Origin: Streptomyces noursei ATCC 11455
Lineage (GTDB): Bacteria; Actinomycetota; Actinomycetes; Streptomycetales; Streptomycetaceae
Length of the DNA: 64,000 nucleotides
Assembly (NCBI RefSeq): GCF_001704275.1
Contig: NZ_CP011533.1
Coordinates: 4,712,001-4,776,000 of the forward strand
Reading direction: 5' to 3'
Part shown: positions 1 through 64,000 of the stretch, in pieces
How the letters are laid out: each line of letters begins with the position of its first letter
Numbering within the stretch: the first letter of the stretch is position 1
The notes under the pieces: model-generated
The model's database searches: none
The model's input: the letters and a program-made list of their open reading frames with translations, nothing else
Told to the model about the DNA's origin: nothing
Position numbers and translations under genes: made by a program

Positions 1-126
1 CACCCGTCGGACCGGGACCCGGAGGTCGGAACGCGTTCCGGAGACATAGCCCTTGTGCCAGCCGATGTGCGACTTTTCGCCGTCGGTCGGGCCGTTTTCA
101 GGCGTGCGTGCATCCTGCAGAGTCAT
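1..126 (-). CDS. thiC: Phosphomethylpyrimidine synthase ThiC, N-terminal 42 residues only
   Basis: The gene runs off the left edge, so only the N-terminus is present. The ATG is at 124-126 on the complement. The visible part ends in a segment IGWHKGYVSGTR-DLRVPVRRV, which resembles the start of streptomycete ThiC. ThiC is the radical-SAM enzyme that makes the HMP pyrimidine of thiamine from aminoimidazole ribotide; its catalytic domains lie outside the window. The TPP riboswitch ending about 11 bp upstream supports the call independently. Identification rests on a short N-terminal match plus the riboswitch. Confidence 0.9.
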   Translation of the reverse strand, partial: MTLQDARTPENGPTDGEKSHIGWHKGYVSGTRSDLRVPVRRV

Positions 127-136
127 ATAGACCCAA

Positions 137-268
137 CTCCCTACGCCGGCATTACCCGGTAACAGGTTCGGCGGTCGACGCAGCGGCTTCCGTCGTCCGG
201 TGTTTCACGTGAAACACCGCTGGGACGGAGGTCAGCGCCCTCTCAGCCCGGTGCTCCGAGCTCCCGCG
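137..268 (-). promoter_or_regulatory. TPP (THI-box) riboswitch in the thiC leader
   Basis: Read on the minus strand, the leader carries the conserved THI-box blocks in order: GGGAGCUCGGAG, GGGCUGAGAGGG, then GAACCUG, GGGUAAUGCCGGCGUAGGGAG. The last block ends 11 nt before the thiC ATG, a position that suits control of translation initiation in a Gram-positive high-GC genome. The optional P3 extension is unusually long. It contains paired CCGUC/GACGG arms and is capped by a 22-bp palindrome that is a parS site. TPP binding is expected to repress thiC. Confidence 0.93.
198..219. promoter_or_regulatory. parS site (ParB-binding) inside the TPP riboswitch
   Basis: The 14-mer GTTTCACGTGAAAC is the ParB target in Streptomyces. 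Here it is the centre of a 22-bp perfect palindrome. The palindrome forms the distal part of the optional P3 stem of the thiC riboswitch, so one sequence could be a chromosome-segregation site in DNA and a hairpin in RNA. Confidence 0.85.
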
Positions 269-347
269 ATTGCAAAGGTGGCACCACGGTAGCGGCCGAT
301 GCGGCGATGTGAACAGGGGGCCCACCGCTTCTTGCGATGATCGGGCG

Positions 348-1685
348 GTGAGCCCTCCCGACGCCCCGCATCCCGCCGCCGGCCACGCGCACGCGCACGG
401 CCATGGGCCGGCCGCCCCCGTCTCCCGGCATCTGCGCAAGGTCATCGCCGCCGTGCTGATCCCGTTCGCGGCAGCGGTGGCGGTCGGCCTGATCGTCCTG
501 TGGCCGGGCGGTGCGCCCCCGCACAAGCCGTCCGGTGTGGGCTTCGACCAGCCCACGGAGCAGGCGCGGATCATCAAGGTCGAGGAGGTGGACTGCGCGG
601 CGGTGCACGCCGCGCAGCAGCCGCAGCCCACCGCACCCGGAGGCCAGCCGCCGGCCGGGGGAGCGGCCCCGGGCAAACCCTGTGAGCAGGTGACGGTCAA
701 GGTCACCACCGGCGAGAACGCCGGCCGGACCTTCCAGACGGTGGTGACGCCGGACGCCCTGCGGCACTACACGACGGGCCAGGACGTCGTCGTCTCCTAC
801 TCCCCCAAGGCGCCGAAGGATCTGCAGTACGCGGTGACGGACGTCGACCGCACCGTGCCGATGTGGATGCTGGCCGCGATCTTCGCCTGTGCCGTGGTGA
901 TCGTCGGTCGACTGCGCGGGGTGCTGGCGCTGGTGGCGCTGGCCGCCAGCTTCGGCGTGCTGACGCTGTTCATCCTCCCGGCGATCCTCCAGGGCTCCGA
1001 TCCGTTGGTGGTGGCGGTGATCGGCGGCAGCGCGATCATGCTGATCGCGCTCTACATGTGCCACGGGTTGACCGCCCGCACGTCCGTGGCGGTGCTCGGC
1101 ACCCTCGCCTCGCTGCTGCTCATCGGGCTGCTGGGCACGGTGTTCATCAACTGGGCGCTGCTGACCGGCAATACGGACGACACCACCGGTCTGGTGCACG
1201 GGCTGTACCCGAACATCGAGATCCACGGTCTGCTGCTGGCGGGCATCATCATCGGCTCGCTGGGGGTGCTCGACGATGTGACGGTGACGCAGACGGCCGC
1301 GGTCTGGGAGCTGAAGGAGGCCGATCCGACGGCGGGTTGGCGGAAGCTGTACGGCGCGGCGATGCGGATCGGACGGGACCACATCGCTTCGGTGGTGAAC
1401 ACCCTCGTCATGGCCTACGCGGGCGCCTCGCTGCCGCTGCTCCTGCTGTTCTCCATCGCGCAGAGCAGCGTCGGCACGGTCGCCACCAGCGAGGTGGTCG
1501 CGGAGGAGATCGTCCGCACGCTCGTGGGCAGCATCGGGCTGGTCGCCTCGGTACCGGTGACCACGTTGCTGGCGGCTCTGGTGGTCGCGGCGGACCGCCC
1601 CGTGCCGGGCGGGGCGGGGCGGGCGCCGGCCTCCGGAGGGCGCGGAGGGCGGCGCGCGGCACACGGACGGCGCCGTAAGCGCTGA
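348..1685 (+). CDS. YibE/F family multi-pass membrane protein
   Basis: A protein of about 445 residues with a His-rich N-terminus (HAHAHGHG), one TM helix (VIAAVLIPFAAAVAVGLIVLW), an extracytoplasmic region with two Cys, then about seven further TM segments. The segments GSLGVLDDVTVTQ and MRIGRDHIASVVNTL match the conserved core of the YibE/F family. That family is common in Gram-positives and has no firm molecular function. The start chosen is GTG at 348; an upstream in-frame ATG at 270 would add a non-conserved tail inside the riboswitch and promoter region. It is divergent from thiC and shares about 80 bp of intergenic DNA with it. The C-terminal end is Arg/Gly-rich and probably disordered. 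Confidence 0.88.
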   Translation: MSPPDAPHPAAGHAHAHGHGPAAPVSRHLRKVIAAVLIPFAAAVAVGLIVLWPGGAPPHKPSGVGFDQPTEQARIIKVEEVDCAAVHAAQQPQPTAPGGQPPAGGAAPGKPCEQVTVKVTTGENAGRTFQTVVTPDALRHYTTGQDVVVSYSPKAPKDLQYAVTDVDRTVPMWMLAAIFACAVVIVGRLRGVLALVALAASFGVLTLFILPAILQGSDPLVVAVIGGSAIMLIALYMCHGLTARTSVAVLGTLASLLLIGLLGTVFINWALLTGNTDDTTGLVHGLYPNIEIHGLLLAGIIIGSLGVLDDVTVTQTAAVWELKEADPTAGWRKLYGAAMRIGRDHIASVVNTLVMAYAGASLPLLLLFSIAQSSVGTVATSEVVAEEIVRTLVGSIGLVASVPVTTLLAALVVAADRPVPGGAGRAPASGGRGGRRAAHGRRRKR

Positions 1686-1825
1686 GCGCACGGCAGGCAG
1701 CACGGAGGGAGCGGGTCGGGGCGGGTGAACGCGGTGGGCGGGCAGCGGGGCAGGGGGCGCCGACGGCCGACCGGTCGGCGGTGAGGTGGGGGCGTCGTGG
1801 GATGAGCGGGCCGGCGGACGGCGGA

Positions 1826-2248
1826 TCAGCCGGCCGGCGCCTCCGTCAGGATCCGGTCCAGCGCGGCCTCCAGGGTGTCGCAGACCTCCTCCTTGCCGAG
1901 CGGAACGATCCGGTCCGTGCGGTCCAGGAAGGCGATCAGCGGCGGCGCACTGGCCCGGAACAGGGCGCGCTCGGCGCCGACTTGCAGGCTGATGCAGACG
2001 TCGCTGAGGTGCTCTGGGGAGGTCGGCTCGACCCGGACGTCCCCCTCTCCGGCCGGCCGGCTCAGCCCGTCCAGCAGCAGCTCACGGCCGAACACCCAGG
2101 TCACGGGCGCATCGCCGGGGAGATCGAAGGTGAGCCGGACGGCGTAGGGGTCGGCGCTGTCGAAGTCCAGCTCCACCGGAATCCGGAAGGCGAGTTCCTC
2201 CGAGACGAGGAAGCTCATGATCACTTCTGCCTGAACCGTGTCGTTCAT
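1826..2248 (-). CDS. ssgA: SsgA, sporulation and cell-division activator
   Basis: This 140-residue SALP-family protein has the segments MSFLVSEELAFRIPVEL, PGDAPVTWVFGRELLLDGL and FLDRTDRIVPLG that characterise SsgA. SsgA positions division septa in sporulating aerial hyphae and works with SsgB, which recruits FtsZ. I chose the ATG at 2248, giving MNDTVQAEVIMSF, over an ATG 30 bp downstream, because known SsgA proteins have this extra N-terminal decapeptide. It lies directly downstream of ssgR on the same strand, 104 bp away, as expected for its activator. ssgR-ssgA next to thiC is typical streptomycete synteny. Confidence 0.93.
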   Translation of the reverse strand: MNDTVQAEVIMSFLVSEELAFRIPVELDFDSADPYAVRLTFDLPGDAPVTWVFGRELLLDGLSRPAGEGDVRVEPTSPEHLSDVCISLQVGAERALFRASAPPLIAFLDRTDRIVPLGKEEVCDTLEAALDRILTEAPAG

Positions 2249-2352
2249 CAACCACTGCCCCGCACTTGATCGGAGATGGCCGGGAATCATCCCCGGAAGC
2301 CCTATTGACGCCATCGTCGGTCACATGCAGGCAGATCACAAGGAGTGAGTTT

Positions 2353-3129
2353 TCAGATACTGATAGAGAAGGCGAGTGTCGTTAGTACCCCCTCCGCCAT
2401 TTTCCGTAGTCGATCCGTAACTGGCTGCAATCGGTGCACCTCCTTCGCCGGAAGGGAAACCGCCAGCGTCGCGGCGGCCGAACCGACCCGGATGGGGATC
2501 GCCGAGCACACCGTGCCCAAGGCATATTCCTGGCGGTCGTAGGCGACCTGGCCGCGACGCACCGTAGCCAACCGGCTGAGGAGATCGTTCTCGGAGCGCA
2601 CCGAAAAAGGCGTTACCGACTGCACGGGATAGCGGGCGAGATGTTCTTTCCGGGACGCCTCGTCGAGCTGCGCCAGGAGGCATTGCCCGATCGCGTGGGT
2701 ATGGGCGCTGGACCGGAAGTCGACCCATTCCTCGACGGGCGGCCGCGCCGGATCGTCGGTTATCGCCACCACCTCCACCTCACCCTCGCGGTAGACGGCG
2801 AAGTAGACGGCGGCGCCGAGCTCGCGGCCGACCACGGCCAGCACGTCGGCCAGTTGCCGGCGCTGCCGCCGCCGGGCCCCGGCCCGACCGATGGACTCGG
2901 CACCCTCGCCGATGACGAAGACGCCGCTCTCCCGGCGCAGATAGCCCTCGTGGGTCAGCGTCCGCAGCAGGTGGTAGGTCGTGGGGAGCGGAAGCTGGGC
3001 CTCCCTGGCCAGTTGCTTGGCGGGCGCCCCGTCCGCGTGCGCGGCCACCGCCTCCAGGAGCCGCAGGGCCCGCTGCACCGACCCGATCAGGGTGGGATGC
3101 GAGCCGGATTGGTCGTTGCCGATCGCCAA
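2353..3129 (-). CDS. ssgR: SsgR, IclR-family activator of ssgA
   Basis: The N-terminal winged helix (LIGSVQRALRLLEAV to LLRTLTHEGYLRR) is of the IclR type. It is followed by an effector-binding domain ending LAFSISI. In Streptomyces coelicolor the IclR-type SsgR activates ssgA, and the gene order here is the same. The start is uncertain. I chose TTG at 3129 because a GGGGG tract sits five bases upstream and the resulting 258 residues fit the family. An in-frame GTG at 3174 is the alternative. The frame stays open to 3342 but the upstream residues are unlike the family. Confidence 0.88.
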   Translation of the reverse strand: MAIGNDQSGSHPTLIGSVQRALRLLEAVAAHADGAPAKQLAREAQLPLPTTYHLLRTLTHEGYLRRESGVFVIGEGAESIGRAGARRRQRRQLADVLAVVGRELGAAVYFAVYREGEVEVVAITDDPARPPVEEWVDFRSSAHTHAIGQCLLAQLDEASRKEHLARYPVQSVTPFSVRSENDLLSRLATVRRGQVAYDRQEYALGTVCSAIPIRVGSAAATLAVSLPAKEVHRLQPVTDRLRKMAEGVLTTLAFSISI

Positions 3130-3575
3130 CGCAACCCCCAGGTCCGAGCGCCATGGTCCCGCGGCCCCGGCCACGGGACCCGCTCCCGCGACCGCGCGTC
3201 TCCCAGGACGTCCCGCCCGACGCCCGGCCGATCGCTCGGTACATTCCGGAACGCCAACCTCCGGAAGACGCCTACGCCCGCACTGTAACCCGGGCGATCC
3301 GGAACAGGAGCCGAAAGCCCGGGAGTTAACCCGGCCGTCCACGTCCCCCTGGGCGTAATGGCTCTACGGAGCAACGTCCACACTGTTGGTGAGCAGGGGG
3401 AACGCCTCGGGCGTCCGGCGCGCGGAAACAGTGAACGAGCCGCTTTCCGACCCACGTTCGACGCGGCGATGGGTGTGTCGGTGGGGGACGCCGAACGCCG
3501 GACGCCCCGCTCCCGGGCGGGGGCAGGGCGTCGGACGGTGCGGGTCGGACAGGACCGGTCGGTCAGGGGCTCGGC
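3130..3575. other. Intergenic region between ssgR and the DUF5326 gene
   Basis: About 446 bp with no coding sequence I can support. It presumably holds the ssgR promoter at its left end. Open frames here are GC-biased shadows without family features. Confidence 0.5.
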
Positions 3576-3803
3576 CTACCAGTCGCTCTTCGACGAGGAC
3601 GAGGACGAGGAACCGGTGAACCTGCGCACGAGATAGATGACACCGGCGATCAGGGCCGCCGCGATCAGCACCTTGAAGAGCAGGCTGACCAGGAAGCCGA
3701 CCGCGGTGGCGATCAGCCCGCCGAAGACGGCGATCAGGATGACGGGCACCACGACCCAGGTGACCCACCACGGAAGTCCTGCGAGTATCCCCTTACCGGC
3801 CAC
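3576..3803 (-). CDS. DUF5326 family small membrane protein
   Basis: A 75-residue protein with two hydrophobic segments (WWVTWVVVPVILIAVFGGLIA and FLVSLLFKVLIAAALIAGVIY) and a C-terminal tail rich in Ser (GSSSSSSSKSDW). It matches the actinobacterial DUF5326 family, which has no known function and is usually found next to ssgA/ssgR and a cupin gene as here. It is probably an integral cytoplasmic-membrane protein. Confidence 0.85.
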   Translation of the reverse strand: MAGKGILAGLPWWVTWVVVPVILIAVFGGLIATAVGFLVSLLFKVLIAAALIAGVIYLVRRFTGSSSSSSSKSDW

Positions 3804-3991
3804 TGCTCTGCCCTGCTTTCTGTCTGTCGCGCTGTTGTCGGTCTCTGCCGCTCCGGTGGCACCGTCCGCGGTCTCCGCGTCTCCGGTTCCCCCTGTACAC
3901 CAACGATGCTAGGGCGCCGGAGGACGCCATGGGGGCCCGACAGCCCCGGCTCTCCCCTGAGCCGACCCCTACGGGTTCCGGGGTCCGTCCC

Positions 3992-4309
3992 TCAGCTTTC
4001 GGGCGGAGAGAACACCACCACGACCCGGAGGTCCTCGCTGATGTGGTGGAACTTGTGGGGCACCCCGGCGGGCACATAGACCACGCTGCCACGGGCCACC
4101 GACTCCGTCTCGGTCCCCACCGTGATCGCCCCGCGACCGCTCACCACCAGATACACCTCGTCCTGGGCGTGCGGCTGCTGCGGATCGACGGTGCCGGCGT
4201 CCAGCCCGTACAGCCCGACCGACATGGTGCGCTCCCGGAGGAACTGCAGATACGCGCCGTTGTTCGCGAGCCGTTCCGCTTCCAGTTCATCCAGTCGGAA
4301 AGCCTTCAT
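3992..4309 (-). CDS. Small cupin-domain protein
   Basis: A 105-residue single-domain cupin. The first cupin motif region (PHAQDEVYLVVSGRGAITVG) and the second (GSVVYVPAGVPHKFHHI) supply metal-ligand-type His and Glu residues. Substrate is unknown. The start is ATG 4309 (MKAFRLDELEAERLANN) with GAGAGG about ten bases upstream; an ATG at 4330 would add seven residues. It is divergent from the YvlD-type gene, with about 50 bp between them. Confidence 0.85.
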   Translation of the reverse strand: MKAFRLDELEAERLANNGAYLQFLRERTMSVGLYGLDAGTVDPQQPHAQDEVYLVVSGRGAITVGTETESVARGSVVYVPAGVPHKFHHISEDLRVVVVFSPPES

Positions 4310-4357
4310 CCCGTTCGCACCTCTCACCATTAAGCAGTCGTCTGCGACGATCTCACC

Positions 4358-4735
4358 ATGAAGCATTTCGTGGTCAAGACGCTCGCCAATGCCGCGGCCC
4401 TGGCCGTGGCCATCTGGCTCCTCAAAGGCATCACGCTCACCGGAGAGAACACCGGCCGCAAGGTGTTCACGCTGGTCCTGGTGGCGCTGATCTTCGGGTT
4501 GGTGAACTTCCTGGTCAAGCCCGTGGTGAAGGTGCTCTCGTTCCCCCTGTTCATCCTCACGCTCGGCCTGATCACGCTGGTCGTGAACGCGCTGATGCTG
4601 CTGTTGACCTCCTGGCTCGCCGGCAAGGCCGACCTCGCCTTCCACGTGGACGGCTTCTGGACGGCACTGCTCGGCGGCGTGATCGTCTCCATCGTCTCCT
4701 GGGCAATGCACGTGATCCTTCCCGACAAGGACTGA
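4358..4735 (+). CDS. YvlD/phage-holin-4-2-like membrane protein
   Basis: This 125-residue protein has four predicted TM helices and the family signature FGLVNFLVKPVVKVLSFPLFILTLGL. Despite the domain name, proteins of this family in chromosomes are not phage holins; function is unknown. The gene ends three bases before the ptpA TTG start, so the two are probably co-transcribed. Confidence 0.85.
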   Translation: MKHFVVKTLANAAALAVAIWLLKGITLTGENTGRKVFTLVLVALIFGLVNFLVKPVVKVLSFPLFILTLGLITLVVNALMLLLTSWLAGKADLAFHVDGFWTALLGGVIVSIVSWAMHVILPDKD

Positions 4736-4738
4736 CGT

Positions 4739-5305
4739 TTGACCACCCGCTACCGTGTCTGCTTCGTCTGCACCGGCAACATATGCCGTTCGCCGATCGC
4801 CGAGTCCGTCTTCCGTGCCCGGATCGCCGAGGACGGACTCGACGGGCTCGTCGAGATCGACAGCGCCGGCACCGGCGGCTGGCACGAGGGCGACGGAGCC
4901 GACCCCCGCACCATCGCCGTGCTGCACGCCGGCGGCTATCCGAGCACGCACACCGCCCGGCAGTTCCGCGCCTCCTGGTTCGCCCGGCGTGACCTGGTCG
5001 TCGCACTCGACGCGGGCCATCTGCGCGAGCTGCGTCGGCTGGCCCCGACCCCCGAGGACGCCGCCAAGGTCCGCCTGCTGCGCTCCTACAGCTGCCGCAC
5101 CGGCCCGGCCTCGGACCCCGCGGACCTCGATGTGCCGGACCCGTACTACGGCGGCTTCGCCGGCTTCGAAGAGTGCCTGGAGATGATCGAGACGGCCTGC
5201 GACGGCCTCCTGGAGGCGGTCCGCGCCGAGGTCACCTCCGGCGCTCCGGGCCCGGCCGAGCCCCGGCCGGGCCTGCACCACCCCCACCGCAAGGAGAGCG
5301 CATGA
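4739..5305 (+). CDS. ptpA: Low-molecular-weight protein-tyrosine phosphatase
   Basis: The catalytic P-loop CTGNICRS is near the N-terminus, with nucleophile Cys11 and Arg17 (C-x5-R-S). The general-acid loop is DPYYGG. Of 188 residues, the last 25 or so after the fold are a Pro/Gly/His-rich tail. The start is TTG 4739, with AAGGA six bases upstream, giving TTRYRVCFVCTGN. The protein closely resembles Streptomyces PtpA, a phosphotyrosine phosphatase linked to secondary metabolism. Its stop overlaps the start of the next gene (ATGA), indicating translational coupling. Confidence 0.92.
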   Translation: MTTRYRVCFVCTGNICRSPIAESVFRARIAEDGLDGLVEIDSAGTGGWHEGDGADPRTIAVLHAGGYPSTHTARQFRASWFARRDLVVALDAGHLRELRRLAPTPEDAAKVRLLRSYSCRTGPASDPADLDVPDPYYGGFAGFEECLEMIETACDGLLEAVRAEVTSGAPGPAEPRPGLHHPHRKESA

Positions 5306-6477
5306 TCGGCGACGGCACCCGCGTCGTGCGGGCCGGGCTCCCGGAGGCGGCGGCCTACGAACCGGCCCTCCCCGGCCCGGTGTTCGCCGCCCACTTCCAC
5401 CTGCCCGGCGAGGCCGCCGGCCCGTACACCTACGGCCGCGACAACAACCCCACCTGGACCCGGCTGGAAGCCGCCATCGGCGAACTGGAGTCGCCGGACG
5501 AGCCCGCGCACACCGTCGCCTTCGCCTCCGGGATGGCGGCGATCACCGCGGTGCTCTTCTCCCAACTGCGCGCCGGCGACGCGGTGGTGCTCCCCGGCGA
5601 CGGCTATCAGCTGCTGCCCGCCGTCCGCACCCGCCTGGAGAGCTACGGCATCGAGGTCCGCACCGCCCGCCCGTCGACCGACGATCGCGCCTCGACGAGC
5701 GCGCCGTACACCCCTGTCGCTCGCGCCCACGACGCCCCACCGGACGTCCTCGACGGCGCGCGGCTGCTGTGGATCGAGACGCCCTCCAACCCGGGCCTCG
5801 ACGTCCACGACATCCGGCGACTGGCCGACGCGGCGCACGCCCGCGGTGCGCTGGTCGCCGTGGACAACACCCTCGCCACCCCGCTCGGCCAGCGCCCGCT
5901 GGACCTGGGCGCGGACTTCTCGGTCGCCAGCGGCACCAAGGCGCTGACCGGCCACGGCGATGTCCTGATGGGCTACGTCAGCACCCGGGATCCGGAGCTG
6001 GCCGACGGCGTCCGGCTGTGGCGCAAGACGGTCGGCGCGATCCCCGGCCCGATGGAGAGCTGGCTCGCGCACCGCTCGCTCGCCACCCTGGCGCTGCGCA
6101 TCCGCCAACAGGCCGAGGGAGCAATGGCGTTGGCCACCGCACTGGTGGACCGCCCCGAGGTCACCGGGGTGCGCCATCCCGGCCTGCCGTCGGACCCGTC
6201 CCATGCGCTCGCCGTCCGGCAGATGCGCCCCGGCCGCTTCGGCTGCGTGGTGTCCTTCGTCCTCCCGGACCGGGCACATGCGGAGCGCTTTCTGACCGCG
6301 CTGACGCTGGTGGACGACGCGACCAGCTTCGGCGGCGTGCGCTCCACCGCCGAGCGGCGCGCCCGCTGGGGCGGCGACGACGTGCCGGAGGGCTTCATCC
6401 GCTTCTCCGTCGGCGTCGAGGACCCGGAGGATCTGGTCGCCGATGTGCTGCGGGCGCTGGACGCGGCGAAGGCGTAA
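5302..6477 (+). CDS. Cystathionine gamma-lyase (Cys/Met-metabolism PLP enzyme)
   Basis: A 391-residue fold-type I PLP enzyme. YGRDNNPTW and the Lys213 Schiff-base motif SGTKALTGHGD identify the cystathionine gamma-synthase/lyase family. By synteny with other streptomycetes it is most likely the gamma-lyase of reverse trans-sulfuration, but synthase activity cannot be excluded from sequence. The start is ATG 5302 with AAGGAGA upstream, overlapping the ptpA stop. This is the last chromosomal gene before the prophage; attL begins 22 bp after its stop codon, so the reading frame is intact but its original terminator has been split. Confidence 0.9.
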   Translation: MIGDGTRVVRAGLPEAAAYEPALPGPVFAAHFHLPGEAAGPYTYGRDNNPTWTRLEAAIGELESPDEPAHTVAFASGMAAITAVLFSQLRAGDAVVLPGDGYQLLPAVRTRLESYGIEVRTARPSTDDRASTSAPYTPVARAHDAPPDVLDGARLLWIETPSNPGLDVHDIRRLADAAHARGALVAVDNTLATPLGQRPLDLGADFSVASGTKALTGHGDVLMGYVSTRDPELADGVRLWRKTVGAIPGPMESWLAHRSLATLALRIRQQAEGAMALATALVDRPEVTGVRHPGLPSDPSHALAVRQMRPGRFGCVVSFVLPDRAHAERFLTALTLVDDATSFGGVRSTAERRARWGGDDVPEGFIRFSVGVEDPEDLVADVLRALDAAKA

Positions 6478-6499
6478 CACCGCGGCACTACGGCGCTGA

Positions 6500-6524
6500 A
6501 ACGGCCGGCAGGGTATCCCCCCTC
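6500..6524 (+). repeat. attL: 25-bp core repeat
   Basis: The sequence beginning AACGGCCGGCAGGG and ending CCCCCCTC is identical at 49417-49441. It lies 22 bp after the cystathionine gamma-lyase stop. In the unintegrated chromosome this core would be the 5' arm of the 13-bp stem still visible at attR, so attB overlaps a terminator hairpin, not a tRNA gene. Confidence 0.9.
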
Positions 6525-6578
6525 AATACTCCGCCGGCCCCGGCGGAGCAGGGGAAAGATCGCCGATCAGGTCCCTGA
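6525..6578 (+). other. Detached phage-encoded 3' end of the integrase reading frame
   Basis: Joining the integrase frame across the attP core continues it into this segment. It reads NTPPAPAEQGKDRRSGP and then TGA at 6576-6578. In free phage the integrase would therefore be 470 residues, not the 485 encoded by the prophage. Confidence 0.8.
6529..6548. terminator. GC-rich hairpin next to attL
   Basis: CTCCGCCGG and CCGGCGGAG form a 9-bp inverted repeat separated by two bases. It lies just right of attL in phage DNA, overlapping the end of the native integrase frame. It could end integrase transcription in free phage. In the lysogen it may replace the terminator of the upstream host gene. Confidence 0.5.
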
Positions 6579-6635
6579 CCTGCGGCGGAGGCCGTTTCAG
6601 GGCGTTGCCCGTGTCGCGGGGTTTATGGGGACCGC

Positions 6636-6674
6636 ACTCCCCAGAGACTCCCCAAACTCCCCAGAAACTCCCCG
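6636..6674 (+). repeat. Four direct repeats ACTCCCCA: candidate integrase arm-type sites
   Basis: Copies at 6636, 6647, 6656 and 6667 (the last ends in G) are spaced 11, 9 and 11 bp apart. The same octamer occurs twice, 11 bp apart, at 49342 and 49353, on the other side of the attP core. Direct repeats on both arms of attP are typical of binding sites for the N-terminal arm-binding domain of tyrosine integrases. Confidence 0.6.
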
Positions 6675-6713
6675 GGGACCGCGTTGAAACGGTCGCTGTT
6701 CACCGTCCGAAAT

Positions 6714-8540
6714 CTAGCTTGCTTGTCGGATCTCCTTGCCGCACAGGGCAATGCCGTGATCGTCGATCTGCCAGAAATCCTGGTCTCCGCAGTCGTCCTT
6801 ATTGGAGTACACGCCCGTGATCCTGACGATGTACTTGTACTTGTCGGGGATGTGACCATCGCAGGGAGTGATCTGGTTGCGCTGGAGGGCCTCCTTCTTG
6901 TCGGCGAACTCGCACTGGCCGACACGAAAGTTGCGGTTCAAGCAGAAGGCGATCTTGGTGCCGTTGTCGTTGTCGTGGGACCAGCGGTAGTCGTACGTGT
7001 CGGAGCAGCTTGCGGAGTCGTGCACGATCGACATCACACGGTAGTAGGAACCCGTACCGGTGCAGCTAGCCGCATGCGGAGTTTTGGGCGACCACGCCCC
7101 GTCGGGGTTGTTGTAGTTGTCCAGACAGTCGTCGATGCTGATGCCGGCGAATGCCTCGTCCTGTGGGCTGGGGGGAGTGGGCTCGGGGCCGGAGGGAGTG
7201 GGACTATCCTCCACTCCGCCGGAGTCGTCAGGGCTGCTGGTGTGGGTGCGCGAGGGGTCGGGCGAGTTGTTTGAGTGGTTGCCGTGGAAGTTGATGACCA
7301 AGCTGACGACAAGAGCTGCGACACCCAGCAGTGCGTAGAGGTACTCGTTCTTCCAGCCGACCCGGCGGGGCGTCGTCTCACCCGGTCCGATGCTCGGCGG
7401 CGTACTGCCGCCGGGAGCCGTGTCCGGTGGCTTCGGCTTGGAGTCCGGGCTCTGCCGGCCGGACCCCTGCCCGTTGGCTGTCGCGCTCTCCGGGCCTGTC
7501 TCCGGCTTCAGGCCCGGACCGTCCGGATCCGGCCGTCCGGACTTCCGCACCCCGTCCTGGCGGTCCTCCTCGGTGAGGTGACGGGTCCCGCCCGGGCCGA
7601 CGGTCCAGCTGCGGGTGACCGTCTCGGCCTCCGCCTGGTCGGCGGCCCGCTGGAGCCGTCGGCCCTCCTCCGCGTACTGGGCGACCAGCGACGTCCAACC
7701 GGCCGACAGGGTCCGGCTGGTGCCGCTCTCGAAACGCCGGATAAGCTGCTCGGCCGTCAGCCGGTCGTCGGGCCGCGCCGCGAGGCAGTCGCCGACCACC
7801 TCGTCCAAACCCGCGGGAAGCCCGTCCAAATCGATGGCGGCCTGCCGCACATAGTTGAGCTGCTGGAGCGGCTCACTGGTCTCCGGATACGGCAGCTTTC
7901 CACAGGCCACGTAGTACAGGGTGACGCCGAGTGCGTAGATGTCCGAGGCTGGTGTGCTGGGGTGCCCCTGGGCCTGCTCGGGTGCGGCGAAGGCGATGGT
8001 GCCGAGGGTGAGTTTGGTGCTGGTGAGGTCGCTGGCATGGGAGATGCCAAAGTCGATGACCTTGGGACCATCCGAGCACAGCAGGATGTTCAGGGGCTTG
8101 ACGTCCCGGTGCACGATCCCCTTGTCATGCAGCTCGGCCAGGGCCCGGACCACGCCGGAGGCGATCCAGCGCACCGCACGTTGGTCGGTCAGGGGCCCTT
8201 TCTGCACCACCAGCGCCTCCAACGACGGTGCCGGGACGTATTCCATGGCCATCCACGGCCGACCCGCGTCGACGTCGGAGTCCAGGACCCGTGCGGTGTA
8301 CGAGCTCGTGACACGGTGGGCGAGCTTGACCTCGCGGTTGAAACGTTTCCGGGCCTCCTCACTGACGCCGCCCGGAGCCAGCAGCGTCTTGACGGCAGCG
8401 ATCCGGCCTGAGCCCGGATCCCGTCCTAGATAGACCACGCCCATGCCGCCGGTGGCCAGTTGTCCGAGCAGCCGGTACGGGCCGAGGCTCCGTAGTTCCC
8501 CACTTAAGGCGAACACGCCCATGCCGAAAGGATCCGTCAC
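6714..8540 (-). CDS. Membrane-anchored Ser/Thr protein kinase (prophage cargo)
   Basis: A 608-residue Hanks-type kinase. The Gly-rich loop and AVK lysine come first, then the catalytic loop HRDVKPLN (H144, D146, K148), DFG at 163-165 and an APE-type motif. A Pro/Gly-rich linker follows, then one TM helix at about 401-420 and a Cys-rich extracytoplasmic sensor region of about 190 residues. All key catalytic residues are present. The start is GTG 8540 with GGGGGA six bases upstream. There are no PASTA repeats. It is the first gene inside attL. Phage-borne Ser/Thr kinases such as Stk of coliphage 933W exclude other phages; a similar role here is inference. Confidence 0.9.
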   Translation of the reverse strand: MTDPFGMGVFALSGELRSLGPYRLLGQLATGGMGVVYLGRDPGSGRIAAVKTLLAPGGVSEEARKRFNREVKLAHRVTSSYTARVLDSDVDAGRPWMAMEYVPAPSLEALVVQKGPLTDQRAVRWIASGVVRALAELHDKGIVHRDVKPLNILLCSDGPKVIDFGISHASDLTSTKLTLGTIAFAAPEQAQGHPSTPASDIYALGVTLYYVACGKLPYPETSEPLQQLNYVRQAAIDLDGLPAGLDEVVGDCLAARPDDRLTAEQLIRRFESGTSRTLSAGWTSLVAQYAEEGRRLQRAADQAEAETVTRSWTVGPGGTRHLTEEDRQDGVRKSGRPDPDGPGLKPETGPESATANGQGSGRQSPDSKPKPPDTAPGGSTPPSIGPGETTPRRVGWKNEYLYALLGVAALVVSLVINFHGNHSNNSPDPSRTHTSSPDDSGGVEDSPTPSGPEPTPPSPQDEAFAGISIDDCLDNYNNPDGAWSPKTPHAASCTGTGSYYRVMSIVHDSASCSDTYDYRWSHDNDNGTKIAFCLNRNFRVGQCEFADKKEALQRNQITPCDGHIPDKYKYIVRITGVYSNKDDCGDQDFWQIDDHGIALCGKEIRQAS

Positions 8541-8942
8541 AGAAATTCCCCCTCCATCCAGTTGACGCAGGCACTGACGAGCCCGCGTCAACCTTGGTCC
8601 CTATCCAATCCCCGGTATGCGCATGCCTGTTCACGCCCCACAGGGCTGCCGGACCGACCGAACTTCGTCAGCGAACACGCCCGACATCACCCAATCAAGT
8701 TCAGCACCTCGTGAAGGTCACAGGGATGATGGCGAACGAAGGCTGCGCCGCGCCAACCGTGCGGCTGGCGCGAGGAATTGAGCGGGTGAGAGTCCGTCCT
8801 CGCAATGACGTCCGGAACATTTTGATCTTGAGGTACGGTGTCCGGGATTCGGTTGCTTCGTGCCGGAAACGAAGCGGCCCCCGGCGGTGCTGGAACACCA
8901 ATCCGAGGGCCTACACCGCCAAGGAGATAGGACCTCCCTGGG
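8541..8942. other. Divergent intergenic region between the kinase and an HTH gene
   Basis: About 400 bp with no convincing gene. Local base composition is more AT-rich around 8817-8850 than in the neighbouring genes. It should hold the promoters for both divergent genes, but I cannot assign -10/-35 elements with confidence. Confidence 0.5.
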
Positions 8943-9980
8943 ATGCTTCGGCATGCTATCGCGCCTGCGCGTTTCTTCTCGCAGGTGCCCAACGACATCA
9001 TTCGCCACCCCCGCCTGTCGTCGGACGCCGTACGCCTGCTGACCTGGCAGCTGTCGCTGCCGGACGGCGTCGACGAGCCGCTGTCCACGACGGCGAAGCG
9101 GGCCGGGATCAAGAAGACGGCGTTCATCCGCGCGAAGCGGGAACTGTCCGCCGAGGGCTATCTGCACGAGTGGCGTCGCCAGGGTCCGGCAGGCCGCTGG
9201 TCCACCGTCCAGCTCGTCTCCAACGTGCCGCTCGGTGCAGCCGAGGCCGCCGGGGTGCGCGACGGTCGACCGGCGGACGGGATTCCGGCCGTCGGTGAGC
9301 CGATGGGCCGGGCGGTCGGCCGTTCCCTTGAGAACACTGTCGAGAACATCCCCAACCCACCCTCCCCCGACGAGCAGATCGACGGTCAGGCCCCCGTCCT
9401 TGGCCACGCGGCCAAGGACGACGGGCGGGAGGGCGGGCAGTCCCCGAACGACGAGAAGACCCCGGCGCCAGAGCCCGACGTCGCGCCAACGATGCCGCAG
9501 GAGTTGGTGGAACGCGCTGCTCAAGCCCTCGCTGCTGTGTCCCACGATGAGCGCCGGTTACGGCTCGGTGGGCGCGAGGTTCGGCAGCTTGCGCCGTTGG
9601 CGGGTGAATGGCTGCAACGCGGGGCCACGATTCGGGATATCCGGGAGGCATTGACGTCCGGGCTGCCGGAGACGGTGCACTGCCCGGTGGCGCTGGCACG
9701 CGATCGGCTGGTGCGGAAGATGCCGGATGCGCCGTCGTTCGCCGAACAGCGGGCGATGGCAGCGCCCGCAGCGCCACGCGTGGCCGCAATGCGGGAGTGC
9801 GCCGGCGAGCATCTCCAGCCGCTGCTGTTCCGGCCGGTGAACGACGAGAGGCTGTGTACGGCGTGCCGCAGCCAGCAGGCCGAGACGGCCACGGCCGGTG
9901 ATAGGCCCGTGACCGTCGGAGCAGGGCACACGCTGTTTGCTGCGGCCCGCGCAGCCATGCGGGCAGGAGCGCCGGCGTGA
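8943..9980 (+). CDS. Helix-turn-helix protein, replication-initiator-like N-terminus
   Basis: The 345-residue protein opens MLRHAIAPARFFSQVPNDI and HPRLSSDAVRLLTWQLSLP, a start found in many streptomycete and integrative-element proteins annotated only as helix-turn-helix. A winged helix covers roughly residues 20-85. The middle (90-180) is low-complexity and acidic. The C-terminal part carries C-x5-H and CTAC residues that could bind zinc. AAGGAGA lies 17 bases before the ATG, longer than usual. Function is unknown. It is convergent with the XRE-TPR regulator gene. Confidence 0.7.
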   Translation: MLRHAIAPARFFSQVPNDIIRHPRLSSDAVRLLTWQLSLPDGVDEPLSTTAKRAGIKKTAFIRAKRELSAEGYLHEWRRQGPAGRWSTVQLVSNVPLGAAEAAGVRDGRPADGIPAVGEPMGRAVGRSLENTVENIPNPPSPDEQIDGQAPVLGHAAKDDGREGGQSPNDEKTPAPEPDVAPTMPQELVERAAQALAAVSHDERRLRLGGREVRQLAPLAGEWLQRGATIRDIREALTSGLPETVHCPVALARDRLVRKMPDAPSFAEQRAMAAPAAPRVAAMRECAGEHLQPLLFRPVNDERLCTACRSQQAETATAGDRPVTVGAGHTLFAAARAAMRAGAPA

Positions 9981-9996
9981 AGCGATCGTGGCTGGT

Positions 9997-11331
9997 TCAG
10001 ACCGCCGACGCGTCCAAGACGTCCTTCAGCTGTCCCGCGCCCGGTGACGTGCGGATGGCCCTGTACAGCGCGAGTGCGCGGGTACGGGTCAGGCCCGTCC
10101 GGTAGGCCGCTGGCAGTTCCCCGAATGCTTGTGCGGCGACGCGTGCGGCCTCCTCGGGCTCCCCGTCGTGGGCCAAGCACGAGGCTCGGTCGATGGAGAT
10201 CAGTGCGCGGGTCATCAGGCTCGGACTGCGGGACAACTCCAGCGCGCGGGCCTGCGTGGCGTAGGCGCGCTTCGTCTCGCCGAGGATGGTCAACGCCTGG
10301 CTGAGATGGACGTGGTGTTTCTGCTCGGGGTAGCCGAACCAGGTGTCGGCGGCTTGCTGCGGGGTGAGGTGGTCCATCAGGTGTTCGGCCTCGGACACGG
10401 CCGTCAGCGCGGCGACACGGTTGCCACGGGCGGCATAGGCGCGGGCTGCGACAGCGCACGCGAGTGCAGCCGCGGCTGACGGATGGCCGCCCGCCAGATG
10501 GCGGGACTTATCGGCAAGGTCAGCTGCGGCAGCGGGGGCGCCGAAGTTGAGCGGGACCATGGCCTCACGGGCCAAAGCCCAGGCGTGGAGGCCGGTATCG
10601 CCAGACTCGCCGGCGGCGCGCCGAGCCGTGTGGAACCAGGCGTGTGCCTCGCGGTGGTCGCCGAGATCATGCAGGACGATGGCCGTCATGCCCGCCATCT
10701 GCGCCGTCACATGGCACATGCGCGTCCGCGACTTGATGGTCTGGGAGGACGTGAACAGCGGTTTCATGTCGTCGAAGTCGAGAACCAGGTCGGCCAGAAC
10801 CTTGCTAGGAGCCTTGCCGTTGTAGCCGTAGCCGTACCGTTCGGCTGTGGACTCCCAATACGACAGGTCCGCGGTGGGTTGGTCGGTCAGAGCTGAATCG
10901 AGATCCTGACGGGCAGCGGTGAGCGCGGCGGCGCCGGCGCCGGTAAGACCGGCGGCGAGGGCGCCGCGCAGAAGGTTGCGGCGCTTCATCCGATCGTCTC
11001 CATCGTCGTGCTCCATGCGGGCAGGGGAGGCACTGTTGCGGCTCTCCCAGGGTCGCGCAGCTAAGCCCAAGTGTCGCCCGGGAATGCGAAGTCCGTCTGC
11101 AATCCGTTCGATTGCGGCGAGCGTGGTGACCGCTCCCTCTCCCCGGGCGAGCTTTCCAACCCGTTCCGCCTTGAGCCCACACGCTTCGGAAATCTTGTTG
11201 TAACTGATGTCTGCCGCCTCGTGGGCGAGAGCAAACACCGCCCCGAAATCGCGGCGTTGAAGAGCCTGGCCTAACCGTGGATCGGCCAGCAGAGCACGCG
11301 GCAATGCTGCCGGTGACAGCGGGTACTCCAT
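9997..11331 (-). CDS. XRE-type regulator with TPR-like C-terminus
   Basis: A 444-residue protein with an N-terminal Cro/C1-type HTH (ISYNKISEACGLKAERVGKLARGEGAVTTLAAIERIADGL). The segment MKRRNLLRGALAAGL is hydrophobic, and a long alpha-helical TPR-like domain fills the rest. This layout is common in Streptomyces regulators that may sense a small molecule or peptide through the TPR domain. The start is ATG 11331 with a GGGGGTGGG purine tract just upstream. It is divergent from the small-ORF trio and lasso cluster, so it is the obvious candidate to control them; this is inference. Confidence 0.8.
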   Translation of the reverse strand: MEYPLSPAALPRALLADPRLGQALQRRDFGAVFALAHEAADISYNKISEACGLKAERVGKLARGEGAVTTLAAIERIADGLRIPGRHLGLAARPWESRNSASPARMEHDDGDDRMKRRNLLRGALAAGLTGAGAAALTAARQDLDSALTDQPTADLSYWESTAERYGYGYNGKAPSKVLADLVLDFDDMKPLFTSSQTIKSRTRMCHVTAQMAGMTAIVLHDLGDHREAHAWFHTARRAAGESGDTGLHAWALAREAMVPLNFGAPAAAADLADKSRHLAGGHPSAAAALACAVAARAYAARGNRVAALTAVSEAEHLMDHLTPQQAADTWFGYPEQKHHVHLSQALTILGETKRAYATQARALELSRSPSLMTRALISIDRASCLAHDGEPEEAARVAAQAFGELPAAYRTGLTRTRALALYRAIRTSPGAGQLKDVLDASAV

Positions 11332-11609
11332 CCCACCCCCGAGATGATGACGTTTCGTCACGGCCCGTTTCCCGCACGGAGCGTACTCCCACCCCCCACG
11401 GTGTGTACCCCTCATGGGGGCCCCAGCACGGGATTACGACGCCCCTGCCACGGGGCGTTCACTGGGCCTACCACCGCGGCGGGCCTGACTCCCGGTCTCC
11501 TGGCGGAGAGCTGGATTGGCCGCGGTGGGACAGCGGGGCTGTTCCCGTCCAGTTGCCCGTTCCCGGCGGGAACAGCCCCCACATCCGCCTGATGGAGAGG
11601 ACCGTCGTC

Positions 11610-11822
11610 GTGTCCACTGCACAGAACCCGCGGCGTGTGACCGCGAACAGCGTGCGTAGCTGCACACTGATGGAGGCCGGATTCCGCGCGAATTTGGCCG
11701 TAACGGGTCCGGTGACGCCGGAGGCCCGTGCCTTCTACGCCCGGCACGGCGACCCGTGCCGCTGGACCGCGCACGTGTTCAAGACGTATTTCGAGCTGGG
11801 CGGCGACTCGTGCCGGGGATGA
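11610..11822 (+). CDS. Small hypothetical protein 1 of an overlapping trio
   Basis: A 70-residue product starting GTG 11610 with GGAGAGGA upstream; an in-frame ATG at 11592 would add six residues. It includes SCTLMEAGFRANLAVTGPVTPEARAFYARHG. No family or function recognised. Its stop overlaps the next start as ATGA, which argues that it is translated. The 278-bp gap upstream separates it from the divergent XRE-TPR gene and should contain the promoter. Confidence 0.55.
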   Translation: MSTAQNPRRVTANSVRSCTLMEAGFRANLAVTGPVTPEARAFYARHGDPCRWTAHVFKTYFELGGDSCRG

Positions 11823-12001
11823 CCCTCAACGTGTACCGGGTGGCGCCCGAGACGATGGCCCGCACGAAGGTCGGATCCGTCGTCGTGCTGGCGCCCTTGG
11901 CCCGGGCGAAGCCGCCGCCCATGAGCGCGGCCTTCCCGCCGTGCCGGTGCCGCCGGTGCCGGCCACGTCCCAGCCGATACGGCAGGGGGGCGGCTCGATG
12001 A
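11819..12001 (+). CDS. Small hypothetical protein 2, Cys-rich
   Basis: A 60-residue product beginning MTLNVYRVAPETMARTKVG. Near its end is FPPCRCRRC, a CxCxxC cluster that could bind metal. Similar short proteins occur beside HTH genes in streptomycetes, without known function. ATGA overlaps with both neighbours imply a translationally coupled trio. Confidence 0.55.
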   Translation: MTLNVYRVAPETMARTKVGSVVVLAPLARAKPPPMSAAFPPCRCRRCRPRPSRYGRGAAR

Positions 12002-12243
12002 CCCGCCGCAGGCGACGGTACGGCCGGCTGGCACTGCCGGCATCGGCGAGGAGGCGGCGCCGGTTACACATGCCGGCCATCGATCCCGTAGAGGCGGTAT
12101 GGCACGTCCTCCAGGTCTTGACCGTTCTGACGCTCGGCACCGCCATCGGGTCCGATCTGGCCCGGCCGGCGCCGGCCTCGGCGGTGGCTTCGGATGCTGA
12201 GCCACCGGCAGCCGACCACGGGCTCGGGACCCGAACCCACTGA
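11998..12243 (+). CDS. Small hypothetical protein 3, one hydrophobic segment
   Basis: An 81-residue product with a very basic N-terminus (RRRRRYGRL... SARRRRRLH). It has one hydrophobic stretch (VLQVLTVLTLGTAIGSDLA) that could be a membrane anchor, and an acidic C-terminus. A GGGGGG tract precedes the ATG, which overlaps the preceding stop. No function recognised. Confidence 0.5.
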   Translation: MTRRRRRYGRLALPASARRRRRLHMPAIDPVEAVWHVLQVLTVLTLGTAIGSDLARPAPASAVASDAEPPAADHGLGTRTH

Positions 12244-12246
12244 ACC

Positions 12247-12327
12247 CCCGCTTCGGTACCGGTGATCATCAGGCCGCGGGCGAAGACCCCCGACGTTCGC
12301 GGTGAACCGTACCGGTACCGAAGCGGG
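12247..12327. repeat. 17-bp perfect inverted repeat upstream of the lasso precursor
   Basis: CCCGCTTCGGTACCGGT at 12247-12263 is exactly complementary to 12311-12327, with 47 bp between the arms. It lies just after the small-ORF trio and about 100 bp before the precursor gene. It could be a terminator for the trio or an operator for the lasso operon. The long spacer favours two regulator half-sites over a simple hairpin. Confidence 0.6.
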
Positions 12328-12423
12328 TTCCAGAGCGGGCCCAGGGGATGAACGCCCCCGCCCCTGGGCCGGTACCACCACTGGGGCTGTTGCTCCACGG
12401 AGATCACCGAGAGGAGGAACCAG

Positions 12424-12564
12424 ATGACACAGGTCGAGCGGACACCCGACCAGGTGCGCGTGGACGACGACGCACCCGCCGTGATCGTCCTCGACAACGC
12501 GGCCACCCTGACGCAGGGCGGCCAGGGCACCAGCACTGAGGACAAGCGGTACCAGTACGGCTGA
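12424..12564 (+). CDS. Lasso peptide precursor (A), albusnodin-type
   Basis: A 46-residue peptide, too short for usual gene calling. AGGAGG sits six bases before the ATG. The predicted leader ends ATLTQ, with Thr at position -2, which lasso proteases require. The predicted core is GGQGTSTEDKRYQYG, with Gly1 as amine and Glu8 or Asp9 as ring acceptor. Lys10 is the only Lys in the core and a plausible acetylation site given the GNAT gene downstream. The leader has no obvious YxxP recognition motif. A hairpin separates it from the cyclase gene. Call rests on gene order plus these residues. Confidence 0.82.
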   Translation: MTQVERTPDQVRVDDDAPAVIVLDNAATLTQGGQGTSTEDKRYQYG

Positions 12565-12572
12565 TGAACCCG

Positions 12573-12604
12573 GCGGCGGCCTTCCCTGAGGGGAGGGCCG
12601 CCGC
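12573..12604 (+). terminator. Attenuator hairpin between lasso precursor and cyclase
   Basis: Two 14-base arms (12573-12586 and 12591-12604) pair with a single G-T wobble around a TGAG tetraloop. It starts nine bases after the precursor stop. A hairpin here would give more precursor than enzyme transcript, as described for other lasso operons. Confidence 0.65.
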
Positions 12605-12638
12605 TCCGTTGCAGCAATCAGCGAACGGAAGGTGGGGA

Positions 12639-14336
12639 ATGAACTGGTTCGGAGGATGCGCGCCCGGCGGGCGGTCCCTTGTTCCTGCTGGCGTGCGGTT
12701 CATCTGGGACGATCCGCCCCTGTGGACCGTGGGGGCCGGGTCTCGCCGTTTCGTGCGCACGCTCGCCGACAGCGGCGGCCGGCTTGCTGTGTTCGGGCCG
12801 TGCTCGGCGACCGAAGGCGATCTCGCCCGCGCTCTGGCGAGTCCGGACCTGGCCGCCGTATTCGGGGGCGGCTGGGCGGGAGCGCACACCATCGTCCGTG
12901 CCGGCAGCGACGGTGTGCTCGAAGTGGTCAGCGATGCTGCTGGGGGCTCCCCGGTGTACATGGCGCGCGTGCCCGGCGGCGTGGTGTGGGGGTCCAGTTC
13001 GCGGGCACTGGCCGGGTTGGCCGGCGGGCGGGTGGATACCGATTGGCTGGCTGCATACCTATGCGACGTTCAGGGGGAAATGCGGGGGCACAGCGCGTGG
13101 GCCGGCGTTGATCTCGTCCCGGCTGGCCACCAACTCATCATGCACAGTGGGGAAGTCGCGAGGGTTTCACCGTGGTGGACGAGGAAGCGACGGCCCTACG
13201 GTGAGGCCGTAGCGTCACTACGCGATGCCCTGGTCGAAGGAGTACGGGCTCGCGCCGCCGGGGCGCCGGTCTCGTCGGATGTCGCGGGGCTCGACTCCAG
13301 CACGCTTGCCGTCCTGGCTGCGCTCGAAGGCCCGGTGATGGGGATGACCGTGCACCCGGCTGGAGCCGCGGAAGGCGGCGATGTCGCCTACGCCCGGGCT
13401 CTCGCCCAGGAGCTGTCGGCGATGCGGCATGTGTTGTTCCCGCTGGACGAGCGGCACCTTCCCCTGAGTGAGGCGGAGGCGGAGTTGCCAGCAACGGACG
13501 AGCCCGCGCCATCGTCGATCACCTGGGCGCGGTGTTCGGCGCAGCTGCGGGCGATCAGTCAGGCCGGCGCCGCCTGCCACCTGACCGGAGATGGCGGGGA
13601 CACGCTGTTTCAGCCGCCGCCGACGCACCTGTCCGAGCTGGCCCGCGCCGGGCAATGGGGCCGCCTCGTTGCCGATGCGCAGGCGTGGGCCTTGCTTCGT
13701 CGGGTGAGCCCATGGGGCCTGGTGAGAGCAGCGGTGCGTCGCAACACGTTCGCGCTGGTCGGAGGCGGGGGCCAACGGCCGGCGTGGGTCACCGCGGCGG
13801 CACCGGATCGGCGAACCTTGCCCGCCGTGGAGAGCACGTCCAATTCGGCGCTGCTTGCCGAAGTGCGCTACGTGGCACGGTCAGCTCATACCGAGCAACA
13901 ACTCGCCGACTCGCTCGGGGTCGAGCTGCACAACCCCTACCTCGATGGCCGGGTCGTCGATGCCGTCATGTCGGCGCCGCCGCGGGAGCGTTGTTCCGTC
14001 AGCCGGTACAAACCGCTGCTCGCCGATGCTGTCGGCCCGCTCCTGCCCCAAGCCGTTCGACACCGCCGGACCAAGGGGGTCTTCGTCGGCGAGTTTCACC
14101 GCGGCATGCGGATGAACTTACGTCGTGTACTTGATCTCGCCGAGGGGCGGCTGGCCGGGCTCGGTCTTGTCACTCCTGGGCCGTTGCGAGCGGCTGTGCA
14201 TGCTGCCGCTCTCGGCGCCGAGACGGCTTGGCCAGCGCTGCTGCCCACGCTGAATGCGGAGATGTGGCTCGCTGCCATCGACCGGGCACCCGTAGCCGGG
14301 TGGCACGAGAGGAGGCGCGGCTCCAGTGGCCGATAG
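12639..14336 (+). CDS. Lasso cyclase (C), asparagine-synthetase-like
   Basis: A 565-residue asparagine-synthetase B homologue. The N-terminal half is a Gln-hydrolase-like domain lacking the catalytic N-terminal Cys, as in lasso cyclases. The C-terminal synthetase domain should adenylate the Asp/Glu side chain and form the macrolactam. The ATP PP-loop reads DVAGLDSST at 214-222, one residue shorter than the usual SGGxDS form. HLTGDGGD and the C-terminal HRRTKGVF segments are conserved features. The start is ATG 12639 with AAGGTGGGGA upstream; an ATG at 12564 touching the precursor stop would translate the hairpin and is less likely. Confidence 0.87.
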   Translation: MNWFGGCAPGGRSLVPAGVRFIWDDPPLWTVGAGSRRFVRTLADSGGRLAVFGPCSATEGDLARALASPDLAAVFGGGWAGAHTIVRAGSDGVLEVVSDAAGGSPVYMARVPGGVVWGSSSRALAGLAGGRVDTDWLAAYLCDVQGEMRGHSAWAGVDLVPAGHQLIMHSGEVARVSPWWTRKRRPYGEAVASLRDALVEGVRARAAGAPVSSDVAGLDSSTLAVLAALEGPVMGMTVHPAGAAEGGDVAYARALAQELSAMRHVLFPLDERHLPLSEAEAELPATDEPAPSSITWARCSAQLRAISQAGAACHLTGDGGDTLFQPPPTHLSELARAGQWGRLVADAQAWALLRRVSPWGLVRAAVRRNTFALVGGGGQRPAWVTAAAPDRRTLPAVESTSNSALLAEVRYVARSAHTEQQLADSLGVELHNPYLDGRVVDAVMSAPPRERCSVSRYKPLLADAVGPLLPQAVRHRRTKGVFVGEFHRGMRMNLRRVLDLAEGRLAGLGLVTPGPLRAAVHAAALGAETAWPALLPTLNAEMWLAAIDRAPVAGWHERRRGSSGR

Positions 14337-14949
14337 CGATACCGTGATGGTGCTCACCGATCACTCGTGTGTGATCGTCAACTACCGAACTGGGCGTACT
14401 GAGTTACGACGTCTGACGGCACATGTAGGGGAAGCCGGCGTGGTAGTGCGGCACGGTGCAGCTGCCCCATCATGGGGGACCGTGGAAGTCCCGGCGGTGC
14501 TTCCCACGCCTGGGCCCGTGCCCACGCGGTGGTGGCTCGCCGCCATGCCGGTACTGATCGCGACCGTAGCCGTTCGGGTGATCGGCCCCAAACAGGGGCG
14601 ATTCCGCCGCCTGGTTCGGCTTGGATGCTGCGGTAGTGGCCTTCCGCCCGCTACGAAGGTGCAAGCCGTGCATGCCGTTCGTGCCGTCCGCAGGGCATCG
14701 CGCCTCGTCCCTGCGCGGTGGGCCTGTCTGGAGCAGTCGGCCGCCGTCGCGCTGCTGCTGGCGAGTGCCGGACGCCGGGCAGAGTGGCGGCACGGATTCG
14801 CCGCGGACCCGGTACGGCTTCACGCATGGATAGCTGACCAGGAAGGACGACCGGTTGAGGAGCCGGCCGAGACGTCCCTCTACACCCCGATCTACACGCC
14901 CGACGGCCCCGGATCCCCCAGGGCCGCGAAGGAGGCACACCGTGAGTGA
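14326..14949 (+). CDS. Lasso leader-processing protein (B), single-chain
   Basis: A 207-residue protein starting GTG 14326, overlapping the cyclase by 11 bp. The C-terminal half matches lasso B2 transglutaminase-like proteases: CLEQSAAVALLLASAG with catalytic Cys134, then HAWIADQEGRPV with His166 and Asp170. The N-terminal 80 residues take the place of the RRE (B1) leader-binding domain, although its sequence is divergent. It should cleave the leader after TQ. There is no separate B1 gene in the cluster, so leader binding is probably fused here. Confidence 0.82.
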   Translation: MADSDTVMVLTDHSCVIVNYRTGRTELRRLTAHVGEAGVVVRHGAAAPSWGTVEVPAVLPTPGPVPTRWWLAAMPVLIATVAVRVIGPKQGRFRRLVRLGCCGSGLPPATKVQAVHAVRAVRRASRLVPARWACLEQSAAVALLLASAGRRAEWRHGFAADPVRLHAWIADQEGRPVEEPAETSLYTPIYTPDGPGSPRAAKEAHRE

Positions 14950-15520
14950 CCCCCACATCGTTCTCCCCGGTGACCGGCTCGCCCTCGGCCTGCCGCGCCA
15001 GGACATGCTGCCCACGTACCACCGGTGGGAGAACAACCCTCGGACGATCCTCGGCTACGGCAACCAGATGCCGCAGAGCTGGGAAGCCCGCGCCGCCGGT
15101 TGGGACGGGCAGGCCCGCAACGGGCAACGCCCCGCGTTCGAGGTCATCCGACTTGAGGACAACGAACCGGTCGGGATGACGGTCCTGTACGTCGACCAGG
15201 CCGTCCGCAATGCGGAATACATCATGCTCATCGCCCCCGAGGCGCGGGGGAAGGGCTATGCAGCCGAAGCGACCCTCCTGACGCTCGACTGGGCGTTCCA
15301 CATCAGCTCGCTGGACATGGTGTGGCTCAAGGTCCTTGAACCCAATCAGGCTGGCATCACGGCCTACGAGAAGGCCGGGTTCCGACCGGCCGGACGACTC
15401 CGGCGGTCGGGGTTCTGGCTCGGGCAGCGCGCCGACGAGCTGATCATGGATGCGCTGCCGGAGGACTTTCCTGGGCCTTCTGCCGTATCCGCTGCCGTCG
15501 GAGCTCGCACGTCCTCCTAA
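14942..15520 (+). CDS. GNAT acetyltransferase of the lasso cluster
   Basis: A 192-residue RimJ/RimL-like N-acetyltransferase. The acetyl-CoA motif is APEARGKGYAAEA, followed by WLKVLEPNQAGITAYEKAGF. The start is GTG 14942 with GGAGG seven bases upstream, overlapping the B gene by eight bases, so it is part of the operon. In Streptomyces albus the lasso peptide albusnodin is acetylated by a clustered acetyltransferase, and the gene order here matches. The likely target is Lys10 of the core; whether before or after cyclisation cannot be told. Confidence 0.85.
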   Translation: MSDPHIVLPGDRLALGLPRQDMLPTYHRWENNPRTILGYGNQMPQSWEARAAGWDGQARNGQRPAFEVIRLEDNEPVGMTVLYVDQAVRNAEYIMLIAPEARGKGYAAEATLLTLDWAFHISSLDMVWLKVLEPNQAGITAYEKAGFRPAGRLRRSGFWLGQRADELIMDALPEDFPGPSAVSAAVGARTSS

Positions 15521-15551
15521 GGTCAGAGCGGGCTGGCCACAATGCGAAAAG

Positions 15552-15588
15552 GCGCCTCCGATCCGGCACATGGCCGGATCGGAGGCGC
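15552..15588. terminator. Bidirectional terminator between lasso operon and immunity gene
   Basis: A perfect 16-bp stem with a 5-nt loop sits between two convergent genes. On the minus strand it is followed by TTTT, giving a classical intrinsic terminator for the leftward toxin-immunity operon. It can also stop the lasso operon. Confidence 0.85.
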
Positions 15589-15601
15589 GCCGCTGCACCC
15601 G

Positions 15602-16132
15602 CTAGATCCACGGGTTGCGCTCGTAGCTGGGTTCCTCGTCGGGGAAGTCTTCGGGGAATACCTCGCTCACGATGTCGCCCTGCAGGACACGCAGAAGGTA
15701 GCTCTCCACAGGGCCTTCGTACAGGTCGTATTCGTCGCCCCGGCCGATCACTGTGAGGACGGCCCACCGGTCCGGATCCTCATTCGGGATCAAGAAGCAC
15801 AGATCCGCGTTGTCCGTGCCTCCCCAACGAACAAGCTCGGACGGACTGGAGCCTCGCTCCATCAGCAGATCCCGGATCTCCGGACGCGTCTTTTCCATTG
15901 TGTCGCGTGCGGCCAGTGTCCGGTGGACCAGGTCCACGTTCTGATTCTCTGCTCCAGCGCGGTAGACACGCAAGAAGTCGTCGAACTTAGCGCCACCGAA
16001 GATGCCCACGAAACGCTTGAAGTGCTCAGGGAAAACCACACCGAGGCTCTTCTCCGCGTCGTCCCAATCGTTCAGGACCGGGCCTCCATCGCCATACGCG
16101 GGAAATGACGCCAAGAGATCCAGATCAGACAT
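15602..16132 (-). CDS. SMI1/KNR4 (SUKH) immunity protein
   Basis: A 176-residue acidic protein with SUKH-superfamily features: an N-terminal segment around VFPEHFKRFVGIFGGAKFDDF, then WAVLTVIGRGDEYDLYEG. SUKH proteins are standard immunity partners of polymorphic toxins and often neutralise nucleases. It lies ten bases downstream of the nuclease toxin gene on the same strand, the expected position for a cognate immunity gene. Confidence 0.85.
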   Translation of the reverse strand: MSDLDLLASFPAYGDGGPVLNDWDDAEKSLGVVFPEHFKRFVGIFGGAKFDDFLRVYRAGAENQNVDLVHRTLAARDTMEKTRPEIRDLLMERGSSPSELVRWGGTDNADLCFLIPNEDPDRWAVLTVIGRGDEYDLYEGPVESYLLRVLQGDIVSEVFPEDFPDEEPSYERNPWI

Positions 16133-16142
16133 GCCCCACCTA

Positions 16143-17456
16143 CTACTTGTTGATGATCGTCTGGTTGATGTTCAGCCCGGAGCCCGTCGCCTCGATGTGG
16201 ATACCGGCAGGGATGAGATCACCCGGATGTGCGTAGACAGGGGTAGCAAAGTAATCCACAGGCCCCTTGTTCTTCACGGTGTCATAGATTTGCAGCTCTA
16301 TGTCCTTCATGGCCTCGTTGTTGGCCTTGTCGTACATGATCGCAATGTTTGCTTCCGACCTGCCGTCGCCACCCAGGGACCGCGCTAGCAGGTGGCCGCG
16401 CGTGTGGTCCGCAGCTTCCCCTTCCCAGCCCGGTGGCTTCACCCGGCGGGAAGCTTTGGTACCGGTGTCGAGCATGTCTTGCGTGATCTTCGTTTCGACG
16501 CCGGTGGCCCGACCCATGCTGTCCAGTGGCTTGCAGTACGGGGGGATTGGCTTTTGAGGTGCCCGGCCTCCCCCTCCGCCGCCGCGCTCGACGCTGCGCA
16601 TCAGGGGCTGGCCGGTCGGACCGACAGGCCCTTCACCGGCCATCGCCAGGCGCGGGCCGCCCAAGTTGGGCAGCTGTATCTGAAGGTTGGGCAGTGAGAC
16701 GTTGAGGTGCCCCAAGCCGTCCAGCTTCATGTTGCCCAGGAGGTTCTTGACGCCGCCAGCGTCCACCACCGCCTTGACTCCGCGGGCGGCTCCGCCTGCG
16801 GCGCCGCCCATGAGCATGCCGGACACACCGGCGTCCTTGATCTCGGCGACGTTGATCCCGTGTTGGTCCCCGAGCAGGTTCCGACCGCCCTGGGCGACGA
16901 CCACGTCCACCGTGATCGACCCGATGCTGCCGATGGCAGCCGTCGCCAGCACCGTGCCGGCGATCTCGGCGACGGTTGCCGAGACGGCCACGCCTGCCGT
17001 ACTGGCAGCGGCGACGATCGCCTCGGTGGCACCCGCGGCGGCCACCTCACTGATACCGCCGGTGAAGATGGCCAGCGCCGTGCCGGCCACCAGCACCGCC
17101 CCGGCGATCTCCAGCTCGTGCTCGATCTTCTTCTTCGCCTCGGCGATCTGGTCGGCGAACTTGTCCAGCGCCTTGGCCATGTCCCGCGCGGCGGTGGCGA
17201 CGTCGTCAAGGTAGCCCTTGCCACCGCCGTGGTACTTCTTCCAGAACGCGCCGAACGCCTCGATGCCGGCGCCCTTGTTGTTGTCGATGACGTCCTGGGC
17301 CTTTTTGTGGCAGGCGGCCGTGCAGTCCTCTACATCGTCGGCGAAGGCGCGCCAGGCGCGGGCGGCTTCCCGGAGTTCGTCCTCGTCGCCCTCCGGCCAC
17401 CACATGCCCGTGAGGTCTTGGACGATCTCCTTGGCTTTGTCGGCAGCGCTCATCAC
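16143..17456 (-). CDS. Polymorphic toxin: WXG-type N-terminus with non-specific nuclease C-terminus
   Basis: A 437-residue protein. Residues 1-110 are helical and WXG100-like (TGMWWPEGDEDELREAARAW). Two long hydrophobic Ala/Gly-rich stretches follow at about 115-190 and 200-240. A Gly/Pro linker leads to a C-terminal DNA/RNA non-specific endonuclease domain with the motif DHTRGH starting at residue 350, then RSEANIAIMYDKANN. The N-terminus suggests export by a type VII (ESX) system. The start is GTG 17456, overlapping the preceding WXG100 stop (GTGA). Order WXG100, toxin, SUKH is typical of secreted antibacterial toxin loci; finding it in a phage is unusual. Confidence 0.85.
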   Translation of the reverse strand: MMSAADKAKEIVQDLTGMWWPEGDEDELREAARAWRAFADDVEDCTAACHKKAQDVIDNNKGAGIEAFGAFWKKYHGGGKGYLDDVATAARDMAKALDKFADQIAEAKKKIEHELEIAGAVLVAGTALAIFTGGISEVAAAGATEAIVAAASTAGVAVSATVAEIAGTVLATAAIGSIGSITVDVVVAQGGRNLLGDQHGINVAEIKDAGVSGMLMGGAAGGAARGVKAVVDAGGVKNLLGNMKLDGLGHLNVSLPNLQIQLPNLGGPRLAMAGEGPVGPTGQPLMRSVERGGGGGGRAPQKPIPPYCKPLDSMGRATGVETKITQDMLDTGTKASRRVKPPGWEGEAADHTRGHLLARSLGGDGRSEANIAIMYDKANNEAMKDIELQIYDTVKNKGPVDYFATPVYAHPGDLIPAGIHIEATGSGLNINQTIINK

Positions 17457-17770
17457 GCACCGCCCTTAAAGCCGGACTTGGCCGACCGGTCCGCCTCCTC
17501 ATGGTTGGCCGCCATGTCGTTCATGGCCTTGGTGATGCTGGACAGGCCCTTGACCAGGGCCGTGGTCGCTTTCTCGATCTCCGACCGATGTGGGGCGTAG
17601 ACGTGCTCGAACTTCTTGCCCTGCTCGTCACTGCCCCACGGTTCCCCCAGCCCGCCGAGCGCATGCCGGAGCTTGGCCGCCGCCCTCTCCAGGGCAACAG
17701 ACTCCCGGTGGAACGTCGGAGCGGCGGACTTGAGTTGGTCAGTGTCTATGTCAAAGCCGTCGCCAGCCAT
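17453..17770 (-). CDS. WXG100-like type VII secretion partner
   Basis: A 105-residue helical-hairpin protein. The turn motif is GEPWGSDEQGKKF (W-G-S in place of W-x-G) and the rest is heptad-like. ESAT-6/WXG100 relatives pair with larger ESX substrates and may act as targeting partner or chaperone. ATG 17770 has GGAGG upstream. It is coupled to the toxin gene by a 4-bp overlap. Confidence 0.82.
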   Translation of the reverse strand: MAGDGFDIDTDQLKSAAPTFHRESVALERAAAKLRHALGGLGEPWGSDEQGKKFEHVYAPHRSEIEKATTALVKGLSSITKAMNDMAANHEEADRSAKSGFKGGA

Positions 17771-17937
17771 GCCTTGCCTCCCCCTTGGCCCTCGCCTCGT
17801 AACCGTCGCGAGCCGGTGCGCTACTCCCGGCTCCAGGTGGCGACGATCGCATACAGCACTGACAACAGCCCTGGTGGGAGCGCAATCCAGCCACAGAGAA
17901 GCGCTGCCCGAGGGGCTAACCCCGGACACGACTGCGG

Positions 17938-17966
17938 CCCCCCACCGGCCGGAAGCCGGTAGGGGG
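17938..17966. terminator. Hairpin terminator at the end of the phage late operon
   Basis: Arms CCCCCCACCGGC and GCCGGTAGGGGG pair with one mismatch around a 5-nt loop. It lies just downstream of the last lysis gene (leftward) and upstream of the cargo toxin operon, so it should separate late-gene from cargo transcription. Confidence 0.65.
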
Positions 17967-17990
17967 TCATTCACCGATGGCTTGATTCGA

Positions 17991-18212
17991 TCACCTTTGA
18001 ATGTCGTCACGGAGCTGGATCTTGTGCGTGGGTGTGACACGTTGGTGGGCACCAAGGCCCAGCCAGACGGAAGCAAGGGCGACGCCGGCACCGATCACGG
18101 CTTCGTTGACCGCGATGTCGGCCAGAGCCGGCACGGCGGTCCCGAGGAGGGACAGCAGGGCGACGATGATCGAGCGGACCATCACTGGGTTGTTGCGGAG
18201 GGTCTCGCGCAC
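17991..18212 (-). CDS. Putative holin with two TM segments
   Basis: A 73-residue protein with two hydrophobic helices (VRSIIVALLSLLGTAVPALA and VIGAGVALASVWLGLGAH) and a charged C-terminal tail (THKIQLRDDIQR). GTG start with GGAG five bases upstream. Size, topology and position directly after the endolysin and second lysis gene make it a holin candidate. Confidence 0.7.
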   Translation of the reverse strand: MRETLRNNPVMVRSIIVALLSLLGTAVPALADIAVNEAVIGAGVALASVWLGLGAHQRVTPTHKIQLRDDIQR

Positions 18213-18231
18213 GTGGGCTCCATGGGTGTGG

Positions 18232-18468
18232 TTAGGGAAGGGCGCGGAGGAGTTCGGCCGCTGCTGTGCCGAGGGCGGTGAGTAGGGCCAGGGGCAGGGC
18301 GTACTTCCAGCGCTCCAGCGCTCGGAGGCGGTCTTCGTGGTCGGTGAGGGTGCCGCGGACGCTTTCGGAGTTCTGGACGACGGAGCGCACGTCTTCGCGG
18401 AGGCCGACGACCTCGTCGTAGATCTCGCGGGCGCCGATCGTCACGCCGAGGGGGTCGCGGTTGCTCAT
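18232..18468 (-). CDS. Putative lysis accessory protein / second holin
   Basis: A 78-residue protein: a coiled-coil-like N-terminus (YDEVVGLREDVRSVVQNSES, LTDHEDRLRALERW) and one C-terminal TM helix (YALPLALLTALGTAAAELL). This layout resembles XhlA-like lysis proteins. The ATG overlaps the endolysin stop (ATGA), so the lysis genes are translationally coupled. Confidence 0.65.
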   Translation of the reverse strand: MSNRDPLGVTIGAREIYDEVVGLREDVRSVVQNSESVRGTLTDHEDRLRALERWKYALPLALLTALGTAAAELLRALP

Positions 18469-19784
18469 CGCATCAGCCTCCGCCAGGTGATCGGCCCGAC
18501 GTTGCCGTCGGCGTCGGTGCCGCGCCAGCCCTGGTCGCGCTGGAACGCCTTCACACCGGCGCGGGTGGTGTGGCCGTAGTAGGCAGACGCGCCGTAGGTG
18601 AGGTAGCGGCCGTAGCTGTGTCGGATGAGGGCATGGTCGACCTTCAGGACGGCCGGGCCGCGGGCGCCGTAGCGGACGGCCGCGCGGCCGGGGAACGGCG
18701 GTGTGGTCTGCGGCTTGGCGTGGATGCCTCCGCCGAGGAGGCGGCGGAGGGACGTGGGGCCGGGGATGCCGTCGGCGTCCGGGCCGCGGAAGCCGAGGGA
18801 GCGCTGCCAGGCGGCGTAGGCGCGGGTGTCCGCGTCGGTCCAGGTGGGGCCGGGGCCTATGCGGTAGTAGCCGCCGAAGCCGTGGGCGACGAGGGCCTGG
18901 CCGACGGTCGTGATGTGGCTCCCATGTCCGCCGGGGCCGTAGGTCTTGCCGCCGATCTGGCTGTTCTGTGGGCGGTGAGGCTTGGTCGGTGGGCGGGGCT
19001 TGGCCGGGTTGGCCGGCTTCGCACTCTCGTGATCGTTGCGGTCGGGGACGGTGATCCGGTCGCCGGGGTGAATGACGTTCGGGTTCCGGATCTGGGGGTT
19101 GGCGGTGAGGAGCGCTCCGAGCGAGACCCCCGCGGCTGCGGCGATAGCCCCCAGGGTCTGCCCGGCCTTCACCGTCCAGGTGGGGCCGGAGGGCCGGGCG
19201 TGGTTGCCGCCGGTTCCCGGTGCGGCCTGGAAGAGGCTGGCCGGGTCGATGGCGCCGGGGTCCCAGTGGTCGTTGCCGGGAACGTGGCAGTGGCCGTAGT
19301 GGCCACCCTCGGCGTGCCAGACGGTGCGGTCCCGGTTGGTTGCGGCATACGCGGTACGTGCCGGGCCGCCCATGGGGAAGGTGTCGGGGACGCCCCAGGA
19401 GCGGATGGCGGACATCAGCGACCGGAAGTTCGGGCCGGGGCGCCAGTAGTCGGTGAACGGTCGGGAGGCGCGGGCCAGGACCTCGATCTGAATGCACACG
19501 CGGCCGGTGCGGTTGGTGCGGCTGGACCCGTCGTTGCGCAGGGCACGGGCCGACTCGTCCAGCGGTCCGAACTGGCCGAGGCGGTCGGTGGTCGGGTCGT
19601 AGAGGATGTGCGGCTGGGCGGCGATCTGGGTCAAGTACTGGGCGACGCTATCGAATGCCTGGTCGCCGGCACTGCTCTCGGTGGTGTGCCACACCACGCG
19701 TCCGGGGCGTCCGGGCGAGTCCATGGCTCCGCCGATGGAGCCGCTGCCCAGGCGTTCGACGCCGGGTATCCAGGTCGTGCCCAT
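18465..19784 (-). CDS. Endolysin: amidase, LysM and two peptidoglycan-binding domains
   Basis: A 439-residue modular lysin. Residues about 1-190 form an N-acetylmuramoyl-L-alanine amidase (PGRP-like) domain with VVWHTTESSAG, HILYD and GGHYGHCHVPGNDHWDPG supplying zinc-ligand His. A LysM module follows (WTVKAGQTLGAIAAAAGVS to HPGDRITVP). Two C-terminal peptidoglycan-binding domains end at GIPGPTSLRRLL and GNVGPITWRRLMR. It has no signal peptide, so release should depend on the adjacent holins. Confidence 0.9.
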   Translation of the reverse strand: MGTTWIPGVERLGSGSIGGAMDSPGRPGRVVWHTTESSAGDQAFDSVAQYLTQIAAQPHILYDPTTDRLGQFGPLDESARALRNDGSSRTNRTGRVCIQIEVLARASRPFTDYWRPGPNFRSLMSAIRSWGVPDTFPMGGPARTAYAATNRDRTVWHAEGGHYGHCHVPGNDHWDPGAIDPASLFQAAPGTGGNHARPSGPTWTVKAGQTLGAIAAAAGVSLGALLTANPQIRNPNVIHPGDRITVPDRNDHESAKPANPAKPRPPTKPHRPQNSQIGGKTYGPGGHGSHITTVGQALVAHGFGGYYRIGPGPTWTDADTRAYAAWQRSLGFRGPDADGIPGPTSLRRLLGGGIHAKPQTTPPFPGRAAVRYGARGPAVLKVDHALIRHSYGRYLTYGASAYYGHTTRAGVKAFQRDQGWRGTDADGNVGPITWRRLMR

Positions 19785-19900
19785 GGGTGCTGTCCTCCAT
19801 GTCTCTTCCGTGCCAGCCGGATTCCTGGCGTCAGGACGGCAGGCGTGAAGATGGCCCCGAGGTACTCCTCGGGGCCGGGTGCGTGTAGGTCGTGCGGTGG

Positions 19901-20101
19901 TCAGTCCGCGTCGGGTGGCTGGTAGCGCAGGCTGTATTCGAGGGTGGCGAGACGGCCGTCGATGCGGCTCACTCGGCTTGAGAGTGCGGGGACTTGGGGA
20001 TCCGGGGTGGTGGGCCGGAATTGGGAGCGGCCCTCGACGATGCGTAGGCGGCGTTCGATGGCGGCCAGGCGGTCGAGGAGGTCTGCGGGGAGGCGAGCCA
20101 T
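19901..20101 (-). CDS. Small phage hypothetical protein, coiled-coil-like
   Basis: A 66-residue charged protein (LPADLLDRLAAIERRLRIVEG, SSRVSRIDGRLATLEYSLRY) with heptad-like Leu/Ile spacing. It lies between the tail genes and the endolysin on the late strand. Possibly a minor tail or fibre-associated protein; no family recognised. Confidence 0.6.
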   Translation of the reverse strand: MARLPADLLDRLAAIERRLRIVEGRSQFRPTTPDPQVPALSSRVSRIDGRLATLEYSLRYQPPDAD

Positions 20102-20117
20102 GGCAACTCCCGTGTGT

Positions 20118-21224
20118 CTAGGCAGGGTTGAGATAGAGGCGGGCGGTTTCCGGGGTGGTGCGGTCCGGTGGTGTGACGGCCATGCCGACGAGCCGGTAGC
20201 GCATGGAGGCGCCGTCGGGATGCCAGGCGTCGTGGATCCGCAGCCGGATGGTGGCGCCGAGCATCGCGGGGGTGATCGGCGTGGCGTCGAGTTGGACGGT
20301 GATCTCCGGGATGGGGTCGGTGTTCCAGGCGTCGGCGAGGTCGTGGCGGGCGTGTTCGTCGAGGGTGGCGGTCTGCTCGACGGTCAGGTGATCGCTGGAT
20401 CCGTCCAGCCGCGGCCAACCGTCCTCGATGGCCGTGAGCAGGGGCGGGGGCTGGGAGATCAGGGGGTAGGTCGTCTCGTCGCCCTTGGGGGTGGGGGTGG
20501 CGCCGCGGCTGGTCCAGTGGGTGGCCTTACCGGTGGCGTCCTCGGGCAGCTTGTGCTGGAGCACGGGGCCGGGGTGGTCCAGGACGATCTCGGTGTAGGC
20601 GGAGCGGATGCGTGGGTAGCCGAGGAGCAGTTCGCGGACGCGGCGCCCCGTCTCGTCGCGTCGGCCGCGGGCGCGCCACTCGAAGCCGTTCTCGACGCGG
20701 GAGAGCTGGTCGAGGAGGTCGAGGTAGCGCGGGAGGTCGTGCCATTCGTAGGTGCGGTCGCGGAGTACGCCACTGACGGCGTCACCGATGGCCACCAGGC
20801 CGATGTCGGCGCCGGGCCCTTCCTGCACTCTGTCCAGGAGGGCACGGGCGATGGCGAGTTGATCGGTCTGCACGAACGGCGGGATCGGGGAGTCGAGTTC
20901 CCGGCGCGCCAAGTAGGAGTCGAAGGTCGCGGCCTGGAGGGCCAGGGTCATGGGCTCGTTGCGGGAGGCCGACGTCGGGATGCGTTGCCAGACGATGCCG
21001 CCCCACCAGATTTCACGGTCACGCTCAACCCACACGGCGGTGCGTGCGGGGATGGTGGCCGATCGGGCGCGGGCGGCGGCGTGGGGGTCGGGGAGCGCGA
21101 TCTGGGCCGAGAGCTGGCCGGTCTTGCCGATCCAGTCGTCGAGTTCGAGCTGGGTGGCGGGGAGCACGTCCAGGAGCTGGTCGGTCACCAGGTCGGTGAA
21201 GATGAGGCGGTACGCGACGGTCAC
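20118..21224 (-). CDS. Minor tail protein, Gp37-like/tail-associated
   Basis: A 368-residue protein starting with VTVAYRLIFTDLVTDQLLDVLPATQLELDDW and VWVERDREIWWGGIVWQ. It resembles the siphovirus Gp37-like proteins encoded after the distal tail gene in actinophages, probably part of the tail-tip hub. The start is GTG 21224 with GGGAGG seven bases upstream; the frame extends to an ATG at 21242. Confidence 0.7.
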   Translation of the reverse strand: MTVAYRLIFTDLVTDQLLDVLPATQLELDDWIGKTGQLSAQIALPDPHAAARARSATIPARTAVWVERDREIWWGGIVWQRIPTSASRNEPMTLALQAATFDSYLARRELDSPIPPFVQTDQLAIARALLDRVQEGPGADIGLVAIGDAVSGVLRDRTYEWHDLPRYLDLLDQLSRVENGFEWRARGRRDETGRRVRELLLGYPRIRSAYTEIVLDHPGPVLQHKLPEDATGKATHWTSRGATPTPKGDETTYPLISQPPPLLTAIEDGWPRLDGSSDHLTVEQTATLDEHARHDLADAWNTDPIPEITVQLDATPITPAMLGATIRLRIHDAWHPDGASMRYRLVGMAVTPPDRTTPETARLYLNPA

Positions 21225-21257
21225 CGGCCGACCTCCCGTCACTGGTGGGGCTGGTGA

Positions 21258-22286
21258 TCAGGTGGCCGGGTAGGAGACGCCGTCGAAGGAGACCCACTTG
21301 GGCAACTCGTCGGTGGCCGGCGTATTGGGATTGCCGGACATGCAGTACAGCTCTCCGTTGGCCTTGATCTCCAGGCGGCAGGTCTCGTACTGCGCGATGC
21401 GGTTCCGGGCCGCGGCGAAGGTGAAGATGCCGCCCCCGTAAGGGCGCAGCCCCTCGGGTATGCGGGCGATCAGCTGGTCGGGCCAGATCCATTCAGCCAA
21501 GCCGGGCCGCTTCTCTGCCCGGCCCCTCAGATAGACGACGCCCCCGATGCGGCGGATGTGGCAAGGGGCGTAGCTGACGTTCTGGACGGCTCCGCCGAAT
21601 GACAAGGGCTGCCAGCCAGTGTCCTCCAGGGGACTGCCCCAGCTCTGGCCGTTGAAGCGTTCCAGGGCTCGGCCGTTGTCCCGGTACTGCCCGGCGTAGC
21701 GGCCGGCCGCCGTGCCCGCGGGGACGATGCCGCCGACGGCCACGGTGGGGAGACGTCGATCGCGTAGGGCGCTGCCCCAGTCGATGCCCCCGCTGCCCGC
21801 CGACGCCCCGGCCGGAACCGCGATCTCGTACAACGGGATCGCGCACGGCGGGACTTCGGGAGGCTTGGGGCGGGGGTCGGGGATGCCCTGGAGGATTTCG
21901 ACCGTGGCTTCGGTCCGGCCGCTGGAGTCGTAGGGGTCGTCGTAGACGCGCAGGGCGACCAGGTCGACGCGGGGGTTGGTGGCGTCGCCGTTCTCGACGG
22001 TCAGGTGGACCGGGCTGTCGACGAGCACCGGGTAGGCGCCCTGTTCAAGGGTTCCTTGTACGACGGCCCGCCCGCCGAGGATGCGGCAGGTCATAGGGCC
22101 GGTGCGGTACAGGCGCAGCCCGCCGATCACGGCCTCGTCGCCGCCGGCGCCGGGGAGGACTCCGGGGTCGGTCTGCCACTCGCCGACGGGCGTCATCGTC
22201 CCGAGCGGCACGCGGCGGGTGTCCTCGCGAGTCTGCCCTCCGGCGCTGTCGCCTCGGGTGGTGAGCCATGCGGCGCGTACCGCCAT
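21258..22286 (-). CDS. Tail fibre / receptor-binding protein candidate
   Basis: A 342-residue protein with a conserved N-terminal half (TCRILGGRAVVQGTLEQGAYPVLVDSPVHLTVENGD, RVDLVALRVYDDPYD) and a variable Gly-rich C-terminal half (WQPLSFGGAVQNVSYAPCHIRRIGGVVYLRGRA). This pattern is typical of actinophage tail-tip proteins in which the C-terminus contacts the host. It lies in the tail-tip gene block between Dit and the Gp37-like gene. Confidence 0.7.
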   Translation of the reverse strand: MAVRAAWLTTRGDSAGGQTREDTRRVPLGTMTPVGEWQTDPGVLPGAGGDEAVIGGLRLYRTGPMTCRILGGRAVVQGTLEQGAYPVLVDSPVHLTVENGDATNPRVDLVALRVYDDPYDSSGRTEATVEILQGIPDPRPKPPEVPPCAIPLYEIAVPAGASAGSGGIDWGSALRDRRLPTVAVGGIVPAGTAAGRYAGQYRDNGRALERFNGQSWGSPLEDTGWQPLSFGGAVQNVSYAPCHIRRIGGVVYLRGRAEKRPGLAEWIWPDQLIARIPEGLRPYGGGIFTFAAARNRIAQYETCRLEIKANGELYCMSGNPNTPATDELPKWVSFDGVSYPAT

Positions 22287-22311
22287 CGTGTTCTCTCCTC
22301 GGGGTGGGTGG

Positions 22312-23214
22312 TTACCAGTAGGCGTCGCGCCAGGTCACGTTCACGGTGCCGGTGGTGTTGGCGAGGGACTGGTCGCGGAGGGCGAGGGTGTTCTCGCCCG
22401 GGGCCAGGACGAAGGTGCGTTCGGGGCTGCTGTCGGCCGTGGCCGTGTGGAGGCGGGAGGCGCCCGGGCCGAGCTGGACCGTGCCGGCGACGGAGTCCAC
22501 GGTCAGGGGCTCGCCGGCGGCGAGCGTCAGGTCGTAGGCGAGGGAGCGGCCGGTCTGCTGGTGCGTGAGGACCGGGCGATCGAGCGGGCCGGTGAAGGTG
22601 ATGTGGGGGTGGACCGGGGCGGTGCCCGCGTTCACGGCGGTGATGCGTCCGGTGGATCCTGGCTGCCCCCACTCCAGGCCGGTGTCCGCTCCGCTCCCCC
22701 AGTCCAGTTCGCCGATCTTGCCGAACATCGGGCGTTCCCAGGCCAGCCCCGGCTCGCGTTGGGGTACGAGCGTCCACAGGCTGTGGGCAGTGATGCCGTA
22801 GCGCCGCGGATCGGTCGCCTCGAATTGCAGGGCGGCGGTGGCCTGGGTGATGCCACTGGCGGCGTAGAAGCGGTCCACGGGAAGGTTTCGCCGGATGCAC
22901 CGGGCGAAAGCCACCAGGGGGCCGCGCTCGTCGAGATCGACGACGAGTTCGGCCTCGGTGTCCCGCACGGCCGTGGCCGCGTTCAGCTCCGCCACGGCCG
23001 CGCCGATCTCGCCGCGGGCCCGGATCGATATCCCCTCGACGGTGATGGTGCGGGGCTGGGCCAGCAGACGGCCGGGCCAGGCTCCGTGGGCGTCCGGCTG
23101 GAGGGTGTCGGCGGCGTCCAGGGCTGGGAGGTCTTCCCAGCCAGTGAGGGTCTGCCAGCCGAACCGGGAGTGATCGAGGACCAGGCCGCGGAAGGTGATG
23201 AGGGGCTTGGGCAC
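22312..23214 (-). CDS. Distal tail protein (Dit-like)
   Basis: A 300-residue siphovirus tail protein directly downstream of the tape measure gene. The N-terminal segment (LITFRGLVLDH ... GWEDLPALDA and LAQPRTITVEGISIRA) fits the phage-tail N-terminal ring domain; the C-terminal part is beta-rich, ending TGTVNVTWRDAYW. Dit forms the hexameric ring joining the tail tube to the tip. Confidence 0.8.
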   Translation of the reverse strand: MPKPLITFRGLVLDHSRFGWQTLTGWEDLPALDAADTLQPDAHGAWPGRLLAQPRTITVEGISIRARGEIGAAVAELNAATAVRDTEAELVVDLDERGPLVAFARCIRRNLPVDRFYAASGITQATAALQFEATDPRRYGITAHSLWTLVPQREPGLAWERPMFGKIGELDWGSGADTGLEWGQPGSTGRITAVNAGTAPVHPHITFTGPLDRPVLTHQQTGRSLAYDLTLAAGEPLTVDSVAGTVQLGPGASRLHTATADSSPERTFVLAPGENTLALRDQSLANTTGTVNVTWRDAYW

Positions 23215-23223
23215 GGTGTCACC

Positions 23224-26200
23224 TCACCTCCCCAATCGGGTGCGCAGCTTCCAGTCGAGTTCGGCGGCCACCTGGGAGGCGGAAGCGCTCCCGGCCTGGT
23301 AGTAGTGCTCGACGTGCAGCGCCGGCCCCTGCGGGCCGGCCGGCGCGGCGGTGATCGCCCCGGCGATGGCCGTCACCATCTGGTCCAGCACCCGGGCGGG
23401 CAACGCCGGCGCCGGGGCGGCCTGGCGCACGGTGGGCGTCCACGCCACCTGCCCGCCGAAACGGGCGACCACGTCCTCGGTGATCTTCTTCGAGCGGGCC
23501 CGCTTGGCCGGGCCGAGCGGTATGTACGCCTCGCCGCCGGTTTCCGGTTCACTCCAGACCCGGTAGGCGCCGGCGTGCGCGATCTGTGCGCTGTGGGCTT
23601 CCGCTCGGCGCGGGGCGCGCACGCCCCGGATGCCGCCGTCGGCGTACGCCTCGACGATGCCGCCCGCGGAGAACCCCAGGAGTTCCTTGGCCTTGCCGAC
23701 CACGTCCGCGACGATGCTGATCGTCTTGGTCGGCATGACGAAGCTGGTGATCGCGCGGATGGCCGACCAGGCGGCGGAGTTGTCGCCGTCGATGTGCTGG
23801 GTCTTGCGGTCGCGTTCCAGCTGGTTGCCGCCGGCCTGGGCGGTCAGACGCGCTTGGCGGGCGCCGGACTCGTCGCCGGACAGGTGCTGGGTGAAGACCG
23901 CGTTGTTCAGCTGGGCGCCGCCGCGGTAGGCGGACTGGCGTGCCGAGGAGGCGCCGCTGCCGTCTCCGCGTAGGTGTTGCGTCGGGTTCTGGGCTTCGAG
24001 TTCCTGGCCCTTGCGGATGGCATCGGCCTGCTTGCGCAGGGCGCCCGAGGCATCGCCGTTGAACTTCTGGATCTTGTCGCCGAGGGTCAGGCCGTTGACT
24101 TCCGCGTGCTTGGCCTTCGCATCGGACGCGTCCCCCTTGAGCTTCTGGACCTTGTCGGCCAGTTCGGCGCCGTTGAGTTTCCGGAGCGCTTCCCAGGCTT
24201 CCGCGGTCTGGGCCGTGATCTTGACCGTGCCGTCGGGCAGCCGTTCCACCTTGAAGCCGAGCTGGGTGAGCAGGCCCTCGGCGTCCTTGGTGAGGGCCTG
24301 GACCGTGATGACCTTGCGGTCCTTCTGCTGGTCGAGCAGCTGCTTGATCCCGGCGAGTTCGCGGGTGACCGTGCCGGCGCCGGCCAGGGTGAGGACGGAC
24401 TTCACATCGGCGGGGATGAGGCCGAGCTGGTTGACCAGCTGTTCGGCCTTGTTCCTGCTGATGCCGTAGTCACGGGCCATCTGGAGGGCGGCGTCGCGGT
24501 TGTCCTTCATCGCGGCCTCGGCGGCCTTGAGTCCGGAGGTGTACTTCGTGCCGTTGTACTCGCCCGATTCGTAGGCCGCCTGCGCCTGGGCGAGCGCGGC
24601 CTCCTTCAGCCGGTCCAGGCTGGTCTTCAGGCCGTCGGCCGCCTTGTGCGAGACATCGAGGGCGCCCTTGCTGTCCAGCAGGGCGTTGCCCCATACGGCC
24701 GTGTCCTTGGCGGCCTGCTTGACGGCCTCCTGGTGTTCGCGCACGGCCCGGCGGTGAGAGTCGGTGGCCTGCTGGGCGTCCTGCTGCTTGCCCTGAAGGA
24801 TGTCCAGAGCCTGCTTGAGCGCGCTGGTCTTGTCCGCGGCGCTGGCCGAGGAGTCGCCGAGCTTCTTGAGCGCGTCGGTCAGGGTGGAGGTGTACGGGGT
24901 GGCCTCGGACAGGGCCTTGCGGTACTCCTCGGCGCCGTCGCGTCCCTCGGTGAACTTGCCGCGCAGCACCCCGAGTTCGTCGAGGAGCCGCTGTGCGGAC
25001 TTCGCCGCCGCGGTCTGGACGACCTGGGTGTTGTACTGCGTGGTGTTATAGCTGGTGCCTTCCTTCACCACGTCCTGGAGGCGGACCTTGAGGTCGTTGT
25101 AGGCGGGGCCGTTGGTCATCACCGCGTCGTACAGACGGCGGTGCGCGATGCCGAGGTCATCGGCGACCCGCAGCATGTTCTTGCCGGTGTCGCCGACCTT
25201 GGTCTGCTGCATCTCCTGGATGACCAAGGACTTGACGTTGCTGGAGATGGCGCCGTTGGACTCCAGGAGCGCGTCCTTGAAGCGGGCCACGCTCTCGGCG
25301 TGCTCGGCGGCCTTCTCCTTCGCCTTGGCGTTGGCGTCCGCCCACAGTCCGGCGGCCAGGGTGGCCCCGGTGAGTGCGACGCCCATCGGGCCGCCGAGGA
25401 GCCCAACGAGTCCGGCGCCGGCGGCGCGCAGACCCACGGTCGCGGCGGCGGCCGTCCCTGCGGTGCGCCCGAACCGGTTCGCTCCCACAGCGGAGTTGAT
25501 GAACGCGGACTGCATCTGGGCGATGATCGGAACGCGTTGTCCGATCGCGCCGACGGCCTGCCCGAATCGGCCCAGCTGGATCGTCCCCGCGGCGGTGGAG
25601 GTGGTCATGGTCTGTGAGGCTCGGGCGGCGTCCCGGAACTGTCCCGGGATGGCCGCGATCGAGCTGCCCATGGACTGGATGCGGTTGCGCATGAGCACGA
25701 TGCCGGCGGATGCGGCTACGGAGGCCATGATCGGGCCGGGCAGGGAGGCGAAGGCGGACGCAGCGCTGCCGACGGTCGACACGACCGGCATCAGCGCCGG
25801 CTCGACGGTGTGGAACGCGTCGCCGACCAGGCCGGCGAAACCGGTCACAGCCTCCTTGGCCTTGTTGAAGGCAGCGGGGATGAGCGGGATGGCCTTGTTG
25901 ACCAGGTTCCCTACGGCCCGCGTGCCCTTCTCCAGCGGCGGGGCGATGCTCTCGTAGATCGCGGTTCCGGCAGCGGTGAGCTGGGACTGTAGGCCGGCCA
26001 TCGCGCCGCCCAGCCCCTTGGTCTTGGCCCGGGCCAGCTCCAGCGCAGAGCCCTGTTCGCGGATCTTGGCGGCGTTCTTGTCCCAGACACCCAGGCCCTG
26101 CTCGGCAATGGCCACCCAGCCCGTGTAGGCCTCCATGCCGAAGGTGGCCTGGGTGGCGGCGATGAACTCCTTGTCCGAGAGGTTCTTCTTCGCCTTGGTG

Positions 26201-27162
26201 AGCGTTTCGGTGACGTGCCGGAGGCCCTTGAAGCGGCCCTCCTGGTCGAAGGCGACCAGGCTCAGCTTCTTCATCGCCTGGTGCATCTGCCGGGTGGGCT
26301 TGGCCAGCCGGGACAGGGAGCCGCGCAGCTGGGTACCGGCCATCTCCCCCTTGACGCCCGCGTTGCCCATACCGGCGATCGCGGTCGCCACGTCCTCCAG
26401 CGAGATCTTCAGGGCCTTGGCCGGCGGGCCCGCGTACTTCATCGAGTTGTAGACGTCGACCAGGGAGATCGAGGAGGCGTTGGCCGCGTTGGTGAGCGTG
26501 TCGGTAACGCGCGCCGTCTCCTTCGCCGACAGCCCGAACTGCTGCATCATGTCCGAGGCCATCATCGCGGCGTCGCCGATCTCGACCTCGGCCGCGGTCG
26601 CCAGGACGATGGTGTCCCGGGCCGAGGCCATCGAATCCCTTGCTGTGAAGCCGGACTTCGACAGCTCCAGCATCGCCTGGGCGGCGTCCGCCGCGGTCGA
26701 CTTGGGCAGGTCCATGTCGTTGCCCAGAGCCTTGGCGGTCGTGCGCATCTGCTGCAACTCGTCGCGGGTGGCCCCCGTGATCACGCCCCAGCTCTCCACC
26801 GTGGTGTTGAACTGGTTCCCCTGCTCGATGACTGTGGCCAAGCCGAGGCCGGTGCCCATGAGCGCAGCGAAGCCGGCCATCGGCGCCATTGCGCTGGTGA
26901 TGCCGCCGCGCAGGGAGCCCAGCGCGCCGGTGCCGGTAGTGCCGAGGGCACTGAGGGAGCGCTCGGAAGTCGCCGCCCCCTGCGCGACCTGGTTCAGGCC
27001 GCCGCGGGCCCGGCGGGCATGACCCTCCATGCCCCGCACACCCGCGCCGGCGAAGCGGGCGGCGTCGGCCAGAGCCCGGGTGCGGGCCGCGGCCTGGGCC
27101 ATACCTGCCGCGTAGTCGGCGGTGTTGGCGCGGACGAGGACGGTTATGGAGCGCTCCGCCAT
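23224..27162 (-). CDS. Tail tape measure protein
   Basis: At 1312 residues it is the longest gene in the window. It is largely helical and rich in Ala, Lys and Gln, with TP901-like N-terminal features (ISLVDVYNSMKYAGPPAKALKISLEDVATAIAGMGNAG). Hydrophobic segments sit at about 90-125, 470-500 and 570-620. Using roughly 0.15 nm per residue the tail would be about 200 nm. It follows the tail chaperone genes, as in siphoviruses. Confidence 0.92.
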   Translation of the reverse strand: MAERSITVLVRANTADYAAGMAQAAARTRALADAARFAGAGVRGMEGHARRARGGLNQVAQGAATSERSLSALGTTGTGALGSLRGGITSAMAPMAGFAALMGTGLGLATVIEQGNQFNTTVESWGVITGATRDELQQMRTTAKALGNDMDLPKSTAADAAQAMLELSKSGFTARDSMASARDTIVLATAAEVEIGDAAMMASDMMQQFGLSAKETARVTDTLTNAANASSISLVDVYNSMKYAGPPAKALKISLEDVATAIAGMGNAGVKGEMAGTQLRGSLSRLAKPTRQMHQAMKKLSLVAFDQEGRFKGLRHVTETLTKAKKNLSDKEFIAATQATFGMEAYTGWVAIAEQGLGVWDKNAAKIREQGSALELARAKTKGLGGAMAGLQSQLTAAGTAIYESIAPPLEKGTRAVGNLVNKAIPLIPAAFNKAKEAVTGFAGLVGDAFHTVEPALMPVVSTVGSAASAFASLPGPIMASVAASAGIVLMRNRIQSMGSSIAAIPGQFRDAARASQTMTTSTAAGTIQLGRFGQAVGAIGQRVPIIAQMQSAFINSAVGANRFGRTAGTAAAATVGLRAAGAGLVGLLGGPMGVALTGATLAAGLWADANAKAKEKAAEHAESVARFKDALLESNGAISSNVKSLVIQEMQQTKVGDTGKNMLRVADDLGIAHRRLYDAVMTNGPAYNDLKVRLQDVVKEGTSYNTTQYNTQVVQTAAAKSAQRLLDELGVLRGKFTEGRDGAEEYRKALSEATPYTSTLTDALKKLGDSSASAADKTSALKQALDILQGKQQDAQQATDSHRRAVREHQEAVKQAAKDTAVWGNALLDSKGALDVSHKAADGLKTSLDRLKEAALAQAQAAYESGEYNGTKYTSGLKAAEAAMKDNRDAALQMARDYGISRNKAEQLVNQLGLIPADVKSVLTLAGAGTVTRELAGIKQLLDQQKDRKVITVQALTKDAEGLLTQLGFKVERLPDGTVKITAQTAEAWEALRKLNGAELADKVQKLKGDASDAKAKHAEVNGLTLGDKIQKFNGDASGALRKQADAIRKGQELEAQNPTQHLRGDGSGASSARQSAYRGGAQLNNAVFTQHLSGDESGARQARLTAQAGGNQLERDRKTQHIDGDNSAAWSAIRAITSFVMPTKTISIVADVVGKAKELLGFSAGGIVEAYADGGIRGVRAPRRAEAHSAQIAHAGAYRVWSEPETGGEAYIPLGPAKRARSKKITEDVVARFGGQVAWTPTVRQAAPAPALPARVLDQMVTAIAGAITAAPAGPQGPALHVEHYYQAGSASASQVAAELDWKLRTRLGR

Positions 27163-27180
27163 GGGGCGTTCTTCCTTCCC

Positions 27181-27489
27181 TTACGCGCCCTCGGGAAGGC
27201 GGTGAACGACGACCTTGACTCCGGCCGTGTCGCTCAACTTGCCGAGTTCTTCCGCGCGTTTCTCTTTGGCCTTGCAGCCGTGGCAGCGCACCACGGCGGT
27301 TTCGTAGCCGCCGTCGTCGGTCAGGCACTCGGCCAGCGGCTGGCCGCATCCGGCGCATGTGGTGTCCTGGATGCGTTGCCACTCGATGGCCAAGGCGGTG
27401 TCTTCTTCGGTCCACGCCGGCTCACCCGGTGCGACGTCGCGCCCCATGAACACCGAATACGGGATGCCGCGGGGCGCGCAGTACGCCAT
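27181..27489 (-). CDS. Tail assembly chaperone, T part (reached by -1 frameshift)
   Basis: A 102-residue frame with MAYCAPRGIPYSVFMG and two CxxC pairs (CAGCGQ, CHGCKAK) that may bind zinc. It is the frame entered by a -1 slip at 27531-27537; the fused product reads SHDRLTRSPELRAQMAYC across the junction. In siphoviruses the G and G-T chaperones coat the tape measure during tail assembly. Independent initiation at ATG 27489 is possible but there is no strong ribosome-binding site. Confidence 0.8.
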   Translation of the reverse strand: MAYCAPRGIPYSVFMGRDVAPGEPAWTEEDTALAIEWQRIQDTTCAGCGQPLAECLTDDGGYETAVVRCHGCKAKEKRAEELGKLSDTAGVKVVVHRLPEGA

Positions 27490-27515
27490 CTGTGCCCGCA
27501 GCTCGGGCGAGCGGG

Positions 27516-28046
27516 TCAGCCGGTCGTGGCTTTTGGGGCCAGGTCGGGGACCTGGAACTGGGCCGCGAGTGCGGTGGTGAACAGCGTGGTCACGTGCCCG
27601 TCAGAGAGGGTGTCCCACAGTTCGGCCCACTCGTCGGCGGTGCCGGCCGGGTCGGTGCACATGGCGGCCACCAGGGCCGGGGCGAAGGTGTCCGGGTCGA
27701 AGGCCGGCTCGTCGCCGTCCTTCTCGCGTACCTGGGCCAGTTGCTCGGGGGTGGGCGGATGCTCGGTGCGCAGCCGCTGGTAGACGCGGTGCGGGAGGGC
27801 CTGGAAGGTGAAGGTCTGCCGGGCGCCCTCGGCCTGCTCGTACAGCTCGTCGATCTCGGCCTGGAGGGTCGGGGCACGGTCGGGGGCGTTGGACAGCTCG
27901 TCCGTGCGCCTGGCCCGTTCCAGTTCGCGCTCCAGGCGCTCGACGCGTTCAGCCAGTTCGCCGTCGAGGAGAAGTTCCACGCTCTGGGTCGGCCGGCGCA
28001 CGGCCTTACGGACCTGGGCCAGGGTGCGCGGGGCGGCGTTCGTCAC
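27516..28046 (-). CDS. Tail assembly chaperone, G part
   Basis: A 176-residue protein starting GTG 28046 with AAGGAG six bases upstream. Composition and position between the tail tube and tape measure genes fit the G chaperone; it includes a tail segment DGHVTTLFTTALAAQFQVPDLAPK. The last codons contain the slippery heptamer that shifts a fraction of ribosomes into the T frame. The stop is at 27516-27518. Confidence 0.82.
   Translation of the reverse strand: MTNAAPRTLAQVRKAVRRPTQSVELLLDGELAERVERLERELERARRTDELSNAPDRAPTLQAEIDELYEQAEGARQTFTFQALPHRVYQRLRTEHPPTPEQLAQVREKDGDEPAFDPDTFAPALVAAMCTDPAGTADEWAELWDTLSDGHVTTLFTTALAAQFQVPDLAPKATTG
27531..27537 (-). other. -1 ribosomal frameshift slippery site C CCA AAA
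   Basis: On the minus strand the codons are GCC CCA AAA GCC, giving the canonical X XXY YYZ heptamer CCCAAAA in the right phase. A -1 slip joins the G chaperone frame to the T frame with no intervening stop. Confidence 0.82.
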
Positions 28047-28594
28047 GCGTTCTCCTTCGTCCGGGTGGGCGTGGTGTCGGTGACGACGGCGTCGAGCTGG
28101 GGGATGCCGCCCTGGGTCAGTGTGATGGTGCACGCGTTGGCGTCGGCGCCGATGGTGTCCATGGCGCGGGACATGACCGTGCACTGGTAGACCTCGACGC
28201 GGTCGCCCTTGGCCGGGTCGGCGGGCTTGTCGGCGCCGGCACCCAGACCAGTACGGGTGTCCTGGGCATTGCCCCAGCGGTTGACGACCAGGTAGCCGAC
28301 CTCGTCCTCGATCAAGGTGTTCCAGGCGGTGTCGAAGGTCCGGTCGGAGTCGCGCCAGGCGTTGATCGTCACAGCGTCACCGCCCATGGTGCCCGGGCCG
28401 GTCTTGTTGACGCGCGAGGAAGCGTCGGAGATGTCGATCGTCTCCACGCTGCGCGGGATGTCCAGGCCGTCGCGCTTCACGCTGGTGGTGATCTCAGTGC
28501 CGGCCTTGATCTCGGCGACGGTGGGCGCGGCCGGGTCGGCGAGGGTGGGTACCCAGTAGATCCGGCCCAGGCCGGTAAAGCTCCTGCGAGCCAC
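28043..28594 (-). CDS. Major tail tube protein
   Basis: A 183-residue beta-rich protein (GRIYWVPTLADPAAPTVAEIKAG, TGPGTMGGDAVTINAWRD, GYLVVNRWGNA) of the actinophage tail-tube type. It lies just before the chaperone genes, and its stop overlaps the chaperone start by four bases. Confidence 0.85.
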   Translation of the reverse strand: MARRSFTGLGRIYWVPTLADPAAPTVAEIKAGTEITTSVKRDGLDIPRSVETIDISDASSRVNKTGPGTMGGDAVTINAWRDSDRTFDTAWNTLIEDEVGYLVVNRWGNAQDTRTGLGAGADKPADPAKGDRVEVYQCTVMSRAMDTIGADANACTITLTQGGIPQLDAVVTDTTPTRTKENA

Positions 28595-28606
28595 GGTGCA
28601 ACTTCC

Positions 28607-29020
28607 TTATGGGGTGGGGGTGATGGTGTAGCGGTAGACGTCCGCGCGGTAGTAGGTGCGTAGTTCCGGGCGCGCGGGGTCGGTCGGGTTCTCCCGTGTG
28701 GTCGGGTTGCCGGTGACATAGGTGGCCGGGGCGAGCCAGCCGTAGCCGTCGGGCGGTGCGAAGGCGCCCAGGGCGATGCGGCGGGCCTGTTCGGCGACCT
28801 GATCGGCGGCGCGGCGAGTGGGGCCGCAGCTGGTGATCTGTACGTCCAGCGTGCGGTCCTGGTTGGGGTCCCAGGCCGTGCCGGCCGGGGCGTACTCGGC
28901 CACGGGCCACACGACGGCGTAGCGGCCGGTCAGTTCGTGGCCGTCCTGCCGGGCCTCGGCGTCTCCAGTGGGCATCCCGGCGGCGCGCAGCGCGGCGACG
29001 AGGCGATCGGTGACGTTCAC
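28607..29020 (-). CDS. Putative tail terminator / head-tail joining protein
   Basis: A 137-residue protein (VTDRLVAALRAAGMPTGDAEA, GTAWDPNQDRTLDVQITSCGPTR). It occupies the tail-terminator slot between the HK97 gp10-like protein and the tail tube. The fold is not obvious from sequence; the call is mainly positional. Confidence 0.65.
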   Translation of the reverse strand: MNVTDRLVAALRAAGMPTGDAEARQDGHELTGRYAVVWPVAEYAPAGTAWDPNQDRTLDVQITSCGPTRRAADQVAEQARRIALGAFAPPDGYGWLAPATYVTGNPTTRENPTDPARPELRTYYRADVYRYTITPTP

Positions 29021-29027
29021 GTGAGCC

Positions 29028-29405
29028 TCACCGGATGGCCTCGGTGACGGCGATCAGCATGCCACGCGTGAAGTCGGCCTCGTTCTCCACTAGGGCTGGC
29101 CCCATGTGCGGGTGTGGGCCGCTGGTAGGAGTACCGAACTCGATGAAGCGGCCGAGGCCCCACTGGGCCGCACGGTTGTCCGGCCCGATCTCCGCCCACA
29201 CCGCGCCCGGACCGCCGTGGAGGTCGTAGCCGATGGACCGCGGGTAGTGCGGCAGGTGCTTGAAGCCGGATGCACGCTGCTTGGCGGAGTCCTTCACCTT
29301 GCGGGCCGTGATCTCCACTGCCTGCCGGGACTTGTATTGCAGGGCCAGGGCCGAGGCGATAAACGAGGCCGCGGTTTCCCGGGCGCCGATGACAGTGATG
29401 TTCAT
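29028..29405 (-). CDS. HK97 gp10-like head-tail component
   Basis: A 125-residue protein with VEITARKVKDSAKQRA, GPGAVWAEIGPDNRAAQWGLGRFIEFGTP and HPHMGPALVENE, typical of the gp10/neck family. Start ATG 29405. It overlaps the upstream gene by four bases. Confidence 0.82.
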   Translation of the reverse strand: MNITVIGARETAASFIASALALQYKSRQAVEITARKVKDSAKQRASGFKHLPHYPRSIGYDLHGGPGAVWAEIGPDNRAAQWGLGRFIEFGTPTSGPHPHMGPALVENEADFTRGMLIAVTEAIR

Positions 29406-29797
29406 CGGGCAACCTCCTCGCAGGCCAGGCGGCGGGCGGTGATCTGTGTGCCGCGGTCGATGGACTTCACGCGCAGGCGGCGGCCGACGAGGGCCGGGTC
29501 GTCGGATGCCAGGATCTGAACGGCGTCGCCGGTACGGACGCCTGCGACGGACAGCGGTACGGAGACGGTGTACGACCAGGTCTCGACGATCACGGTTCCG
29601 GACCTGTCGGTGGTCGCGGCCTGCGCGGCGGGACGCACGCGGCACCGGCCCTCGTACATCGTCGTGATCTGTTCGATGTCCTGGCCGTCGTCGGTCGTGT
29701 CCGTCCCGGCACTGTGCTCGATCCTGCACCGGTCGGTCATCAGCTGCCGCGCTGCCATCTGCCCCTGCGCGAGGAGCCTGTCCAGTGCACTGGTCAC
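29402..29797 (-). CDS. DUF6093-like phage connector protein
   Basis: A 131-residue protein beginning VTSALDRLLAQGQMAARQLMTDRCRIEHSAG and ending RGTQITARRLACEEVAR. The pattern matches DUF6093 proteins in the head-tail connector position of actinophages. Start GTG 29797, overlapping the preceding gene. Confidence 0.75.
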   Translation of the reverse strand: MTSALDRLLAQGQMAARQLMTDRCRIEHSAGTDTTDDGQDIEQITTMYEGRCRVRPAAQAATTDRSGTVIVETWSYTVSVPLSVAGVRTGDAVQILASDDPALVGRRLRVKSIDRGTQITARRLACEEVAR

Positions 29798-30354
29798 CGT
29801 GTTTCCACCATCCAGACGTCTCTGACACCCAAGACGCTTGCCAGGGCGCGTAGTTCGCCGGGAAGAAGATCCCCAGCGGCGTCCAGTTGCTCGACGGCGT
29901 AGGTGACGGAGTAGTTGTCGATGGACTGCTGCCGGATTCCCCACTCCATGCCGGCCGAGGTGTTGGCGAGACGGTGGGCGACCTGACAGGTCAGCTCGAC
30001 GATGCCGGCCGGCACGGGGTCGTAGCCGCGGCTGTAGGTGACCTCGACCAGGAGCGCGCTGCCCAACCCGGTCAGCCGCACGCCGTCCCATCCCCAACCC
30101 TCGACGCTGCGGGAACTGCCGTCCGCGGCGACGCCCCGGACCGCGTGCACCACGCGGACCGGCAGCGCGGGCAGCTGCACGGCCCCGTGGTCAACGGGAA
30201 GCCGCACCGCTACCTCAGCCACAGTGATCGTCTGTCCGGCGGCCCGCCGGATCCGCACCGAGGCACGCTCCAGCAGGGCGTGCGCGTCCTGCTCGGGCAG
30301 GTCGTAGCCGTATCGCGCGGCGTCGGCCGGCGTCGCCAGGGCGGGGTCAGGCAC
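29794..30354 (-). CDS. Head-tail connector (gp6-like)
   Basis: A 186-residue protein with ATPADAARYGYDLPEQDAHALLERASVRIRRAAG near the start and VELTCQVAHRLANTS in the middle, characteristic of gp6-like connectors. Start GTG 30354 with AAGGAGG just upstream. It lies after the 730-bp interruption that separates it from the coat gene. Confidence 0.8.
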   Translation of the reverse strand: MPDPALATPADAARYGYDLPEQDAHALLERASVRIRRAAGQTITVAEVAVRLPVDHGAVQLPALPVRVVHAVRGVAADGSSRSVEGWGWDGVRLTGLGSALLVEVTYSRGYDPVPAGIVELTCQVAHRLANTSAGMEWGIRQQSIDNYSVTYAVEQLDAAGDLLPGELRALASVLGVRDVWMVETR

Positions 30355-30651
30355 AGCAGCCTCCTTACGACCAACGGGACTACGTTTCCGCCATCTGAAG
30401 CTTGAGCCTGAACCACCCAGCGTCAGTGCGGCCACCGGGGAGGCAAGACCCCACGGCACACATGACGGCAGACCGAAACCGTGGGCTGCTTTGAGCCAGA
30501 TCCGCTTGCACCTGCTGCCCACTTGGCCCTTGCGTCCCTCGGCGTCAGCGTGCGATTTCCCTGGTACGACCTACTATCAAGAGGTCCTCAAACGCACAGC
30601 CGCATGTCCTGAATCAGGTGTTAAGAAGAGGCAGCGTCGAAAACCCGCGTA

Positions 30652-31008
30652 ATGGACCGCGCTTACCCCGGTCTCAAGGTCATGCGCATACTGTCTAATG
30701 CCGCGACCGCGACGGCCCCCGGCATCGCTGCCCTTCTCACTGGCGCACCCACGTGGATCGTCTGTACTGCCAGCGCCTTGGGCTTGGTCCTCCTCGCCCT
30801 TCCTTTGGTTGATCGGGTGACGACTTGGCTGGCTGGTAAGCCCAGCAGAGACCGCCAGAAGCTGATCAACTACACCCTCGGGCTGATCCCCGACCCGGAA
30901 CGACGGCTCGAGTTGATGCAGCTCTTTGAGCGGGACACCGTCGCTCCTCCCGAACAACTTCGGTCACCTGATCAAAGCGATACCCCTTCAGGTCCGTCTC
31001 CAGATTGA
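30652..31008 (+). CDS. Moron: membrane protein inside the late operon, opposite strand
   Basis: A 118-residue protein encoded against the late genes. It has a long hydrophobic helical region (GIAALLTGAPTWIVCTASALGLVLLALPLV) and a charged C-terminal tail ending in Ser/Pro. The region from about 30370 to 31080 is less GC-rich than its neighbours, consistent with separate acquisition. An independent gene between connector and coat genes is a classic moron position. Function is unknown; superinfection exclusion is one possibility. Start ATG 30652 is tentative; ATG 30682 is an alternative. Confidence 0.65.
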   Translation: MDRAYPGLKVMRILSNAATATAPGIAALLTGAPTWIVCTASALGLVLLALPLVDRVTTWLAGKPSRDRQKLINYTLGLIPDPERRLELMQLFERDTVAPPEQLRSPDQSDTPSGPSPD

Positions 31009-31083
31009 GGCCAGCACCCCGCGGCCCGATTCCTACACGCGTGGACCGGTTAGTAATGTCCACAAGACGATCGCGCTCGACAA

Positions 31084-31965
31084 CTACTTCGCGGTCTTGG
31101 TAGCCGGTGCCGGGGTGGTGTCGACGACCTTCACGGTGGCGGTGGCGAGACCCTCGGGGTGGAAGACCTTGGCGCCGTAGACGTTCAGGCCGCGCACCAG
31201 GTCGGCGAAGCGGTTCTGGGAGCGCAGGGCCTCAGTCTCGATGATCTGCTGGGCAACGCTGATGGCGTCCGGGATGCCGGCCTGAACGACGCGCTCGCCG
31301 GCCTTCGGGGCGGGAGAGTTGTTGGACTTCAGGACGTCGAATCCGGCGGCGCGGCCGACGATGCCGTTGCGCAGCCCCTGGTCGGTGCCGGCGGCGTCCA
31401 CGCGCACGAACCTCTCGTCGCGCAGCAGGACCCCGTGGAACTCCGGCGGCACGATCACGTAGCGGCCGTCGGTGGGGCAGTCCGCGCTGTCCAGGGCGAC
31501 GGACAGCTCGACGAGGGTGTCGTATGCCTGGCCCGGCTTGTCCTTGGCGATCTCCAGCGCGCCGAGCTGGTTGGCGGACAGGGCCTGGGTGTAAAGACCG
31601 GCGATGTACCGGTCCAGCTGGTCCTTCATCTTGAATGCGGCCCGCTGGGTGGCCGGCCCCTGGAAGTCGCCCGCGGCCTGGACCTTGTCAACGTCGTTGA
31701 CGCGGAAGTTGAAGTAGTCGCCCTGGTCGATCTTCAGGTCGAGCTGGTCGTCGGTCAGGTCCTCGACCTGGAGGTCGGTGTCCTTGTCGTACTTGCGCAC
31801 GGTGGGGTCCGCGATGGTGCCCACGTGCACGGTGTCGCCCATCTGCCGGATCATGCCCTCGTACTTGCGGTTCACGACGCTGGGCTGGGCATAGACGAGG
31901 GCCCGCTCGAAGGGCATCTGGACGGCTGCGGACCACAGTTCGGGTACGAACTTGGTTATCGCCAT
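31084..31965 (-). CDS. Major capsid protein (P22-coat-like, HK97 fold)
   Basis: A 293-residue protein with KFVPELWSAAVQMPFERAL, MGDTVHVGTIADPTVRKYDK and DQLDLKIDQGDYFNFRVNDVDKVQA, the hallmark blocks of actinophage coat proteins in the P22 gene 5-like family. It follows the scaffold gene. The C-terminal lysine/proline-rich tail (TTPAPATKTAK) is probably flexible. Confidence 0.88.
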   Translation of the reverse strand: MAITKFVPELWSAAVQMPFERALVYAQPSVVNRKYEGMIRQMGDTVHVGTIADPTVRKYDKDTDLQVEDLTDDQLDLKIDQGDYFNFRVNDVDKVQAAGDFQGPATQRAAFKMKDQLDRYIAGLYTQALSANQLGALEIAKDKPGQAYDTLVELSVALDSADCPTDGRYVIVPPEFHGVLLRDERFVRVDAAGTDQGLRNGIVGRAAGFDVLKSNNSPAPKAGERVVQAGIPDAISVAQQIIETEALRSQNRFADLVRGLNVYGAKVFHPEGLATATVKVVDTTPAPATKTAK

Positions 31966-32003
31966 GGGGGTTTGGCCTTTCTCGGTTCAGGGGCGCCGGC
32001 CGC

Positions 32004-32636
32004 TCAGCCGGTCAGGTTCTTGCAGCGGCCCTCGTTGAAGGCCGTCAGCCGCTCGGCCGGCGAGAGCTTCGCCAGTTCTTCGCGGGTCAGCTGGGGCTTG
32101 GGGCTCTGGCCGGCGCGGGCGCCGCCGTCGCCCGTCCCCTCGAACCGCGGCGCCCGGCTCGCCCCGGTGCCGAGGTAGGGCTTGGTCTTCAGGAGTTCGC
32201 CGATGGCCTCGGCGATCTCGTCGGCGTCGACCGTGCCGTCCGGTCCGACCTCGAACCGGTCCAGGTCCAGGAAGGTCAGGGCGTCGGCGGGGTCGGTGAG
32301 CTGGCCCTTTGCTGCGGCCCGGATCTCGGCCCGCAGGATGCGGGCGTTCGCCTTTTCCGCCGCGGCCTGTTCCAGCTCGCGCTGCCGGTCGGACGCATCG
32401 TCAGTTCGCCGCGCGGCCTCCAAGGCGACCTCGGCCTTGCACCGGGCCTCCCGTTCCGCCTTGAAGCGCGCCTTCATCGCGTCGAGCGCGCGCTTCCCGG
32501 CGTCGCCGAGCTGGTCGGCACCGGCAGGGTCGGCCACGTCGCCGCGGTCGTCCTGGTCATGCTGGGCTGTGTCCGGCGCAGGGTCGACCAGTGGCTGGTC
32601 GTCGTTGCTGTCCGGCGTCGGGGCGGGGATGTCCAT
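32004..32636 (-). CDS. Capsid scaffolding protein
   Basis: A 210-residue highly charged protein: an acidic N-terminus, a long coiled-coil centre (KARFKAEREARCKAEVALEAARR to LEQAAAEKANARILRAEIRAAAKG) and a Gly-rich C-terminal region. It lies immediately upstream of the major capsid gene, the standard scaffold position. Confidence 0.85.
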   Translation of the reverse strand: MDIPAPTPDSNDDQPLVDPAPDTAQHDQDDRGDVADPAGADQLGDAGKRALDAMKARFKAEREARCKAEVALEAARRTDDASDRQRELEQAAAEKANARILRAEIRAAAKGQLTDPADALTFLDLDRFEVGPDGTVDADEIAEAIGELLKTKPYLGTGASRAPRFEGTGDGGARAGQSPKPQLTREELAKLSPAERLTAFNEGRCKNLTG

Positions 32637-32697
32637 TGCGGCCCTTCCATGGCGAAGGGGCCCGCGTTGCGCAGGCCCAGGTGGACGGTCGGAGAGA

Positions 32698-33747
32698 TCA
32701 GAAGAGGTAGCCGTGGTGCTTGAGCATCCGGATCACCTCGTCGCGGCTGTCGGCAATCTTGTAGATGGCCTCCGGCATGAGCCGCGGTGTCTGCGGGCGC
32801 CAGCCGCGGCCGGTGTGGCCGCGCGGCAGCTGTCCGCGTTCGACGGCGCGGGCCAGCTCGTGACGGACGAACGGTGACGAGCGGCGCCGGGTCCCCTCAC
32901 GGGTGGCCTGCATTCGGCGACCGAAGGCGTCGGCGGTGTACAGGCCACGGCGCGCGTTGACGACCTGGGTGACGTCCGCGCCATCCCGGATCGCCCTGGC
33001 GCCGGCCGCGGTGTACAGCCGGTCCTGTTCGGCCCTGTTCAGACGGTTGAAGTGCTCGCGCGGATCCTCGACGTAGGTCTGGGCGCGCTGCTTCCAGCGG
33101 TCCTTGCGGCCCATGGGGACGTGGTAGCAGTGGCAGCGCCGGTGCCGCTTGAATCCGCGGTTGAAGGCGTAGACGCGTCCGGCCAGGACCGCGCACCGTG
33201 CGCACGCCTTCGCCGAGGCCATCCGCACGTATCCGGCGCAGGCCCGATCGGAGGCGATCCGGGCACCGGTCGCCGAGCGTCCGGCGTCCGCGATCTCGCT
33301 GTTCGTGATCGCCAGCAGCTCAGCCAGCCCGCGCTCGAACGCGGTCGATTCCGCCGCTCCCCGGCCGATCAGAGCCTTCGTGGTGATCACGGGGCGGTAC
33401 AGCAGGGACTCCAGCGGCCGGCCGTCAGCCGCGCGCCCGGCGAACGCGGTGGGATCCAGGCGTCCGGCCGGTGCGGGGTCGATCTCCTGGGCGAGGAGAC
33501 ACGCTGACACGTAGGCGTCCGCATCCGCTGCGGCCTTCTCCTGCATCTGCGCGAACACGGCGATCAGGGCCGCGGCGTTCAGACGCCAGTAGAAGTCCAC
33601 GTCCGCCCGAGGCATCGCCCGCCACCATCGGGCCGCGAGACGGGCCGCGGTGGCTGCCAGGTGGGTCTGCCGCCGGTAGTAGGCCGCGGCCAGCGTCTCC
33701 ACCTGGGCGCGCTCCCGCGCCTCGATCCCCATCGGGGACCGGGTCAC
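32698..33747 (-). CDS. MuF/VG15-like minor capsid protein
   Basis: A 349-residue protein with CARCAVLAGRVYAFNRGFKRHRRCHCYHVP, a Cys/His cluster typical of the minor head protein encoded next to the portal in actinophages, sometimes fused to the maturation protease. No clear protease motif is visible, so the protease activity is not claimed. Its start overlaps the portal stop by four bases. Confidence 0.8.
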   Translation of the reverse strand: MTRSPMGIEARERAQVETLAAAYYRRQTHLAATAARLAARWWRAMPRADVDFYWRLNAAALIAVFAQMQEKAAADADAYVSACLLAQEIDPAPAGRLDPTAFAGRAADGRPLESLLYRPVITTKALIGRGAAESTAFERGLAELLAITNSEIADAGRSATGARIASDRACAGYVRMASAKACARCAVLAGRVYAFNRGFKRHRRCHCYHVPMGRKDRWKQRAQTYVEDPREHFNRLNRAEQDRLYTAAGARAIRDGADVTQVVNARRGLYTADAFGRRMQATREGTRRRSSPFVRHELARAVERGQLPRGHTGRGWRPQTPRLMPEAIYKIADSRDEVIRMLKHHGYLF

Positions 33748-35192
33748 GCTGCGGCCTCCGTCGGCTCATCGTGGGCGGGTCCGTCCTTGGGCAGCATCAG
33801 CGCGGCCACCGGGTCGGCGGCGGCCTCCCGTTCACGCATCGCCAACAGGTCGACGACCTCGGTCGGGGAGAGCCCGTAACGCAGAGCCAGCCACTCGAAG
33901 GGGAATCCGATCTGCTTCAACTTCAGTAGTGAGTCGGAGAGTTGTGCCTGATTCCGGGACTCGGCGTCGGCCCACAGCAGGTGCCCGCCCGCCACTGCGT
34001 CCGCCCGGCCCGACTCGCCCCGGGCCAGGGCAATCAGCTGGAAGACCTCACGCAGAGCCTGGCCGTACCAGAGCTGTTTCTCCTTGACCTTCTTGACCAG
34101 GCCGGTCTCCGCGGCGATCAGGGCGTCCCCCGAGAGGTTGGCCATGCGGCCGATCAGGTAGTGCTGCGGGGTGCGGGTCTGCGCGGCGATGTGACCGACG
34201 GCAACCTCGATGACCTCGGTGTACGCCGTCAGGTTCGCCGGCGGCCAGGAATCGATCTTGGCGTCCGGATTGGAGAGCCACAGCACGCGGTTGGTGGCGA
34301 ACTTCTCCAGCGGCACCGGCCGTTCGCCGACCTTCTGACCGTTCTTGTCCAGGATCGGAGTCTTGGGCACGTCGTTGCCGAGCACGACCCGGGCCGGGAA
34401 GCTGGAGAAGTCCGAGGCGGTGAACAGTTGGGACCACAGCAAGTTGATCGCGTCCTGCATCGCGACCACACCGGACACGTCCGAGATCGGGTCGTCGGCC
34501 AGCAGCGGCCGGTTGGGCAGCTCGATCATCGGCACCGTGCCCATGGGGTTGGGCTGGGGGTTCGGCTCCCCGGACACCTCCCGGGGCAACCAGACGTGCA
34601 GCAGGTCGTCGACCTCGCGTAGTGCGAGAGTCTTGCGCGTTTGTGCACTGACCTTCGGCCGCTCCAGCTTCCAGACCTCGTCCGGCAGGTAGAGCGTCGC
34701 GTACTCGCGGGAACCGTCCTGCCAGGTCTTCAGCGCGGCCCGGCGCCTGCGGCGGGATCCGGGTTCGTAGGCGACGATCGCCTGGCGGGCATCCTCGAAG
34801 GTCACCTGCGGCAGGTCCGGGTCGGCTGGGTTGCCCCACACCAGGACAAAGGTGCGCGCCCCGTAGGCGGCGCCGACGAAGCCGAGCTGGGAGTCGGCAT
34901 CCAGGCCGTTGCGCTGCCACACCGACCACAGGTCGGCGTCCGCCGAGGTCTCACCGGCGGGCTTGACCCCGGTCACGGTCAGCCGCTCCACCGGGGAGTC
35001 GGCCACCGGCTGAACCCAGTTGTCAGCGAAGTCGCTGTACTGCTGCTCGAAGTACTTGCGGAACTCCGCCGAGGCGAACCTCAGCGGGTGTTTGCCGCGG
35101 TAGTAGTCGACGTGCTTCTGGACCTCCGGGGCCCGCGCGTTCAGCTCGTCGATCAGCCGGTCGGCCAGGGCCTGCGCCTGCCACAACTCCAT
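33744..35192 (-). CDS. Portal protein (SPP1 Gp6-like)
   Basis: A 482-residue protein with QKHVDYYRGKHPLRFAS near the N-terminus, a central SDVSGVVAMQDAINLLWSQLFTASDF and a C-terminal QTRTPQHYLIGRMANLSGDALIAAETGL, the characteristic blocks of Gp6-like portals. The start is ATG 35192 with GGGGAGG upstream. The portal forms the dodecameric DNA entry channel. Confidence 0.9.
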   Translation of the reverse strand: MELWQAQALADRLIDELNARAPEVQKHVDYYRGKHPLRFASAEFRKYFEQQYSDFADNWVQPVADSPVERLTVTGVKPAGETSADADLWSVWQRNGLDADSQLGFVGAAYGARTFVLVWGNPADPDLPQVTFEDARQAIVAYEPGSRRRRRAALKTWQDGSREYATLYLPDEVWKLERPKVSAQTRKTLALREVDDLLHVWLPREVSGEPNPQPNPMGTVPMIELPNRPLLADDPISDVSGVVAMQDAINLLWSQLFTASDFSSFPARVVLGNDVPKTPILDKNGQKVGERPVPLEKFATNRVLWLSNPDAKIDSWPPANLTAYTEVIEVAVGHIAAQTRTPQHYLIGRMANLSGDALIAAETGLVKKVKEKQLWYGQALREVFQLIALARGESGRADAVAGGHLLWADAESRNQAQLSDSLLKLKQIGFPFEWLALRYGLSPTEVVDLLAMREREAAADPVAALMLPKDGPAHDEPTEAAA

Positions 35193-35208
35193 GCCCGCGG
35201 CCTCCCCT

Positions 35209-36822
35209 TCAGTCGGTCCAGACGTAGTGATCGTTCTCGCGGGCGGCACCGGCCGCGATCGCGTCGCCAGCCGCTTCGTGGGCGAGGATCGAGGTGACAG
35301 CGGCGTCGATCTTCTGTGCCGGCGCGGCCTTCCTCAGCACGTACCGGTCACTGGGCCGTGCGGCCTTGCGTGCGTTGGCGACGTGCACGCCGGTGATCGC
35401 GCAGCCGTCGTGGCGGAAAGGGCTGTCCTTCTTGGTCACGTCGGTCACCAGCCGCTCCGCCGCGGCGTGCATCTGCGCCACGCGCTGGGTGTACCAGCGG
35501 ACGACGACCTTGTCGCCGTACCGGTCCGCCCACGCGTCTACCTCGGACTCCCAGTAGGGCGGGTCGCAGTACATCCGCACCACGCGGTACCGGCTCATGA
35601 GGTGGTCGACTGCCGCATCGACCTCCAGGCGCGGCACCTGCCCGCCGTGGTCGTCCGGGTTCCAGACGGTGGGTTGATCGTCCGGCCCGTAGGTGGGGGT
35701 GAACTGGTAGCCGTACAGGGTCTCGGCCCGAATGGCGGTCCAGTCGTCCACGTCGCTGCCGTCGAAGCCGAGGACGACGGCGGCGCCGGCCGGGACGACT
35801 CTGCGTTCACAGCGGGCGTCCCAGGTGTCCCGGTTGAGCCAGGCCCCGGTGCCGGCCACCACGCGGTTGCCGAAGAACCGTTCCGCCTGCGCCGGGTCGG
35901 TTTCCAGTAGCTCCGCGGCCTCCGCCTCGATGGCGTCCAGGTCCACGTGCGAGGAGCCGGCGTACACGTGGCGGTGGATCTTCCGCCGGTCCGCCTTGTT
36001 GGCATACGACCAGGAGCCCGGGGCCTTGCGATGGAAGCGGAAGATATCCTTGGCCTTCGACTCCGCCGTCCGTTGGGCTACAGAGTTCTCCGACGGGTCC
36101 CAGGCGTTCGTCGTCTCGATGGCCCGGCCGCCCATGCCGGCCAGGCCGCGGCGCTGGGTGTCGGCGACGCGCGTCATCTTGTTCTCCGCCGTCCACAGGC
36201 CGACCTCGTCCTGGAAGCAGCACGTCACGGGGTTTCCGAGGCGCGACTGTGCCGAGGACGTGACGACGTCGATGCGGCCCTCCCCCGGAAGCCGGATGAA
36301 CTGCTCGCCCACCCGCATCAGCTCGCCCAACGGGCCGTTGCGGATCATCGACTGGAGCGGACGGAAGATGTTGTCCGTCTGGTCCTCGGAGAACGCCGTG
36401 ATCTGGATCAGCGGCGTCGGCCAGGGCCGGCCCATCGGCTCGCCCCGCTCGTACTCGTAGACCCAGCCACAGCCGCACTCCCAGTCGCGGCAGTCGTAGA
36501 CCTCACCGCCGCGGGCCCACCCGGCGAACACCACCGGGCCGACGCCCTCGGCCGCGGCCAGACCCGCCGTCCACGGGCCCTTGCCGGTCTTCTGGGGCGC
36601 CACCACCTGGGAGCGCCGATGGTGGAACGCCGTCGCCAACTGCCCGACCTGGGCGCCCGGTCGAATCCGGTAGTGATTGACCGTGCACCACAGCTGCCAG
36701 TCGTAGAGCGTGAACGGCTCACCCTTGCGGAAGCCGTCCGGGACGACACAGTGCTGCTCGATCCACTCCGGTACGACCCACAGCGTCGGGAAGTCGACGA
36801 CGTACTCATCCGTCATCGCCAT
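35209..36822 (-). CDS. Terminase large subunit
   Basis: A 537-residue packaging motor. The Walker A-type loop APQKTGKG is at 75-82 and the Walker B FQDEVG has Asp205-Glu206. The C-terminal nuclease domain carries FDGSDVDDWTAI and later acidic residues (YCDPPYWESEVD). A CGCG Cys pair near 116-118 is an uncommon insert. It overlaps the small-subunit gene by 17 bases. Confidence 0.92.
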   Translation of the reverse strand: MAMTDEYVVDFPTLWVVPEWIEQHCVVPDGFRKGEPFTLYDWQLWCTVNHYRIRPGAQVGQLATAFHHRRSQVVAPQKTGKGPWTAGLAAAEGVGPVVFAGWARGGEVYDCRDWECGCGWVYEYERGEPMGRPWPTPLIQITAFSEDQTDNIFRPLQSMIRNGPLGELMRVGEQFIRLPGEGRIDVVTSSAQSRLGNPVTCCFQDEVGLWTAENKMTRVADTQRRGLAGMGGRAIETTNAWDPSENSVAQRTAESKAKDIFRFHRKAPGSWSYANKADRRKIHRHVYAGSSHVDLDAIEAEAAELLETDPAQAERFFGNRVVAGTGAWLNRDTWDARCERRVVPAGAAVVLGFDGSDVDDWTAIRAETLYGYQFTPTYGPDDQPTVWNPDDHGGQVPRLEVDAAVDHLMSRYRVVRMYCDPPYWESEVDAWADRYGDKVVVRWYTQRVAQMHAAAERLVTDVTKKDSPFRHDGCAITGVHVANARKAARPSDRYVLRKAAPAQKIDAAVTSILAHEAAGDAIAAGAARENDHYVWTD

Positions 36823-37267
36823 CCGCGACGACCTTCAACCGGGACCGCGCCGAGGAGCGCGCCGCCGGCCGCGGCGCGGCAGGTCCCTCGTCGGCCGTGG
36901 CTTCGACACGCCAGCGGTTGGCGCGCATCCCGGGAACGGTCAGGCCGAGCGAGTCGGCCAACTGCCTTACCAGAGTGGACAAGTTCACCCGGGATTCGGG
37001 CTGCTCGGCCTCGGCGAACCGGCGCGCGTACATCGCCACCTCCAGCTCCAGGCCCAGCCGCTCCCACATCACCGCCTGCGGGCGCTTCCAGAGCACGTCC
37101 CACAGCTGCAATTCGCGTCCGTTCGGCTCGGTCAGCGGCCAAGCGGGTGCCGGTCCGGGTCGGCCGGCCGCAGGCAGCACCGCCCACTGGTCTCCGTCCC
37201 GGTCCCGCCGCAGCGCCGCCGGGTCCGGCGCCGGTCCGGAGCGCGCACGCGCACCTCCGCTCGCCAT
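36806..37267 (-). CDS. Terminase small subunit
   Basis: A 153-residue protein with LQLWDVLWKRPQAVMWERLGLELEVAMYARRF and STLVRQLADSLGLTVPGMRANRW, typical of the small terminase of streptomycete phages. Start ATG 37267 with GGGAGG upstream. It lies between the HNH gene and the large subunit. Confidence 0.82.
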   Translation of the reverse strand: MASGGARARSGPAPDPAALRRDRDGDQWAVLPAAGRPGPAPAWPLTEPNGRELQLWDVLWKRPQAVMWERLGLELEVAMYARRFAEAEQPESRVNLSTLVRQLADSLGLTVPGMRANRWRVEATADEGPAAPRPAARSSARSRLKVVADGDDG

Positions 37268-37480
37268 GCCACCTCCCGGCGCTCGTGACCCTCGGTGACG
37301 GCCCAACGTTTTGAACCTGACGGACTTGCGCGCGCCCTCCCCGGCGGTCCCTCAGCCTGGGGCCCAAGGGGTCATCCCCCGGGGGTTTCAATCACGGAGC
37401 GTGACAGCTGCCAGCCGCCGCGGGAAAGGCACGAGGAACGGCCAAGGGCCGCGGTCGCGTGCCACGTGTTGCGCGGCAGC

Positions 37481-37843
37481 TCAGTTGTTCGTGGCGTTCC
37501 AGCCGCCTGGCTGCGCTGCTGCTGTGTGCTTGGCGTGGCACGAGGCGCACAGCCCACGGCCGTTGCTCGGGTCGTTCGGGTCGCGGCCTTGCGCCAGCAA
37601 CTCACGTCGTGACAGCGGCCAATGGTCGGCGTGGACGGACGGCCTGGTGCTACACAGCACGCAGATCGGATCGCGGGCGAGGACCGGCCGGCGGAACCGT
37701 GTCTCGTGCTCCCGTCCGTACCCGCGTTGGCGGGCACTGCCGCGCCGCTGCTCGGCGGCCCGCCGGCAGGATGGACAACGGCCACCGGAAGTGGGGGCGG
37801 GACAGCCGGGCGTGGGGCAGATCGTCATGGCCCTGCGGGGCAT
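37481..37843 (-). CDS. HNH endonuclease next to terminase
   Basis: A 120-residue protein with CVLCSTRP, ADHWPLSRREL and GLCASCHAKHTA, the zinc-bound HNH motif, plus an N-terminal CPTPGCPAP zinc pair. HNH proteins beside terS/terL assist DNA packaging in many cos phages. The 213-bp gap to the terminase small gene could hold the packaging site, although no cos sequence is recognisable by eye. Confidence 0.88.
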   Translation of the reverse strand: MPRRAMTICPTPGCPAPTSGGRCPSCRRAAEQRRGSARQRGYGREHETRFRRPVLARDPICVLCSTRPSVHADHWPLSRRELLAQGRDPNDPSNGRGLCASCHAKHTAAAQPGGWNATNN

Positions 37844-38086
37844 CGTGTAGCCCGACCTCGCTTTGGTCTCGGTGCACCACGGACAGCCCCCCTCTCAAGA
37901 CGATCAACCAGAAGATCACCGTTCAATGCGACAACACCAAGCCCTAGGGTGCCAGATGGCTCAAAAGTGTGTTCTACGAATACTCGCTTGGTGATTGATT
38001 ACTTTCTTGTGTCACAGGGGGCCAGTGCTGCTTCTGCTGCACGAACCCACTTGTGCTTCTTCTGTTGAACGCTCAGGGGGGATCCC

Positions 38087-38476
38087 ATGGCAAGACTGAA
38101 GAGGATATTCCGTATCTCGCTCGCGTTAGCCGCCGCCTCGGTAGCGCTCGCCACGCCCTCACAGGCAGCTGCCGGGCACACGACCCACCCGCAAGGAAAG
38201 CTCGGCGTAGCCGACGACAACGGGATTTCGATTTACAATCGAACTCAGGAAAACATCGGCAACTACCCTTGCGTGGGGCACGACTGGAACTTCCCTAACT
38301 GGCCCATAGCCTCGATTGCAACCGACTGCAATCGGCGCGTGTGGCTTCACAGGGAAATCGACAGGTCGGACACGCCCTTGTGTGTTCCTCCCGTGGACCA
38401 GGCGTGGGTTACCAAAATCCCCGAGGCATTCCAGCATCCCGCAATCCTCGAAGTGGGTGCTGTAGGACACTGCTAG
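38087..38476 (+). CDS. Moron: small secreted protein with four cysteines
   Basis: A 129-residue protein. GGGGGG lies five bases before the ATG. Residues 1-29 form a clear signal peptide (MARLKRIFRISLALAAASVALA, cleavage near SQAAA). The mature 100 residues contain four Cys and many aromatic residues (NYPCVGHDWNFPNW) but no known domain. It points rightward against both phage operons, has its own hairpin terminator, and is preceded by a more AT-rich leader. It is likely expressed from the lysogen and exported. Confidence 0.75.
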   Translation: MARLKRIFRISLALAAASVALATPSQAAAGHTTHPQGKLGVADDNGISIYNRTQENIGNYPCVGHDWNFPNWPIASIATDCNRRVWLHREIDRSDTPLCVPPVDQAWVTKIPEAFQHPAILEVGAVGHC

Positions 38477-38496
38477 ACATCAGGAAATGCACGCCG

Positions 38497-38568
38497 CGAC
38501 GCGGTAGCCGCGTCGGACCTTGATGCATCGCCGGCCGTCGTTCTCTCAATGTGTTGAGCGGCGGCCGG
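38497..38568 (+). terminator. Double hairpin after the secreted-protein gene
   Basis: An 8-bp stem with a 3-nt loop at 38497-38515 is followed by a nested hairpin at 38531-38568 (outer 7-bp arms, inner CTCAA/TTGAG). Three tandem GCACCT units come next. This should terminate the 38087 transcript. Confidence 0.65.
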
Positions 38569-38666
38569 TGCACCTGCACCTGCACCTCTGCCGCGCAGTG
38601 CAGTCGAGACAGTGAAAGTTGGCTAGTTAACGCCGCCCCGGGCCGGATTCCGACCTAGCTCATCAC

Positions 38667-38701
38667 TTACCTCCCCGTCAACACCTGGCTAGACTCACCC
38701 C
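38667..38701 (+). promoter_or_regulatory. Promoter giving a leaderless transcript
   Basis: TTACCT at 38667-38672 and TAGACT at 38690-38695 are 17 bp apart. The ATG at 38702 begins seven bases after the -10, so transcription should start at or next to the initiation codon. No ribosome-binding site is present, consistent with leaderless translation. Confidence 0.6.
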
Positions 38702-39073
38702 ATGGAGAGTAGGGATATAACGCCAGGCGACATGGGCTCCCTGCGGGGGGCCGTAAAGGTCTGGGCGAGCCAGTGCGGGGAAAGCCAGCCCAAGAACGTT
38801 CGAGCCGTATACACGACCCTCAGAGAAGCCACCGAGTTGCTTCAACCGGGCGTAGGCGCAGATGACGAACCGTGCTATTTCGTAACCCTGGAAGGGAATT
38901 TCGAATTGCCGGTCCCGGCGGAAGCACCGGGACGTATAGGATCGTGGGCTGCGCTGTATATCGACCCCGACAGCATGCGTATAAGGGCTCTGACCGTGCG
39001 CCCCGACGCTTATGCGCCAAGAAACATTTCACTGGAGAATCTTGGCGCAGTCCACGCTCTTGAGTTCAGCTAA
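38702..39073 (+). CDS. Moron: hypothetical cytoplasmic protein, leaderless
   Basis: A 123-residue soluble protein (MGSLRGAVKVWASQCGE, VRAVYTTLREATELLQPG, GRIGSWAALYIDPDSMRIRALTVRPDAY). It lies in the rightward pair between the late and early leftward operons. Codon use is less GC3-biased than in the virion genes. No family is recognised. Constitutive expression in the lysogen is suggested by its own sigma-70-like promoter. Confidence 0.65.
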   Translation: MESRDITPGDMGSLRGAVKVWASQCGESQPKNVRAVYTTLREATELLQPGVGADDEPCYFVTLEGNFELPVPAEAPGRIGSWAALYIDPDSMRIRALTVRPDAYAPRNISLENLGAVHALEFS

Positions 39074-39205
39074 ACATTCACATTCATCTGTGCGCTCCCA
39101 CGGGCCCGCTAGGGGCAAGTGGGCGGGACAACAGTGTCCGGCTCTTTCCCCACCCAGGTCGGGCCCCTGGGCGGAGCTGCGCACGCCGGGCCCCGGTTAC
39201 CCGCT

Positions 39206-39754
39206 TCAGGGCTTCTTGCAGCCGTCCAGGCTGTAGGTGTACCCACGTTGGGCAGCAACCTTCTCGTACTGCTCTCGGAAGTCATTCAGCTTCGGGCTCT
39301 TGCCCGTGGCGCGCATCATGAGCTTGAGGTTGGCCAGTTCGTCATTGCCGTCGAGCTTCGCCTGGAACATGTCCTGGTCCTGTTTGGCGTTGTCCTTAGC
39401 GCGGGTGAGGTAGTTGACCGCGAGGGATTCCATGCTCGCGGGATCAGCTTTCCTTTCCCCAATGATCTTGCGAACTTCCAACTCGGCTTTGGCGAAGGCA
39501 CCCTGCTCCCGTATCGCCTTCTGCACACCTTCGCGCAGGCGGTCGTCCGAGTCCGTCAACAGCACTGCATCGTACGGTTGGTCCGGGGGACCGTAGACCC
39601 GGCAGTCAGCAGCAACGAGGGCTTCGTGGACCCGCTGGGCCGACGACTCCACCGGAGCTGCGGGTTTGCCTTCCGTCCCGGAACTGTTGCCGCACGCAGT
39701 GAGCGCGAAAGCGGCGGTGATGGTGGTGAGTAAGACGGCGGTGGCGCGGCGCAT
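39206..39754 (-). CDS. Moron: lipoprotein
   Basis: A 182-residue protein with a lipoprotein signal peptide and lipobox LTAC (lipidated Cys about residue 21), then a Ser/Gly-rich linker and a mostly helical, Lys/Glu-rich domain with a second Cys pair (DCRVYG, DGCKKP). Prophage lipoproteins can block superinfecting phage DNA entry, as reported for Ltp of Streptococcus phage TP-J34; that role here is only inference. Confidence 0.75.
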   Translation of the reverse strand: MRRATAVLLTTITAAFALTACGNSSGTEGKPAAPVESSAQRVHEALVAADCRVYGPPDQPYDAVLLTDSDDRLREGVQKAIREQGAFAKAELEVRKIIGERKADPASMESLAVNYLTRAKDNAKQDQDMFQAKLDGNDELANLKLMMRATGKSPKLNDFREQYEKVAAQRGYTYSLDGCKKP

Positions 39755-39848
39755 CTTGCTTCCCTGCTGTGGTCGACGACTCGGCGGGAAGCACGGTAAG
39801 CGAGGGCCGCACGGGAAACCAGGGCCGCAAGTCCTTGATCATTTCAAC

Positions 39849-40574
39849 CTAGGCAGCGAGAGCCAATCGCTCCCGTGCGGTCTCCGCGTATCGCTCCGAC
39901 AGCTCCACGCCGACGAATGAGCGGCCTGCGGTCAGTGCAGCCACCCCAGTGGATCCGGAGCCGGCGAACGGATCCAGGACGGTCCCGTCCGGCACGCAGA
40001 CCTTGACCAGCTCGCGCATCAGCTCGTCGGGCTTCTGCGTGATGTGGAAGCGCTTGGAACCGCGCGGCTGGGACGCGCTGTAGAGGCCGGGCAGGTAGAC
40101 CGGATTGCGGGCCGCGTCGACGGGGCCCTTGGTGGCCCAAAGGACGTACTCGCAGGCCCTCTTGAATCCGCCCTTGCTGGGGCGGGCGATGGGCTTGTGC
40201 CAGGGAACGATCCCGCGCCAAGTCCAGCCAGCCGCCTGCAACGCATCTGAGTTGACAGGGAGTTGGCGCCAGTCGGTGAAGAGAAGTAGCGGCGCGCTGG
40301 TCCGGCTGATGCGGTAGCACTGGCCGAGTACGAGGCTCATCCATGCGAAGTAACCGCGTTGGTCTCGGGTGTCGCCGTCGAAGTCCGCGAGCTGGTGCTG
40401 GGCAGTGCTGCTGACGTACTTACCGCGGGTGGACTGACCTGTGCGCTGGGCGGTGGTGAGGCCGCCGGAGCAGTAGGGCGGGTCCGTGATCACCGCATCG
40501 GCTGATCCGGTGGCCAGGGTGTGGAGAACGGTAAGCGCGTCGCCGCGGTGAAGCTGCCAGCTCGGGGAGGTCAT
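39849..40574 (-). CDS. Orphan DNA methyltransferase (N4/N6 amino type)
   Basis: A 241-residue methyltransferase. The catalytic motif DPPY is at 31-34 and the AdoMet-binding motif FAGSGSTG is near the C-terminus, i.e. beta-class order. KPDELMRELVKVCVPDGTVLDPF is also characteristic. No restriction gene is nearby, so it probably protects phage DNA from host restriction or marks it. It overlaps the adjacent HTH gene by four bases. Confidence 0.88.
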   Translation of the reverse strand: MTSPSWQLHRGDALTVLHTLATGSADAVITDPPYCSGGLTTAQRTGQSTRGKYVSSTAQHQLADFDGDTRDQRGYFAWMSLVLGQCYRISRTSAPLLLFTDWRQLPVNSDALQAAGWTWRGIVPWHKPIARPSKGGFKRACEYVLWATKGPVDAARNPVYLPGLYSASQPRGSKRFHITQKPDELMRELVKVCVPDGTVLDPFAGSGSTGVAALTAGRSFVGVELSERYAETARERLALAA

Positions 40575-40774
40575 CCAGTCCTTTCGGGTTGCCGCTGCGC
40601 AGCCTTCGGGTTGCGCAGGTAGTCACGGATCTCGTGGAGATCGACGAGAGCGCGCCCTTGCCGGTCGTGTCCGTGATGTTCGACGTGCCCCCGCCGCAGC
40701 CACGATCGGACTGTGGCAGGAGCAACGTCGAAGTGGAGGGCGGCGGCTGCGGTGTCGGTAATGATCTGGGGCAC
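40571..40774 (-). CDS. Small HTH DNA-binding protein
   Basis: A 67-residue protein with ITDTAAAALHFDVAPATVRSWLRRGHVEHHGHDRQGRALVDLHEIRDYL, a MerR-like winged HTH with a QGRALVDL wing. The start is GTG 40774 with GGAGG nine bases upstream. Possibly a regulator of the leftward operon. The frame extends upstream to 40924, but that part is low-complexity. Confidence 0.72.
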   Translation of the reverse strand: MPQIITDTAAAALHFDVAPATVRSWLRRGHVEHHGHDRQGRALVDLHEIRDYLRNPKAAQRQPERTG

Positions 40775-40930
40775 CTGTTTGCTCCTCCGCCCTCGTATGA
40801 CGATGGCCCCGCCGGGGGGGGGAGTGGGCGGGGCCATCGGGATGGGGTGCACCAGTGCGTGGGTACACGGGTGGTGCTGTTGTTGAGTGTTGCACACGAT
40901 CGGCCGGACGCCAGGAAGTGTCATTCCGGC

Positions 40931-41548
40931 TCACATGGCTTGGACCAGGGCAGCCAGATCGAGGGGGTCCCATTCGGTCCCGCACCAGCGGCAGCCAACG
41001 GTCGCTGCCCCCGGGACGTAGCGCAGGGCGGCACCGCATGCGCTGCCGCCGTCGAGCGACGTAGGACAGGTGCCGATGCGGCGAGGGCGCGCAGCCGGAT
41101 CAAGGAGGCCGGTGACCGATCGGTGCAGCTCGTTGATCTCGTTCCCGAAATCGCCGATAGCGGGGTGGTGCTCCACGGCCCACGAGAGGTTGGTGCGCAG
41201 GGCGGTGGCGGCCTCCGTAAGCGGGTCGGTCCGGTACGACGGCGGAGCCCATCCGAGGTGGTTGTGCCAGTCGGCCAACCAGCTGTCGAGGGTGGCGATG
41301 GTGTGGGCGATCTGGTCCAGGACGTGAAGGTTGATCGGCGCCGGGAGTTCTGCGCTCGTGGTGACGCGCGGGCCGGCAGGCCGGGTGCCGGGGGCGAGGT
41401 GGCCGTGCAGCTCATGAACCATTTCCGGGAGTCCGGAGAGGACGTCGGCGGTGCGTCGCTCGCAGGGGCGGCAGGCGAGCCGGTGCTGCTCGTCCGCCCA
41501 GAGAACGCGGTGGCATGCGGCACAGGCGCGGCAGTTGGATTCGGTCAC
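40931..41548 (-). CDS. Phage zinc-ribbon hypothetical protein
   Basis: A 205-residue protein with N-terminal paired Cys (CRACAACH, ACRPCERR) and a C-terminal zinc-ribbon (CRWCGTEWD) framing a helical centre (INLHVLDQIAHTIATLDSWLADWHNHLGW). It is a common early gene of streptomycete phages, with no defined role; nucleic-acid binding is plausible. Confidence 0.7.
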   Translation of the reverse strand: MTESNCRACAACHRVLWADEQHRLACRPCERRTADVLSGLPEMVHELHGHLAPGTRPAGPRVTTSAELPAPINLHVLDQIAHTIATLDSWLADWHNHLGWAPPSYRTDPLTEAATALRTNLSWAVEHHPAIGDFGNEINELHRSVTGLLDPAARPRRIGTCPTSLDGGSACGAALRYVPGAATVGCRWCGTEWDPLDLAALVQAM

Positions 41549-41584
41549 GGCGGTGGCTACCTCGGGGTGCGGAAGGTGGACCGG

Positions 41585-42007
41585 TCAGGGGGACGTGTGC
41601 TTGCGTTCCGCGGCTCTCCGGCGTGCCGCCGCGCCACAGGCAGCGCAGGGACGTTCGCCGCGGCGATAGTGGGCGCGGGCCCCGGCTTCGGTGCCGCACT
41701 TGGCCGTGCCGTGGCCGGTCCCCGGGCCGGCGCTGTGGTTACGGGGTTTGTAGCCGTTCTGCCGTTCGGTTCGGCCGCCCCAGACGCCCCATTCCCGGTT
41801 GGTACGTGCCCAGTCGGCGCAGGCGGCGCGCCGGTCCTCGTCGCAGCCGGCGCACAGGAGCTGGGCGGCGGCGATGCGGTCGAGCCTCTCCTTGTGCGAT
41901 TCGCGGTTGTCCGGGGCGAAGTACACGTCAGGGCAGGTAGTACAGGGCAGGGGCGTCTCCTCGGTACGCGGGACGAAGGGCGGCGGCTTGATGGCCAGGG
42001 GGTGCAC
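41585..42007 (-). CDS. WhiB-like (Wbl) regulator with C-terminal Cys/His extension
   Basis: A 140-residue protein. Cys22/Cys25, Cys52, Cys55 and Cys63 and the turn GVWGG mark a Wbl iron-sulfur protein; the last spacing (CxxC-x7-C) is longer than the usual x5. An extra C-terminal domain has CGTEAG, H and CAACG. Wbl proteins bind the primary sigma factor and alter transcription; phage versions such as TM4 WhiB can interfere with host septation. Start GTG 42007 with AGGAG six bases upstream. Confidence 0.82.
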   Translation of the reverse strand: MHPLAIKPPPFVPRTEETPLPCTTCPDVYFAPDNRESHKERLDRIAAAQLLCAGCDEDRRAACADWARTNREWGVWGGRTERQNGYKPRNHSAGPGTGHGTAKCGTEAGARAHYRRGERPCAACGAAARRRAAERKHTSP

Positions 42008-42041
42008 GGCGGTCTCCTGCGACAAGCGGTATCGGATGGCG

Positions 42042-42473
42042 TCAGAACGGGGGCTGCTGCGTATGCGGGGCGCTCGGCCCACCCCATGGCTCGCTACTCG
42101 TGCTCAAGCCGGTTCGGCCGGCCGCGCCGCTTCGGCGGCTGCCTCCGGGGCGGATGGGGCGGGCGACTTCGATCACGTCGACCTGGTAGGCGGTGTGCTT
42201 GGCGCCGTCCTTCTCGTAGTCGTCTTGCTTGAGGCGCCCGGTGATGGTGACGGTGTCGCCCTTGGTCAGCTGTTCGGCGACGAGTTCGGCGCGCTGCTGC
42301 CAGGCAGTGCAGCGCAGCCAGGTGGTGCCGACCTGCTCCCATTCGCCCCGGTCGTTCTTGCGGTTGTCGTTGCACGCGACGGTGAAGGTGGCGACGGCGG
42401 TGCCATTCGCGGTCGAGCGGAGTTCGGGGTCGGCGGCCAGGTTGCCGGTGGCGGTGATGGTGGGCAGGGCCAT
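42042..42473 (-). CDS. ssb: Single-stranded DNA-binding protein
   Basis: A 143-residue SSB: OB-fold at 1-105 (TATGNLAADPELRSTANGTAVATFTVACN, WLRCTAWQQRAELVAEQLTKGDTVTITGRL) and a Gly/Ser/Pro-rich C-terminal tail ending QQPPF instead of the usual DIPF tip. AGGAGG precedes the ATG, which overlaps the upstream stop (TAATG). It works with the RecT/YqaJ genes and replication. Confidence 0.92.
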   Translation of the reverse strand: MALPTITATGNLAADPELRSTANGTAVATFTVACNDNRKNDRGEWEQVGTTWLRCTAWQQRAELVAEQLTKGDTVTITGRLKQDDYEKDGAKHTAYQVDVIEVARPIRPGGSRRSGAAGRTGLSTSSEPWGGPSAPHTQQPPF

Positions 42474-43018
42474 TACGAGACCTCCTGAAGGTGGGCGCGG
42501 GGTGGAGCGGCATCGATGCGGGCGGAGTGGTAGGTGGCTCGGCGCGCTCCGCTGGGGCGGGTGCACGCGCGGCCGACCTCGGCGCCGCAGGTGGCGCAGG
42601 GCACGCTGCGCGGGCCGGACCCGCGCGTGGGACGGGGGATTGCGCGGCCGACACCAGCCAGTAGTTCCCGGACAGGGCGGCGGGTGCCGGGCACGGCGGC
42701 GCGGTGGCGTTGTTCGCGCACCGCGGCCAGGTAGCCGGGGATGTCGTCGGGGTCGGCGTCGGGAATCTCCGGCGGGAGACCGGGGCCCTGGATGTGGGCG
42801 GCCTGGTCCTCTCGGGTGCCCGTGGCCAGGCGGAGCATGTCGGCGGGCATCATGCGGTCACGCGTAGTGCCGTAGTGGGTGACGACGGCCTGCTTGGCAT
42901 CGGCGGCGTCCAGGTGGCCGACGATCAGATGCCAGGCGCGGACATCGCCTTCTCCGAGGGTGCGGTTGTCGTAGAAGGCGGCGAAGCCGAGGACTTCGGC
43001 GAGTTCGGCCTGGGTCAT
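42473..43018 (-). CDS. Early phage protein with C-terminal zinc finger
   Basis: A 181-residue protein. The N-terminal helical half (AELAEVLGFAAFYDNRTLGEGDVRAWHLIVGHL) resembles a replication-accessory protein. The C-terminal CATCGAEVGRACTRPSGARRATYHSARIDAA is a conserved actinobacterial phage zinc finger. Role probably in DNA replication, given its position between the replisome-organiser-like gene and ssb. Confidence 0.7.
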   Translation of the reverse strand: MTQAELAEVLGFAAFYDNRTLGEGDVRAWHLIVGHLDAADAKQAVVTHYGTTRDRMMPADMLRLATGTREDQAAHIQGPGLPPEIPDADPDDIPGYLAAVREQRHRAAVPGTRRPVRELLAGVGRAIPRPTRGSGPRSVPCATCGAEVGRACTRPSGARRATYHSARIDAAPPRAHLQEVS

Positions 43019-43971
43019 GGCAGGGCCTCCAGGGGCAGGGTGGTGGTGGTCTCTTGGGCGCGGAGTCGGGCGGCGAGGGCGAGGCCCTGGGCGGCGCGCT
43101 GTTCGCCCGTGGACAGCACCGGCGGCCCTGCTGTGCCGCCGGCTGTCGGGTGCAGCGGTGCGTCGGCGGGCACCGCGGGCAGGCCAGCCCAGACTTTGAT
43201 CAGGTAGCGGATCGTGCGGGGCGGGTTGTTCGGGTTCCAGGCGCGCACGGCGTGCTGGACCAGGTGCTCGACTGGCACGCGGTCGAGGAGCTGGCGCAGG
43301 TCCTGGCGATCTTGGCTGTCGGTCCCCCAGGCCACGTGGACGCCGGCGCTGGCGAGCTGGTCGGCGAGCCCGCGGGCGAAGTCGGGAACGCCGGCCGCAG
43401 ACGTGGCGCGAGGGGGGTGTTGGGGGGATGGTTCTCTCCCGTCAGGGAGAGAACCCGGGTCGGGTCGGGACGGGTCTACGCGCGCGCCCGCGAGGCGTCC
43501 AGCGTGACGCCCCTCGCTGACCTGGGGTTCCGTTCCGAAATCGGGGTGCGGATCGCCGTCCGGATGGCGTGCGTTTCGGTCGCCATTGGCCATCGATTCG
43601 CCAGCGTTTCGGGGACGGATGGGATCCCGTTTGCGTTCGCTGCGCTTACGCCGTGCGTCCCTGTCGCGGGCCTGCCGGACCTGGGCACGGCTGGGGTTGG
43701 AGTCCAGGAAGTCGTGCACGACGTAGTCGCCCGGGTCCGGCTGGGCGCAGGTCCCGCAGACGTGACCGTGTTCGTGGAGGAGGCCGACGGCGGTCAGCTT
43801 GCGCAGCTGCGGCGCGGTGCCGTAGTCGCGCGCCACGGCGCCGACGACGACGCCGTTGGTCATGTGCTGCCCCGCGTAGGACAGGAGGCGCGCGAACAGC
43901 CCTACGGCCGCGTTCCCCGCCTTGCGGACCTTGGGGTGCGAGTGGAAGCCGTCGTCGAGCTTCGCCCACAT
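43015..43971 (-). CDS. Replisome organiser / helicase-loader-like protein
   Basis: A 318-residue protein. The N-terminal winged-helix (MWAKLDDGFHSHPKVRKAG to LTAVGLLHEHGH) is followed by a CGTCAQPD pair, a basic stretch (RQARDRDARRKRSERKRDP), a disordered centre and a C-terminal helical domain. This matches DnaD/organiser-like phage initiation proteins. An origin often lies within such genes, but no repeat cluster stands out here. Confidence 0.72.
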   Translation of the reverse strand: MWAKLDDGFHSHPKVRKAGNAAVGLFARLLSYAGQHMTNGVVVGAVARDYGTAPQLRKLTAVGLLHEHGHVCGTCAQPDPGDYVVHDFLDSNPSRAQVRQARDRDARRKRSERKRDPIRPRNAGESMANGDRNARHPDGDPHPDFGTEPQVSEGRHAGRLAGARVDPSRPDPGSLPDGREPSPQHPPRATSAAGVPDFARGLADQLASAGVHVAWGTDSQDRQDLRQLLDRVPVEHLVQHAVRAWNPNNPPRTIRYLIKVWAGLPAVPADAPLHPTAGGTAGPPVLSTGEQRAAQGLALAARLRAQETTTTLPLEALP

Positions 43972-44022
43972 AGCGTGCTGGCTCCTTCCAGGGCGAGGTG
44001 TGGCCTATCGGGCTGTTGCAGA

Positions 44023-44403
44023 TCAGCTGTCATGCGCCAACAGGTAGAGATGCAGAGCGAGTTGGCTGCCGTGCACGACCTCACCCAGGCGCATGTCGGG
44101 ACCGATCACGCGGGTGTGGTCGTCGTCCTTGAGCACACCGGCGTCGACCAGGCCGTCGACCGCGGCCTTGACCGAGGGGTACCAGTTCGCCGGGTCGCGG
44201 CGTCGGCGGTCGCGCGGGTGCACGACGGCGATGATCCGTACCGGGCCGAGGTCGTCGAGGGCGGGCAGGTCGGCGGCGGCTTCCTTGGCCGCGGCCCGCA
44301 GCGCCTTGACGATCCGGGCGCGACGGTAGTGGTGCTCACGACGGTTGGAGTTCAACAGCTCCATGCCGGCCGGAAGTTCCACGGTGTACGTCGTCTCCGG
44401 CAT
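44023..44403 (-). CDS. RusA-like Holliday-junction resolvase
   Basis: A 126-residue protein with the RusA signature RRDPANWYPSVKAAVDGLVDAGVLKDDDHTRVIG: catalytic Asp residues in DPANW and DDD, and a Lys in PSVKA. Its N-terminal SNRREHHYRRARI also fits. It probably resolves recombination or replication branches before packaging. Confidence 0.85.
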   Translation of the reverse strand: MPETTYTVELPAGMELLNSNRREHHYRRARIVKALRAAAKEAAADLPALDDLGPVRIIAVVHPRDRRRRDPANWYPSVKAAVDGLVDAGVLKDDDHTRVIGPDMRLGEVVHGSQLALHLYLLAHDS

Positions 44404-44744
44404 CAGGCTGCAGCCTCCCCGTGATCAGGCGCAGTGAGCCGGTAGACGGCGATGCGGTGGCCGTGGGTGGCCGGGGCGGTACTCGGGACCGTGCGTCCGG
44501 TGTTGGTGATGGTGCGGGAGGCGGCCAGGCCGCGGATCGCCGCGCCCAGGAGCCCGTGCCGGACGCCATCGGGAAGACGGTCGCGGAAGTCGTTGGCGGA
44601 AAACTCGACACCGCCGAGGGCGTGATCGAGCACGATGCCCTGGACGAGCCCGAGCTGTTCGGCATCAGCGGCCTTCCGGATGCGCTCCAGTAGGGCGTTG
44701 GCCTTCTGCTCGGCGCGGGCTTCCGCGCGTACTGCGGCACTCAT
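44403..44744 (-). CDS. Early phage hypothetical protein
   Basis: A 113-residue protein with helical N-terminus (AEARAEQKANALLERIRKAADAEQLG) and a predicted winged-helix-like core (FSANDFRDRLPDGVRHGLLGAAIRGLAASRTITNTGR). No family is recognised. It is translationally coupled with the RecT and RusA genes. Confidence 0.65.
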   Translation of the reverse strand: MSAAVRAEARAEQKANALLERIRKAADAEQLGLVQGIVLDHALGGVEFSANDFRDRLPDGVRHGLLGAAIRGLAASRTITNTGRTVPSTAPATHGHRIAVYRLTAPDHGEAAA

Positions 44745-45544
44745 CGACGTGCCTCCTGCTCCTGGCCGTCACCGACCAGCTCGACGTCGACGACTTCCTC
44801 GACGGGCGGCGCGGAAAGTGCATCGGCCTGGCGCACGGCACGAACCTGCGCGGTGATGTACTCGGCGCTGGTCGGTACGTACTTGGCCAGCCGGTGCACC
44901 GCGGTCTTGGACCACATGGCCGCCTCGTGCTGCCGCCACGGTGAGGAGGGGCTGTCGGCGCCCTGGCTTGTCTTCTTCGCACGCTCGATGTCCTGCGCGT
45001 TCAGGACCACGACCTTGCTGGTCGCCCCGCCCTTCATGACGGCGTAGGCGTACACGAGCCGGAGCGGCCCTCGGTCGCCGGCCCACTCCACCTCGTGGAA
45101 CGGGTAGGACATCGGCCCCTCCCACCGCGGCGGAGTCTCGCGGTCCACCAGGCCCGGGGTCCAGACGAACACGTCGTCCTCGCGGACCGTCTCGACGATC
45201 ACGGACGAGATGGCACCAGCCCGGTACATCAGCTCGATCTCGCCCTGCCAGCCGACGATGCCCTGCACCCTGCCCTTGAACGGCACCAGGTAGTACGCCT
45301 CGGTGCCGGGTTCGAGGCCGAGGCGGGCGGCGTCCAGCAGCACGGACATGAACTGACCGGGGTCGTTCGCGGCGGCCTGGGCCAGCTTCTCGTCCCGGCG
45401 CAGGATGCCCTGGGCGAGCCGCACGAAGGTGGCGGGCTTGATGTGGGAAGGCAGAACGGCCGCGAAGTCCGCGGTGTACTGGCTGATGAGCGCGGCCGGG
45501 TCGCCGGCGCGGCGGGCCACGGCGGCCCGTATCGGGGAAGTCAT
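44741..45544 (-). CDS. RecT-family single-strand annealing protein
   Basis: A 267-residue RecT homologue: LPSHIKPATFVRLAQGILRRDEKLAQA, LGLEPGTEAYYLVPFKGRVQGIVGWQGEIELMYRAG and a C-terminal region (SSPWRQHEAAMWSKTAVHRLAKYVP). Start ATG 45544. It overlaps the YqaJ gene by four bases, giving the standard exonuclease-annealase pair for phage homologous recombination. Confidence 0.92.
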   Translation of the reverse strand: MTSPIRAAVARRAGDPAALISQYTADFAAVLPSHIKPATFVRLAQGILRRDEKLAQAAANDPGQFMSVLLDAARLGLEPGTEAYYLVPFKGRVQGIVGWQGEIELMYRAGAISSVIVETVREDDVFVWTPGLVDRETPPRWEGPMSYPFHEVEWAGDRGPLRLVYAYAVMKGGATSKVVVLNAQDIERAKKTSQGADSPSSPWRQHEAAMWSKTAVHRLAKYVPTSAEYITAQVRAVRQADALSAPPVEEVVDVELVGDGQEQEARR

Positions 45545-46458
45545 GCGGCAGCCGCCTTCACGTAGCTGGGGTGGGGGATGAGAGAGCGGGTGGTGCCGTC
45601 CTCGCGGACGGTGCGAGTGGCGACCAGGAGCCCGCCGGCCTGGCACTTCTTCGCCGGCCCCATGGCTGCCAGAACGGCCGCGGACGCCGCGCGCTTGGCC
45701 TCCTCGGCGCGGCGGTGGTCCAGCAGCGCAGCGCGGTACGCCTCGGCGATCGCCGGGGAGATGTCGGCGACGACTTCCTCAACGCCGCCCGGCAGCCGCT
45801 GCGCCGTGCGGTAGGTGGCCGCATGGCCGTCCAAGGGCGGCGGGGTACCGGACGCGACGCCGGCCAGGAAGGCGGCGGCCTGCTCCCGCAGGAACGCGGC
45901 CTCGTCCTCGTCGTACCGGACGACGTACTCGCGATAGTCCTGCCCGGCGATCAGCACCGCGACGTGCGCGGTCTCCAGGCCGAGCGTGTCCAGCTGCCAC
46001 AGCACCTGGCACCGGTAGTAAACGGGCACCGCGCCGGTTCCCGGCTCACCGAAGCCTTCGCCGTAGCGCGACGTCTTGATCTCCAGCACGGAGGGCAGGC
46101 CGCCAGCCGCCGGAGCGAGGATGCGGTCGGGCGTCGCCCGCTGCCACGGCCGCGCTCCGTTCTCCCAAGTCCCAGTCGCGTGGACAACGAGGTCGGGGTG
46201 TGCCTCGGCGAAGGCGTCCGCGATCACCGGCTCCAGCCGGCTTCCCCAGGACATCGCCGCGTTCGGCGCCGAGTCGGCCCGAACCGTCCCGGCCTTGTGG
46301 TGCCACAGGGAGAACGGCGACATCCAGGGAGACAGCCCGACGATCGCGGCCACGTCGGTGGCCGTCACCACGGCACCCGATCGCGCCTCCTCCCACTCCG
46401 GACTTCCCGGCTCGAAGGCTCCCAACAGCCGGGCGGCCGAGATCGGAGGCGGCGTCAT
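45541..46458 (-). CDS. YqaJ-family viral recombinase (exonuclease)
   Basis: A 305-residue PD-(D/E)xK exonuclease. VTATDVAAIVGLSPWMSPFSLW and WGSRLEPVIADAF open the domain; ATPDRILAP and LEIKTS give the Asp and Glu-x-Lys catalytic residues; YYRCQVLWQLDTLG follows. It resects double-strand ends for RecT. Start ATG 46458. Confidence 0.92.
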   Translation of the reverse strand: MTPPPISAARLLGAFEPGSPEWEEARSGAVVTATDVAAIVGLSPWMSPFSLWHHKAGTVRADSAPNAAMSWGSRLEPVIADAFAEAHPDLVVHATGTWENGARPWQRATPDRILAPAAGGLPSVLEIKTSRYGEGFGEPGTGAVPVYYRCQVLWQLDTLGLETAHVAVLIAGQDYREYVVRYDEDEAAFLREQAAAFLAGVASGTPPPLDGHAATYRTAQRLPGGVEEVVADISPAIAEAYRAALLDHRRAEEAKRAASAAVLAAMGPAKKCQAGGLLVATRTVREDGTTRSLIPHPSYVKAAAA

Positions 46459-46745
46459 CGGATTGCCCCGGCAATCGCCTGCCGGGCCTGATTGAGCGGG
46501 TCCAGCTCCGGGTTGGACCGGGAGTCGGCCGCTTCGCAGGCGTCGAGGAAGGCATCGAGCGCGGCACGGCGGTACACGACGTGCCCCTCCATACGGAAGG
46601 ACTTCGGGCCCCGCCGGCGGTGGCGCCAACTGCGCATCGTCGGTATGGCGACGCCGAGGTAAGCGGCGGCCTGCTTGGTGGTCATGACTGCGGCTTCCGG
46701 GACACCGCCCTGCGGCTGCGAAGTCGAGAGGACAGCGAGAGACAT
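46455..46745 (-). CDS. Excisionase/AlpA-like HTH protein
   Basis: A 96-residue protein: a 20-residue lead-in, then MTTKQAAAYLGVAIPTMRSWRHRRRGPKSFRMEGHVVYRRAALDAFLDA, a MerR/excisionase-type winged helix. AGGAG lies six bases before ATG 46745. It is the first gene of the leftward early operon, divergent from the repressor, so it could be the recombination directionality factor or a Cro-like switch. Confidence 0.75.
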   Translation of the reverse strand: MSLAVLSTSQPQGGVPEAAVMTTKQAAAYLGVAIPTMRSWRHRRRGPKSFRMEGHVVYRRAALDAFLDACEAADSRSNPELDPLNQARQAIAGAIR

Positions 46746-46797
46746 GCGTAGCTCCTGGTCACCGAATAGATGGCGATCTTGAACACGCACGAAGTTA

Positions 46798-46935
46798 GCC
46801 AACGAAAGACAACGAAGCAAGCAAACGATGGACATTCGTTGGCCATCCATGGCAGGCTGCGTTTCAGTGCGTTTCCACGCGTTGCAGACGTAACAGGAAA
46901 GGAATTAGCGTTGCCCAATCAGGCAGGCCAACGAA
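46798..46935. promoter_or_regulatory. Operator-like repeats in the early/repressor switch region
   Basis: GCCAACGAA occurs at 46798-46806 and 46927-46935, a partial copy CAACGAA at 46810-46816, and an inverted copy TTCGTTGGC at 46835-46843. The repeats lie in the 200-bp divergent region, the last one just before the repressor start, so they are candidate repressor operators with autoregulation. Confidence 0.6.
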
Positions 46936-46947
46936 TGGGCAAGGATC

Positions 46948-47511
46948 TTGAACGAGCCATCAGGCTGGAAGCGACTGGCGGTCGCCATCCGGCGAGAGAG
47001 GGAACGTCAGGGCCTGAGCCAGGCGGAATTGGCGGAGCGGGCAGGCGTATCCGTAGGGAGCGTGAAGAACGCCGAATCCGGGACCGCGCCGAAGCGGCGG
47101 AAGCCTTACACCCTCACCCACATCGAATCGGCCCTCGGATGGCAGCCGGGCACGGTGGACGACTTCCTGAGAGGGGAAGTCATCACACCCGCCCCAGAGC
47201 TACCGCGCGTTCGGACCACGGGGGACGCCATGCAGGCCGGCCAAGCGCTGCGAGCACTGGCAGGCGCCATGGAATTCAGCCGCGTATGCGAGGAGTTGGG
47301 CGCTCCTCCGGAAGTAGTGGTCGAATTCGAAGCCGCCGCGGAAGCACTGCTGGCAGCCACCGTTTCCGCGCGGAAGGCGAAGGATCGCCTGACCCAGGAA
47401 CACTTCGCAGCTGTCGCCCACTCCCCTGGTGGCGAGGGCGGCCCCGAATCAGACCGCGCCATCGTCGACGAAGTCGTCCGCTCATTTGATGAGGAGCAGG
47501 CCAAGAAGTAG
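46948..47511 (+). CDS. XRE-family phage repressor
   Basis: A 187-residue protein. A Cro/C1-type HTH lies at about 8-65 (LAVAIRRERERQGLSQAELAERAGVSVGSVKNAESG), followed by a helical C-terminal domain, without a LexA-like peptidase. The start is TTG 46948; AAGGA is only two bases upstream, so initiation is uncertain. It is divergent from the Xis-like gene and upstream of an ImmA/IrrE-like peptidase gene that could cleave it. Confidence 0.82.
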   Translation: MNEPSGWKRLAVAIRRERERQGLSQAELAERAGVSVGSVKNAESGTAPKRRKPYTLTHIESALGWQPGTVDDFLRGEVITPAPELPRVRTTGDAMQAGQALRALAGAMEFSRVCEELGAPPEVVVEFEAAAEALLAATVSARKAKDRLTQEHFAAVAHSPGGEGGPESDRAIVDEVVRSFDEEQAKK

Positions 47512-47600
47512 CAAACTGTGACCCAAAGTTTCGACTTGCGCACAATGGATGAATCCCGACAAGATCAACATCCGTCTTGCAACAGTTGGAACGGGGACGC

Positions 47601-48113
47601 ATGCCTTCCCATGCCTTCGACGACGCGCGCGCCACATCGCGCCGCGAGACCGTGCCTGCCCAACGTCGTCCCATCGACGCCCTTGCCGCCCCCTACTCCC
47701 CATGGGACGAAGCCGAGGCAATGGGCCTGCACATCCGGTACGCGCCGCTGCGCCACTCCTGGGCCTGGTGGGTTCCCTCACGCCGCCTGATCGTCATCGC
47801 CGACCAGCTGACAGCGGTTCAAGAGCGCTGCGGGCTCGCCCATGAGGTCGAGCACGCCCGGCGCAACGACGACGAATGCAGCGACAGGACACCCCTGGGG
47901 CGCCTGTGGGCGCGACGTCAGGAGATCTACGCCGACGAGGCCGCGGCCCGCAGACTCATCCCCGCTGTTGAACTCGAAGCTGTACTTCCTTGGGCCGCCT
48001 CACATGAGGAAGCCGCCCAGGAACTGAACGTCACCGAGCACATGCTCCGCGTCCGGCTTCGCATACGCCAAAGAGAACTGGAATGCCTGGATACATCGAG
48101 GATCGCTGGCTGA
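47601..48113 (+). CDS. ImmA/IrrE-like metallopeptidase
   Basis: A 170-residue protein with the zinc-peptidase motif HEVEHARR (HExxH) and a downstream EIYADEAAARRLIP helix supplying the third ligand region. ImmA-type proteases cleave XRE repressors to trigger prophage or ICE induction, which fits its place next to the repressor gene. Start ATG 47601 with GGGG upstream. It overlaps the integrase start by 31 bp. Confidence 0.83.
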   Translation: MPSHAFDDARATSRRETVPAQRRPIDALAAPYSPWDEAEAMGLHIRYAPLRHSWAWWVPSRRLIVIADQLTAVQERCGLAHEVEHARRNDDECSDRTPLGRLWARRQEIYADEAAARRLIPAVELEAVLPWAASHEEAAQELNVTEHMLRVRLRIRQRELECLDTSRIAG

Positions 48114-49540
48114 CCAAAAGGAAGGACCCCAAGACCGGCAAGCGCAAGAGAACCGCCCGCTACGGCAAGGGCAAGCGCTACAGAGTCGGCGGCATACCCG
48201 GCGTTCGTGACCACTCCTTCGACGTCCACGAAGACGCCAAGACCTGGCTCGCCAACTCTCAGACGGACACCAGCCGGGGAACCTTCACCGACCCCCGCGA
48301 CGGCTCCATCACGATGGACGAGTACGTCGACGAGTACTGGCTGCCAGGCCGTGCCGGGACAGCCGGCAGCAGCAAGTTCACCGACGCTCGGCTCAACTAC
48401 ATACGTGCCGCCTTCGGCGCGGTACCGCTCAACCTGATCGCTTCCGCTGGTATCCGCAAGTTCATCGCGTACCTGACGGACACCAAGCAGGCTGCTCTCG
48501 CCGGCAGCTACGCGCACAGCATCTGCTCGCTCCTGGCCAACATCCTCGACGTCGCGGTCGAGGACAAGCGCATCCCGTCCAATCCTGCCCGCTCCAGCTC
48601 GGTGGTCTTCCCTTCGAAGAAGACCAAGGAGAAGCGGGAAGCGTGGTCGGACGCTGTCGTCCACCGAGTGCGCGAGTGCATCGACCGCCGGCACAGGATT
48701 GCCGTGATCATCGGCGTCGGGTGCGGCTTGCGCCAGGGGGAGGTCTTCGGTCTGTCCATCGAAGACTTCGACTTCGACAACATGGTCGTCCACGTGCGCC
48801 GACAGGTGCGCATCGACAACGGGGCGAAACGCTACTTCAAGCTGCCGAAGGGCGAGAAGACCCGCGCCGCGAAGTTGCCGCGGTCAGTAGCCCAAGAAGT
48901 TCGGTCGTACATACGGGAGTTCGCCCCGGCCGAAGTGGAGCTGCCCTGGGGCGCCGAGGACGCCACGGAGACACAGAAGCATCGGCTCCTGATGACCACC
49001 ACCGCGGGCAAGGCGATCAACTACAAGGACTGGAACAGCTACGTCTGGAAGCCCGCGCTCGTGGCCGCGGGAGTGATCTCCACGCCGCCGCCCGGCACCA
49101 AGCGGCGGCAGTTCCCCCACACCCGCAAGTACGGCTTCCACGCTTTGCGGCACACCTACGCCTCCAAGGTGCTCCACGCCGGCGAGTCGATCGTCACCCT
49201 CTCCGTTTGGCTCGGCCACGAGACCTCAACGATCACGCTGGAGTACTACGCCCACTTCATCCCCGATGCTGGCAGCAAGGGCGTGGCCGCCATCGACGCC
49301 CTGCTCGGCGCGACAAAGCCGGGCGCTCCCCGCGTGCTGATACTCCCCACAGACTCCCCAGCGCTGATCTGGAAGTCACTGGAGAAGACGAAAGTGCAGG
49401 TCAGCACCCCACTTAGAACGGCCGGCAGGGTATCCCCCCTCGTCACCCTGCCGGCCGGCGGTTCCGTGAGCCCGGTCCGGACGTCTCACAGACCGATGTT
49501 TCACGTGAAACGAACCGCTTCAACAAGGCTAGTTGACTGA
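48083..49540 (+). CDS. Tyrosine-family integrase, C-terminus fused across attR
   Basis: As read in the prophage, 485 residues. Arm-binding and core-binding domains occupy about 1-185. The catalytic residues are Arg217 (CGLRQGEV), His353-x-x-Arg356 (HALRHTYAS), His379 (WLGHE) and Tyr389 (YYAHF). The frame crosses attR: residues up to Leu453 are phage-encoded, and the last 32 (from Val454) come from host DNA, including FHVKR encoded by a parS site. The free-phage version ends with a different 17-residue tail now beside attL. Both tails lie beyond the catalytic Tyr, so activity is probably unaffected. Confidence 0.92.
   Translation: MPGYIEDRWLTKRKDPKTGKRKRTARYGKGKRYRVGGIPGVRDHSFDVHEDAKTWLANSQTDTSRGTFTDPRDGSITMDEYVDEYWLPGRAGTAGSSKFTDARLNYIRAAFGAVPLNLIASAGIRKFIAYLTDTKQAALAGSYAHSICSLLANILDVAVEDKRIPSNPARSSSVVFPSKKTKEKREAWSDAVVHRVRECIDRRHRIAVIIGVGCGLRQGEVFGLSIEDFDFDNMVVHVRRQVRIDNGAKRYFKLPKGEKTRAAKLPRSVAQEVRSYIREFAPAEVELPWGAEDATETQKHRLLMTTTAGKAINYKDWNSYVWKPALVAAGVISTPPPGTKRRQFPHTRKYGFHALRHTYASKVLHAGESIVTLSVWLGHETSTITLEYYAHFIPDAGSKGVAAIDALLGATKPGAPRVLILPTDSPALIWKSLEKTKVQVSTPLRTAGRVSPLVTLPAGGSVSPVRTSHRPMFHVKRTASTRLVD
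49342..49360 (+). repeat. Two ACTCCCCA repeats: candidate integrase arm-type sites, right side
   Basis: Copies at 49342-49349 and 49353-49360, 11 bp apart, lie within the integrase coding region about 57 bp before attR. They match the four copies inside attL in sequence, orientation and spacing. Confidence 0.6.
49417..49441 (+). repeat. attR: 25-bp core repeat
   Basis: Identical to 6500-6524. It lies inside the integrase reading frame and is the left arm of a 13-bp hairpin whose right arm is host DNA. Confidence 0.9.
49419..49457. terminator. Host hairpin terminator rebuilt at attR
   Basis: Arms at 49419-49431 and 49445-49457 are perfectly complementary (13 bp) with a 13-nt loop. In the uninfected chromosome this hairpin should follow the cystathionine gamma-lyase gene; integration moved it 43 kb away from that gene. 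Here it lies within the chimeric integrase tail. Confidence 0.7.
49498..49511. promoter_or_regulatory. parS site downstream of attR
   Basis: GTTTCACGTGAAAC lies 57 bp right of attR in host DNA. In the lysogen it falls inside the chimeric 3' end of the integrase frame, where it encodes part of FHVKR. Confidence 0.85.
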
Positions 49541-49633
49541 GCGTCAGTGTCCAATCACGCTAGCGACACAGCCCTATCGACAAATTTATAGTTGGCCCGC
49601 GACCAGGCTTCCGAGGGGCGCAGGAGGTACGCG

Positions 49634-50530
49634 ATGGATCTGGCACTGCTGCGTACCTTCGTGACGGTCCACCGGGCCGGCTCGTTCACCCGGGCCGCCG
49701 CGCTGCTCGGACTCTCCCAGCCCGCGGTGACCAGCCAAATACGTACGCTGGAACGCCGGTTGGGCCGCCCGCTCTTCGTCCGCTGCGCCCGTGGCGTCAC
49801 CGCCACCACCTTCGGCGACGAACTCGCCCACAAGGCCGCGCCGCACCTCGACGCCCTCACCGAGATCACCGAGGCCGGGCTGGACCAGGACTCCCCCACC
49901 CGCACGCTCCACCTCGGCGGACCACCGGAGTTCACTGCCGAGCGCGCGTTACCCGCCCTGAGCCCGCTCATCACCCAGGGCCTGTCCATACGCACAGCCT
50001 TCGGCGACGCCGACGAGCTGCTGAACGGCCTGGCCGCCGGCCACCACGACCTGACGGTCACCACCACCCGGCCGCGCGGCGGGCTGCTCACCGCCACCCC
50101 GCTGTGCGACGAGGAACACGTGCTGGTCGCCGCGCCCCACTGGGCGGCCCGGCTGGGCGACCCTGGCGTCCTGGAGACCCGCGGCGTCCGTGCACTGGAC
50201 CCGGTCCCGCTGGTCGAGGTCCACGAGAGTCTGCCGCTGATCGCCCGCTACTGGGCCGCCGTCTTCGACGCCAAGCCCACCGCCTCTGCCGCGGTCGTCG
50301 CCGGCGACCTGCGGGCGGTGCTGTCCTGCGTCACGGCGGGCGCGGGACTGGCCGTCCTGCCCCGCTATCTGTGCACCGAGGCGCTGGCCAGCGGCGCGGT
50401 GGTCGCCCTCCTCGACCCGCCGGTGCCCCCGCTGCGCACCTACTTCCTGGCCGTACGGACCGGGACGCTGGGGCTACCGCACATCGCGCGGGCGCACGAG
50501 TGGCTGCTGCGCACCGCGGCGGACTGGTGA
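49634..50530 (+). CDS. LysR-family transcriptional regulator
   Basis: A 298-residue regulator: N-terminal winged HTH (LALLRTFVTVHRAGSFTRAAALLGLSQPAVTSQIRTLERRLGRPLF) and a periplasmic-binding-like effector domain. The start is ATG 49634 with AGGAGG upstream. It is the first chromosomal gene right of the prophage. The target genes are not evident, since no divergent partner is adjacent. Confidence 0.9.
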   Translation: MDLALLRTFVTVHRAGSFTRAAALLGLSQPAVTSQIRTLERRLGRPLFVRCARGVTATTFGDELAHKAAPHLDALTEITEAGLDQDSPTRTLHLGGPPEFTAERALPALSPLITQGLSIRTAFGDADELLNGLAAGHHDLTVTTTRPRGGLLTATPLCDEEHVLVAAPHWAARLGDPGVLETRGVRALDPVPLVEVHESLPLIARYWAAVFDAKPTASAAVVAGDLRAVLSCVTAGAGLAVLPRYLCTEALASGAVVALLDPPVPPLRTYFLAVRTGTLGLPHIARAHEWLLRTAADW

Positions 50531-50584
50531 CGTAAGCGCTGGGACAGGGGTTTCACCAGGCTGCGACTGCGGCATCTGTCCCCT

Positions 50585-51064
50585 ATGACCGTACGGCCAG
50601 TCGTCAAACGCACCGCCCGCGCGATTCTGCTCGACGGAGCGGATCTCGTACTGATCAAGCGCACCAAGCCGGGTCGAGCCCCGTACTGGATCACTCCGGG
50701 CGGCGGCGTGGAGCCCGGGGACGCCACGGTCATCGAGGCCCTCCACCGCGAACTGGACGAGGAGCTGGGCGCCAAGGTCACCGATGTGGTGCCGGTCTTC
50801 GTCGACACCGTCGAGCACATCACCGACGGCGGCGTGGACGGCGTCAAGGTGCAGCACTTCTTCGTCTGCCGGCTGGACTCGATGGATCCGTCCCGCCGGC
50901 ACGGCCCCGAGGTCGAGGAGCCGTGTGGCGAGTACGAGATCGTGCGGGTGCCCTTCACCCGGGTCGGGATCGCCTCGGTCGAGGTCGTCCCGCTGTCCCT
51001 GCGGCACTACCTGGACGGCAACATCGAGGGCGTGCGCGCGATGCACGCCCCCGATCTGGGCTAG
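50585..51064 (+). CDS. Nudix hydrolase
   Basis: A 159-residue protein with the Nudix box GGGVEPGDATVIEALHRELDEELGAKV (RELxEEL core with metal-binding Glu residues). Substrate cannot be inferred. It is 54 bp downstream of the LysR gene on the same strand. Confidence 0.88.
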   Translation: MTVRPVVKRTARAILLDGADLVLIKRTKPGRAPYWITPGGGVEPGDATVIEALHRELDEELGAKVTDVVPVFVDTVEHITDGGVDGVKVQHFFVCRLDSMDPSRRHGPEVEEPCGEYEIVRVPFTRVGIASVEVVPLSLRHYLDGNIEGVRAMHAPDLG

Positions 51065-51079
51065 GGCCTGTCCGATGGG

Positions 51080-52003
51080 TCAGCCGTCGCGCCGGTCGAA
51101 CCAGCCGCGGAACTCCGGGGCGTCCTCGGCGGGGCGGCGCGGCTGGGCGCGCGCCAGCACCTGCTCGACCCGGTCGAGGAACTCCCCGTTCAGCTCCGCG
51201 GCCAGGCCGTCCCGCAGGGGGCTCCGCGGGCCGGGCAGGGCCGCCGGTTCGGCCCCGTACCCGTGCTCCGGTGCGTCCTCGTGCAGCCCGCCGCGCAGAT
51301 GCTCGTTGACGCGCTGCGGACGCCGGAACAGCGGCCGCCGCTCCGCCTCGGCGGCGGCCCCGAAGAAGTCGCCACCCTTGCGCCTGACGTCGTCGGTGCC
51401 CCAGGCCCGGGCGCCGCGCTCCTTCGCCGGGACCTTCTGCAGATGCGGAATGTGCTTGGCGCAGTGGATGTACGCCTCCTCGACCTCGACCGTCACCCAC
51501 AGCTGCGCCCGCCGCCCGGGGACCGGGTCCACCGGCAGGCCCGGGTAGCAGGCCCGCATCTCCTCGTCGAGCACGACCCGGGCCCGGCCGTTGACGTGCA
51601 GCCCGATCCGGTCGCGGGTGAAGTCGATCATGAGGATGGCCAGTCTCGGGTTCTCCGAGATGTTGCCGATGGAGGCCATCACGCCGTTGCCGCGGTACTC
51701 CGGGTACGCCAGCAGCCGGTCGTCCAGCACCTGCACGAACCCGGGCGGCCCGGCGCGGAAGGTGGAGTCGCACTCGCCGTGCCGATCCGCCGTGGCCAGG
51801 AAGAACATCTCCTGGCGGGCGATGAACTCCCGCATCCGCACGTTGAGGTGGTCCAGGACCTGGTCCGCGTAGAAGCGGTCGGCACGCGCGGTCGTCCCGA
51901 GTCTCTGCTGCACCAGGTGCTCACCATCGCTCCCGGGCCGCTCCACCGGCAGGCGAAGACCCCGTCCCTCCTTCGCCCGGCCGTGTTCCCCGTCAACTGC
52001 CAA
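51080..52003 (-). CDS. Pyridoxamine 5'-phosphate oxidase-like FMN-binding protein
   Basis: A 307-residue protein with a PNPOx-like split barrel (FFLATADRHGECDSTFRAGPPGFVQVLDDRLLAYPEYRGNG, IGNISENPRLAILMIDF). The C-terminal 110 residues are an extension rich in Arg, Pro and Glu. Start TTG 52003, a few bases after the globin-reductase stop, so it is probably the second gene of that operon. A partner flavin/heme redox role is plausible. Confidence 0.82.
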   Translation of the reverse strand: MAVDGEHGRAKEGRGLRLPVERPGSDGEHLVQQRLGTTARADRFYADQVLDHLNVRMREFIARQEMFFLATADRHGECDSTFRAGPPGFVQVLDDRLLAYPEYRGNGVMASIGNISENPRLAILMIDFTRDRIGLHVNGRARVVLDEEMRACYPGLPVDPVPGRRAQLWVTVEVEEAYIHCAKHIPHLQKVPAKERGARAWGTDDVRRKGGDFFGAAAEAERRPLFRRPQRVNEHLRGGLHEDAPEHGYGAEPAALPGPRSPLRDGLAAELNGEFLDRVEQVLARAQPRRPAEDAPEFRGWFDRRDG

Positions 52004-52007
52004 GATC

Positions 52008-53885
52008 TCAGTCTCCCGTCGATACCAGCTCTTCGATGGAGTCGTGCCGTATCCGCTCGGCCCGGACGCCGACCCCCACCAGTGCCTCCACACCGCTGCG
52101 GATCAGTCCCGGCGGACCCGAAAGGTACGCGTCGTATTCCCGGTACGGGCCGTACTTCCGGACCGCGTCGGGGAGTTGGCCGGTGACCGTGGCGGGGCCG
52201 CCCCGGGTGCCCGGCCCGATGGCGACGACCGGGCGGACGGTCAGCCAGGGGTGGGTCTGCTCCAGCCGCAGCATGGTGTCGATGTCGTAGAGCTCGTGGT
52301 CGCTGCGCGCCCCGTAGAAGACGTCCACCGTGCGCCGGGAACCGTGGCCCGCGATGTCCTCGATCAGTGCCTTGATGGGTGCGATGCCGGTGCCACCGCC
52401 GACGCACAGCAGGCCGTTGCCGGTGGAGTGGTCCACGGTCATCGAGCCGGCCGGCCCGCCGAGCCGCAGGACGTCGCCGGGCCGGGCGCGGTGCACCAGC
52501 GCGTTGGAGACCCAGCCGGCCGGCACCGCCTTCACATGGAACGAGAGCAGGCCGTCGGAGCGCGGCGCCGAGGCGAAGGAGTAGTGCCGCCAGACCCGCG
52601 GCCACCAGGGGGTCTCCAGGCTGGTGTACTGCCCGGCGCGGAACGGGTACGGCTGGTCCGGGCGGACCGTCACCACCGCGGTGTCGGGGGTGCGCAGCTC
52701 GTGCGCGACGACCTCGGCCTGCCACCAGGCCGGGGCGACGGCCTCGTTCTCGGCCGCCGCGTCGATCATGATCTGGGAGATCGCGGTGTACGCGCGCACC
52801 CACGCGTCCTCGGTCTCCCGGCTCCAGCTGGCCGTGGCATAACGGGACAGCGCGCTCAACAGGCACTCGCCGACCGCCGGGTAGTGGTCGGGCTGGGTGC
52901 CGTACTTGCGGTGCCCGCGGCCGAGTTGCGAGAGGTACTGGGTGAGCACCTCGGCGTTGTCGACGTGCTGGGCGGCGGTGAGCAGCGCCTTGAAGAGCCG
53001 GTCGCGCTGGGCGTCCATCGAGGCGGGGAACAGCGCCCGCAGATCGGGGTGCTGGACGAACAACAGCGCGTAGAAGTACGAGGTGACCTTGTCGGCCACG
53101 GGCTCGATCTCGGCCATGGTGCGGCGGATGAGGACCGCGTCGGGAGAGGCCCCCGCGTCGGACGAGCCGGTGGCCTGCAACGTGGCCAGGGAGGGTTCCG
53201 CGGCGGGGGGTGCCGGAGGTGCGGACGGCGCGGGGGAGGCCGCGGGGGCGGACGAAGCGGCGGGGGCCGCAGAGCCCTCAGGGACCGAGGGCGCGGGGGG
53301 AGCAGGGGGCCCGGAAGGAGCAGCGGGGGCAGACGGGGCCGGAGGGGCCACCGGAGCCGCGTGGGCCAGAGGGGCCGCAGGAGCCGCGTAGGCCGGAGGG
53401 GCCACCGGAGCAGGAGCAGCGGAGCCGGCCGCCGAGGTGCGCGGGTCGACGAAGCCGAAGGCGTCGAACGGGGTCCGCGCGGCGGGCTCGTGCACCGGTT
53501 CCGGCTCGGCCGCGGGGCGCGGGGCGGCGGGCTCGGGCCGCTCGACGGGAGCGGCGGTGGCGGCGGGGCCGGGCTGCTGTCCCGTATCCCACCCCGGCTG
53601 CGGACCCTGTCGCGGCACCCACTGCGGCTCCGGCTCGGTCTCCCGCTCGGCGGCGGTGCCCACCGGCCGTATCGGGTTGACTGGACGGCTGGGTATCCGT
53701 TCCCTTTCGGCGCGTTCGCCCGGCTCGTCATGGTCGCCCCGTGACGCTTGCCGCCCGTCCTGGTTGTCGTTCCGGGCCTGTTGATCTCCGGAAGATTTTT
53801 TCGCCGGCGGAGTGAACCAACCCCAATCGCCACTGCTGCCGCCAGAAGAGCCGCTATCGGCCGACGTGGTGGTCGGAGCGTCCAT
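52008..53885 (-). CDS. Globin and FAD/NAD reductase protein with long Pro/Ala-rich N-terminus
   Basis: A 625-residue protein. Residues about 1-245 are low-complexity, with a long Ala/Pro-rich run; about 250-385 form a globin domain (IRRTMAEIEPVADKVTSYFYALLF, FKALLTAAQHVD, YPAVGECLLSAL); about 390-625 form a ferredoxin-NADP reductase-type domain (RAGQYTSLETPWW, RHYSFASAP, CVGGGTGIAPIKALIE). It is a flavohemoglobin-like nitric-oxide dioxygenase candidate. The N-terminal extension is unusual for that family. ATG 53885. Confidence 0.88.
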   Translation of the reverse strand: MDAPTTTSADSGSSGGSSGDWGWFTPPAKKSSGDQQARNDNQDGRQASRGDHDEPGERAERERIPSRPVNPIRPVGTAAERETEPEPQWVPRQGPQPGWDTGQQPGPAATAAPVERPEPAAPRPAAEPEPVHEPAARTPFDAFGFVDPRTSAAGSAAPAPVAPPAYAAPAAPLAHAAPVAPPAPSAPAAPSGPPAPPAPSVPEGSAAPAASSAPAASPAPSAPPAPPAAEPSLATLQATGSSDAGASPDAVLIRRTMAEIEPVADKVTSYFYALLFVQHPDLRALFPASMDAQRDRLFKALLTAAQHVDNAEVLTQYLSQLGRGHRKYGTQPDHYPAVGECLLSALSRYATASWSRETEDAWVRAYTAISQIMIDAAAENEAVAPAWWQAEVVAHELRTPDTAVVTVRPDQPYPFRAGQYTSLETPWWPRVWRHYSFASAPRSDGLLSFHVKAVPAGWVSNALVHRARPGDVLRLGGPAGSMTVDHSTGNGLLCVGGGTGIAPIKALIEDIAGHGSRRTVDVFYGARSDHELYDIDTMLRLEQTHPWLTVRPVVAIGPGTRGGPATVTGQLPDAVRKYGPYREYDAYLSGPPGLIRSGVEALVGVGVRAERIRHDSIEELVSTGD

Positions 53886-54344
53886 GGTCTGCCTCGCCTC
53901 GAACGTCTTTCGGTTGTCTTTGCCGTTCCACTGACCGGAACTGCCCGCAATTCCCCCGTCCTGCCCGGAATTCTTAATCGACTCAAGCGATTCCGGCAAC
54001 ATCCCTTAAAGCGGACACGTCTCACTTCCTTGCGACAAGTGGTGCAGATGCCATCCCGTCAGCATGCCACCCAGCCCCACGACACCGGACGAACAGCGGG
54101 AAGTCCGGGTACCACGGGCCGCTTCCCCGCTAGGCTGACGCGCTTTGCCCGGCTGTCCACGAGCCCACGGAGATCCTCACCCCCGCCAAGCCGGACTCGA
54201 CCATACCGGCAGTAGTTGAAACCACAAGCCTCGATCTGGGAACACTCGGCGCGGCCCCGCCAATAGCGGTGATCCTCCCCACAGACCGCAATTTCCGTGC
54301 CCACAGCGGACGAATCCACCGGGGAAAGCACGTGGTCCACCGAA
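53886..54344. other. Intergenic region upstream of the globin-reductase gene
   Basis: About 460 bp, noticeably less GC-rich around 53930-54010. It should hold the promoter of the globin-reductase operon. No gene, tRNA or clear repeat seen. Confidence 0.5.
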
Positions 54345-54983
54345 TTACTCGCCGGTACGCACCAGTTCGTAAGCCTCACGCAGATCACGTCCCGTGTACG
54401 CATATGTGGCCAGGTCACTGACATGGTGATCCGCATTCACCGCCACCGACTCCGTTACCACCGCGAAGAGTTCGGCGTCCGACATGGAGTCGCCGTACGC
54501 CACGCAGTCGCCCCGGGTCAGCCCGTACCGCGCACAGAGGTCGTCCGTGATCCGCACCTTCGCCGACGACGAGAGGATGCCGGACGGTTCCAGCGGTTTG
54601 CGGAGCGGCACCGCGGGCCATCGGGAGCCGTGCGCGGTGTCGACACCCCACGCCAGCAGCCGTTCGACGAAGAATCCCGGCGAGAGAGAAATCACGGCAC
54701 ATCTCTCGCCGCGCGCCCGGATGTCGACCCACACGTCCCGGATGCCGTCCATCCACGGCGCGCCCTCGAAGGCCGCCTGCACCTGATCGTCGGTCAGGTC
54801 GGCGGCGGCCCAGAGCACGCAGGCCCGCTGCGCGAAGCCGGCCGGGGTCAGCTCTCCGGCCGCGAAGGCCCGTTCCAACTCGGCGATCTCCCGGTCCAGC
54901 CCCAGCTGCCGGGAGATCTCGACGGCGGCCGCGGAGCCATGGAGCAGGGTTCCGTCCATGTCGAACAGATGCAGCTTGCTCAT
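54345..54983 (-). CDS. HAD-family phosphatase (phosphoserine-phosphatase-like)
   Basis: A 212-residue HAD hydrolase: motif I DMDGT with nucleophile Asp8 and Asp10, motif II in AVISLSPGF, a Lys in SSSAK, and motif III GDSMSDAELF. This layout is that of the HAD-IB/phosphoserine phosphatase group. Substrate unknown. Confidence 0.88.
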   Translation of the reverse strand: MSKLHLFDMDGTLLHGSAAAVEISRQLGLDREIAELERAFAAGELTPAGFAQRACVLWAAADLTDDQVQAAFEGAPWMDGIRDVWVDIRARGERCAVISLSPGFFVERLLAWGVDTAHGSRWPAVPLRKPLEPSGILSSSAKVRITDDLCARYGLTRGDCVAYGDSMSDAELFAVVTESVAVNADHHVSDLATYAYTGRDLREAYELVRTGE

Positions 54984-55134
54984 GAGCGGAGCCTAGGGCC
55001 TGTCCCCTGGGCCCGGTGGGGCGGGCGGGAAACAAGTGGGCGGCGGTTCTCCGCGGCCCGTACTCGCCGCCGCGTACGCGCGGATACTCCCGTCGTCAGA
55101 TGCCCGGCCGGGCGCCGCCCGCCACTGTGGAGGC

Positions 55135-55665
55135 ATGCAGCTCAGCCGGCCCGTCCGCCGGGCCCTCCTCGTCGTCCACGTCGCCGTGTCCGTCAGCTGG
55201 CTGGGGCTCACCACCGGACTCCTCACCCTCGGCCTCGCCGGCTTCACGGCCGGCTCCGCGGAGACCGCCGTGGCCGCCTACCGGGCGATGGGGGTCCTCA
55301 CGGACTTCCTGGTGCTCCCGGTGGCGGCGGCCTCACTGGCCAGCGGTGTCGCGCTCTCCCTCGGTACCCACTGGGGACTGGCCCGGTACCGCTGGGTCCT
55401 CACCAAGTTCTGGTCGACGCTGCTGGCCGTCGGGCTGACGCTGCTCGCGCTCCGTCCCGGCATCGCCGGCCTCGCCGCGGCGGCCGCCACCGGCCGTCCG
55501 GCGCCCGATCCCGGCGTCCTGGTCGCACCGGCGGTCGCCTCCGCGCTCTACCTCTTCCTCACCGCGGTCTCCGTCCTCAAGCCGTGGGGACGCACCCGAC
55601 GCGGCGGCCGACCGCGCGGGGCACGGTCGGCCGGGAACCGGGAGCGGGCGGGCGCCCCGTCCTGA
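55135..55665 (+). CDS. DUF2269-like membrane protein
   Basis: A 176-residue protein with about four TM helices (ALLVVHVAVSVSWLGLTTGLLTLG and others) and an Arg/Gly-rich cytoplasmic tail. VHVAVSVSWLG and the GVALSLGTHWGLARYRWVLTKFW segments resemble DUF2269-type integral membrane proteins. Function unknown. Confidence 0.75.
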   Translation: MQLSRPVRRALLVVHVAVSVSWLGLTTGLLTLGLAGFTAGSAETAVAAYRAMGVLTDFLVLPVAAASLASGVALSLGTHWGLARYRWVLTKFWSTLLAVGLTLLALRPGIAGLAAAAATGRPAPDPGVLVAPAVASALYLFLTAVSVLKPWGRTRRGGRPRGARSAGNRERAGAPS

Positions 55666-55722
55666 GCGGCCCTGGTGGCGGGCCGCTGCGGTGCGGCCCA
55701 CCGGGTCGGGCGACCGGAACCC

Positions 55723-56943
55723 TCAGCTCCGCGCCGCCGGAACGGTCTCGTCGACGGTCACGGCCGGGCCGCCCCCGGCCACCACCCGTCCACCGCCCCG
55801 CTGCCGGCGCTCCAGGGAGGAGGCCAGCACCGCCACGCCCAGCGCCGCGACGGCCATCAGCGCGCCCACCCAGTTGGTCGCGGTCAGGCCCAGCCCGGCC
55901 GAGATCACCAGGCCACCGAGCCACGCGGCCAGCGCGTTGCCGAAGTTGAAGGCCGCGATGTTGCCGGCCGAGGCCAGGGTGGGGGCGGCGGCCGCGTGGT
56001 CGAGCACCCGCTTCTGGAGCGGCGGCACGGTCGCGAAGCCGAAGAAACCGATCAGCCCGACGGTGACGAGCGCAGCGATCTTGTAGTGCGCGGTGTAGGT
56101 GAACCCGGCCAGCACCACCGCCAGCCCGGTCAGGGACGCGTACAGCATCGGCATCATGGCGCGGTCGGTGAACCGGCCGGAGACGAGGTTGCCCCCGACC
56201 ATCCCGAGGCCGAAGACCGCGATCAGCCAGATCACGGAGGACGGTGCGAAGCCGGTGACCTCGGTCATCATCGAGGCGAGGTAGGTGATGGCCGCGAAGA
56301 CCCCGCCGAAACCGAGCACGGTCATCAGCATCGCCAGGCCGACCTGCGGGTTGCGGAAGACCGCCAGCTCGCTGCCGATCCGGGCGGCCGCCCTGACCCC
56401 CTGCGCCGGGACCAGCTTGACGATGCCCAGCAGCCCCAGCACCCCGAACGCGGCGATCGCGTAGAAGGTGGTGCGCCAGCCGAACTGCTGGCTGAGCAGG
56501 GTGCCGGCGGGCACGCCCACGACGTTGGCCACGGTCAGGCCGCTGAACATCAGCGAGATCGCGGCGGCCCGCTTCTCGGGGGCGACGAGGTCGGCGGCCA
56601 CCAGCGAGCCGATGCCGAAGAACGCGCCGTGCGTGAACGCCGCGACGACCCGGCCGGCGAGCACCAGCCCGAAGGTGGGCGCGAGACCGGTGAGCAGGTT
56701 GCCCACGACGAACAGGCCCATCAGCAGCATCAGCATCTGCTTCCGGGTGAAGCGGGTGCCGAGCACGGTCATCAGGGGCGCGCCGACCACCACCCCGAGG
56801 GCGTAGACGGTGGTCGCGTAGCCGGCGAGCGGGATGGAGACGCCGAAGTCGGCCGCCATGTCGGGCAGCAGGCCCATGACCGCGAACTCGGTCGTGCCGA
56901 TCCCGAAGGCGCCGATGGCGAGCGCCAGGAGAGCGAGAGGCAT
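55723..56943 (-). CDS. MFS transporter, DHA1 family
   Basis: A 406-residue permease with about 12 TM helices. FGIGTTEFAVMGLLPDMAADFGVSIPLAGYATTVYALGVVVGAP is the hallmark N-terminus of arabinose-efflux/Cmx-like drug exporters. Start ATG 56943 with GGAAGGA upstream. It is divergent from a MarR gene, a common arrangement for drug efflux controlled by MarR. Substrate not predictable. Confidence 0.88.
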   Translation of the reverse strand: MPLALLALAIGAFGIGTTEFAVMGLLPDMAADFGVSIPLAGYATTVYALGVVVGAPLMTVLGTRFTRKQMLMLLMGLFVVGNLLTGLAPTFGLVLAGRVVAAFTHGAFFGIGSLVAADLVAPEKRAAAISLMFSGLTVANVVGVPAGTLLSQQFGWRTTFYAIAAFGVLGLLGIVKLVPAQGVRAAARIGSELAVFRNPQVGLAMLMTVLGFGGVFAAITYLASMMTEVTGFAPSSVIWLIAVFGLGMVGGNLVSGRFTDRAMMPMLYASLTGLAVVLAGFTYTAHYKIAALVTVGLIGFFGFATVPPLQKRVLDHAAAAPTLASAGNIAAFNFGNALAAWLGGLVISAGLGLTATNWVGALMAVAALGVAVLASSLERRQRGGGRVVAGGGPAVTVDETVPAARS

Positions 56944-57074
56944 GACGGATCCTTCCAATTGATTGCACCCATCTCAAACCAGCGTTCACAATAATTGCAG
57001 ACGACTTTACTTGCAAGCGCCTGATATTTCAGATGTGCCATATCCTGGTCCCACGACGGATGAGGAGGTCTGCG

Positions 57075-57560
57075 ATGGCGCAGCGGACACGGGAGACGGC
57101 CACGACGACGCAGGGCACGGCCTCCGGGGGCCTCGCCCAGGGCTGGTGCGCGCTCTCCGCCCTGCACGGCCGCATCGAGTCGCACATCGAGCGGGCCCTC
57201 CAGGCCCGGCACGGCCTCAGCGTCCGGGAGTTCTCGGTCCTCAACGTCCTCAGCGAGCAGCACGACGGACCGGGCGGCCACCTGCGGATGCACCAGGTCG
57301 CCGACTCGGTCGTGCTCAGCCAGAGCGCCACCACCCGACTGGTCACCCGGCTGGAGGAGCGCGGGCTGCTCTCCCGCTACCTGTGCCCCGACGACCGGCG
57401 CGGCATCTACACCAACGTCACGCCCGACGGGCTGCGCCTCCTCGAAGAGGCCCGCCCCACCCACGACACCGCCCTGCGCGAGTCCCTCCAGGACGCCGCG
57501 CAGCGCCCCGAGCTGGCGCCTCTGGTGACGGCGGTCGAGACGCTGGGCGCCTCCGCGTAA
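57075..57560 (+). CDS. MarR-family transcriptional regulator
   Basis: A 161-residue protein with a winged HTH (LSVREFSVLNVLSEQHD, LRMHQVADSVVLSQSATTRLVTRLEERGLLSRYLCPDDRRGIYTNVTP). Start ATG 57075 with GAGGAGG upstream. The 131-bp intergenic region with the MFS gene is AT-rich and contains several TTGCA-type elements; it probably holds the operator. Confidence 0.88.
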   Translation: MAQRTRETATTTQGTASGGLAQGWCALSALHGRIESHIERALQARHGLSVREFSVLNVLSEQHDGPGGHLRMHQVADSVVLSQSATTRLVTRLEERGLLSRYLCPDDRRGIYTNVTPDGLRLLEEARPTHDTALRESLQDAAQRPELAPLVTAVETLGASA

Positions 57561-57650
57561 CGGGGCAGAACACTCCAAACCCGCCAGGATGTCGGGCAGC
57601 ACCCGCCGACACCCTGGGCCGGCCCGGAGCCGCGGCATAGGGTCACGTTC

Positions 57651-58103
57651 ATGAGCGATCTTGAGATACGACGCGCCACCGAAGCCGACCTGCCGGCCAT
57701 CGTCGCGATGCTCGCCGACGACCCCCTGGGCGCCAGCCGCGAGTCCCCCGACGACCTCGCGCCCTACCGCACCGCGTTCGCCACGCTGGACGCCGACCCG
57801 AAACAGCACCTGGTCGTCGCCGAGCGGGACGGTCGCGTGATCGGCACGCTCCAGCTCACCGTGATCCCCGGCCTCTCCCGGCGCGGCGCCACCCGCACGA
57901 TCATCGAAGCGGTACGGATCCACGCCGACGAGCGCGGCTCCGGCCTGGGCACCGAGCTCGTCGAGTGGGCGGTCGCGGAGTCCCGCCGCCTCGGCTGCCA
58001 GCTCGTCCAGCTCACCTCCGACGCCACCCGCCTCGACGCGCACCGCTTCTACGAGCGCCTCGGCTTCGAGGCGTCCCACCTGGGCTTCAAGCGCCAGCTC
58101 TGA
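57651..58103 (+). CDS. GNAT-family N-acetyltransferase
   Basis: A 150-residue acetyltransferase. The acetyl-CoA pyrophosphate motif is HADERGSGLGTELVEWAV, and the C-terminal YERLGFEASHLGFKRQL is typical. Target unknown. It lies 90 bp downstream of the MarR gene. Confidence 0.88.
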   Translation: MSDLEIRRATEADLPAIVAMLADDPLGASRESPDDLAPYRTAFATLDADPKQHLVVAERDGRVIGTLQLTVIPGLSRRGATRTIIEAVRIHADERGSGLGTELVEWAVAESRRLGCQLVQLTSDATRLDAHRFYERLGFEASHLGFKRQL

Positions 58104-58118
58104 CCGGCCGGAAGGCGG

Positions 58119-58949
58119 TCAGCCGCGGTCCGGGGGAGCGGTACGACGCGCCCGCGCCCGGTGGGCCTTCTGCCGACAGGCCCCGCCGCAGTACCGCGCG
58201 GGCCGCCCGGTGCGCGCCGCCACGAGCGGCGCACCACACACCGGACACCGGGTTTCGTGACGAATCGGCGCGGCGACCGGCAGTTCCGTTACGGACCGGT
58301 CGGCGCGCAGCCCGTCGAGCATCAGCGCCGTCATCCGGCCCATCGGCGCCGCGCCGGGCGCTGGGTCCCGCCCCGCCGGGCCCCGCCCGACCGACCGCCG
58401 GCGCTCCATCGCCAGACACCCGGCCAGCAGCGTGCGGACGTCGTCCAGATCGACGTCCGCACGTACCGCGCCCGCCTGTTGGGCCCTGGACAGCAGCACG
58501 CCGAGGGCCACCAGGAACTCCAGATCCGGACCCGCCGGCCCCTCGTCCGCCGGTGCCGGGCCGCCCTCTCCGGCCGCCTCCAGCACCTCGCACAGCGCCC
58601 GGTTCGGGGCGGCCAGCCGCACCACCGACGCCAGGAAGCGGAAGAACACCCCGCCGGGGTCGTCCGCGTCGACCAAGTCCCCCGCGGCATCGGCGAACAG
58701 CCACATCCGGTCCCTGACCGCTTCCCTGAACAGGGCTTCCTTGGAGGGGAAGTGGCGGTAGACGGTCCCCGCACCGACCCCGGCACGTCGGGCGATCTCG
58801 TCGAGCGGGACCGCCAACCCCCGTTCCTCGAAGGCGGATCGGGCCGCCTGGAGCACCAGCGCACGATTCCGCCGCGCATCCGCGCGAGCGACCACCGGTC
58901 GGCCGTCCGCACTCCGCACGCCTCCTGAAACCACCCTGCTCCTCCGCAT
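58119..58949 (-). CDS. TetR-family regulator with C-terminal zinc-ribbon-like domain
   Basis: A 276-residue protein. The N-terminal HTH (VLQAARSAFEERGLAVPLDEIARRAGVGAGTVYRHFPSKEALF) is canonical TetR, with a helical ligand domain to about 225. The last 45 residues add CPVCGAPL and RYCGGACRQKAHRARARR, a predicted treble-clef/zinc-ribbon with a basic tail that is unusual for TetR proteins. Start ATG 58949. It is convergent with the GNAT gene. Confidence 0.85.
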   Translation of the reverse strand: MRRSRVVSGGVRSADGRPVVARADARRNRALVLQAARSAFEERGLAVPLDEIARRAGVGAGTVYRHFPSKEALFREAVRDRMWLFADAAGDLVDADDPGGVFFRFLASVVRLAAPNRALCEVLEAAGEGGPAPADEGPAGPDLEFLVALGVLLSRAQQAGAVRADVDLDDVRTLLAGCLAMERRRSVGRGPAGRDPAPGAAPMGRMTALMLDGLRADRSVTELPVAAPIRHETRCPVCGAPLVAARTGRPARYCGGACRQKAHRARARRTAPPDRG

Positions 58950-59394
58950 TCCACACCCGGAGGGACAACCGGGCTGAGCGTTCCGATTCTACGAGGGCGT
59001 TAAAACATGCGTGCGGATCGGCACGCGGAGGAAGGACGACCGGGCCGGGACCGGGCTTGGGGCGAGGGAAGAGGAGGCAGCTGCCGCGACGCGGAGACGA
59101 GGTGAAGGCTGCGGAGTCGGCGGAGGCAGCGGAGGCAGCGGCGCGGGATGACGAGACGGAGACGACGAGACCGGAGACGACGAGCTGGTGGCCGAGAGCT
59201 GGGCTGGGGGCCTGGAGCTGGGCGCGGAGCACGGGGCGCGGAGCACGAGCGGTGGGCACGGGCACGGGCACGGGCAGCAAAAAGGGTGTGGTCTGTTTCA
59301 CGTGAAACAGACCACACCCGGGGCCCTCCTGTCGAGGGCGCGTCCGACGGCCGAGAAGACGCCCGACGAGTCAGCAGTCAGCAGTCAGTACGGC
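58950..59394. other. Intergenic region with purine-rich direct repeats and a parS palindrome
   Basis: About 445 bp without a supported gene. From 59040 to 59220 the plus strand is strongly purine-biased (GGAGGCAGCGGAGGCAGCGG, then repeated GACGAGACGGAGACGACGAGACCGG-like units). Next comes GTGGGCACGGGCACGGGCACGGGC, and then the parS palindrome. Open frames here are composition artefacts. Confidence 0.55.
59284..59319. promoter_or_regulatory. parS at the centre of a 36-bp perfect palindrome
   Basis: The ParB site at 59295-59308 is extended on both sides to a 36-bp perfect palindrome, flanked by A and G runs. It lies about 75 bp from the 3' end of the leftward class V aminotransferase gene. It may also act as a transcription terminator for that gene. 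Confidence 0.8.
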
Positions 59395-60534
59395 TCAGGC
59401 CGCGGCGATGACCTCGTCCCATGCCACGCCGGCCGCGCCGGCCGCCGCGTCCTCGTCGACCTCCAGCCCCAGCGCCCGCAGGCCGGCCGCCAGCGCCGCC
59501 AACGAGGCAAGCACCACCGCGCGGTCCGCGGCCTGCCCGTAGTGGTTCACCCGGATCATCTCCGCCGCCAGGGCACCGGCGGCGGCCTGCACCGGAACCG
59601 CGCCGTCGGCGGCGACCGCGGCGGCGACCACCTCACGGGCGTCCACCCCTGCCGGCGTGCGGAGCGTGGTGGCGGCCGGCGCCGCGTGCTCGTCCCGGAT
59701 CACATAGGGCACCGGCCCGCCGAGCACCGCGACACCCGCCCGGACGGCCGCGGCAGCGGCCCGGTGACGGGCGATGACACGGTCCAGCCCTTCCGCCTCG
59801 ATCCGGTCCACGGCCTGCTCCAGCGCCAGCATCTCCAGCTGCGCCGGGGCGTGCGGAAGGGCGGTGCGCCCGGCGTCGATCCAGCGCTCCTTCCAGTCCA
59901 GCAGCGAGAGGTACGAACGGCGCGGCGCCTGCTCATTGGCCGCGATGCGCTCCCAGGCGCGGGCGCTGACCGACACCGCGGAGACCCCGGCCGGCCCGGC
60001 CAGCGCCTTCTGACCACCGATCACACACAGATCCACTCCCCACTCGTCGGTGAGCAGCGGCTCGGCACCCACCGAGGCGACCGCGTCGAGCATCAGCAGG
60101 GCCCCGTGCTCACGCACCACCGCACCGATCTCGGCGACGGGGTTGGTGTTGCCGGTCGCCGCCTCGGCGTGCACCAGGCTCACGAAGTCGATCTCGGGGC
60201 GCTCCCGCAGGGCGTCCGCCACCTGCTCGGCGGTGACCGCGCCGGTGAAGGGCGCGCTGAGGGTGACCACCTCGGCGCCACAGGAGCGCAGCCAGCCGCC
60301 GAAGGTCTCGCCGTAGGGGCCGGTGATGATGTTGAGGGCGGTGCTGCCGGGCCGCACGGCCGAGCGGATGCACGCCTCCAGGGGCAGCAGCGCCTCGCCC
60401 TGTGTCGCGACGACATCGCAGCGGGTGCGCATCAGCGCCGCGACCTTGTCCTCGATCCGCGCGAAACGGGCGGCGTCGAGCGGAGGCAGATCGAGCAGGA
60501 CCGGGGCGTCGACATTCGCAGTCACGGCAGTCAC
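59395..60534 (-). CDS. Class V aminotransferase (alanine-glyoxylate type)
   Basis: A 379-residue PLP enzyme. Schiff-base Lys lies in VIGGQKALAGPAGVSAVSV, and LMLDAVASVGAEPLLTDEWGVD precedes it. LNIITGPYGETFGGWLRSCGAEVV fits the alanine-glyoxylate/serine-pyruvate group. Substrate specificity is uncertain. Confidence 0.87.
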   Translation of the reverse strand: MTAVTANVDAPVLLDLPPLDAARFARIEDKVAALMRTRCDVVATQGEALLPLEACIRSAVRPGSTALNIITGPYGETFGGWLRSCGAEVVTLSAPFTGAVTAEQVADALRERPEIDFVSLVHAEAATGNTNPVAEIGAVVREHGALLMLDAVASVGAEPLLTDEWGVDLCVIGGQKALAGPAGVSAVSVSARAWERIAANEQAPRRSYLSLLDWKERWIDAGRTALPHAPAQLEMLALEQAVDRIEAEGLDRVIARHRAAAAAVRAGVAVLGGPVPYVIRDEHAAPAATTLRTPAGVDAREVVAAAVAADGAVPVQAAAGALAAEMIRVNHYGQAADRAVVLASLAALAAGLRALGLEVDEDAAAGAAGVAWDEVIAAA

Positions 60535-60713
60535 AGTGGCCTTCCAGCGGTAGCGAGCCGCGCACTGCGGCGGCTCCTGACATCTCGCTCGACTGTACGT
60601 CCGCCCGGAGAGTGCCCGCCGTACGGGCCCGGGCCGCAGCCCGGGACCCTCGGCTCACCCGCGGCGCGGAACCGGCCGCCCGGCCCCGCACCCGCTCCGC
60701 ACTCCTCGCCGGG

Positions 60714-62189
60714 TCAGACGCCCCGCCAGCCTTCGGGGTCCACGCCACCCGGCACCGGCCCGGCGGGCTCGTAGGGTCCACGCGTGAAGACGAAGGTCCC
60801 CAGGTCGAGGTGGGTGACCGTACCGTCCGGTGCCCGCACCGCCCGCAGCGTCTCGCCCGCGTAGTAGCCGTCCAGTCCGGTCCAGGCGCCGTCGGCCTCG
60901 GCGCGGAAGCGCGAGGTGCGCCCCACACCGGAGAGCGTGACCAACTCCAGTCCGTGGGAACCCGTCAGCCGCAGCGCGAACGGGTTCGCGCCCCAGTACC
61001 AGGGCCCGGTCAGGGCCAGCAGGTCCTCGTCCACCGCGCCCGGCAGCGGGCGCCACGGCTCCGGGATCCGCGGTTCGTGGTGCGCGACGATCTTCAGGAG
61101 GTCGGCCGCCACCGTGCCGATCGGGATGCCCGAGGTGCAGTTCGCCAGCGCGAGCGCCGCGGTGTCCTCTTCCGGATCGACCCACAGCACCGCCAGGAAC
61201 CCCGGCATCGACCCGGTGTGCCCGGCCAACCGGCGCCCGCTCCGCCGGACGAGCTGGGTACCCAGGCCGTAGCCCGCGTCCCAGTCGTCGCCCTCCGGCG
61301 GCACCGCGGGGGTCCGCATCTCGGCCAGGCTCGCCGCGCTCAGCACCCGCTCGTCGCCCCGCAACAGGAACGCCGCCCACCGGCACAGGTCCTCGGCCGT
61401 CGACCACAACTGCCCGGCCGGGCCCATCAGCCCGGTGTCGTGCGCCGGCTCCGGCAGCATCACATCGGCCCAGGGGTGGACCGCCCAGCCGCCCGCATGC
61501 GGCATCTCCGGCCGGAGCGTCGTACGGGCCATCCCCAGCGGCTCCAGCACCTCACGGCGCAGCACCTCGCCCCACGGCGTCCCGTCCCGCAGCCGCTCGA
61601 CCAGCGCCCCGAGCACGGCGTAGCCGGGGTTGGAGTAGTGGTGCCGCCGCCCCGCCGGATGCAGCCGCGGCCGCTCGCCGAACAGATCGGCGGGCTCGGG
61701 CCGCAGTTCTCCGGCGGTCCGCTCCCACCACGGACCACGGGATTCGGCCGCCAATCCCGCGCTGTGCGACAGGAGTTGGGCGATCGTTGCCTCGGGCACC
61801 GGGACGTCCTTCAGATGGGTCCCGATGGTGTCGTCCAGCCGCAACAGTCCCTCGTCCCCCAGCCGGAGCACGAGCACAGCCACGAAGTTCTTGGTCAGCG
61901 AGCCGATCCGGTACTGCACATCGCCGTGCGGCACCTCACCGTCCACCGCACTCCGGGCACCCGTCCAGACCACCTGGCCGCCACGGACCACCGCACCCAT
62001 CATCGACGGCGCCCGCCCCTCGGCCTGCGCGATCGCCAGCCGTCGCAGCAACGCCCGCCGCGTCTGCGGCATCAACTCCGCATACGCCTCGGCCGAATCG
62101 ACGATGGCACCGCCGCGCGGGACCACCTCACGCGCCTCTCCCTCACGCGACTCGGGCTCCTGCGACTGCGCGGATTCCACCACCGTCAT
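60714..62189 (-). CDS. Beta-lactamase-family serine hydrolase
   Basis: A 491-residue class C-type serine hydrolase. The catalytic SxxK is SLTK (in YRIGSLTKNFVAVLVL), YxN is YSN (YSNPGYAVLGALVERL) and the third motif is HTG (AGHTGSMPGFLAVLW). A C-terminal beta-rich domain of about 120 residues follows. No signal peptide is seen, so it is probably cytoplasmic. Start ATG 62189 with GAGGAG upstream. Confidence 0.88.
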   Translation of the reverse strand: MTVVESAQSQEPESREGEAREVVPRGGAIVDSAEAYAELMPQTRRALLRRLAIAQAEGRAPSMMGAVVRGGQVVWTGARSAVDGEVPHGDVQYRIGSLTKNFVAVLVLRLGDEGLLRLDDTIGTHLKDVPVPEATIAQLLSHSAGLAAESRGPWWERTAGELRPEPADLFGERPRLHPAGRRHHYSNPGYAVLGALVERLRDGTPWGEVLRREVLEPLGMARTTLRPEMPHAGGWAVHPWADVMLPEPAHDTGLMGPAGQLWSTAEDLCRWAAFLLRGDERVLSAASLAEMRTPAVPPEGDDWDAGYGLGTQLVRRSGRRLAGHTGSMPGFLAVLWVDPEEDTAALALANCTSGIPIGTVAADLLKIVAHHEPRIPEPWRPLPGAVDEDLLALTGPWYWGANPFALRLTGSHGLELVTLSGVGRTSRFRAEADGAWTGLDGYYAGETLRAVRAPDGTVTHLDLGTFVFTRGPYEPAGPVPGGVDPEGWRGV

Positions 62190-62307
62190 GACGCTCCTCA
62201 ACAAGACTTCTCACCCAGCAGGACCGGCTCAGCGGGCCCGCGCCGGCGGCGAGCTACTACCCACCGCGCCGCCATCCTGCCCTGACCGCCGCCCCCGGCA
62301 CCTCTCC

Positions 62308-62393
62308 GTTTCACGTGAAACAGCCACGCGTCACCGGGCCGCCGTTTCACGTGAAACATCGGCACGCCGCGGCCCCGCCGTTTCACGTGAAAC
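62308..62393. promoter_or_regulatory. Three phased parS sites at exact 36-bp spacing
   Basis: GTTTCACGTGAAAC occurs at 62308-62321, 62344-62357 and 62380-62393, each start 36 bp after the last. The bases between the sites are GC-rich and differ, so only the palindromes and spacing are conserved. ParB-binding clusters near oriC are known in Streptomyces. Confidence 0.85.
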
Positions 62394-62402
62394 CTCCACG
62401 CG

Positions 62403-63095
62403 TCATCGCACGGCGAAGGCCCCCATCGCCTCCTCCAGCAGGCTCTGTTCGTCCGCGGGAAGCCAGCGCGCCGCGTGCACCATGTGCAGCGCACTCCGCA
62501 GACGTACCCGGTCCTCGTCCGTCCCCAGATATCCCAGATACGCCGGGAGCGTCAGCCCCAGCGCCTTCAGGTCGCCTCGCTCGCACCACCGCAAGAACAG
62601 CTCCCGGACCGGCCGCTCGACGCCCTCCGCGACGCCCCCTCGCGCACCGGCCTCCTCGTCCCCTTCGGCAGCCACCGCGTCCGCGGTGTCCCGCAGTCCC
62701 TCCGCGATCGCGAAGCGGTTCCAGTCGCCGTACTGCCCCTCGGGCGCATCGGCCGCCCGCTCCGCCGCCCGCACGAAGTACCAGTGGGCCACGGCGAGTC
62801 GACCGAGTTCCCGATGCGCGTTCCCCATGTTCACGTACAGCGACGGATAGAAGTCCCGTACCCGCGCGTCGCCGACCCGGTCGGCACGGTCCAGGCACTC
62901 CTGGTTCCAGCGCAGCGTCTCCGCGGGCGAGCCCTGATGCCGCGCGAGATAGTGCGCGGCGATGCATGCCTCGTAGTCGTCGCGGGCACCGTCCCACGCC
63001 TGTTGGAAGAGAGCCCGCGCCACCTCCGCCCGCCCCTCCGCCTCGGCCTGCATGCCCGCCACACACAGCCGCACCACCGGCAGTTCCGGATCCAT
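62403..63095 (-). CDS. TPR-like hypothetical protein
   Basis: A 230-residue helical protein with repeated motifs (EVARALFQQAWDGARDDYEACIAAHYLARHQGSP, SLYVNMGNAHRELGRLAVAHWYFVRAAERA, VRLRSALHMVHAARWLPADEQ) that resemble TPR repeats. Start ATG 63095 with GGGAGGAAGTGGG upstream. Function unknown; protein-protein interaction is likely. The last codons lie ten bases from the nearest parS. Confidence 0.75.
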   Translation of the reverse strand: MDPELPVVRLCVAGMQAEAEGRAEVARALFQQAWDGARDDYEACIAAHYLARHQGSPAETLRWNQECLDRADRVGDARVRDFYPSLYVNMGNAHRELGRLAVAHWYFVRAAERAADAPEGQYGDWNRFAIAEGLRDTADAVAAEGDEEAGARGGVAEGVERPVRELFLRWCERGDLKALGLTLPAYLGYLGTDEDRVRLRSALHMVHAARWLPADEQSLLEEAMGAFAVR

Positions 63096-63202
63096 CCGCC
63101 CACTTCCTCCCTCGACCCCGGGTCGCACCCGCCGTCCCGGGCCCGTACCGTCTCCGTTTCCGCACCGTCCCGCTCCGACCGCCGCCCCTCGGCCGCCCTC
63201 CC

Positions 63203-64000
63203 TCAACGGCCCCGCACCGGCATCACCATCGCTGTGAAACTCCCCTGGTCCGCGGACCGGACGACGACGGGTTGGTCCTCCGACGCGATCTCCAGCAACA
63301 CATCGGGCCCCACCCCGGCCTCCAGCACCGGCACCAGGACCGCCGGGTCGAAGGAGATCCGCAGCCCGGACCCGGTACGGACCGCGGGCAGCCGGACCGC
63401 GTCGGACTCCCCACCCGACACCTCCAGCGCCCCGTGCGTGGCGCCCTCCGCATCCGGCACCATGACCGCCCCGAACGCCAGCGACACCACCGCCCCACCC
63501 CGGTCCGCCACCGCGTCCCGCAGTCCTGCCCGGTCCACGATCACCCGGTGCCGCGCATCGGCCAGCCCCGTCAACATCAGCCGGTAGTCCGGGAACTCCC
63601 CCGGCTCGCCCACTCCGGCGGCCCCCGTGCCCGGGGCCCCCGGCTCCCAGGGCTCCGCCCCGCTCCACAGCCGCACCCGCGCGATACCGGAAGCGTCCAC
63701 CACGGCCGGGCACTCCACCTCGACCGCCCGCTGCCGCACCGCCCACTCCGCCATCCGGCGCGCGGCATCCACCGCGATCAGCACCCGCCACGGTCCGCCC
63801 TCGAAGACCTCCGGCCGCAGCCCGCGCACCGCCAGCCGATAGCGGTCGGTGGCCACCAACCGCACCTCTCCCTCGGCGAGTTCGAGCAGAACGGACCCCA
63901 ACACCGGGAACTCCTCCGCCGCCGTGCCGACCGCCGCCGCGGGCGCCACCTGCCGCACCGCGCTGGCGAGTTCCGGCCCGTCCACCCGAGCCCGCGCCGC
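63203..64000 (-). CDS. Sliding-clamp (DnaN-like) domain protein, 5' end beyond the window
   Basis: At least 265 residues, with the frame open to the window edge; a GTG at 63985 is in frame but upstream codons continue. LELAEGEVRLVATDRYRLAVRGLRPEVFEGGPWRVLI and the C-terminal SFTAMVMPVRGR resemble the last two domains of the DNA polymerase III beta clamp. In streptomycetes such paralogues commonly have an N-terminal MerR DNA-binding domain; that part would be outside the window. It is unlikely to be the replicative clamp. Confidence 0.75.
   Translation of the reverse strand, partial: AARARVDGPELASAVRQVAPAAAVGTAAEEFPVLGSVLLELAEGEVRLVATDRYRLAVRGLRPEVFEGGPWRVLIAVDAARRMAEWAVRQRAVEVECPAVVDASGIARVRLWSGAEPWEPGAPGTGAAGVGEPGEFPDYRLMLTGLADARHRVIVDRAGLRDAVADRGGAVVSLAFGAVMVPDAEGATHGALEVSGGESDAVRLPAVRTGSGLRISFDPAVLVPVLEAGVGPDVLLEIASEDQPVVVRSADQGSFTAMVMPVRGR

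Follow-up and report, generated by a model that had tools for sequence, protein, structure and literature searches.

A stretch of 64,000 nucleotides of Streptomyces noursei ATCC 11455 DNA (the window) carries at positions 12424–15520 four genes in the albusnodin order A–C–B–T, coding for a lasso precursor (A), a cyclase (C), a leader protease (B) and a GNAT acetyltransferase (T). The operon and the element that encloses it are described in Table 1.

Table 1. Coordinates of the lasso operon, its hairpins and the surrounding prophage features in the window.
Feature	Position	Strand	Remarks
attL, 25-bp core	6500..6524	.	perfect direct repeat with 49417-49441
Ser/Thr kinase, cargo	6714..8591	-	PF00069, 142.8 bits; PD-T4-6-like in PADLOC
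Conserved cargo protein, weakly replication-initiator-like	8943..9980	+	phrog_4707, E 1e-4; 81% identical in S. celluloflavus
NsdA-family HTH/TPR regulator	9997..11415	-	NF053720, 144.6 bits (cut-off 75); 93% in S. celluloflavus
Lasso precursor A	12424..12564	+	46 aa; core GGQGTSTEDKRYQYG; NF033525, 29.6 bits (cut-off 30); 74% in S. celluloflavus
A–C intergenic hairpin, attenuator-like	12573..12604	+	14-bp stem; z -4.88
Lasso cyclase C	12639..14336	+	NF033561, 627 bits (cut-off 300); PF00733
Leader protease B	14326..14949	+	B2 type; NF033537, 85.7 bits (cut-off 33); PF13471
GNAT acetyltransferase T	14942..15520	+	PF13302; GTG start at 14942
Operon-closing hairpin, terminator-like	15552..15588	+	z -5.86; 3' of GNAT
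Endolysin	18465..19784	-	phrog_17214, E 4e-127
Tape measure protein	23224..27162	-	phrog_10780
Major head protein	31084..31965	-	phrog_267
Portal protein	33744..35249	-	phrog_104
Terminase large subunit	35209..36822	-	phrog_19179; 64% to Streptomyces phage Kromp
HTH repressor-like gene, then IrrE/ImmA-like M78 peptidase gene	46948..48113	+	profile matches
Tyrosine integrase	48083..49540	+	phrog_1, PF00589; 3' end overlaps attR
attR, 25-bp core	49417..49441	.	host terminator-like hairpin complete here

Profile matches bear out the original prediction, which had read the operon and its coordinates from the DNA alone as a 46-residue precursor with one core Lys, a cyclase, a single-chain B protein and a GNAT. 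The precursor ends in LTQ|GGQGTSTEDKRYQYG, with its sole core Lys at position 10; against the albusnodin family lasso peptide profile (NCBIfam NF033525) it scores 29.6 bits over positions 2–43 of 44, slightly below the cut-off of 30, and precursors of relative loci are similar to it. The cyclase most likely starts at 12639 (MNWFGG) rather than at 12564, and its NF033561 score places it in the albusnodin/ikarugamycin-family cyclase group. Together with the gene order and Lys10, this score upholds the assignment to the albusnodin type. In protease B, Cys134 and His166 are invariant across 11 sequences. A complete RRE/B1 domain was not seen in B, whose predicted model has a small N-terminal sheet alone (residues 1–30, pLDDT 73–83); ‘single-chain B’ is therefore right, and ‘B1–B2 fusion’ would overstate the protein. 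The GNAT has PDB entry 9iy3 as its top PDB match (170.6 bits). PDB sequence searches with C and B found no relative of either, and a PDB fold search with the predicted B model gave no usable match.

The hairpin proposed between A and C proved real in the window, since none of 200 shuffled sequences was equally stable. Judged by eye, a stem-loop lies at the same position in 10 of the 11 clusters folded; that of S. celluloflavus has a z of just -0.86. The hairpin that closes the operon has a counterpart in S. celluloflavus at C62:112-166.

Gly1, Glu8 and Lys10 are kept in all 25 precursors found, which come from 25 of the 27 albusnodin-clade loci surveyed (none was found in G068, and G174 is without upstream sequence). 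The invariance of Glu8 and Lys10 is partly built in, because the search patterns required an acidic residue followed by Lys; two off-target matches were discarded. The conserved residues suggest a Gly1–Glu8 ring and acetylation of Lys10. The core GQGGGQSEDKRRAYNC, which we take to be that of albusnodin, is present in loci L057, L058 and L104, and the window cyclase is 34–38% identical to those of L055–L059 and L061. Albusnodin of Streptomyces albus DSM 41398, as far as its published accounts describe it, shares with the window the A–C–B–T order, the GNAT, core Lys10 and a cyclase of the same family. The window cluster differs in lying in a prophage and in its 15-residue core, which is without a C-terminal Cys. 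According to the text of two reports, Lys10 of albusnodin is acetylated and no product is obtained without albT (PMC9266682; PMC8498205).

The lasso operon is enclosed by a prophage of 42.9 kb with a perfect 25-bp repeat at both ends. This is the longest direct repeat between positions 1–20000 and 46001–58000 of the window, where the maximum in 200 Markov nulls was 21 bp. The host genes that flank the element are 178–425 bp apart in all 31 relatives having both, against 43,114 bp in the window (the count is within the genus and leaves aside three genomes with the PLP-enzyme gene only and two with the LysR gene only). Empty sites are thus present in relatives; of 19 such loci, one had a recognisable hairpin at that site. 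The repeat and the empty sites confirm the prophage boundaries around the operon. ACTCCCC arm-type repeats follow attL (at about 6636–6674), and CTCCCC repeats likewise adjoin the att sites in S. celluloflavus. One element holds terminase, portal, capsid, tail, lysis and integrase genes. Around the cassette itself no flanking repeat pair stood out among the repeat families listed, which were 20 of the 28 direct and 25 of the 33 inverted ones. A separate chromosomal insertion of the lasso genes was rejected for the window given the one long att pair, the empty sites and this lack of standout repeats, in agreement with the original prediction that there is no separate island.

Next to the operon, the cargo includes the NsdA-family gene, which is likely a cluster-situated regulator. 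A dedicated exporter, one of the features by which bacteriocin systems are judged, was not found, nor was any other transporter gene, among the cargo proteins scanned.

Cassettes of this kind are also found in related phages inserted elsewhere. In S. celluloflavus NRRL B-2493, rnpB is the site of a decayed prophage that has a 39-bp repeat of its own and is interrupted by the gap between contigs 66 and 62; its lasso cassette is 83.5% identical at the DNA level and its lysis genes 91%. The families tested gave no terminase or portal in this element, and a counterpart of the window's Ser/Thr kinase was not found beside its cassette. In a single scan of genome contigs, S. celluloflavus was the one match. 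Two further genomes, G199 and G709, share a second phage lineage, whose integrase is of the serine type and whose cyclase is 49% identical; the cassette lies at the integrase-distal end. For the G199 prophage no att repeat above 10 bp was found, and its ends rest on comparison with relatives; the G709 element lies over two contigs, and its insertion site is inferred. Between the phage-borne pairs compared, dN/dS on the lasso genes is 0.16–0.53, highest for the 46-codon precursor, which indicates that these genes are under purifying selection. The sequence shows intact A–C–B–T genes enclosed by att sites, and the same kind of cassette integrase-distal in a second phage lineage. What is new, at the level of genome sequence, is that the association of the lasso cassette with phages recurs beyond the window prophage.

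The 27 albusnodin-clade loci come from a search with NF033561, in which 28 of 295 genomes scored above the cut-off. Loci above about 590 bits were kept, as was the split locus G140; those of 300–370 bits form a separate group and were dropped, except for two used as outgroup. Four of the 27 are phage-borne, 18 are without phage genes nearby by the tests used and 5 are not judgeable, so the cluster is mostly chromosomal by these tests. The screens used 28 window proteins as queries for the first 14 loci, all window ORFs as well for G199, and the G199 prophage ORFs in addition for later loci; a phrog_9 terminase search covered all 27 in their genomes. Prophage types unrelated to these queries could escape. 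Locus G534 has a weak serine-recombinase match 8 kb from its cluster and no other phage match. A tree of 24 of the 27 cyclases (G249, G068 and G140 left out) forces at least two changes between phage-borne and other labels. The closest database cyclases, from S. yunnanensis (85%) and S. kasugaensis (81%), lie outside the 27.

None of the phages catalogued in INPHARED has a relative of C, B or the NsdA-family protein, three pattern scans of IMG/VR for the cyclase gave no confirmed contig, and one for the window endolysin likewise confirmed none. Carriage is therefore seen in prophages only. Related sets in other actinophages, as raised by the original prediction, thus exist as prophages (S. celluloflavus, G199 and G709) and were absent from the INPHARED comparison and the IMG/VR scans. 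Our literature search found no report of a lasso cluster on an actinophage. The novelty is less isolated than the original prediction supposed, since bacteriocin clusters of other kinds have already been published as phage cargo, as the text of two reports describes (PMC6391423; PMC10023795). Sublancin 168 is encoded on the Bacillus subtilis prophage SP-beta, where RiPP biosynthesis genes are cargo, as in the window, and both host and phage profit (PMC6391423). Sublancin differs in being a glycocin rather than a lasso peptide, in its dedicated immunity protein SunI and in belonging to Bacillota. Small BGCs were found in 13 of 2112 Actinobacteria prophages, some of them in Streptomyces; that report names class I lanthipeptides and T3PKS, and ‘lasso’ does not occur in its main text (PMC10023795).

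Altogether, we consider it probable that a tailed temperate Streptomyces phage carries an albusnodin-family lasso operon between attL and its lysis genes as lysogeny cargo. In this proposal, B would cleave the leader after Gln31, and C would join Gly1 to Glu8 by an isopeptide bond and thread the tail. The GNAT would acetylate Lys10 early in maturation and perhaps serve self-protection too, in line with reports on other lasso peptides with an acetylated Lys. The published descriptions of lariocidin and triculamin also place a GNAT with the lasso genes and call Lys acetylation self-resistance; the lariocidin cluster, as described there, has an ABC transporter and B1/B2, whereas no transporter or separate B1 turned up in the prophage cargo. 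The NsdA-family gene would tie expression of the cluster to the developmental state of the host. Because the scan of the cargo revealed no exporter, the peptide would leave through host pumps or by phage lysis. With less certainty, the product may give the lysogen a competitive, bacteriocin-like advantage, and phage and host would both gain, as with sublancin on SP-beta.

Alternatively, the peptide might act inside the lysogen as a superinfection-exclusion factor that blocks incoming phages instead of killing other bacteria. This would account for the lack of an encoded exporter, and fits both the PD-T4-6-like kinase in the same cargo block and a review that describes lanthipeptides acting inside Streptomyces cells to block phage transcription, with escape mutations in phage GNATs (PMC12360287). 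We regard it as unlikely, since the cyclase has no PADLOC match at E 0.001 and most clade members examined are chromosomal. That chromosomal majority, the missing terminase and portal families in S. celluloflavus and the lack of a lasso cassette on that side at the four loci whose endolysins are related (G072, G031, G179 and G032) would also suit a passively captured chromosomal island, useless to the phage and on its way out. Such an origin is quite improbable given the dN/dS values, a cassette that outlasted the structural genes in S. celluloflavus and its location at the corresponding end in two phage lineages. We give very little credence to a product that signals to the host mycelium or affects its development under NsdA-family control. 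In its favour, NsdA-family genes lie near 8 of the 27 clusters (the window, S. celluloflavus, G028, G531, G534 and both G563 loci by tblastn, G199 by NCBIfam); against it, the same searches gave none near the remaining 19, of which some are on short contigs.

Returning to lysogeny cargo, a broader version is tentative and rather doubtful: Streptomyces phages may have captured a lasso–GNAT–NsdA-regulator module at least twice and may keep it under selection as an integrase-distal conversion module near the lysis and tail genes, where phage lysis may release the exporter-less peptide.

Given the related sets at the corresponding prophage end, phages may move the lasso-peptide trait between bacteria, and two lineages now supply concrete phages as possible interspecies carriers. 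Whether the unexplained acetylation of Lys10 serves folding or self-protection becomes directly testable: a phage that has to establish itself in a naive host would have to carry its protection with it.

The prophage is bounded by two copies of a 25-bp core (attL and attR), the longest direct repeat between window positions 1–20000 and 46001–58000; the longest direct repeat in Markov nulls (n = 200) was at most 21 bp. In an empty-site test, 61 genomes, including the strain's own, were searched for each flanking gene, and the best same-genus matches were taken (34 and 33 genomes). Both flanking genes were present in 31 of these, and in all 31 they were adjacent, on one strand and 178–425 bp apart, compared with 43,114 bp in the window. 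In G036, the closest relative at both flanking genes, a hairpin with four mismatches to the att core is uninterrupted at the insertion point; inspection of 18 further relatives' loci showed no match of this kind. The element encodes an endolysin, tail, tape measure, head, portal and terminase proteins, RecT, an exonuclease, a repressor/ImmA-like pair and a tyrosine integrase. The lysis and tail DNA is similar in part to S. venezuelae phages such as Mojorita, PapayaSalad and SV1, at 65–66% identity over 33–40% of the query, and the terminase shares 64% identity with its counterpart in phage Kromp. The integrase reading frame crosses attR; therefore, its last codons are host DNA in the lysogen.

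Features of the window discussed in the text
Feature	Position	Strand	Remarks
PLP-enzyme-like gene	5215–6477		Outside neighbour; named by eye
attL core	6500–6524		
Ser/Thr kinase	6714–8591	-	Similar to PD-T4-6 defence kinases in PADLOC; generic kinase similarity possible
RF02673 match	8744–8940	+	Rfam, Streptomyces sRNA scr4677, 42.2 bits (gathering 41); directly upstream of conserved gene at 8943
NsdA-family regulator	9997–11415	-	
Inverted repeat	12247–12327		Perfect, 17 nt, arms 47 nt apart; upstream of A; possibly operator or terminator
Lasso precursor A	12424–12564	+	NCBIfam albusnodin precursor family, 29.6 bits, just under cut-off 30
Cyclase C	12639–14336	+	NCBIfam albusnodin/ikarugamycin macrolactam cyclase family, 627 bits (cut-off 300)
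Protease B	14326–14949	+	NCBIfam lasso B2, 85.7 bits (cut-off 33)
GNAT acetyltransferase	14942–15520	+	
SUKH-like gene behind WXG100-domain protein	15602–17456	-	WXG100 protein with DNA/RNA non-specific endonuclease domain; SUKH-like gene below Pfam cut-off
Integrase frame	48083–49540		
attR core	49417–49441		
LysR-like gene	49592–50530		Outside neighbour; named by eye

The original prediction of a four-gene lasso set with a GNAT was borne out by the gene coordinates, the shared strand and the NCBIfam matches of A, C and B; the four genes are separated by short gaps or overlap. A stable hairpin lies between A and C, and a second at the operon end. C begins MNWFGG and lacks Cys2, the residue used by glutaminase-type asparagine synthetases. 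Cys134 and His166 of B are invariant in 11 sequences, and modelling from that alignment (mean pLDDT 78.6) predicts that its N-terminal part forms a small sheet and not a full RRE. The closest solved relative of the GNAT is a ‘GCN5-related N-acetyltransferase’ (9iy3/9iy4/9ubc, 170.6 bits).

In S. celluloflavus NRRL B-2493, a related element is split by a contig gap over C66 and C62 and is flanked by a 39-bp repeat, of which the C66 copy overlaps a sequence with low similarity to rnpB (22.5 bits, below cut-off) and the C62 copy is the 3' end of a full rnpB. C66 carries attL, arm repeats and then a match to window 8822–15521 at 83.5% DNA identity, diverging immediately after the GNAT, where an apparent insertion sequence follows. 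C62 opens with about 110 unmatched bases and the operon's hairpin (89%), followed by DNA matching window 18018–18913 at 91%; in between, where the window has the WXG100-nuclease/SUKH-like pair, is a different, 210-aa gene without a Pfam match. Beyond this, an endolysin piece joins an integrase piece (41.6%), then attR. CTAAG on both sides of the gap between the contigs, noted by eye, fits a target duplication. Searches of this genome with the tested terminase and portal families gave no match, and we read the element as a decayed relative of the window prophage.

A second phage lineage with a lasso cassette is represented by G199 and G709. About 41 kb separates an aceE-like gene from a small gene (I36-like by eye) in G199; the two adjoin in 4 of 12 relatives' loci inspected (L121, L123, L126 and L131). 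No long att repeat was found for this insert, which encodes a serine integrase, a terminase, a portal protein and tail proteins, the last being 40–48% identical to the window's tail proteins. The distance from its lasso genes to the far end of the insert is about 150 bp, and an NsdA-family regulator (301.6 bits) is encoded about 3 kb away. Contigs C41 and C73 of G709 match G199 126184–132165 and 134290–167098 collinearly at 70–90% DNA identity. Past the GNAT the G709 sequence has no match to that of G199, so its insertion site is probably different.

The 27 albusnodin-clade loci comprise 13 above about 590 bits, the split locus of G140, four from a search in which 10 of 392 genomes matched, eight from one in which 9 of 394 matched, and the S. 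celluloflavus locus. Four are phage-borne; 18 showed no phage signs by the tests used, which covered at least 20 kb of sequence for each, and phrog_9 terminase matches in their genomes were on different contigs or at least 150 kb off. The other five (G028, G226-C48, G317, G140 and G174) are on contigs too short to judge. In a maximum-likelihood cyclase tree (24 of the 27 loci and two outgroup rows), the phage-borne cyclases form two separate, fully supported pairs inside a single clade with nine members. Given its strongly supported branches, the tree requires the phage/non-phage label to change at least twice, in a direction that it does not fix; a count as low as the observed two arose in 6 of 500 label shuffles. 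Within each phage-borne pair, dN/dS was 0.19–0.20 for C, 0.33–0.34 for B and 0.16–0.18 for the GNAT; for the window/S. celluloflavus pair it was 0.53 for A (46 codons) and 0.11 for NsdA. In G563, from another genus of the family, two clusters of the albusnodin type (C1, 4577720–4598930) lie about 16 kb from each other, and both have an NsdA-like gene nearby.

A precursor was found at 25 of the 27 loci. Gly1, Glu8 and Lys10 occur in all 25, the search patterns having favoured this shape, while at position 9 ten precursors have Asp and the other 15 have Asn, Ser, Gly or Ala. Since Glu8 is invariant while position 9 varies, Glu8 is most likely the residue that closes the ring. The predicted acetylated lasso of the window has a computed mass of 1669.73 Da. 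Albusnodin is acetylated at Lys10, and without albT no product is made (PMC9266682, PMC8498205). Producer protection by the acetyl group is stated for triculamin and lariocidin, as a hypothesis in the lariocidin preprint; by analogy, it may protect the producer here.

That prophages can carry biosynthetic gene clusters is established: a review citing Dragos et al. 2021 gives a share of up to 3%, bacteriocins for the most part, and PMC10023795 lists such clusters in 13 of 2112 prophages from Actinobacteria. No lasso cluster in a prophage is reported in the relevant passages of PMC9903846, PMC12889140, PMC12874462, PMC8371330 and PMC11118758, or was found among the listed papers on lasso peptides and prophages, within open-access main texts; priority is thus not claimed. 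Lasso-bearing plasmids are on record (PMC9903846), and cyclase relatives occur on 56 plasmid records, every one below 60% identity.

As to function, the main rival reading is an anti-phage action of the product inside the cell. The WXG100-nuclease/SUKH-like genes look like a polymorphic toxin/immunity pair, and, next to the cassette in the same cargo block, they suggest that this block is weapon-bearing. Sublancin on SP-beta is a precedent for bacteriocin-like prophage cargo (PMC6391423). We lean towards the window's lasso cluster being a bacteriocin-like conversion trait.
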